Shown one piece after another: positions 1 through 64,000 of a stretch of DNA of 64,000 bases; position 1 is the first letter of the stretch; each line of letters begins with the position of its first letter. The stretch is from Aurelia coerulea (Eukaryota > Cnidaria > Scyphozoa > Semaeostomeae > Ulmaridae). The stretch spans positions 3,517,501-3,581,500 of the forward strand of contig CM076959.1 of NCBI GenBank assembly GCA_039566865.1. The letters are read 5' to 3'. Under the pieces are notes generated by a model that worked only from the letters and a program-made list of their open reading frames with translations, had not been told where the DNA came from and ran no database searches. The position numbers and the translations under genes are program-made.

Positions 1-315
1 TTTTTCACTAACAGCCCTGACTAAAGGGAGATGTTGTGTAATTGATATTATTCTATTATGTTAATATTATATTTATAGCGAGGGGACTTTCCTTTTTGCG
101 TAAACAACCTATAGTTTAAAACGGTATGAGTTTTGCAAAAACATATTATTGAATACTCGTTGGCTTAAACACACACAGGCCTATTTTCTGTGTCAACACT
201 TAAGTAACGCAACAGGAATCTACAGTATAACATTTGATGTACTGTATGTAAGGTACACATATTATGTGACAGTAGATACAAAATGTAAGCAGTGGTAAAT
301 AAACTATTTTCTTAC

Positions 316-1535
316 CAATCTGTGTGTTGCCGCAAGATAGAGATGTGCTTGTCTACAAGTTGCAAGCATATTTTCACAGCTCCAGCTCTGCCCCAAGGCT
401 AGACTAGGGGGCACCAGTTCCCCATGGACATATTTCATAACATGGAACCTGCAATTAGTTCAAATTCATACATACTTATTAAGATAGACTTATTCACTAA
501 AGGTATCTATTAATGTACCTCATTTTGCTTGTGTTTTGAAAATGTCAAAACCCTTAGTCCTCAGTTAAATTTACACTAGTTTCAAGTTTTAAGGTAATAA
601 GGTCCTTGATTGACAACAGCACATTTTTGCTGAACAAGGTTAGTAAGATTATGAGTTGTTATCATAATTCTAATCATTACAAAAAGCAGGAAATTGCATG
701 TGAAATGAGGAAACATTTACTGCTATATATACTGGACTTCTTGATATTTTGATTTTAGAATTTTTCACACAAAAAATTTCTACACATTATTGAAATTTCT
801 ATTAATTCTTTAGAATTCATGAATATGTGAGTTTATAAAGAACACACATTCTTATAAGAAATCAAGAATTTGGGCAAGTATTGAAAGTTTCTTAAAATTA
901 TCAGAATTGAGTACTCATAAGTAGTGTCTTACAAGCTTCTCAGTTGAGGTTCCATGACAATAGACAATTACGCTAAAGATGGCGGCAAGGAACTCTTTAC
1001 CAGGATGCACCACGTTCTTAAATCAAATTCCTATAGAATCTTCAAAGATTGTTATTCAAACGCAATGCATTTGGTAAAAAGTTCCTTGCTGCCATCTTTA
1101 GCGTAATCATCTATTTTCATGTTACCTGTGCCCTCATGAACATTTCAAAACAAGGTTTTTCAAGCCTTTCCAAAATGTTTAGACATGTACACAAGTACTT
1201 TACAATACCAGTAATATGATCTAATATGATACAGGAAACAAGTGAAAGTAAAGTAGAAAAATGGTCAAGGATTTCCTTTATCAAAATAAATTGTTTCCAA
1301 ACAAAGTAAATATTCATTCTCACCACTTAAAACGTGTACTGCAAAATCTAACTCAGTGAGCTGATAAAAATATTAGGTACCTGGGTCTTGGTGTATGGAG
1401 ATTTAGCAACTCAGCAAATTCATTTTCTATTAGCTGCTGGAACTCAATTGCATTAAGATGCGTATCGATCTTGAAAGCCGTCTTCATCTGGCCAACGGTA
1501 CAGCTTGCTTTTATCCAGTCCACGTGGCATTACTT
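316..1535 (-). CDS. two exons of an unidentified gene
   Basis: Two exons are visible on the minus strand. The upstream one (about 1529 down to 1381) ends in a GT donor with two bases left over. The downstream one (448-316) follows a TTGCAG acceptor, starts with one base completing the codon, reads 44 codons without a stop (motifs YVHGELVPP, LGQSWSCENM) and ends in a GTAAGA donor. The phases agree exactly, so these look like consecutive exons. The upstream exon reads KIDTHLNAIEF and is closed on its 5' side by a stop at 1530-1532, so an acceptor or a frame change lies near there. A MITE sits in the intron between them. The family was not recognised. The gene must continue left of position 316, outside the window. 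Transposon origin cannot be excluded. Confidence 0.5.
968..1106. mobile_element. 139-bp MITE with near-complete terminal inverted repeats
   Basis: The ends TTACGCTAAAGATGGCGGCA and its reverse complement (TGCTGCCATCTTTAGCGTAA, one mismatch) bound the unit, and the match extends about 36 bp inward on each side through GGAACTCTTTACCA. The outermost TA on each side is compatible with a Tc1/mariner-type TA target duplication. It has no coding capacity. Confidence 0.75.
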
Positions 1536-1659
1536 TCGTGCCAACATCCAGAAGGTACACTTCTTTCGTTACTTTTGGTCTTTGCCTGAGAGGGGCTAGT
1601 CGCCCTCATCTCCTCCCCGTTCGAGGGCGATCATATGGTCGACTTCTTCCCACTTGTTG

Positions 1660-1986
1660 TCATGGGACATAATTTCGTGATTGGCTGAAGGAAGACTGCT
1701 GGTGCTCTCGTTCGCGCGTTGCCATCCTTAGCCCCGTAGGAGAAGGGAAGAAAGGAATGTTGCTGCTGCTAGCACTGTTTGCGCCACTAGGCCCAGGCAC
1801 TGATGACTCGGGAAATGATGAAGCAGCACTTCGTCCACTGTGGAATAGCCGGTGCCTCTCTTCTTCCATCGTTGTGCAATTCCCGTTATTAGGCCTAGAC
1901 CTACTGGTATTATGTTCAGGATGCGGTGGTGGCGATGTGAGTCCAGAAGTATTTCCGATCCTCCTGACCATCTGTCTTGGATCCAT
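1660..1986 (-). CDS. Ser/Pro-rich ORF, possible 5' exon
   Basis: A 108-codon ATG-initiated reading frame rich in Ser, Pro, Asn and Arg lies just upstream of the minus-strand exons at 316-1535 and could be a 5' exon of the same gene. Downstream (about 1650-1490) another frame reads KEVYLLDVG and VMPRGLDKSKLY, which also looks coding. The frame changes between these pieces are unexplained by clear splice sites, so this may be a decayed copy. No domain was recognised. Confidence 0.3.
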   Translation of the reverse strand: MDPRQMVRRIGNTSGLTSPPPHPEHNTSRSRPNNGNCTTMEEERHRLFHSGRSAASSFPESSVPGPSGANSASSSNIPFFPSPTGLRMATREREHQQSSFSQSRNYVP

Positions 1987-2253
1987 CTTTTATCTTTACA
2001 AGTTTGAAGATCAACAAGGCCAATTTTCGCGCTAAAAACTTCACACCACATGCAAAACGAACACGTGCCAGTGCGAGGTTTGGCAAATAATCGTTGTTGT
2101 TGTTGTTTGTCCGATTTAGCCACTGATCGTTTAGCGTCGCCGTCACCATGTTTCACCATTATCATATGTTTTGTGCACTTGCACACGTTGCTATGGTTTC
2201 ACCATGATGTGCGAGTTTCACAAAATGATAATGAGAAATGCGGAACAGAATGA

Positions 2254-2525
2254 ATGGAACATGACATAATGATAATATGGAAAAACATAACGATAATTGG
2301 GAAGTACAGAATGATAATAGAAATTCAACAAAATGATAATATAATTTTACAAAATGATAATATAATTTTACAAAATGATAACAGAATCTTACAAAATGAT
2401 TATAGAACTTTACATAATAATAATAGAGTTTTACAAAAGGATAATAGAATTTTACAAAATGATAATATAATTTTGCAAAATGATAATAGAAACAACAAAA
2501 TGATAATATAGGGTTGACAAAATGA
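2254..2525. repeat. short tandem repeat, CAAAATGATAATA-type, about 18-19 bp
   Basis: Imperfect copies of a unit reading roughly TTTACAAAATGATAATAGAA follow one another through this stretch. They generate a spurious open frame of the ILQNDNR type. Composition is about 80% A+T. It is read as a microsatellite/minisatellite, not a gene. Confidence 0.85.
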
Positions 2526-2651
2526 TAATATTAAATACAGATAATAAATTAATTTTTTTTGCTTTGGCACTCCATACAACTCTTCATGTAATCTTCATCC
2601 TTCATTCTTCCAGAAGTGCTTTCAAGTGCTTCAAGAATACATAAGACTTTA

Positions 2652-3798
2652 TTAAATGAGACAAACAAATGTCATCACGGTATGGCCAATGAAAAAATTT
2701 AATGGGCCGTGTGGGTGCATGAATTTTATCTCGATGTCATTCAACTCTGCATCAATCTTCTGTATCAAACCTATCCACCAAAAGTTGTCATATCGGCAAG
2801 CAACAAACTGCATGGGACGCAAATCACACATTTTAATCTTTTCCGCAGGGGCATCATGAAAATGAAAAGTATCCACAAATTAAGGATCATAACTTGTCCT
2901 CTTTTATCGAAGGCTGACACTTCCAGGGATCGGTTCAATGAAATGGTACGTCCTATTTCCTGGAATTTTTTGCCTTCCTCAAATCTTCTTTCTTGAACTT
3001 CTCGCACAGCTACGATCTTTTCCCGCTCTATCATTTCAAATGAATAACCGGAATGCTTGTCTTGCAAAACTGAAACATTGCCTCAGCTGAAAGAATCTGG
3101 TTATCCATTGGACGTTGTAAGCTTGCTCGTGTTGTAAGGCGCTTTATTGTGCCACCAATACCATCAAAGGGTGATTTTCCATGACTTTATGAAAAAAGTG
3201 CAGTCTGCAGCAATACCAAAATCTTCCTTGTGGTAGCAAAGATTTAAAAAAGTGTTTATAATTCTTGTACTGTGAGGCACAACCATCGGAAAAGTAGTGG
3301 CATTTTGAATGCCTTGTAACTTTGTTTTGATGTATGCTGCTGTTACCTGTTGTACTTCATGGACAAGGCATGTGTCCTGAGTCAGACAAAACACATAACA
3401 CAAAACATAACACATAACACATAACACACATAACACACATAACACAAACACATAACATAACACAAATCAGACAAAACACATATTGAAGACTCTTGGAGTA
3501 CATTGGCATCATCTCTGTAGCAAATTACCATTGGATGTAAAGTGCATGACACATTGTTCCAGTGAAAACTTTGCACCTCATCCTGGATAACGAATCCAAA
3601 GTTTTCTGCAGAATCAAGCAGTATCACACATTCTGATTGTATCATCTCCTCTTTGCACTGTTTGAGGTATCTTGCTTGACATTTTGCTAAATACGAATGT
3701 GCTGTCAATTTATCAATGGTATCAACCAACATTTCAATGTAATCTTCAGTAGAGGTAGTCTGTGTTATAAATGTGAGTTGGTCAGTGCTTTTCACCAT
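2652..3798 (-). pseudogene. decayed copy of a multi-copy cnidarian-type gene
   Basis: Three overlapping minus-strand frames make one coherent but broken protein. The first piece (3798-3470) carries LTAHSYLAKCQARYLKQ and VQSFHWNNVSCTLHP; the second (3430-3164) has LCYHKEDFGIAADCTFF; the last (2876-2652) has FWWIGLIQKIDAELNDIE and IKFMHPHGP. This order and these motifs fit a widely dispersed uncharacterised protein family that I associate with cnidarian genomes and that is probably transposon-carried. The family link is from memory and not checked by search. A CATAACACA microsatellite (about 3390-3465) interrupts the middle, and several frame changes show it is not functional. Confidence 0.55.
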
Positions 3799-4458
3799 GT
3801 TTTCATAAGATGAGATAAGCTGAAATGAGATTCATAAAATGAGAAGTATTCATTTTCTTGGAAACAAAGGAGTATCGAGGGGTGTGTGCTCATAAAATTA
3901 AAAGTTTCCCATCGAACCAGACCTAAATTTTCTTGCGTTCAGGTCTTTCAAGATATCACCGTTTTTGATAAAGATTAAAACTTAGCTTTCAGATTGGCAA
4001 ATTAGCTTTTATATTACGATCTTCACCCACAAAGCAAGTAAATGAAGGCTATCCTATCGCATTGAAAGTCTAATACAAACCCAAAACGCCTCAAAACACT
4101 ATCCCAATGTGAGTAATATTTGAGCAAAAAGAATATTTATTTTACGACTCATAGCTTTTAAATCCAGCAAAAGAAAACGAAAAGAAAGGAAACTAGATTG
4201 GATGGTTGTTCTCGTGGATTCCCTTACAAACTTACTTTCTAACTTTTCCTCAAGGATTTCCGTACAATTTCTTGTCAGAAAGATGTCCATTCGGCAGAAA
4301 TGTTGGTGCTAATGCAGTTTTGCACACCCTCTTCAGACCGTGTCTATACTGTTTGTACTTATAACTTTGTCGTTGTATGTCTGTTACATATGTATTGTAT
4401 ATCAATCGATAGCCAAGAACATGGGTATTAATTTGATATGTAATTAATAATTACTCAC

Positions 4459-4528
4459 CTTCAATTCCATCTTTTATTAGCCAAAATACATCCATGACTA
4501 ACCTCCAAATCTTCACTCCGTCCGCCAT
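4459..4528 (-). CDS. possible 23-codon first exon in left foldback arm
   Basis: An ATG in good context (ATAATGG) opens 23 codons (MADGVKIWRLVM...) that end at a consensus GTGAGTAA donor. The inverted copy in the right arm has the same reading frame and donor. It points outward from the element. This may be an exon captured or promoted by the element, or chance. No downstream exon was identified. Confidence 0.3.
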
Positions 4529-4651
4529 TATCAATCAGATCGAGTTCTTCGGTCACGTGACCAGTAGCCTCGACTTCAAACTCAAAGAAGGGGGTCCTCA
4601 TGGGTCGTTTACTGCTCGGAGAACTAAGATCCGGGACTTGGACCCTCGAGC

Positions 4652-5985
4652 TGTCGGTCATCGAGCTGCTGGTGAGAGAGCTAAAAATTTATACTTCGAT
4701 TTTAGACAAGGGAGCTAGACCCTCGAGCTGTCGGTCAGAGAGCTAAAAATTTATACTTCGATTTTAGACCAGGGAGCTAGACCCTCGAGCTGTCCGTCTT
4801 CCAGCTGCCGGTGAGAGAGCTAAAAATTCACGTCTCGATTTTAGACAAGGGAAATAGACCCTCGAGCTGTTGGTCAGAGCTAAAAATTTATACTTCGATT
4901 TTAGACCAGGGAGCTAGACCCTAGAGCTGTCCGTCCTCGAGCTGCCCGGGAAAGAGCTAAAAATTTACGTCTCGATTTTAGACAAGGGAAATAGACCCTC
5001 CAGCTGTCGGTCATCGAGCTGCCGGTGAGAGAGCTAAAAATTTATACTTCGATTTTACACAAGGGAAATAGACCCTTGAGCTGTCCGTCCTCGAGCTGCC
5101 GGTGAGAGAGCTAAAAATGTATACTTCGATTTTAGACCAGGGAGCTAGACCCTAGAGCTGTCCGTCCTCGAGCTGCGGGGGAGAGAGCTAAAAATTTACG
5201 TCTCGATTTTAGACAAGGGAAGTAGACCATCGAGCTGTTGGTCAGAGAGCTAAAAATTTATACTTCGATTTTAGACCAGGGAGCTAGACCCTAGAGCCGT
5301 CCGTCCTCGAGCTGCCGGGGAGAGAGCTAAAAATTTACGTCTCGATTTTAGACAAGGGAAATAGACCCTCGAGCTGTCGGTCATCGAGCTGCCAGTGAGA
5401 GAGCTAAAAATTTATACTTCGATTTTACACAAGGGAAATAGACCCTCGAGCTGTCCGTCCTCGAGCTGCCGGTGAGAGAGCTAAAAATGTATACTTCGAT
5501 TTTAGACCAGGGAGCTAGACCCTTGAGCTGTCCGTCCTCGAGCTGCCGGTGAGAGAGCTAAAAATTTATGTCCCGATTTTAGACAAGGGAGCTAGACCCT
5601 CGAGCTGTTGGTCAGAGAGCTAAAAATTTATACTTCGATTTTAGACCAGGGAGCTAGACCCTCGAGCTGTCGGTCCTCGAGCTGCCGGTGAGAGAGCTAA
5701 AAATTTATGTCTCGATTTTAGACAAGGGAAATAGACCCTCGAGCTGTTGGTCAGAGAGCTAAAAATTTATACTTCGATTTTAGACCAGGGAGCTAGACCC
5801 TCGAGCTGTCGGTCATCGAGCTGCCGGTGAGAGAGCTAAAAATTCATTCTTTGATTTTAGACCAGGGAGCTAGACCCTCGAGCTGTCGGTCCTCGAGCTG
5901 CCCGTGATAGAGAGAAAAATTTACCGCTCGATTTTAGACCAGCGAGTTGGACCTTCGAGCTGGTGGGTACAGAGCTAAAAATTTT
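4652..5985. repeat. left foldback arm: 62/77-bp tandem array
   Basis: About 19 units built on AGCTAGACCCTCGAGCTGTC then AGAGAGCTAAAAATTTATAC then TTCGATTTTAGACCAGGG. Units come in two lengths, 62 bp and 77 bp. The longer one carries a 15-bp extra block (ATCGAGCTGCCGGTG) that is itself a partial duplication of the neighbouring CGAGCTGTCGGTC. Long and short units roughly alternate, which suggests a higher-order dimer. Confidence 0.9.
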
Positions 5986-6346
5986 CTTAGATGTCAAAAA
6001 GAGTCATTAATTTAAGGCTGTTAAATTTTGAGCCTTGAATTCACGACTTTGACGTTTAGAGTAAGAATTTTACTCCCGGAACAGAAGCGGAAGCTTAACC
6101 CATCCGCATTTAGACCGTTGGACAGCTGATGCATTTTTCCAAAAGCTTATATAAAATATGGAAATATACATACATACATACATACATAAGTTATTTGTTT
6201 AAGCAGGTTAAAACTACGGCAGCGCTAGCTGATGTGGACCTGCTATCTAGCTACTTTTACAGTCCATTTAAAATTGTCAGTTCTAAAATTTATGAAAAAC
6301 GGAATGCAATATAAAAAAGGTCTTAAAAAAGAATCACGTAAAAGAG

Positions 6347-9109
6347 TTAATAATAGATAAAATCTTGCTGTTTAAAAGTTATTACAGATGCTTCTTTTTG
6401 AAAACTTGATGTTGTTATGACTTGTTTTGCAGTCTTAATGTTCCTTTTAAAAGTTTCTTGGTTATGATTTGATCTTAGAGTCTCTGGCAACTGATTCCAC
6501 AGATTTGGACCACGAAACCTTGCTGACATCCTTCCTTGTTCCGTTGCTACTCGCGGTAGAACAAATGAATTATTTCGCGCATAACGGCCACAATTTTTGT
6601 CAAAGAGCTGTTTAAAGTCTTCTGGACAATCATCATTACATACTTTGTGCATTATCGTCAGGATTCGTCTTTTGTAGATGTAATCTAGTCTATCCCAATT
6701 CGCATGTGACAACGCTTCCTCATCTGAAATGTTCTTTGGTAATTTGTGAATGAGTTTAGCAGCCCTAGCGTGAATTCTTTCAAGTTGCGATAAAAGTGCT
6801 TGGGAACATGTTCCCCAAACTGCTATTCCATACGTTACTGCAGCAATTACGGTTTTGAAATATATCTCTTCTTGGGTGGCGACTGGGAGGTATGTCATTC
6901 TCCTAAATTGGCTCATTTTTGCTCTGTAAGATTTTGTAACTTTCTTTATTTGTTGATCCCATTTTAGATGATTGTCTATGGTAACTCCCAAAGATGTTAC
7001 GCTGTTTTTGTACTTTATGATATTATCGCCAATCCTTACTGGGCGCAAAGGACCAACGAAATCTTGCCTTGTTATCATCATTACTTCAGATTTATCACTA
7101 TGGATTGTTAGCCGATTTTTCTCGCACCACTGTTTTATCTCTACCCCAATTTCATTCAGTGTATCGACGACCTCTTCAATATTTTGCCCTATATAATAGA
7201 ATGTCGTATCGTCAGCAAATAGATAGACATCACCTTTAGTAATATGATCGGGTAGATCGTTAATATATATGGAAAATAGTCTTGGGCCTAGGAGTGAGCC
7301 TTGCGGCACCCCATAGGAGACATCTCTCATGCATGATCTTGTACCATTCAATTCCACGAATTGCTGCCTGTCATCCAGGTAGCTTTCAAGCATTTTGTAT
7401 GCATATCCTGTAAATCCACATCCTTGTAGTTTTGCTTTCATGATGGTATGGCTGACTGAGTCAAAAGCTTTCCGAAAATCAATAAGCAATACACCAACAA
7501 TGCCCTTTTTAAACCCCCACTGGTAAGGAGTAGTGGCACCATTTAGATCAAGATGCTTGTCTACGGTCTTGCAAATCTGACCCTCCTGTATCTTACTAGG
7601 AATGCTAAGTAGTGACAGTGGCCTATAGTTTTCCCTTTCGACATTTGACCCTTTTTTGAATGCACTTTTTAGCTTTGCAGTCTTCCATGACTGGGGGAAT
7701 TTGCTTTCCTCAAAGCTCTTATCAATCACATACTTTAATCCTCTCAAGATGGAATGGTTTGCAGCCTTGAGTTCTCTTGGGCCTATTTCGTCAGCTCCCA
7801 TGGATTTGTGTGGATTTAGGGCTGAAATTTGATGTGCCAAATAAATTGAATCACTGTCAAAAAGTTCACAAGTAGGTGTTACTCGAGTGATATGTGTCAT
7901 ACAGTTTTCGTCGTCTTCGCTTGGAAAGCTGGATGCTAGTTTTCGTCCAACATCAGCAAAATAATTGTTCAATAGCTCAGCCTTTTCAGAGTCGTTTGTG
8001 ACAAGCTCCCCCGCATCATTCTTTAATGCTTGGATATTACTAGACTTAGACTTGCCTTTCATTTTGTTTACTGTCTGCCAAAACTCTCTGGAGCTATTTG
8101 ATTTGTTAAATTGCCCCTTCCAATACTCAGCTTCAGCTTTTCTGAGCATGATGTTAACATTATTTCTTAAAGATTTATATTTGTCCCTCAACTTTTCATC
8201 TGTTCTGTTTTTTTGCCATTTTGTTAGTGCTTTGAATCTCAGATTCATTGCTTTCTTTATTTCTCTGTTCACCCAAGGCAGGTTATTTGGTCGAATTTTT
8301 GCGAGTCTATGGGTAATAAACTCATTCAGTACATCCTTGTACATGGTCTCCCAACAGTATACTGCATCATCTATTTCTTCAAAGGTACTTATGACCCACC
8401 AAGGGACATGGTCTAACATTTCTCTAAACTTTTCTTCATTGAATCTTTTCCTGTCTTTAATGTACTTAAGCTGAGGTTTGTTATGAATCTTCTGTATGTT
8501 CAATATGCAGTAAATTAATTTATGGTCTGAAATTGCTGGTTCGAATGTTCCAGATCTGATGATTTTATTTGAGTTCTTTATTTTATCACTTACTACTATG
8601 AGGTCAATTAATGTCTTGGATGATTCTGAGATACGAGTTGGTTTATTTATCAGGTTGTGAAAGTCAAATGCCTTTAGAACTCGCTTCATATTTTTACCTG
8701 CATGTGAATTTTCTTTGGAGCTGTCCTTGCTTAGTAAATCAGAATTAAAGTCACCTAATATTATAATGTTCTTTCGCTTGGTCCACAGGTGGTTGAGTAT
8801 GTTTGAAAAATGCTCGTAGAATGCCGTATCTGTTGGTGGTCTGTACATGCAGCCAATCAAGAATTTTTGTGACTGTAGGCATAACTCAATCCACACTGAT
8901 TCGGTTTGTTTGTTGTCATTTACCCCTTTGACTGGGGTAACAGTTAGGCAGCTTCTGTAGTAAAGCAAGGAGCCTCCTCCACTTTTGCCTTCTCTGTCGA
9001 ATCTTTCTATTTCGTAACCATCAATAGAGATCTCATTATCAGATACTTTCCAGTTTAAGTGTGTCTCGGTGATTGCAAGTATATCTAGTTGGCAGTACTG
9101 CATGAGCAT
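6347..9109 (-). mobile_element. CR1/L2-like LINE ORF2: endonuclease + reverse transcriptase
   Basis: One uninterrupted 920-codon frame. The N-terminal third is an apurinic-type endonuclease missing its first residues (AITETHL, GDFNSDLLS, SDHKLIY). The rest is a LINE reverse transcriptase (ENYRPLSLLSIPSK, DFRKAFDSVSH, GVPQGSLLGPRLF, catalytic FADD at about 635) and a C-terminal tail (RFRGPNLWNQLP). Between FKKG and IVGVLLIDFRKAF roughly 20-25 residues expected for the family are absent without a frame change, so an in-frame deletion is likely and activity doubtful. The first ATG is well inside the endonuclease, so the element is 5'-truncated or starts with a lost exon. It lies inside the foldback element between its arms. 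Confidence 0.9.
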
Positions 9110-9336
9110 TATCTATCGAAAGGAATTTATCTATCGAAAGGAATCGCTATCAGAATGAAACTAAAGCATTGATATAATACAATAATAGTCAACACTCTTT
9201 TCATTGTGATTTTTAGAGATTTGATGTTGTTTTTGTTAAAAAACATACCCGAATGAACAGGTAAAATTTTGCATGGGTGGAAGGACCCAAATTCCTGAAG
9301 TCCCTCAAATGCCTCAAGCTACATTGCATGGACATA

Positions 9337-9735
9337 CAGTAGAAACCCGCATAAAAGAACCTAGGTTTTTTCTGGGCAGCCTGAATTGGTTCTTAATTAA
9401 ATGGCTGCTATTCTAAATTCCAGCCTGTATGGTTCTTAAAAAGGTTCTTATATACGAGCAGGCCTTGCACACATTAACACTGTTTTCCAGCCCAAGAATT
9501 CTTGAGATTTCTTGAGAATTCTTGAGAACAAATCTTTTGTACCAATGAAGAAGTCTGATCAGGATGTGAAGAATTCTAAAAATTCTTGTCATTTTAATAA
9601 TTTACATTTAAGCTATTATATAAGAACTTTTCCCAGTTTCAGCCTCTTAGGGGTTCTTATTTAGGGAGTTTTAAAGATTGAATTTCAGCCTCTAGGTTCT
9701 TATAAAAACAGGTTCTTTTATGCGGGTTTCTACTG
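9337..9735. mobile_element. 399-bp MITE (CAGTAGAAACCCGCATAAAA family), TA duplication
   Basis: The ends are CAGTAGAAACCCGCATAAAA and its inverse, with TA on both sides (9335-9336, 9736-9737). Internal sequence contains repeats of AAGAACCT/AGGTTCTT and TTCTTGAGAATTC. Two further copies lie at 61995 (inverted, similar length) and 26361 (diverged). TA duplication suggests Tc1/mariner-type mobilisation. Confidence 0.88.
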
Positions 9736-9794
9736 TATGAAGAATCTCAAGCTTGGGGCAGGATTGTTAATTGGCTATTTTTTGTCAATTCAAA

Positions 9795-11035
9795 GGGGCT
9801 ATTTCCCTTGTCTAAAATTGAGACGTAAATTTTTAGCTCTCTGACCAACAGCTCGAGGGTCTAGCTCCCTTGTCTAAAATCGAAACGTAAATTTTTAGCT
9901 CTCTCGCCGGCAGCTCGAGGACGGACGGCTCTAGGGTCTAGCTCCCTGGTCTAAAATCGAAGTATACATTTTTAGCTCTCTCACCGGCAGCTCGAGGACG
10001 GACAGCTCGAGGGTCTATTTCCCTTGTGTAAAATCGAAGTATCAATTTTTAGCTCTCTCACTGGCAGCTCGATGACTGACAGCTCGAGGGTCTATTTCCC
10101 TTGTCTAAAATCGAAACGTAAATTTTTAGCTCTCTCCCCGGCAGCTCGAGGACGGACGGCTCTAGGGTCTAGCTCCCTGGTCTAAAATCGAAGTATAAAT
10201 TTTTAGCTCTCTGACCAACAGCTCGAGGGTCTAGCTCCCTTGTCTAAAATCGAAGTATACATTTTTAGCTCTCTCACCGGCAGCTCGAGGACGGACAGCT
10301 CAAGGGTCTAGCTCCCTGGTCTAAAATCGAAGTATAAATTTTTAGCTCTCTGACCAACAGCTCGAGGGTCTAGCTCCCTTGTCTAAAATCGAAGTATACA
10401 TTTTTAGCTCTCTCACCGGCAGCTCGAGGACGGACAGCTCGAGGGTCTAGCTCCCTGGTCTAAAATCGAAGTATACATTTTTAGCTCTCTCACCGGCAGC
10501 TCGAGGACGGGCAGCTCAAGGGTCTATTTCCCTTGTGTAAAATCGAAGTATAAATTTTTAGCTCTCTGACCAACAGCTCGAGGGTCTAGCTCCCTTGTCT
10601 AAAATCGAAACGGAAATTTTTAGCTCTCTCGCCGGCAGTTCGAGGACGGACAGCTCTAGGGTCTAGCTCCCTGGTCTAAAATCGAAGTATACATTTTTAG
10701 CTCTCTCACCGGCAGCTCGAGGACGGACAGCTCGAGGGTCTATTTCCCTTGTGTAAAATCGAAGTATAAATTTTTAGCTCTCTCACTGGCAGCTCGATGA
10801 CCGACAGCTCGAGGCTCTATTTCCCTTGTCTAAAATCGAGACGTAAATTTTTAGCTCTCTCCCCGGTAGCTCGAGGACGGACGGCTCTAGGGTCTAGCTC
10901 CCTGGTCTAAAATCGAAGTATAAATTTTTAGCTCTCTGACCAACAGCTCGATGGTCTATTTCCCTTGTCTAAAATCGAAGTATACATTTTTAGCTCTCTC
11001 ACCGGCAGCTCGAGGACGGACAGCTCGAGGGTCTA
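9795..11035. repeat. right foldback arm, inner part of the inverted array
   Basis: The same 62/77-bp units as the left arm, in reverse orientation (TTTTTAGCTCTCTCACCGGC and related). The array stops abruptly within a unit at GGGTCTA (11029-11035), exactly where a composite insertion begins, and resumes at 16804. Confidence 0.9.
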
Positions 11036-11309
11036 CAATCGCAGACAAAACTCTTGTAACAGTACTCTTTTTTTGTGTAAATTTAGCATTGTGTGTTTTA
11101 ATTCCCCCCGCCCCCCTAATCAATGTTGATTTGCACTTTGGGTGGTTTTGGACTTGATTACGAGACAACATGTGACCATTACCACCCAACATTGAACCGG
11201 GGGGAGGGGGTTTGTAGCAAAAGTTGGCCTTTTCTAAGAGAGGCAGACAGGCCTGCTAATTTTTTTTGCAAAAATCAACAACTGTTACAAGGAGTTTTGT
11301 CTGCGATTG
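11036..11309. repeat. left 274-bp end unit with inverted ends
   Basis: Begins CAATCGCAGACAAAACTC and ends GAGTTTTGTCTGCGATTG, so each unit is itself MITE-like. It contains a C-rich run and a G-rich run about 90 bp apart. It is nearly identical to the unit at 16530-16803 and in the same orientation. It is preceded by TA and followed by TCTGAG. Confidence 0.88.
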
Positions 11310-11515
11310 TCTGAGCACCATTTTTGGAGAAAATGCGCATATTAGCCTATTACAATGCATTGTCCAAGGGACCTGGTCCCAAGAACCAATTTTATGATGT
11401 TTCTTGCGCAAATTGATTCATGATGACGTCAAATGAGGCTTTTGTTTGATGAAAATTTGACAAAAATGCCTGAGTTGTGTAGTTGGTTGGTTGTGTTGCT
11501 CATTAGCAGTTGAAA

Positions 11516-12593
11516 ATGGTGTATCGCAGTCCTATTTCGTCGGAGACTCGAGCTTTTATCAAGTTTAAGAGAAATACTTCTGCTACTGAGCTTCACAGAG
11601 AAACGGGGGTATCACTAGTTCAAATATATCGTATCTGGAAAGAGAACTCAAAGGCAAACATCAGATCGAAATCCAGGCAGGGAATTGGAGGACGGCCTAA
11701 GAAACTAACGGCGAAGGATGAAAGGCTGCTTCTAAGGCAGGTTCCTAAACTTCAAAAAGAGTTTCCTAACTGGACGGCAAGGCGGTTGATGGTAGAATGC
11801 AAAATCGAAAGTGTCAGCGTGAGAACCATAACGCGTCTATTGAACAGGAATGGCTACAAATATAGGCAAGCACGAAAAAAGGGACTAATATCGAAGTCGG
11901 ATCAACAGAAGAGGGTTAAATTTTCTAAGAAAATGATAAACGAGTATCCAGAAGATGTCTGGACGAAACATATAGCATTTTATTTCGATGGTGTCAGTTT
12001 TGTGTACAAGAGACATCCTAAAGATCAGGCACTGGCACCTAGGGGGGAGGGTTTGGAGAAGGGCAAACAAAGGACTTTTGCAAGGCTGTACAGCGAAGGG
12101 AAAGAAATGTGGCACTGGCGGCAAGCAAGTGAAGCTTTTTGTTGCTATATCGCACAACGAGGGAGTGATTTCTGCAGAGACGTACGAGCACTTCAATGGG
12201 GAAAGCTTTGCACAATTCGTGATTGATAAATTTGATACCATTTTTGACTCTGCACGGAAAAATACTCGAATGTGGATCCAAGATTGTGACCCATCTCAAA
12301 ACTCAAAGTTAGCAAAGGATGCCATGTTTGCTGTGAATGCAGACTTATTGCAAATACCACCACGTAGTCCGGACATCAACCCTATTGAAAACATTTTTCA
12401 TCTGGTTAAAAGACAACTAGACAATCAAGCAATTAAGGACAACATCATAACGGAGAGCAAGGTCGACTTTGAAACAAGAATAAAGCACACTCTGTTTGAA
12501 TTACCAGTATCCCATATCAACAACATAATTGAATCAATGGGAAGTAGAATGAAGAAAATCATCACGGAAAAAGGCAACAGACTAAAATATTAA
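11516..12593 (+). pseudogene. Tc1-like DD34E transposase, one frameshift
   Basis: The first frame, from the ATG at 11516, encodes a helix-turn-helix region (SLVQIYRIWKEN), a basic GRPKK linker and the first catalytic Asp (FYFDGVSFVYK). A second frame takes over and runs to the TAA at 12591-12593 with GTGGKQVKLFVAISH, the second Asp in WIQDCDPSQNSK and the Glu in SPDINPIENIF. Counting from that Asp to that Glu gives 34 intervening residues, the DD34E spacing of Tc1 elements. The frames overlap, and the likeliest break is a one-base length change in the run of six Gs at 12042-12047. Apart from it the gene looks intact, so the copy is young or the base is a sequencing error. It lies 200 bp inside the left end unit, a normal position for an autonomous element. 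Confidence 0.85.
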
Positions 12594-12910
12594 TGAACTA
12601 ATAAACTGCAGTGAATGGTTATTCCCACATAATATAAATGTTCCTTTTTGTTCATAAGTATGCAATTAATGCAATGTATTTGATTCTATCAATTATTTGT
12701 GTCGAAAACCAATTAATTACTCTTATCTAGCTGGTGATACTATTGCCGATTGCGCCAAGTATGCAGTCTCTCTGATAAGTAGAAGTATGTCAGTCTCTGT
12801 TTTTCTTGAATTTTGCGACAAGGTCACATTATTGAAATTCAGCAACCAAGAATTATCACCTGCTGAGAAAAATCAACTCCGGCAGCCCTAATCAAGAACA
12901 AATTAAAAGT

Positions 12911-13155
12911 GCGGTTAACCAAACGGTTAACCTCTTCTTCGAACAAAAACGGGCCATTTCACTGAATGATGTAGCGAATAACCACGGTTAACCACGGTTA
13001 ACCAGAGATTTTATAAAAAAATTGTAACAATATTTTTTTAACTAAGATTGGTTAATCGTGGTTAACCGTGGTTATTCGTCTTAAAGCAAGCAAAATCCTT
13101 TATTTTTAACCCAATCGCTACTTAACCAATTGGTTATCCGTATTGTTAACCGAAA
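12911..13155. promoter_or_regulatory. GGTTAACC iteron and hairpin cluster, candidate replication origin
   Basis: GGTTAACC palindromes occur at 12913, 12925, 12986, 12996 and 13060, with near copies at 13050, 13070 and 13130. Two 30-base arms (12975-13004 and 13049-13078) are inverted repeats with 29 of 30 positions matching around a 44-base AT-rich loop. The cluster lies about 100 bp past the stop of the helicase ORF. Iterated binding sites plus a stem-loop beside a Rep gene is the arrangement of rolling-circle or hairpin origins; the function here is inferred. Confidence 0.5.
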
Positions 13156-13249
13156 TAAGTGTTCAAATACTATATCTACTGGATGAAAATTCAACGAAAT
13201 AGTTCGAATCAAGTTCGTTCAATCAGTCAAAATCGGAAAATTATCAAAG

Positions 13250-14383
13250 TTACTCTAAATCAGCGCCTAGCATCACAAGCTCTGCAAAGCATCGTCCACA
13301 GGGAGGGATCTCTTTCTGTTCACCTTGTGGGATTTGATGTCGAAGCTCGAAGACCTTCCAACGTGAGTCCATCATGTCGTCTTCCATCCTGTTTGAGGCT
13401 GAGGTACAACGGCCTGTATAAATTATCGGAGCAATGCTTGTCGCAAAAACCGGCGTGTCCTTCTCCAACACAATGTCACGTGCAAATTGTGACTTAGGTG
13501 CAGCAAATCGAACTATCTGCACCTCTAGCAGCAAAAGTAAATCTTTCCAGGCAATTATTTCAGAAGACCAGCGAAAATCATTCAGAAATATGATCTCACT
13601 GTCCTGCACCCCTATCCAAGCAAAGGTGGTCGTTGCTGGATTCGCAAATGTCTTAAAGATAGTAGTGAGTGGCTGCAACAGAAATGTTTTACCGCAGTTC
13701 GCAGGCCCTACTATCATGAGGTTACGCCATTTGCCCCTTCCTTTCATCAACAGTTCTCTAAGTGCATAGGAAAACACATGGACATTGATGTGATTCTGTT
13801 TGATCACTTGCCTTGCACTCTCAATCCACTGCTTAGAACATCTCGGCACACAATCTCCATCAAGTGCAGCTTTTATGAGCTCCATTCTGGACGATTTTTC
13901 CCGCTCAAGAGTTGAAAGAGACTCTTCTAACTTCCAAGCGTTTACAATCATTGACTCCCGCTGTGCGTCTTTCTTGCCTAAAATCGCTTCCGTAAAATCC
14001 TCCCGTCCTTCGTCACTTTGTCCTTTCGCAAGAGCCCATAGTTCGTTGTCGGTATGAATTTTATTGGCAACAATCATCTTTTGCATTTCAAGATTTGATA
14101 ACCTCCTCCGTTTTGGCTTTGGCTTTGAACTGTCGGTGGCAGAAGATGTGCTGGCTGATGCAAAGTCTGTCGAAGATTCACGACGCTGACGCTTTGCTTC
14201 TTGGCTTGCCGTCATTCGTGCTTTTGATGGCAGTTTAGTTCTGGGAGATCGTGAATCTGCTAATGGTGGGTGCCCCTCAGAATGGAATGATGCTGCTTTA
14301 TCGAACTTCGTCGCGTAATCATAAGCGGAGTAATAGTTCTCATGTCTGCTTGAAAAATGTACAGAAATGCCGTATTCGTCCAT
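13250..14383 (-). pseudogene. superfamily 3 helicase part of an HUH replicase
   Basis: A 377-codon frame. Near its start is a tyrosine-rich stretch with YxxK spacing (YDYATKFDK) like motif III of rolling-circle initiators. Next comes a basic Ser-rich segment (KPKPKRRR), possibly a nuclear localisation signal. The helicase follows: Walker A GPANCGKT (about residue 231), Walker B IIFLNDFRW, a B'-like stretch, motif C PVFATS, then a C-terminal RWKVFELRHQIPQ region with CxxC. The P-loop and the order of motifs resemble parvovirus NS1 and CRESS-virus Rep helicases. The N-terminal nuclease half is encoded at 15848-16126, separated by a 1.5 kb insertion. The frames on the two sides are compatible, so the gene is simply split. 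Whether it is of viral or transposon origin is not decided by sequence alone. Confidence 0.75.
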
Positions 14384-14387
14384 TAAA

Positions 14388-15858
14388 GCTACACTCCCAT
14401 GAATAGACCCAACGCTGCTGGGGCTTAGCTGCCCTTCAGATATATTTCAACCTTATCGTGAATATTTCCTCATAAGCATCGGACAAACACAAGGTTGCAT
14501 TTTCTCATCATTAGGGCAAGTTGGGCTTAGAGGGAACTAGCCCATCTCCCGAAAAACAAATAACCCTCCCGAAGGTAGGGTTGGAAGGAAAACCTTCACT
14601 TTTTCCCGCAAAACTAGTCCCCTCGTCCATGTTGGACAAAACTTCCAGATGCATCTGCAAAAGAAAGAAGATCCAACATGAAAAATGTGATTGAGGCGGG
14701 TGGGTGGGAGACTTAATTTGCAACCACTCCGCACGAGTGTGCAAAATTTACTAACTTCTCAAATCAAACTCTGTTTTATACTGCAAGAAGAAACCATGCC
14801 ACATGTTCGACTATCATTGAGCACGTAGATAATAAAACACATGACATCTCTAGAGAGTCAAAATCTATGGTATTGCAAATCGCCAGAGGCGTAATAAACA
14901 ATAAAAAGCATGTTCGTTGCTTTAACTCCGATTAGAATTTCATTCTAATCTGCATTTAAAGCTACACTCCCATGAATAGACCCAACGCTGCTGGGGCTTA
15001 GCTGCCCTTCAGATATATTTCAACCTTATTGTGAATATTTCCTCATAAGCATCGGACAAACACAAGGTTGCATTTTCTCATCATTAGGGCAAGTTGGGCT
15101 TAGAGGGAACTAGCCCATCTCCCGAAAAACAAATAACCCTCCCGAAGGTAGGGTTGGAAGGAAAACCTTCACTTTTCCCGCCACAGAACACGAAGCGAGG
15201 AAATGAAGTGAAAAGAAGCGCAGTGTTCCCCCCAACCCACACCAAGAGGAGAGAAAGAACGCAAGACCCGAATACGAAACAGGGTCGAAGCGAGATTAAG
15301 ATGAGAAAATGCAACCCCGGTAAGCGATAGCTAGGATGATACTTTGAAATACCTGCATTGCCAACCAGAGGCGAAAGAGCACATCTTATAAATGAAAACG
15401 AAGTTTCTTACCAAATCTGAGGCTCCATGCCTCGTGCTAATCCAAAGTAGAATCGCATTACTGCCACAAACTGGCCTGCAAAATGGCCTGCCAACTTAGC
15501 TGAAAAGGAAAACATATGGCTCGAAGGCCACACACACATAACACACATACACACAAGCAAGCCCGAAGGCCATTTTCAACACGCACTGCTCGACTCGCTG
15601 TCGAGACTTTTAGACTTAATTTGCAACCACTCCGCACGAGTGTGCAAAATTTACTAACTTCTCAAATCAAACTCTGTTTTATACTGCAAGAAGAAACCAT
15701 GCCACATGTTCGACTATCATTGAGCACGTAGATAATAAAACACATGACATCTCTAGAGAGTCAAAATCTATGGTATTGCAAATCGCCAGAGGCGTAATAA
15801 ACAATAAAAAGCATGTTCGTTGCTTTAACTCTGATTAGAATTTCATTCTAATCTGCAT
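14388..15858. mobile_element. tandem pair of non-autonomous elements splitting the replicase
   Basis: Two direct copies (14388-14955, 568 bp; 14961-15858, 898 bp) share about 220 bp at one end (AGCTACACTCCCATGAATAG...) and about 250 bp at the other, but have different middles of about 105 and 440 bp. TTAAA stands at the left junction (14383-14387), between the copies (14956-14960) and at the right junction (15859-15863). A short palindrome GATTAGAATTTCATTCTAATC-like hairpin sits 11 bp from one end. A 3' hairpin, tandem arrangement and variable cargo recall Helitron/Helentron derivatives, but the family is not proven. Confidence 0.65.
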
Positions 15859-16126
15859 TTAAACGAGCCTTAGATCTATTCCACCGTTTGTTGCCACTGA
15901 GTTTGAGAGCAAGGTGATAGTGCTTTCCACCATCAGCATGATCTTCGCGGCTGCAGGCCCAGTGCAATGGTTTCACCTTTCCTTTTGATTCAAAAGTGCG
16001 AACAACTACCTTTGCAAATGACTCTCTCGTGGGGAACCTTTTGAGATCTGCTTGGCTGTATGTTACCATGTACGTGGATCGAACAGTTCTAGGATCCAAT
16101 TCGTTTTCAATAAAATTTGCCGCCAT
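15848..16126 (-). pseudogene. HUH endonuclease domain, 5' part of the split replicase
   Basis: A 92-codon frame starting at an ATG in good context (AAGATGG). It shows a motif I-like YMVTYSQAD and the metal-binding HUH motif in GGKHYHLALKL, at the expected distance. Its stop lies inside the inserted element; beyond the insert the frame continues at 14383. HUH nucleases nick one DNA strand at an origin and start rolling-circle or rolling-hairpin replication. It is 400 bp inside the right 274-bp end unit. Confidence 0.7.
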
Positions 16127-16529
16127 CTTACTTTTACTCGGCAGTTCAACTCGAAATAAATTTGGCCTCTGATAAACAATTGCCCTTTTATCGCAGATTT
16201 AGTTCATTCATTGGTTGTATTTGCCTTTGGGTGAAATTTTCACAAGCATCCGGTGATGGCAAATTGGTGGCACAATGGATATAAAAACATTTTTACCTTC
16301 ATGAGTGTAAGAGACGAGGGCTTTCATCAGATATATCCGCTAGCACACACACTATAGCTATTTTGAACCTCAAAAGGAAATGAGTACATCCTCTGATGGA
16401 AGCAATACAATGCCTTTTCGATAGTAATATGCTAGTACAATATATTTAAACTAAATGAGTGAACTTTGTGATACGATATTTGCCGTAGTAAGCAGTAAGA
16501 CTCGATTTACCAGAAAGTCTACATTCAGA

Positions 16530-16803
16530 CAATCGCAGACAAAACTCTTGTAACAGTACTCTTTTTTTGTGTAAATTTAGCACTGTGTGTTTTAATTCCC
16601 CCCGCCCCCCTAATCAATGTTGATTTGCACTTTGGTGGTTTTGGACTTAATTACGAGACAACATGTGACCATTACCACCCAACATTGAACCGGGGGGGAG
16701 GGGGATTGTAGCAAAAGTTGGCCTTTTCTAAGAGAGGCAGACAGGCCTGCTAATTTTTTTTGCAAAAATCAACGACTGTTACAAGGAGTTTTGTCTGCGA
16801 TTG
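16530..16803. repeat. right 274-bp end unit with inverted ends
   Basis: Direct copy of 11036-11309 with a handful of substitutions and single-base length changes. It is followed by the TA duplication, and preceded by TTCAGA, which is the inverse of the TCTGA that follows the left unit. Confidence 0.88.
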
Positions 16804-17320
16804 TAGCTCCCTGGTCTAAAATCGAAGTATACATTTTAAACTCTCTCACCGGCAGCTCGAGGACGGACAGCTCAAGGGTCTATTTCCCTTGTGTAAAATC
16901 GAAGTATAAAATTTTTAGCTCTCTCACTGGCAGCTCGATGACCGACAGCTCGAGGGTCTATTTCCCTTGTCTAAAATTGAGACGTAAATTTTTAGCTCTC
17001 TCCCCGGCAGCTTGAGGACGGACAGCTCTAGGGTCTAGCTCCCTGGTCTAAAATCGAAGTATAAATTTTTAGCTCTGACCAACAGCTCGAGGGTCTATTT
17101 CCCTTGTCTAAAATCGAGACGTGAATTTTTAGCTCTCTCACCGGCAGCTGGAGGACGGACAGCTTGAGGGTCTAGCTCCCTGGTCTAAAATCGAAGGATA
17201 AATTTTTAGCTCTCTGACCGACAGCTCGAGGGTCTAGCTCCCTTGTCTAAAATCGAAGTATAAATTTTTAGCTCTCTCACCAGCAGCTCGATGACCGACA
17301 GCTCGAGGGTCCAAGTCCCG
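16804..17320. repeat. right foldback arm, outer part of the inverted array
   Basis: The array resumes here with TAGCTCCCTGG, the second half of the unit that was cut at 11035. It continues to the unique arm sequence shared with 4304-4650. One unit carries the rarer spelling TTTTAAACTCTCTC in place of TTTTTAGCTCTCTC. Confidence 0.88.
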
Positions 17321-17423
17321 GCTCTTATTTCTCCGAGCAGTAAACGACCCATGAGGACCCCCTTCTTTGAGTTTGAAGTCGAGGCTACTGGTCACGTGAC
17401 CGAAGAACTCGATCGGATTGATA

Positions 17424-17493
17424 ATGGCGGACGGAGTGAAGATTTGGAGGTTAGTCATGGATGTTTTTTGGCTAATAAAAGATGGAATTGAAG
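17424..17493 (+). CDS. possible 23-codon first exon in right foldback arm
   Basis: Mirror copy of the minus-strand candidate exon at 4459-4528. The single base difference between the two copies inside this frame (GTT versus GTA) is synonymous, and the GTGAGT donor is kept. Transcription would run out of the element towards 17.65 kb and beyond. Confidence 0.3.
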
Positions 17494-17669
17494 GTGAGTA
17501 ATTATTAATTACATATCAAATTAATCCCCATGTTCTTGGCTATCGATTGATATACAATACATATGTAACAGACATACAACGACAAAGTTATAAGTACAAA
17601 CAGTATAGACACGGTCTGAAGAGGGTGTGCGAAACTGCATTAGCACCAAATGTTGACCCCCGGAAAAGC

Positions 17670-18170
17670 CTATTGTTTCCTTTGAAGCCAGGCCTTTAGT
17701 TTCAAATTTGCTTCACAATAGATTATGACTCCTTGTCGCCTATGAATAATACCTTTCATCTTGCCGACCTCATATTTACAGGCAAACCTCAGATATACTG
17801 GTGCCTCATATTTACAGGCTCGCGCCACGGTGGATTCTCCCTCTAACTGAGTAGACTTGAGATTGACCTCTCTCTTATCACCGAATTCCATTGATAGCAG
17901 TTTCTTACTGGCATAATCCATCATGGTGTATGTTCCCTTTGAGGCACTAAAGCCTGGAGAATCCATCCTCCCATCTCCACAGATGACAATTTTCCCATCA
18001 CCACCCTTTGCCTCATCAATGATTTTATCTCGCTTCTCTTTGAATTCTTGCTCAACTGTTGGGGAAACATACAGGCGTTGATTGGTGTAAAAAGAGGTCT
18101 GAATTCGATTCTCAATTGAAGAAAGTGTCTGTCCTGAGAGGGTCTATTCCAAAAATGGACATTTATCATT
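17670..18170 (-). pseudogene. transposase-like fragment with GDGRxDSPG motif
   Basis: A minus-strand frame reads TVEQEFKEKRDKIIDEAKGG, then ICGDGRMDSPGFSASKGTYT and MMDYASKKLL. The GDGRxDSPG...KGTYT signature recurs in a multi-copy, transposase-like family of aquatic animals that I recall as Kolobok-like; that assignment is from memory. After about 80 residues the similarity dissolves and a short direct repeat (CTCATATTTACAGGC twice, 17765-17822) appears. The fragment stops just outside the right end of the foldback element. Confidence 0.4.
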
Positions 18171-18299
18171 TTGTTGATGGTGTTGAAAGGCGAAACTTAA
18201 AAGGTCAGGGAAAGCAAAATTTAGGGGGAGGTTACGCCTTTATGCTAAGGTGGCATGACTGTTGTTTCATGTGGTATGCTGCAGAAAAGTTTTGATTTT

Positions 18300-18540
18300 A
18301 ACCAAGGCTCATTTGAAAGTTGGCATGGAGTGAACATTTTTATTGATGCAAATGAATAGCACTGTTAAATGATAAAAAATCCTTTTCAAATTCAGCAGTC
18401 AGCAGCCAATCCTGCAAAATATCGGATAACTCAAAAATTGAGCAAGGTATAACAAACGTTGAAAACAAGTTCTTATCACTCAACAGTGCTATTAACTTGC
18501 ATCAATGAAAAATACCGCTTCATATCACCTTTGAGTTGAT
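18300..18540. other. short gap, nothing recognised
   Basis: AT-rich, no open frame or repeat recognised. Confidence 0.5.
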
Positions 18541-18560
18541 CTATAAATCGTAAGTAGCGT

Positions 18561-19193
18561 TCAGAGAAGTCCTTCTATTTTCCAAAGTATGATGGAATTT
18601 TCCTTTACACCAGCATCCTTGAGTGCCTTCTCTACGTCTTTCACGCCTGTTAACTTCATGCATTCCTTCCACTCCTCCCAGTTGCCCTGATGAACATTTT
18701 CCTTGAAACAGTCCTCGATTCCACTTTTCCACAATACGAATAGCAACGGTTGGCCGATTCTTCCCGTTACTTGGCCTTTTTTGCCTTCCAGTGTTCCAAA
18801 GGCCTCCCAAAAGCCAGTTACTTTCTTCGGGAGTACTTCTGTCAGTCCCTTGGCCCATGCCTGCACCTTCCCCAGATTGAGTATCTCGTAGAATCGTCCA
18901 CTGCTAACATTGAAGAATTCCGAGAACAGCTCGTGCAGCCTTTCTTTCTCCTGTTCCACTTCCGAAATTATTCTTGCCATTGGTAGCGCCATTCGCACCA
19001 GAAAGACGAGATTTCTTGGCTCCCTGATATTTACAGTCATTTTCAGTCTCATGTCTAGGGGGGCACAATGTTCCGGGATTCTGACACAAGTCATCACTTG
19101 GTACAGCAACTTCGCCGTATGGGCACTGCTGGTCACATATGCATTTGTCCCTCATTGCATGACTTTTTACAATCTGGTAAGATAAGATAGACA
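18561..19193 (-). pseudogene. unidentified coding remnant, Cys-rich then helical
   Basis: Two overlapping minus frames look coding. The upstream one (19193-18960) is Cys-rich (CICDQQCPYGEVAVPSDDLC) and then basic. The downstream one (about 18970-18561) is a helical, Lys/Glu-rich segment (EKERLHELFSEFF, GVKDVEKALKDAGVKENSI). The shift between them near 18965 suggests a broken gene. No family was recognised. It may belong with the fragments at 17670 and 20055, all on the same strand. Confidence 0.35.
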
Positions 19194-20039
19194 ATGATCA
19201 GAAACTGCATCTATTATTATTGTTATAATTGTTGTGATTATTATTGCAATCATGGCGCGGGTGTGCAACTAGGTTCCCCTCTCGGAAGACGTTCACTTTG
19301 GAAACCACTACCTGGCTTATTACACTACAATTTGACTTGCATTATTTATGATTGCTCAAGGTATGTTCTCCTGACTATAGGAAGACCTGCGATGAAGCAA
19401 GATCACAATGTTCTCTATGCTGAGAGTCCATGAGATTTTCTCGAGATTTTGAGAATTCTCATTGTTCACATTGGCAACAAGACGATTATCAAAAGCTATT
19501 ATTCACACACATGTCATCCAAAAGATACTGGAAATATACGCAAAAATTGCGCCGTTCTTTAGGCAGTCGAGAACAACCTTGATTCATACAATTCCATTCA
19601 ATGGTTTCCAGAAAGTTTTCAAACAAGTGGGAAATATTTTTGCACACCCTTTAAATCACCAGGTTTGGTGTACATGCATTATTTTCCATTAGCTCTTTTG
19701 TTCTCTTATTTTCATTGTTTTTCTGTGGCTGTTTTGTTCAAATATGTTTGGTAGGTGGATGTGTTTTTTTTTTCACGAAAGGCCTTCAAAGTGACATATT
19801 TCTTGGTAAAATATCTTTCAATACAAGGAAAAACGTGCCTTGTTCAAGGTAGCATTGTTGAAAGACAATTATTCAGATGTATCTTGTGAAGATGTCAATG
19901 AGTTTTGAATTGCTGAATTTTGCCATCACCGATTTGAAATGAACGTTGAATGCAGTTTGGCTCTGATTGCTTGGTTACCCGCAGTAAGTAAGTCATGCTG
20001 AGTTACAAAAGTTATAATATAAGAGTGCCACACTTACTT
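19194..20039. other. non-coding gap
   Basis: AT-rich sequence. A polypyrimidine run at about 19760 and an AGATTTTCTCGAGATTTTGAG-like short repeat near 19435 are the only structure seen. Confidence 0.5.
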
Positions 20040-20054
20040 GCATTACGTAGGATT

Positions 20055-20350
20055 TCATGTCCTCTTCTGATAGTTGGACTCGTACAGGAGTTGCATGGCT
20101 ACCTCTGTTGGGACCGTTCTCCTGGAAATATTTTGCGGCATTCTCATGTTGTACTTTATCCCTTGCTCCGCTGGCTTAATCATTGTCGCCACCACTGCAC
20201 CTACATCTTTTTTGCAACGGAATGCTTTAGCGTCTGCCTTGGTTTCCAGTGGGGTGGGGTCTTCTTCTACTGTTTCCTCATCTGTAGTGTCTATTGATGG
20301 TGGCACTGCTTCTAGCGTATTTCTGGCTGCAACTTTCTGGGCGCTGTCCT
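20055..20350 (-). pseudogene. unidentified coding fragment
   Basis: About 95 codons open on the minus strand (PSIDTTDEETVEED, DVGAVVATMIKPAEQ). The frame then continues plausibly in another register (KYFQENGPNRGSH, EEDMKSYVMQ) on to about 20040. No domain was recognised. Confidence 0.25.
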
Positions 20351-20419
20351 GGTTTTAGAAAGGATACAAGGAGATATCGATATTTTGGGTTGTGCAGAAA
20401 CTGAGACTTTGAACGAAAA

Positions 20420-21032
20420 AAAAATAAAAACCGGTAATAAATATTGAAGAAATTGAGAAGGCAATTGAAAGTGTGGTCGATGCTGATGCATTGTCAGATA
20501 ATAATAATATGATTGTCAGTGCCTTGAAAAGATCCTTTTCAATTTTGTGTTCCAACAATGCTGAACTTAGACATATAAGAGGGAAAAAAACAAGAGTCAT
20601 AGAGCAGCTTAAAAGAAAAACCAAGGAAGACTGGAGAAAAAGCAAGTACAAACATTTGATTTTGTCATTACATGGTACTGTTATACAACTGACAAAAATG
20701 ATTAATGACAGCATGTCAATTGCTGACAAAGCTTGTGAGCAGCTGTCTTTCTACCAAGGAAGTGGTAAATATTGGACAAACTCTGAAACTGTGGGTATAA
20801 ATCACATGAGCAATTTAATTTCCTTGCCAAATGTTCCTATAAACTCAAATGAAAAGTCTGTTTTCTTTGAGCAGTGTTCTCCCGAGCGGTTTGACTTGAA
20901 GAAATCCCATCCAGTTGCAGGAAGCACTTTATATGACATAAATGGGTTTGATACTTTGAAACGCAAGCAGCAGAAGTGGTATGAGTATCACAACGGTGTT
21001 GGTCATCCACCATTTCCTGACAATATTCTTAA
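20420..21032 (+). CDS. unidentified exon-like ORF, cut by a piggyBac-type end
   Basis: About 200 codons on the plus strand, from IEEIEKAIESVVDADAL through SFSILCSNNAELRHIRGKK and ERFDLKKSHPVAG to HNGVGHPPFPDNI. Highly charged, helical start. The frame runs straight into the TTAACCCTATTTGTACTGG end of a MITE at 21029, so the native 3' end is lost. No family was recognised. Confidence 0.35.
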
Positions 21033-21110
21033 CCCTATTTGTACTGGAGAGGGGCATTTTTGGTCCCCCCCCCCCTACCAGACTTTGATGCGTTACGCTA
21101 AATTGCTGAC
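21029..21110. mobile_element. solo end of a TTAACCCTA (piggyBac-like) MITE
   Basis: TTAACCCTATTTGTACTGG followed by a G-rich/C-rich pair and CAGACTTTGATGCGTTACGC matches the right end of the complete copy at 23412-24294. The opposite end was not found nearby, so this copy is truncated. Confidence 0.6.
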
Positions 21111-21249
21111 ATTACTGTGTTATGTCTTCATTTTCCATGGGTCCAAATTAACCCATCTGTTCATCAAATGTTGGCCCATAACTGGGAGCTCTTTTGAGAT
21201 GCTTGAGGGTGGACCAATTGAGATTAGGTCACATGGTTGCAAACAATAG

Positions 21250-22340
21250 AAGAAGGAATGTGAGCCCCATTCAAAAATTTGAATGACACGATGAAGGCTT
21301 ACACCGTCAACCGAGTTGAAACTCAACCCGTGTTTAACTCAACCCGGGTTGAAATTTCTCATGTAAAGGGCCTTCAATGCGCTTGATTGGTTGAATTTTA
21401 ACGTGGTTTCGACAAAGCTGGTTTAACTTTGTCAGTATGAATGGGGGTATTAGCATGACTCAACATCCAGTGCAAGTTAATATGATATCACTCTCAGTTC
21501 AAACATTACATCTTGCACTTCAACCATGCAGCAACATTTTTGTTTACCTGCTCTGCATCTCACATATTTATCGCCTGTTCAAAGGCTAGAGTGTTTATGC
21601 TTGGCTAAGTGGCTACATGTTCTGCTCTGATCTTGATTGTAGCCATGCAGCTACAACAAATTTGATTAGCTGACATTTGATTAGTTGATAAGTTATTATT
21701 GTCTTTGTTGGGGTAAAAAAACAATAAATGATTGTAGCCTACACATTGCGGATTCAAATAATGTTTTTTGATTATGCAAGTGCAATGAGGCATGCTGAAG
21801 TATCCTTGCATTCCTTTGCCAATCAAAACGATGGTGAAACTGTCATTCAAGATTCGAGCATTGTTTAATTGCAATTACAACCACTTGATTGAATTTGACT
21901 GTGGTCATAATTGCTTTAATTTGATTGCCAAAATAACGCTGCAGGTATAAATACCATTCGAATGACGCCCTGCAGTTCTTGTTCATGTTTTGCTTTGCCA
22001 TCTTTCATGGACTTGCTACAAGTCTCTCTTGCCGAAAAACGAGGGGAGGAAAAAATAGCGAGAGTACATAGCTTCCACTGCTTCCCTGAAACAAAATTGA
22101 CTGTGCGGCGCACTGGGCTGCGCTGCAATGAGTCAGCAAGCAACGTAAGAACCTTGTTGTTGTAGCTGCTCTGTCAAATCCATCTTTGTTGTTCCATCCA
22201 ATCACAAGCACCAATGAGTCTACATATTGTCTGCGATTGTCTGCTTGTTCTTTTGTTTGGATCTGCCCATAGAATCTGCCACACATCGCCCAAATTTCAG
22301 ATTCAAACTCATCTAAATGGCTGCTAATCGCAGCAAAAAT
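21250..22340. other. non-coding gap with self-complementary TCAACCCGGGTTGA
   Basis: A palindrome TCAACCCGGGTTGA near 21339 is repeated in part around 21309-21355. No coding signal seen; the rest is AT-rich. Confidence 0.45.
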
Positions 22341-22341
22341 C

Positions 22342-23011
22342 TTAGGAAAAGCCCTGCCAAAGTCTGTTTATGAACTGATAATAAGTACCTTCGAGAAAAC
22401 CATAAGACAGATCTTTGCATAGGTCAAAGTTGATTTTGGTACCAATTCTTGTCCAACAGTAAGGTTCTCCAAAGAATTGAAATTTGTAAGTTTTTGATGT
22501 CATGTTGTACGTGAAGGTATGCCTGCATTCATCTAGAAAAGAAATCATCTCATTGATCATTTTCCTTGAATTAGTAATTATTGATAACAGTAATCTGATT
22601 CTCTTGTGAAATTTCCATGTTCTCCTTTGCATCCAAAATAGAATAAAAAAGATTCAAAAACAACTGAAAATATATTTGATGAGCTAAGAGCTATTTAAAA
22701 CACGACTCCCTTGAAAAACAGCAACGAAATCAGCCTTCAATGTTTTTCTTTTTGTTTATAGATAACATTGATTAATAAAACTGTAAATTCATCCCTAGCG
22801 TCAAATGATAGATCACATGAGTCCAATCAGGGATGTCCCAAATTGATTTTGTTTTGAAAATGAAACGCTTACCTCCGAATATTATATCCTTATACCAGGT
22901 TCCTTGCAGGCACCTGCCTTGCTCATCCCGAATGGTCCCATCATCATGCTTATATAAAGTAAGATGCGGATCATTTCTTGACAAGAATATTCTGTTCAAG
23001 TTCAAGTTCAA
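22342..23011 (-). CDS. exon candidate ending in a GTAAGC donor
   Basis: On the minus strand RNDPHLTLYKHDDGTIRDEQ and GRCLQGTWYKDIIFGG read without a stop and end at GGAG|GTAAGC near 22872. The neighbouring open frame at 22632-22342 (FFGEPYCWTRIG) may or may not be related. No family was recognised; the upstream end runs into a LINE tail at 22990. Confidence 0.3.
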
Positions 23012-24340
23012 GTTTTCATTTTAAAAATTCCAACATACAAATTCCAACTAACAACAAGTACAAAACTACATTAACAACAACAAATAATATCAAGGTATAC
23101 ACATAGAACTAAACTAATTTAAAGGAAGGTTGTAGGTATGGAATTTCTTAAGGAGGAGCTCTCTCAATAGATAAACTAATCGAGGAGAGAGAACCCCCTG
23201 TACTAAAAGTCTATTATTTTATGGTACTAACGTTTTTAGTTCATTTGATGATTGTAGAAATCTTCAGAGACATATTAAATTAAATTTGGTATTTTGTAGA
23301 GAATATATAAGATTTGAGTTTACTACGAAAAATGAAAACTGAAGGAGATTGTTTGATGACATCAGTAATGCTGTTCCAGGATTTCGCGCCGTCATATCTA
23401 ACAGATCTTAACCCTATCTGTACTGGGCGATTTTTTAGGTATTTTGTACTGGGGGGGGCGTTTTTCGCCCCCCCTCTTTTTCTCCAAAACTACAAAAGAT
23501 ACAACGATAAGACTTACCCCTATTGTTCTTTAGACAATTGGCTATTCAAATATAACAATGACAATTAATAAGTCACCTGATTCGTTGCTAGGCAACCGAA
23601 AAATTGACGAAAATTGGCAAATTTATACCTTCTTAACCAGAAAAATTCTATTTAATCAACCACTCAACCGATTTTCTCCAAATTTGTTTCAAATAGTAGG
23701 AAACATGTCATAGTTTAAAAATACATACTTTGCAAAATTTTTTAGTTTCTATTTTTAGCACAATTAGCCTTAAATTTGCCTTTTGTTGCATGCATTTACT
23801 TTAATCACAGGTTTTTGCCAGTCCTGCCCTTTTATCTGGTAAATATAGACTCAAAATGAATCAAATTAATAAGATGAAGCAAACTAGACCAAAAAAATTT
23901 ATATTTGACACTTCTTTATTAGGTAAATGACGTCATAAATGTGAATGACGTCATAGATATTAAAATTTGCTGACATCAGCAAATATGAAAAATGTATATA
24001 TCAAATGAAAGTACTCATCAAATGCAATCGAATGGTGCATGTTTGAGATCGATCAAGCAAACGAGACAAAAACTACGGACATTTTAAGCTTTTCTTTGTT
24101 GACTACTCTCCAAATATGGTATTACGGTGGTCACATGATCAGAGGTATAACAATGAAATGTTAAGAATTTAATTGCCTATGAAATTTGAGTAAAAGTCAC
24201 CAAAACTGGTGGTTATATCTCTTGTCGTTTTAGCGTAACGCAGCAAAGTCTGTTAGGGGGGGCGAAAAACGCCCCCCCCCCAGTACGAATAGGGTTAAAC
24301 CATATTGCAAGGTATTTTTATAAGTCATAAAAATGTCACC
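22990..24340 (-). mobile_element. LINE 3' end with TTGAA-repeat tail, split by a MITE
   Basis: The minus strand from 23405 reads RSVRYDGAKSWNSITDVI, the usual C-terminal tail of LINE reverse transcriptases, then a stop and about 300 bp of 3' UTR ending in a short GAACTTGAACTTGAA repeat at about 23000. Upstream sequence beyond the MITE (24299-24340) continues plausibly (TYKNTLQYG), so the piggyBac-like MITE inserted in this LINE. Confidence 0.55.
23412..24294. mobile_element. 883-bp piggyBac-like MITE with TTAA duplication
   Basis: TTAA at 23408-23411 and 24295-24298 encloses ends CCCTATCTGTACTGGG and CCCTATTCGTACTGGG (inverted). CCCTA at the tip and a TTAA target are hallmarks of piggyBac-type elements. 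Each end carries a G-run/C-run mini-hairpin (GGGGGGCG TTTTT CGCCCCCC). No transposase inside. Confidence 0.82.
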
Positions 24341-24477
24341 TTTAGAAGCCTGCCTTGTATCATGATGATGAACGGATGCCAAGGTTTAAAAAAAAAATGT
24401 GGAAAAAGAAAGGAGAAATCTTATTGACAGATTCATACACAAAAGTAAGCAGCTTTAAATCAAATAAATCAAATAAA

Positions 24478-24827
24478 TCATGGAATAGCTCCACATTGCA
24501 CTACTGTGTGCCTGAATTTTTTTGCTAATGGTCGTGTGTGATCTGATCTGATGCAAGAACCAAATGTTCCTTTCATTAAACAATACATTGTATACTTCTG
24601 CTGTTCATAGTCCTCCACAAGGTAATTGGTAACGAATTCAGCAGATACAGATTCTCCACAATAGCCATTAACATCTGAGAACAAACAAAAGTCAATGCTT
24701 GTAGTGTCAATGTCAAAACCCAAAAAATTGTCAAAACTTCTGCCATGCCGAGCTTGCTCTCTGACACTTTGAAGGAGCAACAAGTAATGGAGATGCCGTC
24801 ACTCAAACTTCTGAAAGGCCAACTCAT
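24478..24827 (-). pseudogene. unidentified coding fragment
   Basis: Open minus-strand frame of 101 codons (RHGRSFDNFLGFDIDTTSID, GTFGSCIRSDHTRPLAKKF). The SDHTRPLAKK spelling resembles transposase-derived proteins common in cnidarians, but the match is only impressionistic. Confidence 0.3.
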
Positions 24828-25287
24828 TCACCTCATTTCAAACATCTGCCGGACTTCTGCCACTACGTCAAATTCTGTCAACAAGTCCAATATCAACGGC
24901 TTTGTTGTATGACATCTTCGCAGGGAACATATTCTTGAGACAGTCCGGTAGACGTTTCAGATATTTCAGGGAAGCAGCTGAATGACCAAGGCCTGACTTC
25001 ACATCTGTCACAAATCAACTCTGTAACAAACATATAATACTGCCCAGCTTCAGCGAAAACGACACAAGGTTTGCCAAGTCCTCGTCAGAGACTTGCAAAC
25101 TGTTTCTAGTGCCCAAATAAACATTGCATTGAGATAAAATGGTGCAGGTTCTGGTAATTTTGGACTAACTAGAAATTGTTTCAAGTTTTTTCGAGAAAAA
25201 ATGAAAATTTTTCAGGTTCTTTTCACTCTTTTTACATAAAATAAATTAATCGCACAAATGACGTCATAAGAATCGGCTAATTTATTT

Positions 25288-26317
25288 TCAATAAAATAAT
25301 ATTCTATCAGCCATATCTGTCATTGATTCATCATATGAATCCATTGGAAATGCCCTTTTCGTTGTCACTACAAATAAGGAAAAAATGCAAAAATTTGCAA
25401 GAAGGCACAAAAACTGGTTTCGAGAATTCAAGGGATCAAGTTCATCTTTCTGCTGAAATTGAAGATGAGGATATTCGAACACTGCAACCCGATCATGAAA
25501 ATAATGCAACAACCAACATTGGATGTTGTGCAGTTGAAGTCAATGCTAAATGATTTCCTTCATGGCTTTGGCGATGCGAAAACATTTCTTAATAGACGAA
25601 AAATATTCAAATCTTTTCGATGCCCTGCGATTCTCTTTCCTACAAAACTTCGCTACAGTTGCTGTGATGGATTCACCCCATCCACGAGCTTCACCACAAC
25701 AAGAATATCCCGCAGCCTTACATGTGACCCAAGCCCCTTTAATGATCTTATAGCAGCGCAGAGACTTTTGTTGACCATTCTGAGTCAATGAGTTCAACAA
25801 ACGATTCCACTGTTTCTTTCAGATCCTTGTCTTTCTTTCTAAGTGTCATGCCACACATCAACAAACGACACTTCTTCAATGCATTCCCAATCTTAAGAGC
25901 AAGCAACTGTTTATTGAATGATGCAACGTGGTCTTGGTGTTCCTGTTCCTCTTGGATATAGCTGCACATTGCTCTGACCGCTTTTATGATGTCATCAAAC
26001 TATTCAGGATCAATAAAATATTGCAAGGAGCAGCTTTGGAATGCGACCTCCTGCCGAAGAGCAATTGACAAACATGCAAGTGTTCTCATTTTTTCCGAAG
26101 TGTAGCTCACTTTTGCGGAGCCTGTTTTCTCAAATAGGGCGTTAGCATTTAAGATGATCAACTCATCCCTCTTTGCAACAAATGAAATTTTGTCAATTCT
26201 CATCTTTGAAAGCACTGTTTCACTCAGAGCACTATTGCATCCCTCTTGCATTCCAAACAGAAGCAGCTCACTCTCATGCTGGAGACTTCTATGAACATGT
26301 TCATTGTCCTCCTTCAT
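25288..26317 (-). pseudogene. decayed coding region in four pieces
   Basis: Minus-strand pieces 26317-26000, 25969-25748, 25800-25546 and 25512-25288 are individually open. The first two look coding (LSKMRIDKISFVAKRDELI, ESFVELIDSEWSTKVSALL). The order suggests one broken gene of a family dispersed in cnidarians. I could not assign a function. Confidence 0.35.
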
Positions 26318-26360
26318 TTTCTGATTTCATTTAAAGGACATATCGCTGTATGTCGCCATA

Positions 26361-26821
26361 CAGTAAAAACCCGCATGTAAGAACCACCCACTTATGAGAA
26401 CCTAAGGCCTAAAATGTTCTAATTTCACCCCATTACAGAAGAACCTATTCATCCTGAAATTCAAGGAAGGTTCTTATCTTAAAAAAGTTAAATGTAAACG
26501 ACTGGTTTTTAATGAATATGTGATAAAATGTTTTAAGAAATTTAGCCAAAAACAAAAAATTCCTTTTATAAATGGATGTGATACAGACAAGGCTAGCTAG
26601 ATAAGGTCGTTCTTTATAAAAAAATTTGTGTCATGATAGTGAGTACATGAAAACCTTGTTTCCTTATGTTTGGCATAAATTCCTGAAGGTCTGTAATTAA
26701 TTCCTTTGATAAGAACCTGTTTCAGAACCTTGCATTCTGTTTTCAAGGATGGTATCATATTCATCAGAATCTAAACAGGGTGATTTCAAAATGTATGGTT
26801 CTTATATGCGGGTATATAGTG
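26361..26821. mobile_element. diverged copy of the CAGTAGAAACCCGCAT MITE
   Basis: Starts CAGTAAAAACCCGCATGTAA and ends TTCTTATATGCGGGTATATA-GTG, with TA on both sides (26359-26360, 26822-26823). It is longer and more diverged than the copies at 9337 and 61995, so older. Confidence 0.7.
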
Positions 26822-26823
26822 TA

Positions 26824-27238
26824 TGGAACCGATTTATGGCCAATCGCGGCCAAGATAAAGCAGTCATAAAATTTCAAGGAAAATACTCTTGGATATCTAC
26901 AAAAGCAAACAGGAAAAGCTCCAAGCTTAACATTTCCCCTCTCTGCAACCATGCTGCAACTCACTACTACGTTGATGTCATCCGACATTACTGTGAAACT
27001 TTGAAGTTGCGCCTCAAGCCTTAGTACACCAATGAACCAAAAATTGTAGATTTATGAAAATTTTCGGGTCGGAGCAATTGCTGTATTTACCCGCTAGATT
27101 CTTCTGATATTAAAGAAGACATTGTGTCTGAAAATTTCCCATCATAGTTCCCCCCTATCTCTGTAGCTCACCCTTTGCCATTGGTTACAACACGATGCTA
27201 GCAACCATGAAAGCCTAATTTTAGACTTTTGCCTTCAG
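26824..27238. other. gap upstream of CACTA-like exons
   Basis: Likely intronic or flanking sequence of the TNP2-like gene. A short plus-strand open frame (26749-27024) begins inside the neighbouring MITE and is not supported. Confidence 0.4.
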
Positions 27239-28060
27239 ATGATGAAACAATGGATGATGCATCAGGAGATAGTAACGACTACCCTGCAAAGGGCAATGAG
27301 GAACTGGAAAATGAAGTAGATCAAGAATCTATGGCTGACCAGGTATAAATATTTCTCAATTTCCATTTTTCAGTTTGCAAAATGAAAATCTACTGCTTGG
27401 TATAATAGTGGAAAGGAATTGATTGCTGAACGAAATCATTTGACACTTGTTTAACGATTTTCTGTGCCTAGTAGTGCTGGATGGAAATATTCTGCGAAAG
27501 ATTCTTGATCTTCTGTGCCAGTTTCTCCAAAGCAGGGGAAATTATGTGTTTTTCCCATGAGCATATTGATCATGAGCATATTAAAATATGATCATGATTT
27601 CATTCGTGATTCTGTAGGTCTGTATCTTATGACGATTCTACAATAGCTCCAGTTTGCTTAGTTCATTATAAACCTATAAATTGCAAGAAGACGTCTATTT
27701 ACATTACCATGTCCCTTTTAGGTTGATGTCCAACCAGAACTTTGGACTGACAATGGAGATCCAGAAGAAGATTTCATCAATCAGAATGACAGCGGTACTC
27801 AAACCCGAGATGTTGTTCATACATTGATATATATTTTCATTCACATGGTTTTCGCGTGGCAAATGACGTTTTCTGTATCAGACAACTGTGTCGATTCTCT
27901 ATTGCATATCATAAGCTACTTTTTGACAATGATCCAGTATACTCTTGGGTTTCAAACACTTTGTGATGTAGCTGAATCCTTTCCAAAGACATTGTTCAAG
28001 GCAAAGAAGTTCGTTGGGTGCTGTATTCTTGAAGGAGCAATGGTACTTTGGCAACAATGA
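27239..28060 (+). pseudogene. two exons of a CACTA (TNP2)-like transposon gene
   Basis: An acidic exon (27239-27342: DETMDDASGDSNDYPAKG) after a TTCAG acceptor ends in phase 0 at GTATAA. The next (27722-28060) follows TTTTAG and reads VDVQPELWTDNG, then a hydrophobic FVWQ/SVSDN segment and AESFPKTLFKAKKF. The SFPKTLYKA(K/R) block is the same as AFPETMHKARHF in the TNP2-like remnant at 49228, so both belong to one CACTA-like gene family. The frame stops soon after, so the 3' part is missing. Confidence 0.45.
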
Positions 28061-28080
28061 AGGAGCACAGTGGTGTGGGA

Positions 28081-28104
28081 TGTATGTATGTATGTATGTA
28101 TGTA
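28081..28104. repeat. (TGTA)n microsatellite
   Basis: Six TGTA units. Similar short CATA/TGTA runs occur at about 6166-6188 and 40520-40550 and may be tails of RTE-like LINE fragments. Confidence 0.7.
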
Positions 28105-29002
28105 AAATTTCGCCATCAAAATAAAAATGAAAAATAACAGATTCAGAAAAAAAGCTCTAATTACAATATTTACAAGTTTGAAAAAATTACAGGCAAAAGT
28201 TACATATCTAATTTAAAATCTAATTTAATAAAAACACCCCATGGTTAAAGATGGCAGGGATAGCATTAAAAGGTCAATGCGACCTTGTTTCCATAATGGT
28301 CCCTCCAGGAGTGCCCTTTGACTTATGGATGCCACATAAGTCTGTCAGGTAGTGTCGCGGATGAAGAGTACATGGCAAATCACCGAAGGTAAGTTGCTGA
28401 GTGACTTGAAAGATTAAAGATTGACTTTGTGCTGAAATCAAATAGAATTAAATATAATGTTGCATGAAAGATATGGGAACAAATGGGCAATTCTGTTTGG
28501 GTTTTTTATCAATGCAACTCACTCCCAATGCATGACCAAATTACAAAAAAAATATTTAGGAATTGGGGGAGGGGAAACTGAATGTGGCTCAAAGCCTTGT
28601 GAGACTGCAGAAATCATTGTTCTGTGGGCCCATATAGGGAAAAATGGAAAGTTACTTTTCTGGACACCAGATTCACAAATTTCAGGAAGTGTGCACAAAA
28701 ACATGCATAGTTTGATAGTGGCAACTGAAGTTTGAACACCACAACTTTTGATGTGCACCAATCATTTACTGAACAACACTTTTTTTCTAAAAGCGTATGG
28801 GGAAAAAAAATCTAGGGGGCTGCTCAACAAGTCAATTGTTTACTAACACACAGCAGATTTTTGCCCAATTGGGGCTGATTTTCAAAAAAAAATTCCAAAT
28901 GTTAGCCCCCCCCCCCCCAGACCACCGGCTCATACACTTATGTTTCTTTCCATGCAGGTCTATGTGAGTGTTTTTAATAAAATTACAGAATTTTTTAAAT
29001 AC
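28105..29002. other. gap, possibly LINE 3' UTR remnant
   Basis: Begins next to the TGTA run with A-rich sequence and may be a retrotransposon 3' end. A poly-C tract lies at about 28905. No coding signal seen. Confidence 0.35.
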
Positions 29003-29167
29003 CTCTCTTCTTCTACTGGGTAAACAGAGCTGACGTCTAAAGATGCTATCAGTCCTCTTTTTGCATCAACACCATTATCGTCCACATTTCTATTTTCTCT
29101 TTTTCTTTGGTCCCTTCTTGGAAAGGGAGTGGACATCAGTTTTGATGTTTTAGGTGAAGTAAATCCT
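29003..29167 (-). CDS. isolated exon candidate
   Basis: Between a TTCACAG acceptor and a GAGAG|GTATTT donor about 55 codons stay open on the minus strand (FTSPKTSKLMSTPFPRRDQR, then DAKRGLIASLDVSSVYPVEE). Splice signals and the uninterrupted frame support an exon, but no neighbouring exon was linked and the family is unknown. Confidence 0.4.
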
Positions 29168-29352
29168 CTGTGAACGAGAGAAAGGAAAGGAAATTACACT
29201 CAATTCAAGGCCTAATAAATAATAGGCGAGGCCCATCTGAGCCCAGCTACCTTTAAAATCGAGATGCTGTTAATGGCTTTGATGTCTTGATATTATATTT
29301 ATTAGATCTACAAACTTACCTTTCCAAATTTATTCTGTATGACTCTATCAAC

Positions 29353-32300
29353 CAGGGCCTCCGACGACGGAAGGGGGGCGGGGGGGGGGGGGCATGCCCC
29401 CCCCCTTTTTTGCAAATTATGCCTTTCAGAAATTTGTTATAAAAGATCTTAATCATCTTTAAAATCCCAAGTTCATTTAGTTGAGCAGTAAAGTGTTCTT
29501 GCATTCCCTTGATTAAACCCCTGTTCTGTTCATAGGTGACATTTTCTTTTGAAACTAACTACATATCTTATAACCTTATGCACAGTAATAGTAGGTTTTC
29601 AGTTACGTCAAGAGCTAAACAACGTAATGTCTTCTAATAGGTATTCTATTCATCACCTCTCTGGCCCCGATGCAACACGTTGTTTTCAATGAAATTTGAG
29701 ATTGAATAACAAAAACTAAAGAATTACGTCATGAGGATTTTGCAATGCAAAGGTTTCAGTCAAATGAATCAGTCCATCCTCGAATCAGTGTCATTTGAAT
29801 TGAATCAGTGGTGAACGTTTGATGAGAAGAATGGTGCTGTTAAGGTGAGAACGTTTTTTTAACATCTCAATTTCAAGCAAGGGACATGGTACCCCCCCCC
29901 CCCCCCCCACTCAATAAAACTAATATGGTAAGGGTATTAGCTGCCCTTTACAATTACTGGCCTAGGGTTTTTGGTCCTAAATTCTTATCGCAAGAAATTG
30001 TATAGCTGTCAAGAAATCTGCAAATTTTGTTTGATCAATTTTCTTAATTAGAATCGATTTTGCAAAGTCTTTTGCAAATACTTAAAAAATTTGCAATTTG
30101 CCCGAGATCTAACATTCTAGACAATGATAATGGACATCTACAACATGTTGAAGAATTAAAATGCACTTGTTCAGGATGTCAAAATCAAAACAAATCACAG
30201 AATTCTTTGCACGATCGTGTGAAAGCGCCTCAAGCTCGTCAGCTAACAACGAAAGCAATAACGAAGATATCGCAGAGTCAGCAAGTCAAAATCAACTACA
30301 TCATCCCTTCACATTTTCCTCGCCATTGAATTTGAACCAAGGCGGCCCTACAATAGTAATAAGAGACAAGCCATTTCACCCGGGGAAAGGTTTTAAGTTC
30401 CCGAAAACAAAATTTGGTTCCAGAGAGAGGTCATGTCAATGTTCATGGTTCGAGTCCTATAAATGGTTACATTACAATCAAGAAAATGACTCAGTCATGT
30501 GTTTCATTTGTGCCACAGAAGAGAAGAAAGGCAATTTGAGGAGTGAAAGGATGAAGGAATTTGCCTACATATCTTGAGGGTTCCGTTCTTGAAAGAAAGC
30601 TCCAAAATGTTTTGAGCACCAAGCTTCATCATGCCACAAAACTGCTCTCTCTTTTCATGTGCTTGTCCCTCAATGTGGAGATGTTGTGGAAATGGTTAAC
30701 GATCACCTGGTCAAATCAAGATTAGAAGAACGTCGTTACTTCTACAAAGTCATGGAGTGTGTGCAGTTTCTTGGTAGACAAGGTATGGCGTTTCAAGGAA
30801 ACGAGCTGGAGCAAAATGATAATTTTACCCAGTTAATGCTGTTGAGAGGCAAAGATGACCCAATCATTGTTGAAAGGTTGCTAGGGAGCAGGGGAGACAA
30901 GACGAAATATACCCATGCTGGTTTTTCAAAACAAGCTGCTATCAATCATGGCCAATCAAGTTGTTCCAAAAAAGCTAGAGTCAATCAGAGAAAACGGGTT
31001 CTTTGCAATAATGTGTGACGAATACACAGACATTTCCAACAAAGAACAGTTATCATTTTGTGTCCATTCTGTGGACTCAGTCCTAAATATCAAGGAAGAT
31101 TTCCTGGGATTTTACGAAATTGATAACATTGAAAGCAGCACTATTGTGGCAACAATTAAAGATGCATTTCTTAGGATGCAGCTCTCCTTTTCCGACTGTA
31201 GAGGACAAACGTATGACGGGGCCAGAAACATGCTGGGTAGAAAGTCCGGAGTTGCAACCCAAATTTCTGCTGTTCAGCCCAAAGCCTTAGTCACCCACTG
31301 CCATGGCCATTCATTGAGTTTGGCTGTGAAGGATCTAACCTCAGCATGCAAGATATTAGATGATACCATGGGCACTGTTGGAGAGATATGTGTACTTGTC
31401 AAGTTTTCACCAAAACGAGAGAAAATGCTTGGCGCTATTCAAGAAAATGTAGAAGGAGAGGTGGCCGACGACAGTGCGTGCATCTTGCTTCTTAAAGATC
31501 CTAAACAACTACGATGAGCTTCTAACTCTGTGGCAAGAGTGCCTTCGCCAAAAGCTGACAACCGATATCAAGGCAAGCATTATTGGATGCGATGCACAGA
31601 TGCAAAGGTTCTCGTTTTATTTTGGGCTCTCAATTGGGCACAGGCTATATTCTTTAACCGACAACCTTTCAAGAACGCTGCAGAAAGAGAAGATGTCCGC
31701 TGTTTCTGGCCAGCGCCTTGTGAACTTGACCGTAAAGACACTGGAAGGAATGCGTAGTGACGAAAATTTCAAAATGTTTTTTGACACAGTTGTGAAAAAG
31801 GCCCAGAAACATCCCTCACTTGGAGCGCCAAGCTTGCCAAGGAAAAGGAATCGGCCAGACTACTCTATCTTGCAGTACATGGAAGGATATGGTCAAGGAG
31901 CTGCAGCCAATCATCCCCAAACAGTTGATGACCATTACCGGCAGATCTATTATGAAGCAATTGATATGGTTGTTGCTTCAATAAAAGAACGTTTCAATCA
32001 ACCCAGTTACAAAACCTTTGCAGCTCTGGAAACGATGCTCCTAAACATGTTTGACGATAAGCCATTTAAAGATGAATTGCAACATCTACAGACCATATAT
32101 AGTGACAATGTTTCCATAGAATCCCTGCAAGTCGAATCTGGCATCTTCAAGCAGCTCTTCGCAAATGATCCAGCTCGTTGTTTTGATGATATCCATGAAA
32201 GATTAAAGAATGCAAATGAAGAGAACTATCTTATTCCAACCGTCATCACAACCTGCAAATTACTTCTGGTCAACCCAGCAACCAGTGCAACACCAGAAAG

Positions 32301-33018
32301 ATCATTTTCATTGGCTCAAAGAGTGAAGACATGGTTGTGTGCCACCATGACCCAGACGAGATTTAATGCCCTGGCAATGATAAATTATCACAAATAAGTC
32401 ACAGATGCATTGGACCTATTCAAAGTTGGCAACCAATTCGTTTCGTTGCACCAAAAGCGCTACCAGAAATTTGGCAATTTTCAGGCATCAGGCATATCAA
32501 GAAACTGTAGATGTTAAAATACAGTAGAGTCAGTCCAGGCTGAAAAGTTCTCAGTCCAACTGGGAACATGTGCCATAAACCTTATGACCGAATAAATGTG
32601 ATCAACGTTTCAGGCGTATAACACAATGCCCAGTCCGGCTCAGAAATTTTCAGCCACCCCACGCATATTCTAATGATTGAACTGAAACTTGGTTTATGCT
32701 TTTATTTTGAACTTAGCTTTTGGCCGTTAACAGATAAAGTTAACAGAATCTGTTTTCGTTAGGAGCATAGCGTTTAGTTGTGGATGTGCTAAACTATGTC
32801 AGGCTTTGTCACAAGTGCTTCACATTTCATGAGTTAAACGTTAAATTGAAAATATCATCTGCATGTGCTAAAAATCGTTTTTAATTGCATAAGAGTAAAC
32901 GCAGACCGATTTTCATGATACCAAGATTTTTACAAAGGCAGCTCATCATACTGTGGTAATTTTTTTGTGTCAAGTTTGGCCCCCCCCCCCCACTTTTCTG
33001 ATCTCGTCGGAGGCCCTG
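29353..33018 (+). mobile_element. 3.67 kb hAT element with 5-bp target duplication
   Basis: Terminal inverted repeats CAGGGCCTCCGACGA / TCGTCGGAGGCCCTG lie at 29353 and 33018. The 5-bp repeat TCAAC flanks both (29348-29352, 33019-33023). Poly-G/poly-C tracts sit about 20 bp inside each end. The single gene inside is a frameshifted hAT transposase. A 159-bp deletion derivative of the same element lies at 45544-45702 with its own 5-bp duplication. Confidence 0.85.
30161..32397 (+). pseudogene. hAT transposase, TTF zinc finger and DUF4371 type, frameshifted
   Basis: Domains in order: a TTF-type finger (SCQCSWFESYKWLHYNQEN, VMCFICA), then GFRSWKKA...EHQASSCHKTA in another frame, the DUF4371/RNase H-like region (IRENGFFAIMCDEYTDISN, CRGQTYDGARNM, THCHGHSLSLAVKD) and the C-terminal hAT dimerisation domain (LVNPATSATPERSFSLAQR). 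Frame changes near 30580, 30950 and 31480 break the gene, so it is not active as it stands. Proteins of this layout resemble ZMYM1/zinc-finger MYM-related hAT derivatives. Its position in the middle of the TIR-bounded unit makes it the element's own transposase. Confidence 0.88.
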
Positions 33019-34554
33019 TCAACGCCAAAGCCAAATCATTGTCCGTTGCAAATCCCAACGAAGCAAAAACTCCGCCAGAGCTCAAACGTGGAAGTCTGCA
33101 GAGGTACTTTGCTGTACCTGGTCTTCAAAGCTGCATCTTTCTTTTTTCTTCCCCGTGCATCCTTCCCTTTCACATTTTCTCCACGAGAGGCCATCGTAAC
33201 GACATAGTCAAAAGCTGCTGTAATGTAAGCTGTGGTGAATGCAAATGGCCGCTAAAACACGCCTTCGCAGGCTCAGCGCTCCCTTGATTCGCAATATCAT
33301 TCATATTGGCTGATTAGCTAAATATTTAACGCTTGGGTTATTTCAATGGTAACAGAAATTCGATCGGGAAAAGCCAATGAACCGAGTGATAGAGTGCCTT
33401 TAACCCTATCTGACCTGGGGGGGGGGATTCCACCCCCCCCCCTACTACATTTTTATCTACAACGTTTTCCACACATGCAGCAGGCCTCTGATACTTCGTA
33501 AGTTTAACTTTGTATCATAGAGCAATAAAATTGCAACAATTTGGACATTCTATTATTAGCCTTGTTTCCATGGTTACCAATTTTTCATACTGCACTCTGT
33601 GAAAAACATACTTTGTATACTTTGTATGTTTAATTGGGCCAATTAAGTCTAAATTAAGAATTTATATATATTTTGATCTATATCTTTCATTTCTTTATGA
33701 AAAATAAAGTTTCATGACCTTTTAGCAACCTTTCATTTATATAACGTCATATGACATCATAATGATCATCATGCTCTAGCAACAACAACAACATCGCTAA
33801 TTAGATTATGATTTCAAATTGATTATGATACAACTTGGTTGAAGCTTGCAGGAGGAAAAAGAACAGCTCATTTGTAACTAACTCAAGAATGCTTAATGTG
33901 AATGAGGAATGAAGATGCTACTTGCATGGTTGAAAACAAATTGTCATTAGTGCTGGCCACTTGAACAAGTTCATGGATTCAAAACGCAGAAATGTTTCAT
34001 TTATTTTCAAAACCAAGATTAGAAATCAAAAATATGCTAGTCTAGCAATCTGCTCTTTGTCTCAACCACCAACAACAATCAATTTTATTTATATTGGAAA
34101 TTATGATCTTACCACTTTAGACTTAAGACATTATGATCTTACCATCTTACCACTAAGAAAACAAGGCATTTATCTGGTTTTTCAGCTGAATAAAAAAAGT
34201 TGATTTTTTTTTAATTTGTACATTACATTCAGAATTGTACATGGGGAGGGGGGGGGGGGGTAAGATTACCTGCCAGTTCAGTTAGGATTTTTACCGTGGC
34301 TGAGTATCTAAAAATTTTGCTACCCCCCCCCCCCCTGTATTTGGTTTGGTACTGTATTTGGTTTAAAGGGTGGTCAAAATGTCATTTTTGGCCAATCAGG
34401 CTTAAAAGCAATGTAAATAGGCTCTCCGGTTTACAGAATACATCATGGCACAATGGCACATGGCACAGTAAAATTACTGATCATTATGCAATTAGCAGTT
34501 TGTTGCATTGTTGTCTTGAAATTCGTTGTCTCCAACGACCTGGTTGACATTCCC
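33019..34554. other. gap rich in poly-G/poly-C tracts
   Basis: G- and C-runs of 10-13 bases at about 33418, 33435, 34245 and 34323 look like degenerate MITE ends. No coding region supported. Confidence 0.45.
33400..33450. mobile_element. probable solo piggyBac-like MITE end
   Basis: TTAACCCTATCTGACCTGG followed by a G-run and a C-run, the same tip as the MITE at 23412. A matching inverted end was not found. Confidence 0.4.
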
Positions 34555-37500
34555 TTAAAGTTGCTTCAATGACCTATAACAGCTTTTCATGTTACGAGAA
34601 GCATCCTTATCTTTTTTGAGACCTTTCTTCAATCCAAGTATAAACTGCCGCCCAAGACCTCTGTTTTCCTCCCAACATTTGCGAATAAAATTAGGAAGTG
34701 GCAATTTAAGACGTGTTTTGTTACGTTTCTTTAAGCTGAAGAAAGTTTCTACAATAGCATTGGTGTTCTTATTTACGTTGATATTGTTGGTTGTCATTTC
34801 TGGATAGGTACATTGGTAATCCGGATTAAACCTGTTCAGGTTTTCAAGGCAAATGTTGCTCCACAGGGAAATATATGGAAGTTTTGCGTTGAGCCAAGTC
34901 CATACTTCTGGCATGAAATAACGATTCAACCCTGGATTGCACCCCCTGCCGTTGTCAACTTCGATCTGTACCTTACCAATCTTCTCTTCCCAGTAATTTT
35001 TTAATTGACTTATCGGTTGGGTCTCTGCCTCCTTTCCGTCATCACCGCCATCATCACTGTAGTTGGAGCCAGTATCATCAACTTGCTCTTCATCGCTGCT
35101 ATCTAATGTTTCTACGGGTGGATCTTCAAATGTATTTATGCTCTCCTCCAACTTGCATCTTTCAAGTGCATCTATCATTTTGCTTGTTGCCTGTTTTGTT
35201 TTCATCACAACGATCGCCCTCTCGATTATGCTTGCAACTTCATCTAGAGTTTTGCATTGTATTAATTTGCCAACAAGGCGCATTGCAAAATGAACTTGAC
35301 TGCTTTCCTGTTGCTCTTTGTTTCGATATTTTGGTTCTCATTACGTGGAAACCGCAAACATGAAGGATACTTTTTTGCGAATCATTTTGTGTAGCTTCGT
35401 AGCTTCGCCCGTTAAAATTATGTAGGTGCGGTCCAAATACTGATGCATGGTTTCGTTAGCGAATTCCTGCAAGTATGCTTGAATGAGGGCCATACTAAAA
35501 GATGGCTTTTGAGACCACTAGGTCCATATTTTTGGTATTCTTTTTCATGAATCATAGCGAAGAATCTTCGTATCGCAAACTGACCCTGATTGCTAGATAT
35601 AAACTCAGCAATAGGTACAGGAGGGCTCAAATTGTATGGGTGTCGCATTGCACAGGCATAATATAGAATTTGCTTCAAGTATTTTGGCTGCTTCACAACG
35701 GAGCCGGTTGCGTCTATGAAAAGAATATCATTCCTTACCGTTTGATGATAAAGCATTGCCATCGGTTGATCCATTAATATTATACTTAATTCATTTTCAC
35801 TAACAACTGGACAGTTAATGTAACCAAATTCGTTTCTAAATGTGTGGCCAAGCTCTATGGCTTCTCGTTCATCGCGCACCTGCAGTTCCTTTTGAAGTTC
35901 TAAAACAGCCCTACTTAAACTTTCAACTGAGTCTGCTTCATGTCTTGCCTTGGCAGCAAGTTGCTGGTAGGCTATGTGGCTTTTCCCAGGACCTGTCAGA
36001 TTACCAGCTGCAAATGACTCGCTATCTACATTCATGAGATCCTCCCTGTGTTTCTCTGAAGGCAATGCAGCCCTGTTATCTACAAAATATTGTTTTAGAG
36101 ATTCTCTTTCTTCACCTGTTATTCTTCAAGCACTAACTGATTCTTTTTCATGTATTATGTCACCTTCGAAAGAGAGAGTTATTTCACTGGAGCTGGAATC
36201 AATGATCGAATAAGAAACTTTATGGGGACATTCCTTAAATTTGCAATTTGCATTTCCTTTAAAGTATTCACAACCTGATTTCCGGGAATTCTTCACCCGA
36301 ACATGTTGATAACCTAGTTTCCACACACAATACTTGCTGTACTTAGACAATATTTTTGTTATCATCGTTGCGGCGGCAATGCCAATCTTTGACCGGCCGC
36401 GAGGAGTAGATTGCCGATCAAAAGGGCTGTCCTTTTGATGATTGTCTGGTGGAATTAAAGCTCGCCAGTTCTTTGGCGAGGTTAGTATTTTTCAATTTTG
36501 CACGAAAGTCTTCCAGTGCACTACCTGAACGAGAAAGAGCTCTTACCAGTTCATTATCAGATATGCCTGTGGAAGGGACTTTAGGTTGGACATCATTATT
36601 TTCGACCATATTTACGATTTCATTCATAGCATCGACTCTAGGCACAGAGGACTGCGAAGACAACTCATCTATGTTTCGTGGCAATTTTGACAAACCAAAT
36701 GAAAGCCCCTGACGGAGTGCCAAGCAGTTAACTGCCTCACCAATTAGTCTGCCTATGAAAGCTGTCTCATCTTCAAGTGCCACGGATCTAATGCCTCTTC
36801 TACTATCATTAGACTCTAACCGCGGTCGCTTACAGACCAATATGATTGTTCAGCATCGTTTTTTCTCTTAACTACGGACTTATTTCGCCTAAATTTCGTT
36901 GTAGTGGTGACACTGCTACTGGGGATGTCAGATCAGTTGCTTTGCCTAAAATCGTTGTCTTCTGCCTCGTGATTTATAGTGGCTACAGATATATCTTTCT
37001 CAACGTCAATTTCCATTTCTGTTTCCGAACGTAGTTCCTGCAAGCTATCATTGGATAAACAGCCTGTGCGGAACCAAGGGTCGATTTAATTTTGCAGCAA
37101 CTGTTTTGCTGCATTTCGGAAGGCTCTGTTAGTTTTTTACTTGGCTGACAGGTAACTTTATCCAAGTCAATCGTAACGCAACTTTCTTCACTATCACTAC
37201 ATGGAACAACATTGCGTTCAAAACGGTCAAACCCAAATGGAGGATCATTTTGACGAAAACTATCAAGTTTAGTATCTTCAACAACATTTTCTGTTGCATT
37301 TCCAGATTCTACTTTATTTCCGTTGGATTCGGAACATTCATCAACTTTCTGAGCTACCCTGCGTTCTCTTTGCTTCAAAAAGGAAGTATCAATGTACTCT
37401 TTGTGCACCCTATACAAATTTCGCAGCCTTAACACGTGTTTCTTGCTCATTGCCCAGATCGAATTGAAAAAGGATTTACAGACATTTATGAGGTCGGCTT

Positions 37501-37804
37501 TGCTCAATGCGGTAAATGCAATATCATTGGTATCAAAGAGCTCCAACAGAACATTTACTAACCTGTCGGCGTTTCCTTGAGTGTGAAATTCATAGCCTCC
37601 TCTTGGACGTGCCCCCCCCCCCCCGAAACATTTCTTAAACTTTTGAGTTTCCGTGATTGTTTGGATAGAGAAACCTGCACAATTTCCGAAACCTGAGAAG
37701 TCCTTCAATCCGACAAAAGCATCTGAGTAATCCTTCGAACGAAACTCTTCAACCACATACTGCCCCGACGCATTTCTGGCTGAGACGTTGTTTTTAGATG
37801 CCAA
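34555..37804 (-). pseudogene. Mutator/NOF-like transposase pseudogene
   Basis: Minus-strand blocks line up as one protein: an N-terminal region (37804-36983), a Ser-rich part (36840-36418), a zinc-finger-like block (36365-36126: YFKGNANCKFKECPHKVSY), a catalytic-type block (36065-35418: ILFIDATGSVVKQPK, then PIAEFISSNQGQF) and a C-terminal block (35283-34555: YFMPEVWTWLNAKLPYI, NAIVETFFSLKKR). The FIDATGSVVK Asp and the arrangement resemble MULE transposases of the NOF/Foldback group. Breaks seen: frame changes near 37050 and 36850, a one-base excess at the TTTT near 36425, an in-frame TGA near 36123 and a frame change near 35450. A poly-C run of about 11 at 37614 lies inside the first block. 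Confidence 0.6.
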
Positions 37805-38184
37805 ATTGCATCAATTCATGAAAGATTGTGTTGAAAGAGATGGAATGGCAGATCGTAAAGCTAGCAATTTATTTGCTTCTTTGCTCAGCACTAGCATTGT
37901 CGATAACGAAAGAGCGCCTTTCGTTTTCTGCAGCCCTGCAAGTGGCCTCGAAAGCTTTTGCCTGTTCATACACAGACTCACAGCCGAGGTCAGAAGTCGT
38001 CGGCTCGCATGTGGTTTTCCGAGTATTCGTATTGAAGGGCTCGGGGAAGCAGCTGTGGATACAGTCTGCTCTTTGCTCGCAACATTAATTTTCAAAAAAC
38101 TTTTCAGGTCATACTTTAGGGTGGTTTTGAAGCGATACTTTAGGGTGGTCCTAATCTTCTTCTGTCCTTCGACTCTGAAATTTC

Positions 38185-39953
38185 CTACGCGATGCTAGAA
38201 TATCCTCCAGTTTCACTGTTGGCAGGTGTGAGGAGCTTGTATTCGCAAGCAGCTTCCAGTTCCAACCAGTCATCTATCGATTTGTCTTGTGAAGAAAGAG
38301 ATAGTAAATCGCATTTGGCGCCAATAGTTCTACGCCTTACTTCCCAATAAGGACATACATATTCAAGGATATACTAATGATATACAAGGATATATAAAAA
38401 GATATATATATAATGATAATAAGGGATAGGATATATATCCAGTAACGATATATATGTACAATATACCTGGGGAGGGAGGATACAGATAACTTGCCAACGG
38501 ACGGGGGTCTGCCACCCGGTTCTCAGAAAGGTAGCGTCTTCAAATTACCAATATTTGCCGTCGTACCCACCTTTATGTGGAATTTTAACATAAAACGACA
38601 CATTTTAAACTATTTAGTGGGTATTTTAAGCCATACCCATCTACGTTTAAGGAGAATGTGCCGAAAAAGAACTTTAGTATGGATAGTATTGGTCAAAGAA
38701 ACACACATATGGGCGGCAGATACCCGTACCCTCTACATGCTTGTGCCGCGCAGCAATTTTTTGATAACCCTGCATTTCAGATCACAAAGAGTTAATTGGG
38801 AAAGCACACAGTGGAATTATACCGGGTGACCCAGAAAAAAGTGACCCAACGCAATCTGCTTTAGAAAAATAAGTACGTGGCTGATTGAAAAACTTCAAAT
38901 GCTGTTCTGTCGCTAAAAGACTGGCCTACATTATGAGTATTTTTTGGAATTTTTTTTGACACTATAAATTTCCCAAGTTAAAGATTTTGAGAAAACGGGC
39001 AAGCTTGAAATCCACAAAAAGTCATCAAAAACAGGGGATCGATTAAAAACCATTTGAGATCTTCAAAACAATGAGCAAGGCGCTTCATTTCAGCCTGGGA
39101 ATAGGCAACTCAGTTAAAAATGTCCAGATCAAGTTTATGGTCCCTAGGTACCTAAACATTTGGAGCTGAACATAAATGTTCTTTGTAAACTTGTGGAATT
39201 TCAAAGGAATGCAATTTCCACGCAAATCGAAATGTTCGAGAATTGCTTACAGAAAAGCAGGAGTATCCTTGTCCCTTGAGACAAGAATATTTAGGTATCT
39301 AGGGACTACAAACTTGCTCTGACGACATTCGACTGAGTTGCCTATTCCCATGCTGAAATGAAACACGCTTCTCGTTGTTTTGAAGATCTGAAAAGGCTAC
39401 AAATCGATCCCCTGTTTTTGACGATTTTTTTAAGATTTCAAGGATGCCCCTTTTCTCAAAATCCTTAATTCGGGAAATTTACCATGTCGAATAAAATTGC
39501 GAAAAATACTCATAATGTAGCCTAGACTTTTAGCGACAGAACAACGTTTGAATTATTCGAATTAGCCACTTACTTTTCATTCTATAACAGATTGCGTTGG
39601 GTCACTTTTTTTTGGGTCACCCGGTAGTAAATATTATCAGCTTCCTTTCACACAACTCAGTCTCCAGAAAGATAGAATTGCCAATGAAAACCAACCTTTG
39701 TAAAGAATTGACGCTAATGCTTTTGGGATGCCCGTTTGGGAAGACAAACATTTGAAGTCAATCAAAATGTTCCATATGCAAATACAACACTGATATAATT
39801 AACTGCGTACTTACCTTTTCCTAATGTCACTTCATGGTCCATTTTTTTTCTCTTTCCACGTTTCTTGCGGCGTCGCTGCACATATGGCTGAGGATGAATC
39901 TAAAAGCAAGGTGGTACAATTGAAAAATGAGAATAATGTAAACTGATAATAAC

Positions 39954-40001
<48 letters not shown>

Positions 40002-42278
40002 TAATTTATTTACAAAGTAAGCTTATAACAAAACCATAGCTAAAATTACAGCTAATTAACGCCTACTTAATCATCGTAGCAACTGATGATATTAACAATT
40101 ACAACTTATCAAACTTTTCCCGTAAATACTTGCATGATTCTGCCAACAACAATAGGCCAAACTTTAGCTGGCACAATAACTCAGATTTTCCCGCCAAAGC
40201 TTTCCCGCCAAAATTTTCCCGCCGAAGCATTCCCATAGAAATTTTGCCCCCGGGAGTGTGCTGAGCTGAACAGTAAAGGGATTTGTGAAGAGTGAAAACC
40301 CCACTTTGGTTCTTGTACCAAAAAGATTGAGTCCCGTTGTCGAAATGTGTTTTGCAAAATGTTAGATAGGCTAAAGATGCCCTGTTCCTATAAGCAATAA
40401 AAGCCACTTGACCTTTGTGGGCTCCTTCACAAGTTGGGACGAAATGGCGTGATCTGATTGGTCAATCCCCAAATCAAATCAAACATCTGGGTCTATTGAA
40501 AACGAAATGTTGCCATGTTACATACATACATACATAAATACATACATACATAGCGATTTTTGACTTACTTGTTTATGGATGTAAAACCCATGTTTGGCAT
40601 GTCGAATCAATACATTGCCCATCACCTGCTCGTATTCAATAATTGATTCATATTGTGCTTTGTAGTTGAATGTACTTTTGTCTTCTTCATTTGCTTTGTC
40701 TTGTTCACGCCCTTCTCCAACTACGTCCACTTCGTTGTTTTGCTCGCTATTGGTAACAAAATAAAACGTCTTCAAATAAATCCTATTTATAAGTAAATGC
40801 TGACATAAAATTTTTTGCAAGATACAGTAAACCAGTAAACACGGCGTATAAGATCCTTCGAGTTTCGATAGCGACATGGATTCTTGCAAATTTGTGTTCT
40901 ATTCGTTTAAATATTACAATAAATAATACATTACTATACAATTCACGTACAGTTATTTACAAACGTCAGCTTATTTGCACCACCGCCCATGGCACAGAAG
41001 CATGGATGCCAACTGGAAGCCAATTATGTGCAAGTACCAAGTATAGCCTTACCTGTTATTCGTATGACTTTGTTTCTTTTTCTTCACATCGCTTTTGGGT
41101 AACATTTTCAGGGCTATACAATGAATGATGAGCGTAATCATTATCATTACGAAAATTATCTATAACAGAATCAATTCTTTGCTATTTTTTCTGCACAAAT
41201 ATAGGGTTTTTACCGATTCAATAGCAAATTTTGAAATGTCGGCGATTATTTTTGGGTCGCGATTTCCTGCTCCTATGTTTAAAGTCTCTGGTTAATCACA
41301 ACACAGATACATACTACATACTACACATACTACACAGATGAGCTACATACCAATTGGATTGTGGTGTTTCAGCTCGCGCAACATCCATTCTGGGCACTTC
41401 CTCTGCATGCTACACCTGCCGTCATTCACCAGTACGTCGCAGACATTGCTAACTAATTGCTGCACTCCCTGCCTCATAAGGGTCATCAGCAGAAGAAGGC
41501 CCTTATTGTCACTTATGTGCACACTGTCCTTGCTACACCATAATTCCAAATCATGAAATGAAAAATTTTTGCCAACGTCCAAGAACTCTGCTTCTACTCA
41601 GTCACATGTTTTGGCCATCATACCATTATACCAACAACGATAGCAGGACATTCATACTGATAATAAAATACTACCATGAAAGGCCAGTGAGCTGGAGTTT
41701 TATACAAATATAATGGGGTACAATGGATCATTTGCAGGCTGTCATTAAGAAGCTGGCTAGAGTTGCAGTTTTGCGAAGATATGGTATAACAATTGTCTAA
41801 AGAATCTACCATGAGAGTTTCCGTACCCGCTCTAAAATTTCCTGAAAAGGTTCATACCCCCCATTTTCTTTGGAATAGTTTTCATAGTCCCCACCAATTC
41901 TAATCCGCCCCGGTACCCAGAGTTATAAATGACTGACTTCTTAGACAGTTGCTTTCTGGGTTCATGAATTTGTTGATTTGTATATCTTGAATAAGGGAAA
42001 AATCGAAAAGAAACAGACCAAACCATAATTTACAACTGAAAAGCATGATACACGGAAAACTATTCTTGAGCTAGAAACTCCATTCTTGGTCTAACACATT
42101 TACCCCATCTCTATCCTAAATATCCTAGAGAACCCCCGGTGTTGTAACACTCTACGTACCCTTCCCGTCGATCTTCATACTCATCAAGGCGTGGAACTAT
42201 TGACACAGCCAAGATCTGAAAGCAATTTGAAATATCATATTACATGTAATTTTTTTAAGTACGTTTTCATGACGCAAA

Positions 42279-42318
<40 letters not shown>

Positions 42319-44700
42319 TATCAATATTTATACAGGTTTACTTGGTCAACTCAGAACAGCTGCTATAAATCAAGGACCTGTGTCTAACGAAAAGTAGTAA
42401 AAACTATTATTTACAATATAAGGTTTCTTCAAAGTTGAAAATTAAAATCAAAGTCATTGCACCCGTTCCTGAATCTCACAACTGAGTTTTCATTTTTTAG
42501 TTCAGGTGGCAATCTGTTGTATATCTGTACACCTTGATAACTAAACGTTTTTCGGGCGGTTTCTGTCCTTATGCGAGGCACCACGAGATTTGACTTATTA
42601 CCCCGAGTGTCCTTTTGGTGATCCAATCTTTTAAAGTGATTCTCTAATATCTTTGGTGCAAGGCCGTTCAGGCATTTAAATACTTTAATAGCACAACGTT
42701 TATTTCTTGCATGATTTATCGATGGAAAGTTAATTGTGCCATTTTGTCCGTTTATGATCCTCATTGCACGATCTTGAAGTTTTTCAAGCTTTGATTTGTG
42801 TGAGTCTGAAATTCCAATGCTTATGTTGCTGCAGTATAGGAATATAGGCAAAATCATTACTTTATATATGGTTTCAGCGGTTGTAGGGCTCACATTCATG
42901 CGCACCCTCGCAAGCAACTTGATCCTTGAAGATACTTTTTGTACATTTTTTCAAATTGGCTCAAAAGATTTAGGTTTTTATCAAGTGTTATCCCAAGGTA
43001 TTCGTATCTATCTGATTCGACAATCTTTTGCCCGGTCATATTAATCTCTATTGTATCGGCCTTTGCTAATTTCTGATGGCTTCCGAAGAGCACAAATTCT
43101 GTTTTCGACTTTTTTAGGTTTACCACGAGGTTATTTTCAACAAAGAAGCTCCCGAGGTTTTTGATATCATCATTCAGCTTCTCGGCAATATCGTTGCTGT
43201 TCTTGTCTGATGTGAATATTACAGTGTCATCTGCATATAGGATTATACTGCTCTTATTCAACTGCAGATCAATGTCATTGATCAATAAGCTAAATAATAG
43301 TGGGCCTAAAATTGACCCCTGTGGGACCCCACATGTAACAGATTCCTCCTCAGACTTTATACCATCAAATACAACAAAGTGCTTTCGATTAAAGAGGTAG
43401 CTTTCAAACCAATTTAGTTCTCTTTCGATTATGCCGTATGCCGGTAGCTTTGAAAGTAGTCGGGCGTGATCCACCGTATCAAACGCTTTTCTCAAATCTA
43501 CAAACACGGCTCCAGTCAGAAGTCCTTTATCCATGCGCATTCCTATTTGATCAGTAAAGTAAGTAACAGCGTGTTCAGTTGATGAACCTCGCCTAAATCC
43601 AAATTGATTATCTGACAAAAGATGGTTTTTGCAGAGATATTCATATACCTGTCTGTATACAACGCGCTCTATAACTTTAGAAAGCACGGGGAGGACTGAG
43701 ATTGGCCGGTAATTGTCCATTGCAGATCTCTCTTCCGCTTTGTGGACGGCCAAAATTTTTGCACACTTTTCAGCAGTTGGGAAGACAGAATTTTGTAGAG
43801 AACAGTTTATCAAGAGGGACATAGGTTCACATAATACGCCAGCACCATAGATGATGAATGAGAGAGGTGGGAATTTCGTCATAACCTGAGCTCTTTTTCT
43901 TCTTTAGTGACTTCAGATTTTCATACATATCTCTTGCAGACGTTTCCTTAAATTGGGAATGGCAGTTTTTTGGGTTCACTCTTTCTTTCATGCTTGAATT
44001 TTCGTGATTTTTCCAAACTGAATCTGAAATGGAAGGGAGAGCAGCTTGTATTCTCTTTCCAATTTCTGCAGAAAACTTGCAGAAACCATTGGCTATAATT
44101 TTTTGTCGGGTGTTAAACTACCATCAACGCTTATGAGTTTGGCTGGAACTTCCTTTTGCTGCTTAACTGGGTAACACCTTTTGATTTGATTCCAAAACGT
44201 TTGATGTTGCAATTTAAATCATTTTCCTTAAGACCTAATAAACGTATTTTTGTGTAAGAAACTGCCCATAACCAATTCAACTCTCAGATGTAGCTAAGAG
44301 ATTAAGATGCACTAATTTTTGATGAGAAACAAAGTTCCAGGGCTGGTAAGCAGTTTTTAAATTATTAGTTCATTTTGCTAACAAAATTTTCTTACGTGTT
44401 TCTTATATTTTTAATGCCAATGTAGAGTTAATTTTGCTTTGTCTTCACTGGCTTCAAAATTACTTAGTAAGATCTCAAAACAAGCAATAACATTAATCAC
44501 ACTCAAAATAATGTTCAAACAGTTGCTATAACTGTACACTGTCAAAACATTTTTGAGTGTAATAGAGAAATTATAACTGCAAATTACAAAAGTTTCTATC
44601 TAAAAATCTGATAATTTTAAGAAACTTTCAACACATATCTACATGTATAAAAAATATTAATGATGATGGATGATGATGATGATGATAATGATGATGATGT

Positions 44701-44737
<37 letters not shown>

Positions 44738-46264
44738 AATGATGATGAATAAACATACCTTTGCACTTTGAAATTGTTTCTTTGCTGTCAGCAGTAATCC
44801 CGCAAACTGTTTCTCTGCTTCAGCCAATGAAATGCTGTCAGCAGTAACCCCCTCAAACTGTTTCTCTGCTTCAGCCAATATAAAGTGCTTGGACATATCA
44901 TTGGTGCCGCAAAGAAGAACAACGACTTTCGGTTGGCATTCTTGGGCTATCTTGCAATCGTTGATTTCCAATGCAATGTCCCGGAACCTGCCACCTGAGA
45001 AAAGAAATGGATGATGCGTTTTAATTAGATTTGTACTTGGGGCGTGTTTCGCCAATCCCCCTCCCAACTCCACCACCGACCTTTGCTACACTGTGCTAAA
45101 ACGATACATGAAATGACCAAAAACACTGTCTTTTTTTATATATTCTCATAAAATGTACAATAACAGACAATTAAAACATTACAAAACAATGGCAAAGGGA
45201 GCAAGGAAATACATAATACCCTAAAACCTACATTTAAAATAGAGACAACTATTACAAAAACTACAAAAATGGCTACAGTGGTTTCGCCCATTATGCCCAT
45301 GTTGTCGCAATTTTGAATTTGTCATCAAAAAACCAACTAGCTAGTTTACTTGCTAATCGGTCGAACAAAATTAGAGAAAATTGGTGAGAAGAAATGTTCC
45401 ATTAAAGAAACTATGAATTCCCCAAATTTTGATAGTTTTTGCGTTGCATAGCAACGAATCATTAGAATGATTGACCCTTTTCGTTATATTTGAAAAGGCA
45501 ATTGTCCAAAGAACACCAGCATTAAGTACATTTTGACATACTTCAAGGCCTCCGACGAGATCAGAAAAGTGAGGGGGGGGGGGCCAAACTTGATGCAAAA
45601 AATTACCACAATACAACATGATAAGCTGCCTTTCAGAATGGCATGATTTGCAAAAAAGTGGGGGGCCATGGCCCCCCGGCCCCCCTGTTGTTGGAGTCCC
45701 TGTACTTTGTATTTTTTTAGGAAAGGAGGGGTTAAAATATGCCCCCAGTAGAAGACAACGAGAAATCGCCCAATATCAAGAAGACTTCTACAATACCTGG
45801 TGTACAATTGATGTACCATTGTTGTGCCAACTTTTCATAAGTCCCTTGGACCATAGATCGCAGTTGCGAATCTGAGAAAACAGCAACCTAAGAAATAATT
45901 GGATAATTAGAAAACTTATATGAAATAACACAAATGTTATCAAGTCACGATATTGTTATAACACGGCAGCACTATATATTAATATCTACAGAATAATAAT
46001 GCAATTTGACAGTTGATAATAAGTTTAGAACGGATCCAAACGGAAAAGTGCCTTTGGAGTGTCGAGCCTTTCATGCATCCTAAACGGAAAAGTACCCTTC
46101 ATTCCCCTAGGTACAAAGATGAATAGATAAAAATCAAACGATTGACAACTTACTAGATCATCACTTGGTTGCTTGGGACGATTAATATCCTTGTTCTGCT
46201 TTCCGCTAACTCCACGCTTCCATCGCCTTGCATTTTGACGCGTGCCAAACCCCCTTCTCAGCAT
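38185..46264 (-). CDS. ten-exon SGNH-hydrolase-like gene
   Basis: Exons (minus, in order): 46264-46154, 45887-45797, 44994-44759, 42215-42160, 41985-41858, 41587-41351, 41113-41053, 40746-40569, 39899-39815, 38339-38185. All have GT-AG borders, every junction keeps phase, and the total is 1338 bp (445 codons plus TAG). SGNH/GDSL signatures occur in order: VAVFSDSQLRSM (block I, with Ser-Asp-Ser in place of Gly-Asp-Ser), VVVLLCGTNDMSK (block III) and DSVHISDNKG (block V Asp/His). After the domain comes an acidic stretch and a basic tail (RRRKKRGKRKK), which could be a nuclear signal. There is no signal peptide. Exon 3 contains a tandem duplication (AEAEKQF twice). Substrate unknown; such SGNH-like domains also occur in transposon-derived genes. 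The fifth exon is the least certain. Confidence 0.72.
38822..39624. mobile_element. 803-bp long-TIR MITE (CCGGGTGACCC), TA duplication
   Basis: The arms are inverted repeats of about 350 bp with many scattered differences, starting CCGGGTGACCCAGAAAAAAG. TA flanks both ends (38820-38821, 39625-39626). It lies in the last intron of the SGNH-like gene. A right-arm fragment occurs at about 58405-58639 and a few tens of bases of the left tip at 62454. Confidence 0.85.
39954..40001. repeat. (ATC)n microsatellite
   Basis: About 15 perfect ATC repeats in an intron of the SGNH-like gene. Confidence 0.95.
42280..44225 (-). mobile_element. 5'-truncated CR1-like LINE with (ATT)n tail
   Basis: Reverse transcriptase from 43882 to 42896 (MDNYRPISVLPVLSK, DLRKAFDTVDH, GVPQGSILGPLLF, catalytic YADD at about residue 217) and its C-terminal part 42917-42429 in another frame (GVQIYNRLPPELK), joined by one frame change near 42910. 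Upstream (44225-43882) more coding is visible with a stop (CHSQFKETSARDMYENLKSL). The 3' tail is an ATT microsatellite at about 42280-42318. No endonuclease remains. It sits in intron 3 of the SGNH-like gene, on the same strand. Confidence 0.88.
44657..44750. repeat. (GAT)n microsatellite next to exon 3
   Basis: Imperfect GAT repeats of about 90 bp begin about 10 bp downstream of the exon 3 donor of the SGNH-like gene. In the minus-strand transcript this is an ATC/CAT run at the start of intron 3. Confidence 0.92.
45544..45702. mobile_element. 159-bp mini-hAT, deletion derivative of the 29353 element
   Basis: The left part matches the right end of the 3.67 kb hAT element (AGGCCTCCGACGAGATCAG then G-run and CCAAACTTGA). 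The right part matches its left end (TTTTTTGCAAATCATGCC-like, C-runs, GTTGTTGGAGTCCCTG). Everything between is deleted. TACTT flanks both ends (45539-45543, 45703-45707), again 5 bp. It lies in intron 2 of the SGNH-like gene. Confidence 0.75.
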
Positions 46265-47368
46265 CGCCGCGAATTCCCCATTCTCTATTTAAAACACCAT
46301 GAAGAGTACAAAATTCGTAATGTATGGTTGCCGGCATGTCATTTAAACGGCAACCATAATGCTTTTAGGATGTAATGCTAAACTATTACATTGCGTTATT
46401 TGTGTTACATGCCCCAAAAAAATATTTGAAATTTAACTGATCACAATGACTTCTGTAAATAAATGGTGTCTTATGAAGAAAGTCCTGGCAATTTATGTCG
46501 TTGTCTCTACAGTGAGGAATTTTCTGCTCCATGCGACTATATAGATTTACGCAATAGTTTATTATTACCAAAGTATAACTTAGCAACAGCGTGTGATATA
46601 GTGATCGAAAACCAATCCGATAATTGATGAAACATTTTTCTTACGTCATTAAATTCAAACAGCATCAGAACCTATTGCAACATATTTTACGAATAGTGAA
46701 GACTTAAGAATGCCTTAAATGCATGGTCCAGCAATAAATATTCCTTCATACTTGCATTGGAATGGTTTGGGATTGATTGAGCAATTTCTATATAGATTTC
46801 TCGTTTGAATTCCTTACATTATCGAAACCCGGGATCGCAACACTGTAATTTCATAATCATGTAGAGCAGTTAAGGAATCAATGACCTACACTCTTGAATT
46901 ATACTTTTTCAAGGTATCGGTGTGACATCTCAATACCAATACGTTAGACGGAATGGAGGACAGTGGAGGACTCAAATCTATGACTCAAATTCTGACTCAA
47001 ATCTTATAGCAAGCATTAAGATCTACGACGCAAGTTGTAAGGGAATCATAGACACCAAGGGGCGAACGGAAAACGAAAAATTTGTGATTTTGTCCACTGT
47101 TTTTTGTCAAAGTAATGCTCCTGTATAGTACATTTTACCCCTTGGGAACATTCGTCTTTGACCTTTGGTGGAGCTGAGACTAAAATTGCCCGCATCCACT
47201 GCAGCCAGAGTCTTACCTTGCAAGATTTCGGAGTGATTGAGCAGTTTCTACAACTTTTACTGATTATTGAAGGAATTAATTTTTCAGTTGGGACCTATCT
47301 AGTGAAAACCCCCCCAAATTAACAGTGGTAGATTTTTTCAAAGAATTTTTGTCATTTCCTGCTTGCAG
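46265..47368. other. gap upstream of the SGNH-like gene
   Basis: Would contain the promoter and 5' UTR of the minus-strand SGNH-like gene. No clear TATA box placed. A plus-strand frame at 46922-47128 has no supporting signature. Confidence 0.4.
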
Positions 47369-47382
47369 CATTCATTACTACT

Positions 47383-49185
47383 TTTTTTTTTTTTTTTTTT
47401 TTATATTCAATTTGAAAATTTACAAAAACGAGGTACTTAAGACCATACTTACAAATTACTTAACTACATAACAAAGATGATAACCCGGGAAGCAAGAACC
47501 CATGACTATCCCAGGGTCATTACATAGAACATTAAACTAAATTACATCTAAATATACAATTACAAAAGTTACATATAAGCGATGTATAATGATAATTACA
47601 AACAAACAAAAAATGAAAACAAAAATAAAAGGACCTTGTGGCTGTATGGCGTGAAAACAAAGGCTTAGTCTATCTTATACAAACCGACCTGTTTTGTGGA
47701 TGAACGCTAAAGTCAGTTCGAGTATACCTTTATTAACGTCACTTGAAAGGTCTTTATCACCATATAACAAAAGTTGTACAAGAACGTTGTTAGAAAGGCT
47801 GTTGATTTCAACAAATGGTCGTAATGCAACAGAAACTCCAGCGAGAAGATATCGTCGTTGAATATCAAATGAAGGGCAAAGCAACAGAAAGTGCTCCGTG
47901 TCCTCAATACCGTCATTCGTCGGGCACATTGGGTTTACGGTGTCCCTGAAATTGTGCTTGAATTTGTGGAAATTTAGTTTGCTGAGACCGACCGTTATTT
48001 GGGAAAGATGTGATAGGCCTATCGGGTTATGAATACCAAAGAAGGATTTTGCATGGGGGCGAATTATTGATAGAAGCTTTGTCTTAAAAACAGCAACGGA
48101 CGGTGCTAGCCTGATTTCAGGGTCAAGTTTATTCCATTCAGACATACAGTCTGGATAGAAGCTAGATTTAAATTTTTCTGTTCTTGCCCTTATTCGCCCA
48201 ATAGCACCCTGGTTGCGAAGGGAGTAGTTCGACTGATGAAGTGGTGGGATTGGCTCCTTTGTGTACAAGGGGGTAATATTATTCAGAATCTTATAGAACA
48301 AAGTCAGGCGTCTACTCCACCTGCGGGAACTTAATGATTCCCAGCCAAGCTCTGTGTACAGCTTCTCGCGCGATGTTCCCCTCCATGTTCCTGTTACAGC
48401 AAGAGCAGCAGAATACTGAACAGACTCTAGTTTTTCCATTAGATGTGGTAAAATGATGTTTTGACTGAATTCACAAACTTTTGCTGGAATGTGATAGATA
48501 ACATCCCCGTAGTCCAGGTGCGGTCGCACATAAAGTTTATATAATTCGTTCAGGGTATGCCTTGGCAGATATTTGGAGAGATACTTTAGCAGACCAATGC
48601 CTTTTCTCGTTTTAGAGATAGCTGATTTAACATGTGCTGAGAAGGAGAGCTTTGAGTCGAGGATTATACCTAAATGTTTATGCTCATTCACTTTTTTTAC
48701 AGGTATATTATTGAAGAAGATCATCGGATGATCTATTTCATTTCTTCTCTTTGAAAGTAGTAGTTCGACAGCTTGTTTTTGCGGATCGGGATTAAATGAC
48801 ATCCTCCAATCATGGGCCCACTGATTTATCAACGCCAGGTCATGGTTCATATCCTCGGCAGCTGCATTAGGTTCTTGAACAACCGTAAACAAGGATGTAT
48901 CGTCGGCAAAAAGCTTGACGTTACATTTCAAGTCAGAGGTGAGGTCGTTGATGTATACAAGGAAAAACAATGGTCCTAATATAGAACCCTGAGGCACTCC
49001 TGCTAAAATATCTCCCCAATTAGAACATTGTCCGTTCAAAACTGTTCGCTGCTTTCGATCCTTAAGAAAACTCTGGATAAGCGAAAGAAGTTGTCCTGAG
49101 ACACCACATCGTTTTAATTTATAAATAAGACCATCATGCCATACCCTGTCAAATGCTTTAGAAATATCAAGATACACGGAGCGAA
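47383..49185 (-). mobile_element. 5'-truncated LINE with poly(A) tail and 14-bp TSD
   Basis: A 505-codon intact frame (49192-47675) covers the later part of a reverse transcriptase (DISKAFDRVWHDGL, GVPQGSILGPLFF, catalytic FADD) and a C-terminal region with a CX-DTEHFLLLCP Cys/His cluster. A 3' UTR of about 290 bp ends in a 20-base poly(A) (T-run at about 47382-47402). CATTCATTACTACT stands on both sides (47369-47382 and 49186-49199), a perfect target-site duplication, so the insertion is recent. The first codons of the long frame run into the flank, so the true element start is 49185. Confidence 0.92.
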
Positions 49186-49227
49186 CATTCATTACTACTG
49201 TGATAAGAATAATTATCGTGTGTTAAT

Positions 49228-49740
49228 GTGCGAACTGAATGTTACCAATGTTACGAATGTTACAAGGCGAATGTCATTCTGAAGATCACAAGGGAGTTCG
49301 TCTTTGGAATGGCCGAATTTTGTAATATGGTGGAAGCTTTTCCAGAAACAATGCACAAAGCTAGACATTTTCTAGACTTTCAAACAGACCAATTTGTTAA
49401 ATTTGTTGTATGCCCAAAGTGTCACAAGTTATATACTTATGATCAAGCACAACAAATCCTTCATGGCAAGAAGCATTTAAAAAAGATTTAAAAAAAGAAA
49501 ATGTCTTGTTGGTAGGTCTCATTCCAGGTCCCCATGAACCTGAGCTCAATGTCAATACATACTTGACTCCATTCGTAAATGAATTGTCACAGTTTTGGAA
49601 AGGTATACATCTGTACGAAGACAATGATTTAACATTATATCGTTTTGTCCTACTGTGCATTTCGTCCGACCTTCCAGCAACAAGAAAATGTTGTGGTTTC
49701 TTGTCTTATAACGCCAAGAAAGGTACGTTTTTCTCGTGAA
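49228..49740 (+). pseudogene. CACTA-like TNP2 transposase remnant
   Basis: The first frame (49228-49491) has EAFPETMHKARHFLDF and FVVCPKCHKLYTYD; the second (49506-49740) has LVGLIPGPHEPELNVNTYL, ELSQFWKGI and SDLPATRKCCGFLSYNAKKG. Both match the order of the TNP2 (En/Spm-type) transposase of animals, where they are normally about 150 residues apart; here they are 14 bases apart, so the middle, including catalytic parts, is deleted. A LINE inserted immediately upstream (49185). Confidence 0.6.
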
Positions 49741-49779
49741 ATCTATCATGAGACAGTGTAAACAGACAGTGTAAACAGA

Positions 49780-50100
49780 GATTTTTGAAGAGAAAGCTCC
49801 AAGCTTCTGGGTTTTGTGGTGCGTTATATCACTGGATGTGTGGCTATCTACGCCAAATGATGCAATATGCAGAGGTAAATGGAAAAACGTCAACAATCAA
49901 AGAGATAGCATTTGGAGTACCCCAGGGATCATTACTAGGTCCACGTTTGTTCTCTTTTCATGTTAATGGCTTACCTGACTCTATAACAAAGGGAGAACTA
50001 GTTATGTTTGCTGATGACACCACAATATTCTGTATAGGTGATAATATTAAAGAAGTAATAGATAGCCTCAATGCCAGTGCAAGGGAGCTCCTTTATGGAG
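49780..50100 (+). mobile_element. LINE reverse transcriptase fragment
   Basis: About 100 codons: LQASGFCGALYHWMCGYL, FGVPQGSLLGPRLF, DSITKGELVMFADDTTIF with the FADD site. Closest in the window to the 920-codon LINE at 6347-9109 (same GVPQGSLLGPRLF and ITKG blocks). Both ends are lost; after about 50085 the similarity stops. Confidence 0.8.
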
Positions 50101-50488
50101 TCACATCGTGGACAAAAGTCATAGCCCTCAAATGGGGTCGTAAATCGTAAAGCAGTTCGTAATTCATAGATTGTGTTGAAGCGAACAAGAGGCCGACAGA
50201 CAGAGATGATGTCATTGCTCCTGGATCGTGTCATTAAAATATGACCCGCTTTGAAAGCTTCCACCCCATCTGCAAGCTTCCACTTTTGTCCACTTTGTAA
50301 CGTTGATCTCTTAATTGTCAGATTGGGTCGTGAATCACTCTCATCAAACAATCATTCCCTATCAGTCTTTATTCCGTGATCGCATCGTGTTTTTGATTGT
50401 CACCTGGTTTTTCGGAAAAATAGCAAACCCCCGGAAAAAGAGGACATCGCATAGTGAAGCACTTTCTCGTTCACATGGACAAGGGAAA

Positions 50489-53400
50489 ATGGCAGATAAA
50501 GACATCGGAATCGCAAACAAAGTTGCATCTATATTAAGATCTTCGCTGCAGCAAATCGAGACAATGATTAGTGGTGAAAATGCAGAAGCGTCCAGAAGTG
50601 ATTCGTCCTCTTCAGGCTCTGTTGTATCCGTAAATCCAAGGTAAGAAAAGGGCCAAGGTCTAAACACAGACATAGTCTAAACACAGTCTAAACACAAACA
50701 CAGACAAACTCGATCCTTGATTAGGCCTCCTGATTAGGCTACCTACTGAGAGCTCCTCCTTAAAGGGAATAGACATAGCTATATCGACAAGCTGCTATTA
50801 ATAGGCTGAAGAAACGCCCACAAACCCATTGTTTTCTTCGCCACACAATGAAACAGCAGGCGTCAAAGCTGTTGAATACAATAGATTATATATTCAACTT
50901 GGCCCGGGCCAGCTTTTAACTATGTCGATTCCCTTTAAGAAATTCCTCTCCATACGAAATTCTATGTACTCTTACTGTAAGATTTGTCATTTTTGTCATC
51001 TGTTTTAATTTGTTATTCTAGTATGTAATTCAGAAAGATTTTTGTAGGTAGTGGAATTTAAAAAAATTGAACTGAACTGAACTGAGCTCAGGTTACTTTT
51101 TTGGGTCTAAAATTTAGGCAAGGATTAATTTTTGGGTCAATGATTTGTACAGTAATTTTTTGAAAGTTCAAGAAATTGTTGCTTCTTTTTTTTGGGTCTC
51201 AAATTAAGAAAAATTAAAAAATTGGGAAAAAGATAATTCACAAAAAAATTAGAGTCAAGTAATAGTACTAGAATAAAGAGCATAGGTATCCAAAGAAATT
51301 ATGAGAAATCTAATCACTTTTATGCAAATTTAGGAAACTGACTTCATAAATTTTGGGTATGTATGGTTGGAAAAATTATTTTTGGGGTCTATTTTCATGC
51401 TAGAAATTACTTGTTTGGGTTGATGTGTTGTACCCCAGCCTAAGCACCCCTATCCTAACCTAACCTGACCCCTATCATAACTTAACCTGAGTACCCTCTT
51501 GGGGGTGCATGAAAGGAAACCCTAGGATTTGAATGAAGAGAATCATTTGAAAAAATTATTTATCAACTTGGAACTTGACCGCTTCTTTTTATCATAGTTT
51601 CTTAATTTTCTGGAGGTGCAGGCAGAATTTCTTGAAAACTGTTTCTCGTTCAACATGTTTTTATTGTTATTCTCAGGTACTGCTACTCTTGTTCTCAAAT
51701 AATAGATTTGTTAATTTGCTATTTAAATTGCTATAATCGGTAAAGTTGTTTTGGTTTCGTTCGGTTTTGTTTGATTGGTTTCGTTTCATTTCATCAAAAA
51801 TCATTTTATCATATTATTTCTAATCTATATCTATATTATTAATCCAAAAGAATTATATTATATTATATTATTATTAGATTATATTATTAATCCATATATT
51901 AATATGATAATACTGTATATTATCATATTATCATTTTATTATAATTTTTGCCATTAATAATAAATCTGAATGATCAAGTGTTGCTGATATGTCAGAAAAT
52001 AGGCCATTTGTATTCACCGGCATTGGAATACTGGCATCGGCATTGGAACTGGCATTGGCATTGGAATTGGCATCGATTATTGCATAAGTCCACAAGTACT
52101 ATGGCGCATGCAAAACTAACCAGGGGGTGCGCAACAGCGATTTGCGCGAGTCTCTATTCATTTATTCCCAATTATCTAACGCTAATGGATTTGAGCATTA
52201 TGAATGAGGATTACTGATATTATACGGAGAGTTTTAAATCCTATAAGAGCATACCTGAATTGATTAATTACGCTTTTATAGGAACACTTTCAACTGAGCT
52301 AAAATTAAATTAGTTTTCTGACTTCACCCCGGCTGGAGCGGTACACGACTTGTTTTCAGAAATGTACCCTCTTCTTATTACCGAAACTTGCCTTGGTACC
52401 CAGATTTATGAAGAATTTTTTCGGAAAACTCCACATTTGTAACTATTTTTGCAACTTTCAGCGAAACGCCACTAATAAATGGAAAATCTGTCGAAAATGA
52501 CCCTTGTTTAGAGAATGTTGTTCAAAGAAAGTTGGGCCCAAGAACCCACCCATATGGGCGGCACATACCCTTACCCTGAACATGTTATGTACCCCCCCCC
52601 CTGGGATTTTACGTTAAAGACAGATCAGAGCTCTTCATAATTAAAAGTTCATCAGAGGTTGAAGTTTTGAACCTTGAATATCTTTAAATCTCGTGAACTT
52701 ATACTTAATTTGAGAGTAAAAGTTGTTAGTTTGATCGTGAAGTTACGCATAATTCGTTGACTTCTCTGGTTCAACTTCAAAAGATTGGTTCATTTCAAGA
52801 ATCATCATTGCTGAAAAATAAAATTGATGGCAGCATATTTTCCAATCTAAACCACACTCTCGAATGACCTGTAATATGAAAATCTTAAAACCTTAGAATC
52901 TTAAAACCCGAAAACTAACATAAAAGCATCAAACCCTCAGTCCTGGGGGCAAAAACTGGCCAAACCCGCAACCCAATCAAAGCCCAAAGCCCTTTCACAG
53001 TATGAGGAGAATTGTCTTTAGGAGTTATTGAATTGACAGAGTTTGTTCACTGCATTGAAATACTCGTACAAATTACTGTGACGGACCCCCTGGCTAGTTT
53101 TGCATGCGTCATGGTACTTACGCAATATCGATGCCAATTCCAATGCCAATGCCAGTCCCAATGCCGATGCCAGTATTCCAATGCCGGTGAATACAAATGG
53201 CCCAGAAAATATGAAAAACATAAACATCAAGTGAAAGTACTCATCAAAAGCAATCAAATGGTGCATCTTTGAGATCATCTGGGCTTCTTCTTCTTACTGG
53301 CTCTTCCGTCTTAATTCAAAACATTAGCCTTGCCACTGTTTTCTTCCATTCCTTTCGCTCATAATCGTTCTCAGTTAGTTCATCCACTGTTTTATTTATT

Positions 53401-56400
53401 GGTTTCAGGTCTTTATTCATTTGTCTGATCCATGTCTGTTTTGGTCTTCCCCGATTAGCCTTCACTTTTTTCAAATGTTCTCTGAAAGCTAATTTTGCTG
53501 GTGTTCTTTCTGGCAACCTTAACATGTGCCCAAGCCAGTTTAATCGCCGTTTCTTTATTTCGGTTGTGATGGCTGTCTGATGTGATCTTTTATATATTTC
53601 TTCATTTCTTATTTTATCCATTAATTTGATGTTTAGCATCCTACGTAGCAGTTTTCTTTGAAAGATATCGAGACTTTCTTCCAATTTCTTGGTTAAGGTC
53701 TAGATCTCGCAATTGTAAAGCAGCATTGGATATATAAATGTATTAATCGTTCTTATTTTTAGTTTTATGGATGTCTGTCTGTTACAGAGAATTCTTTCAT
53801 ATTTGTTGAAGGCATCAATGGATAGTCCTTTCCTTCGTTTTATGTCTTTTTCGGTGTCTAAAATACTTCCTAGATATTTTATGGCCTTCCATTCATCGTT
53901 GCCATCTGTGCCAACACAAAATTCTTCTGTTTTTTCAGTTTTGATATTTAGGTTTCTTTGTTTGACTTTCAAAGGGAGTTCTTGTTTTATAGTGTCCTTG
54001 TGTTTCTTGTCGGTGGTTATATTGCCAATATCGTCAGAATACTGAAGATCAATGCTAAAGTTTTCTTTATCTTGGTTGTGATTTACTCTGGGCCGGTCTG
54101 GTAATGTGATTGCATCTGGATTTTGCAGCATGAGTGCAACTGCTAATGTGAAAGTAAATTATGGAACGCTTGCGCAGTCTCCTTGTGGTGCTCCTATGTT
54201 GGTTTCGAATGGTTCCCCTCTTTCATTTCCAACTTGTACCGTGTATTGCATTTTATACAGTAATATGTAAAACATATGTAGCTCATCGTCGTCTAATATT
54301 TTGCCTAGATCTTTAATAAGTTGAGGTCTTCTGATGGTGTCAAAAGCTTTGGACATATCAAACAGGGTCACAAATATGTTGTAATCTTGACTGTTGATTG
54401 CTTTTTCGATTAACATTTTTAATGCAAAGACGTGTTCAGTTGTGCTTCGGCCGCCTTGGTAGGCAGCTTGAGATAGTGCGGTGATGGTCTCGAGTTTTTC
54501 AGTTGTTCTCCTGATCATGCATATGCTGAGGATTTTCCTAATTACTGATAACAGGATGATAAGTCTTAGATTTGCGCAGGATCCTTTTGGCTTTCCGGGT
54601 TTTTGAAAGGGAACGAGTATCCCTTTATGAATTTCCTCTGGTGTGTCTCCGTGCTCTGCGACGTGATTAAGTAAATATGCAATTCTTTTCGAGATTTCAT
54701 TCAGTGGTCCATATTTTATCAGTTCGCTTGTTACATCATCTATGCCCGCACTCTTATTGTTTTTCATTGATTTTATGGCTCTTTGTACCTCTTCTTCTGA
54801 GAAGGGAGTTTTCATTTTGACTGGTTTAACTCTTGGTATCTCTGGTTCATCTTGTTTGTTAAAAACGTTGGTGAAGTGGTTTGTGATGATTTGTACTTGT
54901 TGCCTAGGACACGCTGTTACAGTTTCCTTTGATTGATTGTTTGCAACGTTTTTTTCTATGAGAAGATCACTTGGATGTTTTCTGTACAAAATTCTCATGG
55001 TTGCAAAGAGTCTGTTGGAGTCATTTTTGCACGCCTCTATTTCGCTTATTTGCTCTTCTAAAAGTCTATTGTTTTCTTTTTGTTTCAAATCTTTTATTTG
55101 CTTTTGTACTCTGTTTCTTTCTTGCTTCAGTGTTTTTCTCTTCTCGGCATCCTTAAGGGAGTTAATATCTCTTCTCAATTTTTGTTGTTTTTCACATAGT
55201 GTTTGGAATTCTATTGAGGTAAATTTTTCTTTAGGCCTGTCTTTTCTCAAATGTGTCTCAGCCGACGTTATGCATGCATCTTTTATGATGTTCCATTGCT
55301 CTTGTGCGCTTTTCTGCTCGGCTTCATCATTTAGCTTTTCTTGCACACTTTCTGTGTACTTTTGTTTGATCGTTTCGTTTTTCAGTTTTTGCATATCAAA
55401 CTTATTTGATTTGATTTTCTTTTTCTGAAACATTTTGTACCATTTGAGTTCTATATCACATATTACTATTTGATGGTCAGTATATGTTGTCGTGCCATTG
55501 TAAGATCGGCAGTTTTTACCAGTTTTCGAGCGTTCTGCTTTACGAGGATGTAATCGATCTGATTTCTAACTGGGTTATTGCCAGGGGATTTCCATGTCGT
55601 TCTATGAGCCATTTTATGATAGAAAAGTGTATTACATAGTATCAGTCTGTTTGATCTTGCAAACTCTAAGAGATTTTCTCCGTTTGTGTTGGTGATTCCC
55701 TTTCCAAACTTTCCCATTGTTTATGGGTGGTCATTATGTGAGCTGCCAGTCTTTGCATTGAAGTCGCCACCTGTTATGATCAGTGAGCTACTTGGGGTAT
55801 CTGAAATATATGACTGCATGATCTAGGACAGTTCTAAACAGTTTTTGTCAGAAGTTACACACTTTTATTAAATCTATTATCAATATCAAACTCTGAAAAA
55901 TTATTTGCAGGAAGAGGAAGATACTGCTGGTGCCAAGTTTCACATCAACTCCAAGTGATTCAATGGAGAAAAATAAGATGGTAAAGATCATTGGTATACC
56001 ACTCGCCCAACAGTCCAAAACAAAGAAACGAACAGCCCTCCAGTTCCAGAAGATAACTATGCTATGTAGGACTTGTAAATCACGGTACTTTAAATTGCAA
56101 GGGGGATTGGCAAAGCCAGACAATGATATTAAAGTGGTATCAAGTAAAAATCTTCAAGCTGGGATGGGGGTTAATAGGTGCACACAGACATTTTATTGCC
56201 TTTTTGATTAGGAGGCATTTACCCCTCATGCCTCCCCTAGCCCTACCACTGATACATCATCTTGAGGCAAATTATACTTTCAAAAGAACTGACATCATTG
56301 TGAGTAGGGTCTATATCTACAATATAGTTAACAAATATTTCCTTTGCTCTTTGCATAAAAAAACACAGGAGATAGAGTTGATAATTAGAAGTCACCCATG

Positions 56401-59400
56401 CTCAGAGATACCCATTGTATTGTGTAGCAGCACATACAATTTGACTGGCAGCACACTTGCACATTTGACTTGTTAGCAAATGCTCATATTACAAGAATGT
56501 TCCACTGCTAAAACCTGCAGCCTGAACTTTCTTGACTGATTTTTGCTTTATGGGTATTCAAGAAATCAATGTGAATCTATTCAACTGTTGTCCACTAAAG
56601 AAAGAGGCAGTAGTATGCGTGATCATTCGCAAGTAAAATGTTACACTTCAATTGCCAAAGAGCCTACAGTTTTTTAACAAATATTGTCATATTACTTTCT
56701 CTGCCCTTGATTATAAATATGCTTTAGTTTATGATCTTTCATGAATAAATATTCTGAGTATACAGTAGTTATCTAACCTGAAAATTATTGTTTATTCAAA
56801 ATTGATATACTGATGATCTTCTTTCTCATTGTTGATCCAAAGTCTAATGATTCTAATTTTTCAAAATTTTGCACAGGTTGCTAATGCAGCACTTCATAGA
56901 AGAACTCAGTTCCCAATTTCAAACTCGTATAATATAAGTCAGTTTTGCAAAGCTAGAATTTCCACAGTGTCAGGCAAAAAAATGTCAGGCCCAGGCCATA
57001 GTAAAAAATTCTTAAATTTTTGCCTCATTCAGATTTTATGTGTTGGATATGTGCAACTTGGTTCCTTTTGAAATCCCTATTGTAAATAAGGCAAAATTGT
57101 AGGAGTTGGATTAATTGTAGAAATTTTGTTTGAATCAGTCCTTTGATATTCAAGATGAAAATAGGCTGGGCTGAAAGAAATTGACTTGACAGAATCTTTT
57201 CTTTTGGGTCATGATTCAGAGATTTTTTCTCTCACTCAGTCCCACAGTGGTCCCGAAGAGATCCTACTTATGCGAGTTTGATTGTAAGTGAACTGAAAGT
57301 TTTAGAGGTAGACAGAGAGTTTGCATAACATCCTAACTACCAATAACAGCCATTTTTGTTTCTTCTGCCAAGGTTAACCTGCAAGGAAATGACATAGCTT
57401 TTGAGTTACGGGCAAAAACAGTCTGCAAGCTTTCATTAGCCTTACTGAAACACAAACCATTCACAACCAGTTTAAACTGACCTTCTTAGACAGATTTTTA
57501 CGTGATCTGGATTGGTGCTAAAATGACATTATAAGCTAAAGGTGGGACTCTCATCATCATTTGCCAAAGGCTAGTGGCCCAAATTATGCATGCACTTTAG
57601 TTCCACTGTAAATCAAGAGCAAAGTTGGCATTTGGCAAAGATCTTCATCATATATATTCATATGCAACAACAAAAATGAGTCAAAAATGTTTGACAGTTG
57701 TAAGAATAGTTTGCTCAGGTAAATTTTCAGTCTTCTTGATTTTGATGGGCCTAAAATAGAAAGGGGTAAGCTAAGGTTCCAGTAAAATCGAAGCAAATTC
57801 CATAGCCTGGGTTATAACTCTATAAAACGATCATCTTACTTGATCTAACAGCTCGAAGGCACCTCAATTGAAGATGAAGGAAGCTGGCACCATTCATTTA
57901 CATCATTGTCAAGCAACAACAAATCTTCTCTGACCCTGGTCATCTTTTTCGTAAATAACATGTCAGCAAAAGCAAGATTGAAGCTGACATCTAATATCAT
58001 TGACGTAAAAATGTTATCAATTGCGATGGACTGGGCATAAATACAGCTATACAGCTATGATCTGAACACATTGCTCCATCCATGATTGCCATGCAGAACT
58101 TTCCCATCTCTCTTTAAATTTGCTTAGGCCCATTCACGAAATGGTGCGAGCTTTCCAAGATATTTCGTCCAGCCTGGGTCAATTGTTCTTGCTCAAGAAA
58201 ACATTAAACGAGCGCACTAGCCAAAATCCGAGCCTCAAACTTTGTCCAGACTATTATTAAAGTGAACATTTCACCAGTAGATGTTCACATGAAACGAACA
58301 GATGCTAGCCCGACGCTCTCTAATCGCAAATGATTGGAGAACTGCGTGCGCTTCGGTTTGTATAGTTGAATGATCGCTGTTGCATTGTGGGAAGGACAGC
58401 TTATCCTCCTTGGTTGAGTTGCCTACTCCCAGGCTGAAATGAAACACGTTCCTCGCATGCAGTTTTTCTCATAATTCTTAATTCAGAAAATTTACCGTGT
58501 CGAGAAAAATTGCGAAAAATACTAAGAACGCAGGCTGGTCTTTTAACGACAGAACAACTTTTGAAGCATCTCAATCTGCCACTTACTTTTTTTGTATATA
58601 ACAGATTGCGTTAGGTCACTTATTTTGGGTCACCTGGTATATGGAACAAGGCAGCAAGCCCCCGAAGCCATTTAGTTTTCATGGTTATATTATTCACATT
58701 CCATTTTCTATAGGTACGTCATATTTGAATCACATCATATATTTGTAATGCTTCTCTGAAGCAAGCTGATTTAATTTGCAGTAGTCTAATGTTGTTGCTC
58801 TTTTACTGTCTTTCTAGTACTCGAGAAAAGAAAGAGACCAAAGGTATTTTCTATATTTCGTTTTGAACGTTAGATGACAAAGTGTGATGAAAAATTGCTT
58901 ACTAGCATATTCTTAATCGAATCCTTAGATGTCAGTAAAATCTTAAAATAGAAGATTGGTAGTTGAGATTTAAGATGCACGAGGATGCACCGTTCTTTTT
59001 AGAAATTCTGTGTCGAATAGAAATTAACTGCTGGCTGGACATTTTCCTCATCCCCTTTGTCATAACAGAATTACAAATTACCAAATATTTTTATCAGTTT
59101 TCATATACCGGGTGTCCCACAAAAAACGCAACGAATTTGATCGGGACTAGCGACAAGAATTTAGGTCCAATCAATCCAAAATAATTTTCGATATAATCCT
59201 CAATAGCTAACTTGAAGATAGATACCTTGTTTGTTGATATTGCTGCATGGAGAGTTGGAATATCAATCTTGAAAGTCCAAATTTGCTTCCATCTCCAAAC
59301 CAGAGGTTTCGGGTTTTGGCCTAACTGAAAACGTGCTTGAGGAATCTCCTCAGTCATATACAAAGTGTAGTAGTGTGAGCATGCTAAGGCACACACGTCT

Positions 59401-62400
59401 AGGCACTTATTCAAATTGAAATTTGAAAGCTAAAAATTGACGAACATAACAATTCTGAAGGGAAAATTCACAAAGGAACATATTTCTTCAATCATAGTGC
59501 ACCTGAAAAAGCATTTTTAAGGATCTTATCCATGGATAATTTTCCCTTGGGTATATTTGATTTCTTGTTTCGTAATAATTCGAAGAAAGATTATACAAAA
59601 TGCATTTCATTAAAGATAGGTGTACTATGCATGTTTCCCGTCTAAGAGTTCTCTGCATAGAAGTTTTTAAGACTTTAAACAATTTAAATCCCTCTTTCAT
59701 GCACGATATTTTCAAAATAAAATCTTCCAAGTACTCATTACGTAACTCCAATGACTTACAGCATTATAGACCAAATCAAGTCACCTTTGGGTCCAACAGC
59801 CTTCGATCATTGGGACCTCAGATCTGGAATACACTGCCAAATGAAATGAAATCAGCCGAAAACCTAAATAGTTTTAAAAATATGATAAAGAAGTGGGAAA
59901 GCCCAGACTGAAAATGTAGTGCCTGTCAATATGTATCAATGAACTAGTTTTCTTTAGTTTTCTATATTTAGTTAGATTATCAAAATACTGTAAAAATATT
60001 TATTTATGTAATTATATATATCCATCGATTTAGATTAGTTTACTTTGTATATTTGTATATAGTAAGCTAGAGTATGTACATAATCGATGTAAAATAATTT
60101 GACAAACAAATGAAGATTGCAGGAATTAATTAATTTTTCACACCAAAACAACCTACTTTGCGGATTTCTTCCTTTTATGAGACGGATGCAATGCTAACTT
60201 TTCGAAACTTTCCAAGCATAGAAAAAAGATGCCTTTTCAGGACAAAGTTGATGAATTTGATTGAATTTCTATTCAAATATTTTCATCGAAATGATGCTTA
60301 TTCTCCTACTTCACGGTAATTCAGGAGATTCCCCAAAATAGCGCGTTTGCAGTTTAGGCTAAAAGCCACAAGCTCTGGTTTGGAGGTTCAGGCAAATTTG
60401 GACTTTCAAAATTAATATTCCAACTTTCAATGTACCAATATCATCAATCAAGGTATCTATCTTCAAGTTAGCTATCGAGGATTATATAGAAAATTACTAT
60501 GGATTGATTGGACCTAAATTCTTGTCGCTAGTCTCGATCAAATCCGTTGCGCTTTTTTTGGGACACCCGGTATGTATATCAGTTTTCATCAGCTTTCATT
60601 TTATCAGTTTTCAGCTCATTCGAACATGATGCAAGATATATGATACAAGCGCATATTTAGTGCGCAAAAATTAACTCCATTCGTTTGACAACAATTCACA
60701 TGGGCATTTTTCAACAAAATGCTCATACTCTCAGGCAGCTTCGATCCATAGCTTCTTGGGTCCCTTTTTTTTCTCGACAGTATTGAAATTATATTGAATT
60801 ATTCCCCAATCAGGGAATAATTCCATAATTTAAGATGGGATAACATATGCAGGGCTGGAACAGAGGAGCTCAATTGCTGTTAGTCGAAGAATTTGGTACG
60901 AAAATATAGATATTGTTTGGCTGCTTAATGGAGAAACAATGCACTGAACTTGCACTGGTTCTTCAAAGTGAAATTCCATGCTTTACCAAGTCGTTTATGA
61001 GAACATGCCAATGAAATTATGGAAATGTGATAATGATTGCTTTTCTACTGTATATTTACTGAAGGGACAAGCCATATATGGGATGGAGAAGCTCGTTTTT
61101 CAAACATTTTGTGCAACAGTTTTTCTATTTATATGATTGATGAAAAGAGGTGATTGTTTGATTAAGCTGGCTTAGAATTTATTGCAGAGTCCAGACAAAT
61201 GTCAAACCTTCCTCCTGTGGGCAAATTTTTTGTAAACCCTTCCTCATTTTATGAGTAAAAAATAATAAGATTTTACGTACTTATGGCGTTGTTTATAACC
61301 CTAAAATGTGTAAACCTGTTGCTCGCACCAAATTAACCTAAAATCAACCCCAAATTATCCCTTCACTTTGTTTCTCTTGTCTTGTTAGCGTGATGGATAC
61401 AAAATATGTGGGGAGTGTAATGGCAGCGTTGGTTTGAGAGCTAAGCAATGTACTCACTGCAACTCTTCATTTCCCAGCAAAGTAAAAGACTGGGAAAGTA
61501 TTCAGAAACATGCGTCCACAATGAAGGACAGTTATATCAAAGACAAGCTATTCGACCGGGTAAGTGGGCAATCGTCTATTGTTGAACGTCTTCCCGTGGT
61601 ACAAAACTTGAAAATTACGTTGAGTGATGGAAAAATTTTGATTCAACAGATTCATTGAATAGTTGATTAGATTCAATAATTCTTTACTTAGGCTTTGATA
61701 TCTTGGATCGCTATTTGAAAGTCTTTAAAAAAGTATTAGATGGACATGGTCAGGTCAATGGTCTTCCTCCTAAATCATGAGGTACACTAGGAGGTACATC
61801 ATGAGGTACTCTGACCGTCTGTGATTTTACGAAAACCAAGCGCAAATGTTCATGATGGGATAACAGATTCCTAAGCACACCCTTTGTTGTATGCAACAGT
61901 CTTTTTCCAACCCATCTCATAACCTTAATCATCAGTCTCTTAGATTTTTTTGCCTTCTTCTAGGCATCGATTTCCCCCCATTAGACGTCCAATACAGTAG
62001 AAACCCGCATAAAAGAACCTGTTTTTATAAGAACCTAGAGGCTGAAATTCAATCTTTAAAACCCCCTAACCATAACCCTAAGAGGCTGAAACTGGGAAAG
62101 GTTCTTATATAATAGCTTTAATGTAAATTATTAAAATGACAAGAATTTTTAGAATTTTTCACATCCTGATCAGACTTCTTCATTGGTACAAAAGATTTGT
62201 TCTCAAGAATTCTCAAGAATTCTCAAGAAATCTCAAGAATTCTTGAGCTGTAAAACAGTGTTAATGTGTGCAAGGCCTGCTCGTATATAAGAACCTTTCT
62301 AAGAACCATACAGGCTGGAATTTAGAATAGCAGCCATTTAATTAAGAACCAATTCAGGCTGCCCAGAAAAAACCTAGGTTCTTTTATGCGGGTTTCTACT

Positions 62401-63359
62401 GTAGCAGGCAATAGTTGAACATTGCTTCGAAGAATAAGAAAATAGTTTGATACCGGGTGACTCAGAAAAAAGTGACATCCAACTTAATATTCAACTCCGA
62501 TTCAACTTTATACAATATAAAGGCTCTAAAGTACTATGCTTTAGCTGCGCTTCACGAATCCCTTCTCTATGACAGTGCAAATAATTATTCTCCTGTTAAA
62601 CGAAAATGGTGTTGTTCGTTTTTAGGTCAGTTTCAGTTTCATTAACAAATGCCAGGTCAATTGCCTGTTGCCTAGAGCAAGCTCTTCCATTGTTTATAAA
62701 AGCCAAATTCTCCAACTGTTTTCATGCCAAGTAGACATTTCAACTCCAAGCTATCTTTGAACTTTCTTTATATTTCACTTTTCACTTATTTGTCCTTGTC
62801 GAAAGAACTACTGTTACTCGTTTGAATGACTCTGGCATGAAATTAAGCCATTAGTACAATTTGCGCCTACAGTACATATGCTTTTATATCGCTCACGCTC
62901 TGTGCCTGTTTTTTTTTCTGCATTTTCTTGTAACAGCTGGATCAACCAAGGCAGTATTATATAAAACGATTTGGCACCAGATTACTGTCTAGTTTTCTGA
63001 TTACTATAGTTTTAATCAAAATTATCAATTGCAGATTATCGAAAACATTGATTTAGGAGACTTGTTTTCTACTGATTCTCACTGTTTTCTTTGCCATAGC
63101 ACCAATCATTTTCTAGACGCTGTCTAGTTGTCTAATGAAAGAAATATGGTTTTAAATGATATTTTGATATTTCAGATTGATCAGCTTGCAACCAAGCCTG
63201 GTTGGACGGGAATTGTTTTTCTCGTCCATGAAAACCCCGAGAGTAGGGCAGGGCAGAAAAGAATTTTCCACCACAGCTACTCGACCAACGGCGCTGGAAG
63301 AAAAATAGAGGACGCTATGAGGGCTAAGGTCTTCAAAGCAATGAAGAGTTTTCTTCATG
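50489..63359 (+). CDS. multi-exon gene with zinc-ribbon-like Cys cluster (3' end outside exons seen)
   Basis: Exons with matching phases: 50489-50640 (ATG in GGAAAATGG context; Ser-rich), 55911-56143, 57240-57283, 61389-61559 and 63176-63359 (GTAAAA donor, so more follows). Features: a basic stretch (KRKILL, KTKKRT), a first CxxC (LCRTCKSRYFK), then KICGECNGSVGLRAKQCTHC, a CX2C-X10-CX2C zinc-ribbon-like cluster, and a last exon (IDQLATKPGWTGIVFLVHEN). No family was recognised; the cysteine spacing suggests metal binding and perhaps nucleic acid contact. The second donor and the 44-bp third exon are the weak points. Introns hold a Mutator-like foldback element, an RTE-like LINE and MITEs. Confidence 0.5.
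50641..51992. other. intron 1 sequence, AT-rich
   Basis: Long A/T-rich intron start with short direct repeats (AAACACAGACA near 50660-50705) and a TATTA-rich stretch at 51830-51940. Nothing coding. Confidence 0.5.
52002..53202. mobile_element. 1.2 kb Mutator-type foldback element, 9-bp TSD
   Basis: GGCCATTTGTATTCACCGGC at 52002 recurs inverted at 53202, with inverted similarity of about 120 bp that includes tandem GGCATTGGAAT-type subrepeats and TTTGCATGCG. CAGAAAATA flanks both ends (51993-52001, 53203-53211). A 9-bp duplication and long TIRs are typical of Mutator-like elements. The interior has no transposase, so it is non-autonomous. Located in intron 1 of the zinc-ribbon gene. Confidence 0.82.
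53316..55830 (-). mobile_element. degenerate RTE-like LINE
   Basis: Pieces in order on the minus strand: endonuclease end (about 55810-55466: GGDFNAKTGS, RNQIDYILVKQN), a Lys/Glu-rich linker and reverse transcriptase (55433-54159: AGIDDVTSELIKYG, FDMSKAFDTIRRPQL, GAPQGDCAS), a catalytic YSDD block (54131-53700) and a C-terminal block (53684-53316: RRLNWLGHMLRLP, RGRPKQTWIRQMN). Stops and frame changes lie between the pieces. The C-terminal WLGH...GRP(K)TW block is typical of the RTE clade. Confidence 0.8.
57284..59100. other. intron sequence with MITE fragment
   Basis: No coding seen except a possible 26-bp micro-exon at about 58817-58842 between an AG and a GT, which would break phase and was not accepted. 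The MITE arm fragment is listed separately. Confidence 0.45.
58405..58639. mobile_element. right-arm fragment of the CCGGGTGACCC MITE
   Basis: TGAGTTGCCTACTCCCAGGC to GGGTCACCTGGTA matches the right arm of the MITE at 38822-39624 with divergence. The left arm is absent. Confidence 0.75.
59108..60570. mobile_element. 1.46 kb long-TIR MITE (CCGGGTGTCCC), with nested LINE
   Basis: CCGGGTGTCCCACAAAAAAC at 59108 and its inverse at 60570, TA on both sides (59106-59107, 60571-60572). The inverted arms are more than 200 bp (GACTAGCGACAAGAATTTAG and more). The centre contains a LINE 3' end. The tip spelling is shared with mariner-type MITEs, and resembles but is distinct from the CCGGGTGACCC family. 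Confidence 0.85.
59480..60125 (+). mobile_element. LINE 3' end nested in the MITE
   Basis: Plus-strand frame 59600-59911 encodes the usual LINE C-terminal tail (VFKTLNNLNPSFMHDIF, SLRSLGPQIWNTLPNEMKS), then a stop and about 200 bp of AT-rich 3' UTR. Everything upstream is truncated. The outer limits are approximate. Confidence 0.72.
60573..61388. other. intron sequence before the zinc-ribbon exon
   Basis: AT-rich with no repeat or ORF recognised; ends in the polypyrimidine acceptor TTGTTTCTCTTGTCTTGTTAG before 61389. Confidence 0.5.
61995..62401. mobile_element. second full copy of the CAGTAGAAACCCGCAT MITE
   Basis: Ends CAGTAGAAACCCGCATAAAA and inverse, TA at 61993-61994 and 62402-62403. 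The interior is the reverse of the copy at 9337 and close to it in sequence, so both are recent. It lies in an intron of the zinc-ribbon gene. Confidence 0.88.
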
Positions 63360-64000
63360 GTAAAACTATAGCGCATATATGTGCTACTTTAATTAAAAAA
63401 TTGTCTTCAGAAATCAATTACTGTTGCAGCTCAATCACTTGCAATATATATCTACATCATAGCCAACAAGATTTTCTAATTTTTGATAAATGCACTTTCA
63501 AGCTGTAGGGCAATATGGTGCTTCATTTGATTCTGCAGTGTTTGCAAGAGTTTTAAAGTTTTTGCAGAACTCAAAGCAGTCGACAGGGTTGTTTGAGCTT
63601 TTAGTAATATTTCATAACATTTTTTTCACCGGCGATTTATCATCATGGATTGAAAGTAAGCAATTGTAGTTTTGTAGGAAATGCAATGAACAGACTTGCG
63701 GTGGATATGTGCATGCTGTAAATATTGATAACTGTATGATTGAAAAATTGTGTCTTTTGAGCAAGAAGTGACAAATGCTACATTCAATTTGATTTGGAAC
63801 CGTCTCATCCAATACCAATTTAGTGTTTTCCATACTGAACACACATTTGACAAATGCTCATGTCAATCTTCTTCATGAGAGAAAACTTCAGATTGCAGGT
63901 TTTACGCAATTCATTATTTCCAACTTGTACAAATTTCTTATTCAGTCAATTTTCTTTACACTTTATCGTTAAAGGAGATGTCAATGAACAGCAATATGAG
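63360..64000. other. window end, intron sequence
   Basis: Begins with a donor. No further exon recognised up to the window end. Confidence 0.45.

What the first reader, a model, noticed from the sequence alone, without database searches (positions are those of the whole stretch)
11036..16803. A Tc1-type transposon unit that carries a rolling-circle-type replication module
A single mobile block, shown by the TA duplication and by the exact split of one tandem unit, contains a DD34E transposase, an HUH nuclease plus SF3 helicase gene and an iterated hairpin locus. Cut-and-paste transposase fused in one unit with a viral-type replicase would be a chimera comparable in concept to known transposon-virus fusions such as Teratorn (piggyBac with a herpesvirus). 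I know of no described Tc1/mariner element with an HUH-SF3 replicase; that is from memory.
Basis: partly seen in the sequence, partly recalled or inferred. Interest (0 to 1): 0.93.

Follow-up and report, generated by a model that had tools for sequence, protein, structure and literature searches.

The report
Tc1 transposon with rolling-circle replicase
This stretch is one copy of a family of jumping genes that carries both a cut-and-paste enzyme and a virus-like DNA-copying enzyme, and in this genome it sits both as single insertions and as long head-to-tail rows, which suggests an animal transposon that copies itself as circles before it inserts.

Summary
Confirmed, and larger than reported. 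Block 11036-16803 is one TA-flanked insertion in a satellite, bounded by two 274-bp direct repeats (each with its own inverted ends). It holds a DD34E Tc1-type transposase (frameshifted here), an iterated hairpin, and a convergent HUH-SF3 Rep gene (split here by a later TTAA-flanked insertion). The host assembly shows it is no chance capture: of 91 Rep places counted, 82 have a Tc1-type transposase in the same position on the opposite strand, 0 on the same strand. At least five families (A-E; the other four 43-54% identical in Rep) share the plan, with ends alike in CAATCNNNGMCAAAA. All 5 single insertions of family E whose two ends were read have TA/TA and unrelated flanks. 63 of the 91 Rep places lie in head-to-tail runs, periods mostly 3.8-4.5 kb. 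Best reading: a transposon that replicates as a ~4-kb circle through Rep and integrates monomers or concatemers through its transposase. The unit is shown; circle replication is inferred, and array growth by unequal crossing over is the main rival. KolobokP is a precedent for the paired ends; I found no description of Tc1 plus Rep in what I could search.

The parts
11034..11035 (.). TA target duplication, left
   Evidence: empty site present 5 times in the arrays
11036..11309 (+). left long terminal direct repeat (LTDR), 274 bp, with own 28/29-bp inverted ends
11310..11314 (+). inner flank TCTGA of the left LTDR (mirror of the right inner flank)
   Evidence: the same in the family A inner ends read, but for a later base in the C11 copies
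11516..12593 (+). Tc1-type DD34E transposase gene, broken by one frameshift near 12045-12064
12900..13180 (+). putative origin: iterated CGGTTAACC and long hairpin (12975-13078)
13250..14383 (-). Rep, C-terminal part: third HUH-nuclease motif (Y..A..Y..K) and SF3 helicase
   Evidence: (fold of the relative P0001)
14384..15863 (.). later insertion inside rep: two tandem related units (shared ends 99-99.6% alike) with TTAA at the joints; absent from the other family A copies mapped
15860..16126 (-). Rep, N-terminal part: HUH nuclease motifs I and II (HYH)
16525..16529 (+). inner flank TCAGA of the right LTDR
16530..16803 (+). right LTDR, 274 bp, 97.8% to the left one
16804..16805 (.). TA target duplication, right

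Best explanation
A member of a group of animal transposons that unite a Tc1/mariner-type DD34E transposase with an HUH-SF3 Rep replicase and a hairpin/iteron origin. The unit is LTDR - transposase - origin - Rep (opposite strand), about 4.0 kb in this family. SHOWN: the unit sits at TA sites as LTDR-interior-LTDR and, at some loci, as (LTDR-interior)n-LTDR; solo LTDRs sit at TA sites; some inner LTDRs are missing with small footprints; the plan recurs in at least five families. INFERRED: (1) a circle of one LTDR plus one interior exists, in which the LTDR inverted ends are extended by TCAGA/TCTGA; (2) Rep nicks the origin hairpin and drives rolling-circle replication into multimers; (3) the transposase cuts the outermost CAATC ends of a terminally redundant stretch and pastes it at TA, so concatemers enter as one insertion; (4) it also excises single LTDRs; (5) recombination between LTDRs could release circles again. 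Copies without Rep, or with a broken transposase, are then moved and amplified in trans.
For: Recurrence: 82 of 91 Rep places have a transposase in the expected place and orientation, 0 on the same strand (81 without one stop-bearing row). TA at both outer ends: window, C9:11.08M array, C10 array, C9:3.68M single and C11 (two copies with identical flanks) in family A; 5 of 5 single family E insertions with different flanks; family B C12 array. Runs: 14 of Rep and 30 of transposase with at least two copies, for example 12 units on C10 and 10 on C5. The family A period of about 4016 matches the window spacing of 5494 less 1476. Transposase copies within arrays differ by 0.06-0.12% on average, between the three array loci by 0.22-0.38% (27 copies of at least 97% length). 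Origin: iterated 9-mers at the same place, differing between families: CGGTTAACC (A, B), CGAGTTACC (C), CGGGTAACC (G), ATTTTACCG (D), CGATTGACA (E), with strong hairpins in A, B, C and G. Fold of P0001: best PDB match AAV Rep68, E 1.5e-12. Trans mobilisation: each of the 12 C10 units has a TGA in the transposase while 10 of 12 Rep rows there have no stop. Other assemblies: among contigs of at least 3 kb, 7 lengths are shared by Rep and transposase hits, about 1 expected.
Against: No circle, nick or concatemer was observed. Arrays could grow in the chromosome by unequal crossing over, as proposed for KolobokP. A Rep-less derivative of family D forms arrays (C14, read; C3 and C22 by period and score), so Rep in cis is not needed. 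Two arrays do not show TA ends: family A on C5 (left flank CA in a minisatellite, right end truncated) and family C on C9:15.69M (gagatc/cagctc); the family D C1 array is truncated at its left end. For the two-unit family E run at C1:43.08M the outer ends were not found in the stretches fetched. Within-array likeness is not seen in every feature: LTDRs differ by 1.84% within C5 and 1.64% within C9, no less than between many loci. The iteron count in A (5) was reached by shuffles (largest 6); family E has no strong hairpin and D a weak one. Rep and transposase identities across contig-length pairs do not correlate (Mantel r about 0), perhaps from saturation. Inner flanks of families B and C are unlike those of A.
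Confidence: 0.7

Rival explanations
1. Same real composite element, but arrays arise in the chromosome by unequal crossing over between LTDRs (the KolobokP view); Rep is a passenger or serves another role such as replication restart.
For: KolobokP shows the same LTDR-INT-LTDR, solo LTDR and multimer forms without any Rep (PMC9587614). A Rep-less array unit exists here. The C5 array holds LTDR variants spaced four units apart and high LTDR divergence.
Against: Rep is open in many divergent copies: 18 of 21 full-length family A rows and 32 of 32 rows of families B, C and D have no internal stop (a further ten partial family A rows, most with stops, are not in that count). It lies next to origin-like iterons that differ between families.
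Confidence: 0.25
2. Endogenised CRESS/RepE1 virus that was captured by, or carries, a Tc1 transposase for integration; the copies are proviral fossils.
For: RepE1-bearing cressvirus contigs and apparently high-copy integrations are reported from a sea anemone (PMC11071296 section 12). Parvo/papilloma-like SF3 helicase.
Against: No other ORF above 118 aa in the block. No confirmed relative in viral contigs by Rep, transposase or Rep alignment, nor of the end 18-mer. Present at many loci, often with open frames.
Confidence: 0.1
3. Chance composite: two MITE-like 274-bp elements happened to flank a transposase and a Rep relic.
For: Four solo LTDRs with TA on both sides occur (C18, C4, C14, C1).
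Against: The same order in about 30 family A units and in divergent families; the inner flanks are not TA in family A and are alike in the copies read.
Confidence: 0.01
4. A circle carrying an LTDR recombined with a solo LTDR already at the TA site, so TA marks the older solo insertion. This overlaps with the main model, since it also needs a circle.
For: Gives the same anatomy; proposed as one route for KolobokP.
Against: Five of 5 family E singles have both ends and unrelated flanks, which direct transposition explains more simply.
Confidence: 0.1

Closest known systems
KolobokP (Kojima and Bao 2022, PMC9587614; passages including the abstract, and sections 5 and 14, read)
   Same: LTDR-INT-LTDR; each LTDR has its own short TIRs; solo LTDRs, multimers, LTDR excision; 4.0-4.7 kb in oyster
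   Different: Kolobok transposase with TTAA duplications and a His-Me nuclease; no Rep mentioned in what I read; here Tc1-type, TA, HUH-SF3 Rep and origin hairpin
Tc1/mariner (DD34E) transposons
   Same: transposase domains, DD34E, TA duplication, inverted ends
   Different: paired-end direct repeats, a second replicase gene and origin, tandem runs
CRESS-DNA / RepE1 cressvirus and parvovirus Rep (PMC11071296 section 12 and passages read)
   Same: HUH nuclease plus SF3 helicase; hairpin with iterons (recalled for CRESS viruses)
   Different: no capsid-size gene; chromosomal TA insertions; convergent transposase gene
Teratorn (piggyBac-herpesvirus fusion; PMC10175614, search listing with start of abstract only)
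   Same: concept: cut-and-paste transposase fused with a virus
   Different: 180 kb, piggyBac, herpesvirus
Replitrons and Helitrons (review PMC10741241, passages read; rest recalled)
   Same: HUH-type nuclease in eukaryotic transposons
   Different: no TIRs; no DDE transposase and, in Helitrons, an SF1 helicase (recalled)

Membership tests
Tc1/mariner | DDE_3 plus HTH_Tnp_Tc3_2 transposase, DD34E | tested here: met
   (both above Pfam cut-off); alignment, spacing counted by eye
Tc1/mariner | TA target duplication | tested here: met
   window empty site; other loci; not met at the family A C5 and family C arrays
Tc1/mariner | single inverted repeats directly bounding a transposase-only element | tested here: not met
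   paired LTDRs and a second gene
KolobokP | long terminal direct repeats with own TIRs, solo LTDRs, multimers | tested here: met
KolobokP | Kolobok transposase, TTAA duplication, His-Me nuclease | tested here: not met
   DDE_3/Tc3 transposase, TA, no other ORF above 118 aa in the block
CRESS/RepE1 virus | HUH nuclease motifs and SF3 helicase in one Rep | tested here: met
   invariant or nearly invariant H-Y-H and Y..A..Y..K; fold of P0001 matches AAV Rep68; Pfam matches of the window pieces are below cut-off
CRESS/RepE1 virus | stem-loop origin with nonanucleotide and iterons | tested here: inconclusive
   hairpin and iterons present; no exact NANTATTAC in the hairpin
CRESS/RepE1 virus | capsid gene | tested here: not met
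   no other ORF above 118 aa in the block
CRESS/RepE1 virus | circular ssDNA genome | not testable with these tools
   needs extrachromosomal DNA
Helitron | Rep plus SF1 helicase, no TSD, no TIR (partly recalled) | tested here: not met
   SF3 fold, TA duplication and TIRs
Replitron | 5-11-bp direct terminal repeats, no TIRs | tested here: not met
   274-bp direct repeats with TIRs; feature from a review passage

The most novel reading that the evidence does not exclude
A class of animal transposons with two enzymes for two phases: a virus-like Rep amplifies a ~4-kb circle into head-to-tail multimers at an iteron/hairpin origin, and a Tc1-type transposase integrates whole concatemers at TA through terminally redundant paired ends. 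Rep-less satellites of the same family live in trans. This would be an episomally self-replicating cut-and-paste transposon in animals, and a direct source of tandem satellite-like arrays.
Probability: 0.6. Interest if true: 0.95.

Novelty: categorically new. Interest (0 to 1): 0.92.

Why it matters
Cut-and-paste transposons are generally held to multiply through host replication and repair (recalled). An element with its own replicase and origin would break that rule and link ssDNA-virus replicons with one of the commonest groups of eukaryotic DNA transposons. It would also explain how long tandem arrays of a transposon can appear at a single TA site. The pieces are known separately and the paired-end layout is known from KolobokP; no title or abstract start in the listings of my ten paper searches described the union of a Tc1 transposase and a Rep. 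Repbase, most subscription journals and the Replitron paper were not available to me, so prior description cannot be excluded.

Tried and rejected
Separate insertion of transposase or Rep: ungapped inverted/direct repeat scan inside the block found nothing above shuffles. Intron instead of insertion in rep: the other mapped family A copies have about 4 bp there. Relatives in viral contigs or genome contigs: none confirmed. Co-inheritance by Mantel test on nine, then eight, contig-length pairs: r -0.06 and 0.00; this does not support co-inheritance, and identities are near saturation. Contig-length coincidences: 8 observed, 2.1 expected overall (P 0.001-0.003); the 2691-bp one is too short to hold both genes and is probably chance; the 3-kb cut was chosen after seeing the data. 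CMITE tandem arrays in corals (PMC2872659, abstract and passages) are piggyBac-related and different. Rfam at gathering scores: no match in the window. PHROGs: none for P0001. Rows dropped before counts: of 113 rows, 22 second pieces were merged, leaving 91 Rep places; one search used 110 of 112 transposase rows and gave 56 of 91; one search added rows, leaving out most rows that had stops or were weak or already counted, but keeping C6:19512088 (one stop), which adds 1 to the 82.
Full report
WHAT IS THERE. The window region 11036-16803 is a single insertion in a 62/77-bp satellite array. Its outer flanks are TA on both sides, and the flanks joined give an array sequence that occurs uninterrupted five times elsewhere in the window. 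The block is bounded by two direct repeats of 274 bp (97.8% alike), and each has its own inverted ends, CAATCGCAGACAAAACT(C)CTTGTAACAGT. The inner flanks are TCTGA and TCAGA, a 5-bp mirror, not TA. Inside lie, in order: a transposase gene (11516-12593, plus strand; DDE_3 and HTH_Tnp_Tc3_2 above Pfam cut-offs; DD34E), with one frameshift near 12045-12064; a hairpin with 30-nt arms and iterated GGTTAACC (12975-13078; 5 of the window's 6 GGTTAACC lie in 12600-13250; folding z -9.87); and, on the minus strand, a Rep gene in two pieces (15860-16126 and 13253-14386, 100% and 99% to P0001).

THE SPLIT REP. Between the two Rep pieces lies 1480 bp made of two tandem related units with TTAA at their joints. 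In the other family A copies mapped, about 4 bp stand there, so this is a later insertion of 1476 bp with a TTAA duplication. Its two units share ends that are 99-99.6% alike. It explains why this copy is 5.77 kb and not about 4.3 kb.

THE REP FAMILY. The helicase piece has 645 relatives at E<=0.001 (120 listed); the only listed one with an organism name is from the coral Porites evermanni. In a 21-sequence alignment the HUH histidines and the Y..A..Y..K motif are invariant or nearly so. The AlphaFold2 model of P0001 (mean pLDDT 82.7) matches AAV Rep68 best (E 1.5e-12) and papillomavirus E1, and papillomavirus E1 and parvovirus NS1 in the viral library. Matches of the window pieces to Pfam are below cut-off, so the assignment rests on motifs and fold.

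RECURRENCE IN THE HOST ASSEMBLY. The window lies in G000:C17:3517501-3581500 of a 574-Mb assembly. The window's left end gives 64 matches (40 of 50 candidates scored): single units, solo repeats and head-to-tail arrays. Feature mapping shows units LTDR-transposase-origin-Rep-tail repeated with a period of about 4.0 kb: 12 interiors on C10, 10 on C5, 4 on C9:11.08M, single units on C9:3.68M and twice on C11; three further places on C9 (2.73M, 2.81M, 9.93M) hold partial, more diverged copies without a Rep match in the stretch fetched. Window spacing 5494 less 1476 is 4018; most spacings in the other arrays are 4014-4024, with exceptions where something is inserted or the LTDR is missing.

ENDS. 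Family A outer ends are TA/TA at C9:11.08M, C10, C9:3.68M, C11 (two copies with identical flanks, hence probably one insertion duplicated) and the window. Four solo LTDRs (C18, C4, C14, C1) are TA/TA; a fifth (C13) shows only its right end, TA. The C5 array is not clean: left flank CA in a minisatellite, right end truncated. Family E: 5 of 5 single insertions TA/TA with unrelated flanks; of the two-unit run at C1:43.08M the outer ends were not found in the stretches fetched; the right end of the C2 array is TA. Family B C12 array: TA/TA. Family D C1 array: right end TA, left end truncated. Family C array: no TA (gagatc/cagctc). Read by eye, C precedes the TA at every TA-flanked left end, and G follows it at every right end but two (C11:12.54M, C11:18.35M), so the preferred target looks like CTAG. 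Inner flanks are TCAGA/TCTGA in A, TTCAGA/TCTGAA in D/F and TTCAGA/TCCGAG in E; C has TTAGAGA/TCTCTA, and B has GTCAGAAGA/TAGGTC.

SEVERAL FAMILIES, ONE PLAN. P0001 gives 113 matches in the assembly (91 of 750 candidates scored), which I merged to 91 Rep places: A; B (54%; C4, C12, C19, C22); C (50-51%; C9:15.69M); D (47-48%; C1, C11, C13, C8); E (43-49% in two pieces; 17 rows with the same score); and others. P0121 gives 112 transposase matches and a family E transposase piece gives 150, 37 of them 100% identical. With both lists, 82 of 91 Rep places have a transposase within 3.5 kb on the expected side and the opposite strand, 0 on the same strand, 0.05 expected for random placement (the random model ignores clustering, and one kept row has a stop). 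The nine without are listed. In family E the arrangement was read directly: transposase C-terminus, then a 466-aa Rep on the other strand. The inverted ends of A-E share CAATCNNNGMCAAAA.

ORIGIN-LIKE SEQUENCE. Between the convergent 3' ends of transposase and Rep, each of six families examined has an iterated 9-mer: CGGTTAACC 5 times in A and 11 in B, CGAGTTACC 8 in C, GGGTAACCA 10 in G (C6:15.14M), CATTTTACC 5 in D, CGATTGACA 4 in E. The largest count in 200 shuffles was 6 for A, 4 for B, 3 for C, 4 for G, 3-4 for D and 3 for E, so A alone is within reach of shuffles. Hairpin scores are 27, 45, 48 and 45 in A, B, C and G (8 shuffles each: 6-10), 15 in D (7-13) and 8 in E (7-8). No exact NANTATTAC lies in the window's hairpin.

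ARRAYS AND THEIR HISTORY. There are 14 Rep runs and 30 transposase runs of at least two head-to-tail copies; 63 of 91 Rep places lie in such runs. Mean transposase divergence is 0.06% within C10, 0.10% within C5 and 0.12% within C9; 0.22-0.38% between these three; 0.26-0.79% with C11 and the C9 single, and 1.1-1.5% against the window copy. RepHel: 0.31, 0.85 and 0.50% within, 1.08-1.45% between the three. But LTDRs differ by 1.84% within C5 and 1.64% within C9, and tails by 1.12% within C9, no less than between many loci (all). Each of the 12 C10 units has a TGA in the transposase (positions not compared); the TAG reported in every full-length family A row lies, in the window, just upstream of the ATG. 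On C10, interiors joined without an LTDR alternate with normal ones; four of the five such joints were read and are identical, so amplification followed that loss. In the family E array on C2 the three inner joints read lack the LTDR and keep TTCAGA-C-TCCGAG, TTCAGA-G-TCCGAG and a variant: one-base footprints that differ between units, as if each LTDR left separately. The family F unit read on C14 (3.23 kb) is 98% identical to family D over 803 and 347 bp but has only the transposase ORF: a Rep-less derivative that still forms arrays.

OTHER ASSEMBLIES. In the protein search lists, contig lengths coincide between Rep and transposase hits 8 times (2.1 expected); among contigs of at least 3 kb 7 times (about 1 expected). 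Both lists have a peak near 3.8-4.0 kb, the size of one unit, beside other peaks. The matched pairs' identities do not correlate. This is supporting evidence only.

HOW IT MOST LIKELY WORKS. Shown: a mobile unit with both genes, at TA as monomer and, at some loci, as array; solo LTDRs; missing inner LTDRs with footprints. Inferred: Rep replicates a ~4-kb circle from the hairpin; multimers are cut at outermost LTDR ends by the transposase and inserted at TA. The main rival is in-place array growth by unequal crossing over, as proposed for KolobokP (PMC9587614), with Rep as passenger; Rep-less arrays and uneven within-array likeness keep this alive. I put the circle model at about 0.6-0.7.

WHAT IS KNOWN. 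KolobokP has the same paired-end layout, but with a Kolobok transposase, TTAA and a His-Me nuclease. RepE1 cressviruses and their integrations are reported from sea anemones (PMC11071296 section 12); whether this Rep belongs to that group was not tested. The listings of ten paper searches did not show a Tc1 element with a Rep; I read only the papers named here, in part. The library lacks Repbase and most subscription journals, and the Replitron paper was not held.

Noticed in passing
window 4303-17649: A 13.3-kb fold-back element: the left end 4303-5147 matches 16804-17649 inverted at 98%, arms partly made of 62/77-bp satellite, possible 5-bp AATGT duplication (by eye); the Tc1-Rep unit sits in its right arm.
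   Followed up: partly
window 14384-15863: Two tandem related units (573 and about 905 bp) with TTAA at the joints and a short hairpin near one end, inserted in rep; no inverted ends seen by eye; element type not identified.
   Followed up: partly
family A and E insertion sites: The TA target lies nearly always in CTAG: C before the left TA at all TA-flanked left ends read, G after the right TA at all but two.
   Followed up: partly
G000:C9:3683700-3687980 versus window 11036-16803: Two family A insertions at the same TA of the satellite unit although the flanking satellites are only about 84% alike, which suggests a target preference rather than a duplicated occupied site.
   Followed up: partly
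G000:C14:248160-293805, C3:9970757-10015224, C22:2608642-2693915: Long arrays (11, 14 and 23 copies seen) of transposase-bearing units of about 3.2 kb; the C14 unit was read and has no Rep, the other two were not fetched and are grouped by period and match score.
   Followed up: partly
G000:C2:21372964-21395543: Family E array in which the three inner joints read lack the LTDR and keep differing one-base footprints.
   Followed up: yes
G000:C10:15769764-15770024: A 261-bp insertion inside one Rep copy of the C10 array, sharing no 15-mer with the LTDR or the TTAA units.
   Followed up: no
window 6347-9109: A 920-aa ORF with endonuclease and reverse transcriptase domains (LINE type) inside the fold-back element.
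   Followed up: no
window 9335-9738 and 61992-62403: A 416-bp inverted repeat pair, 94% identical, 52 kb apart.
   Followed up: no
window 30152-32397: Broken frames that look like a hAT-type transposase (impression from reading, not searched).
   Followed up: no
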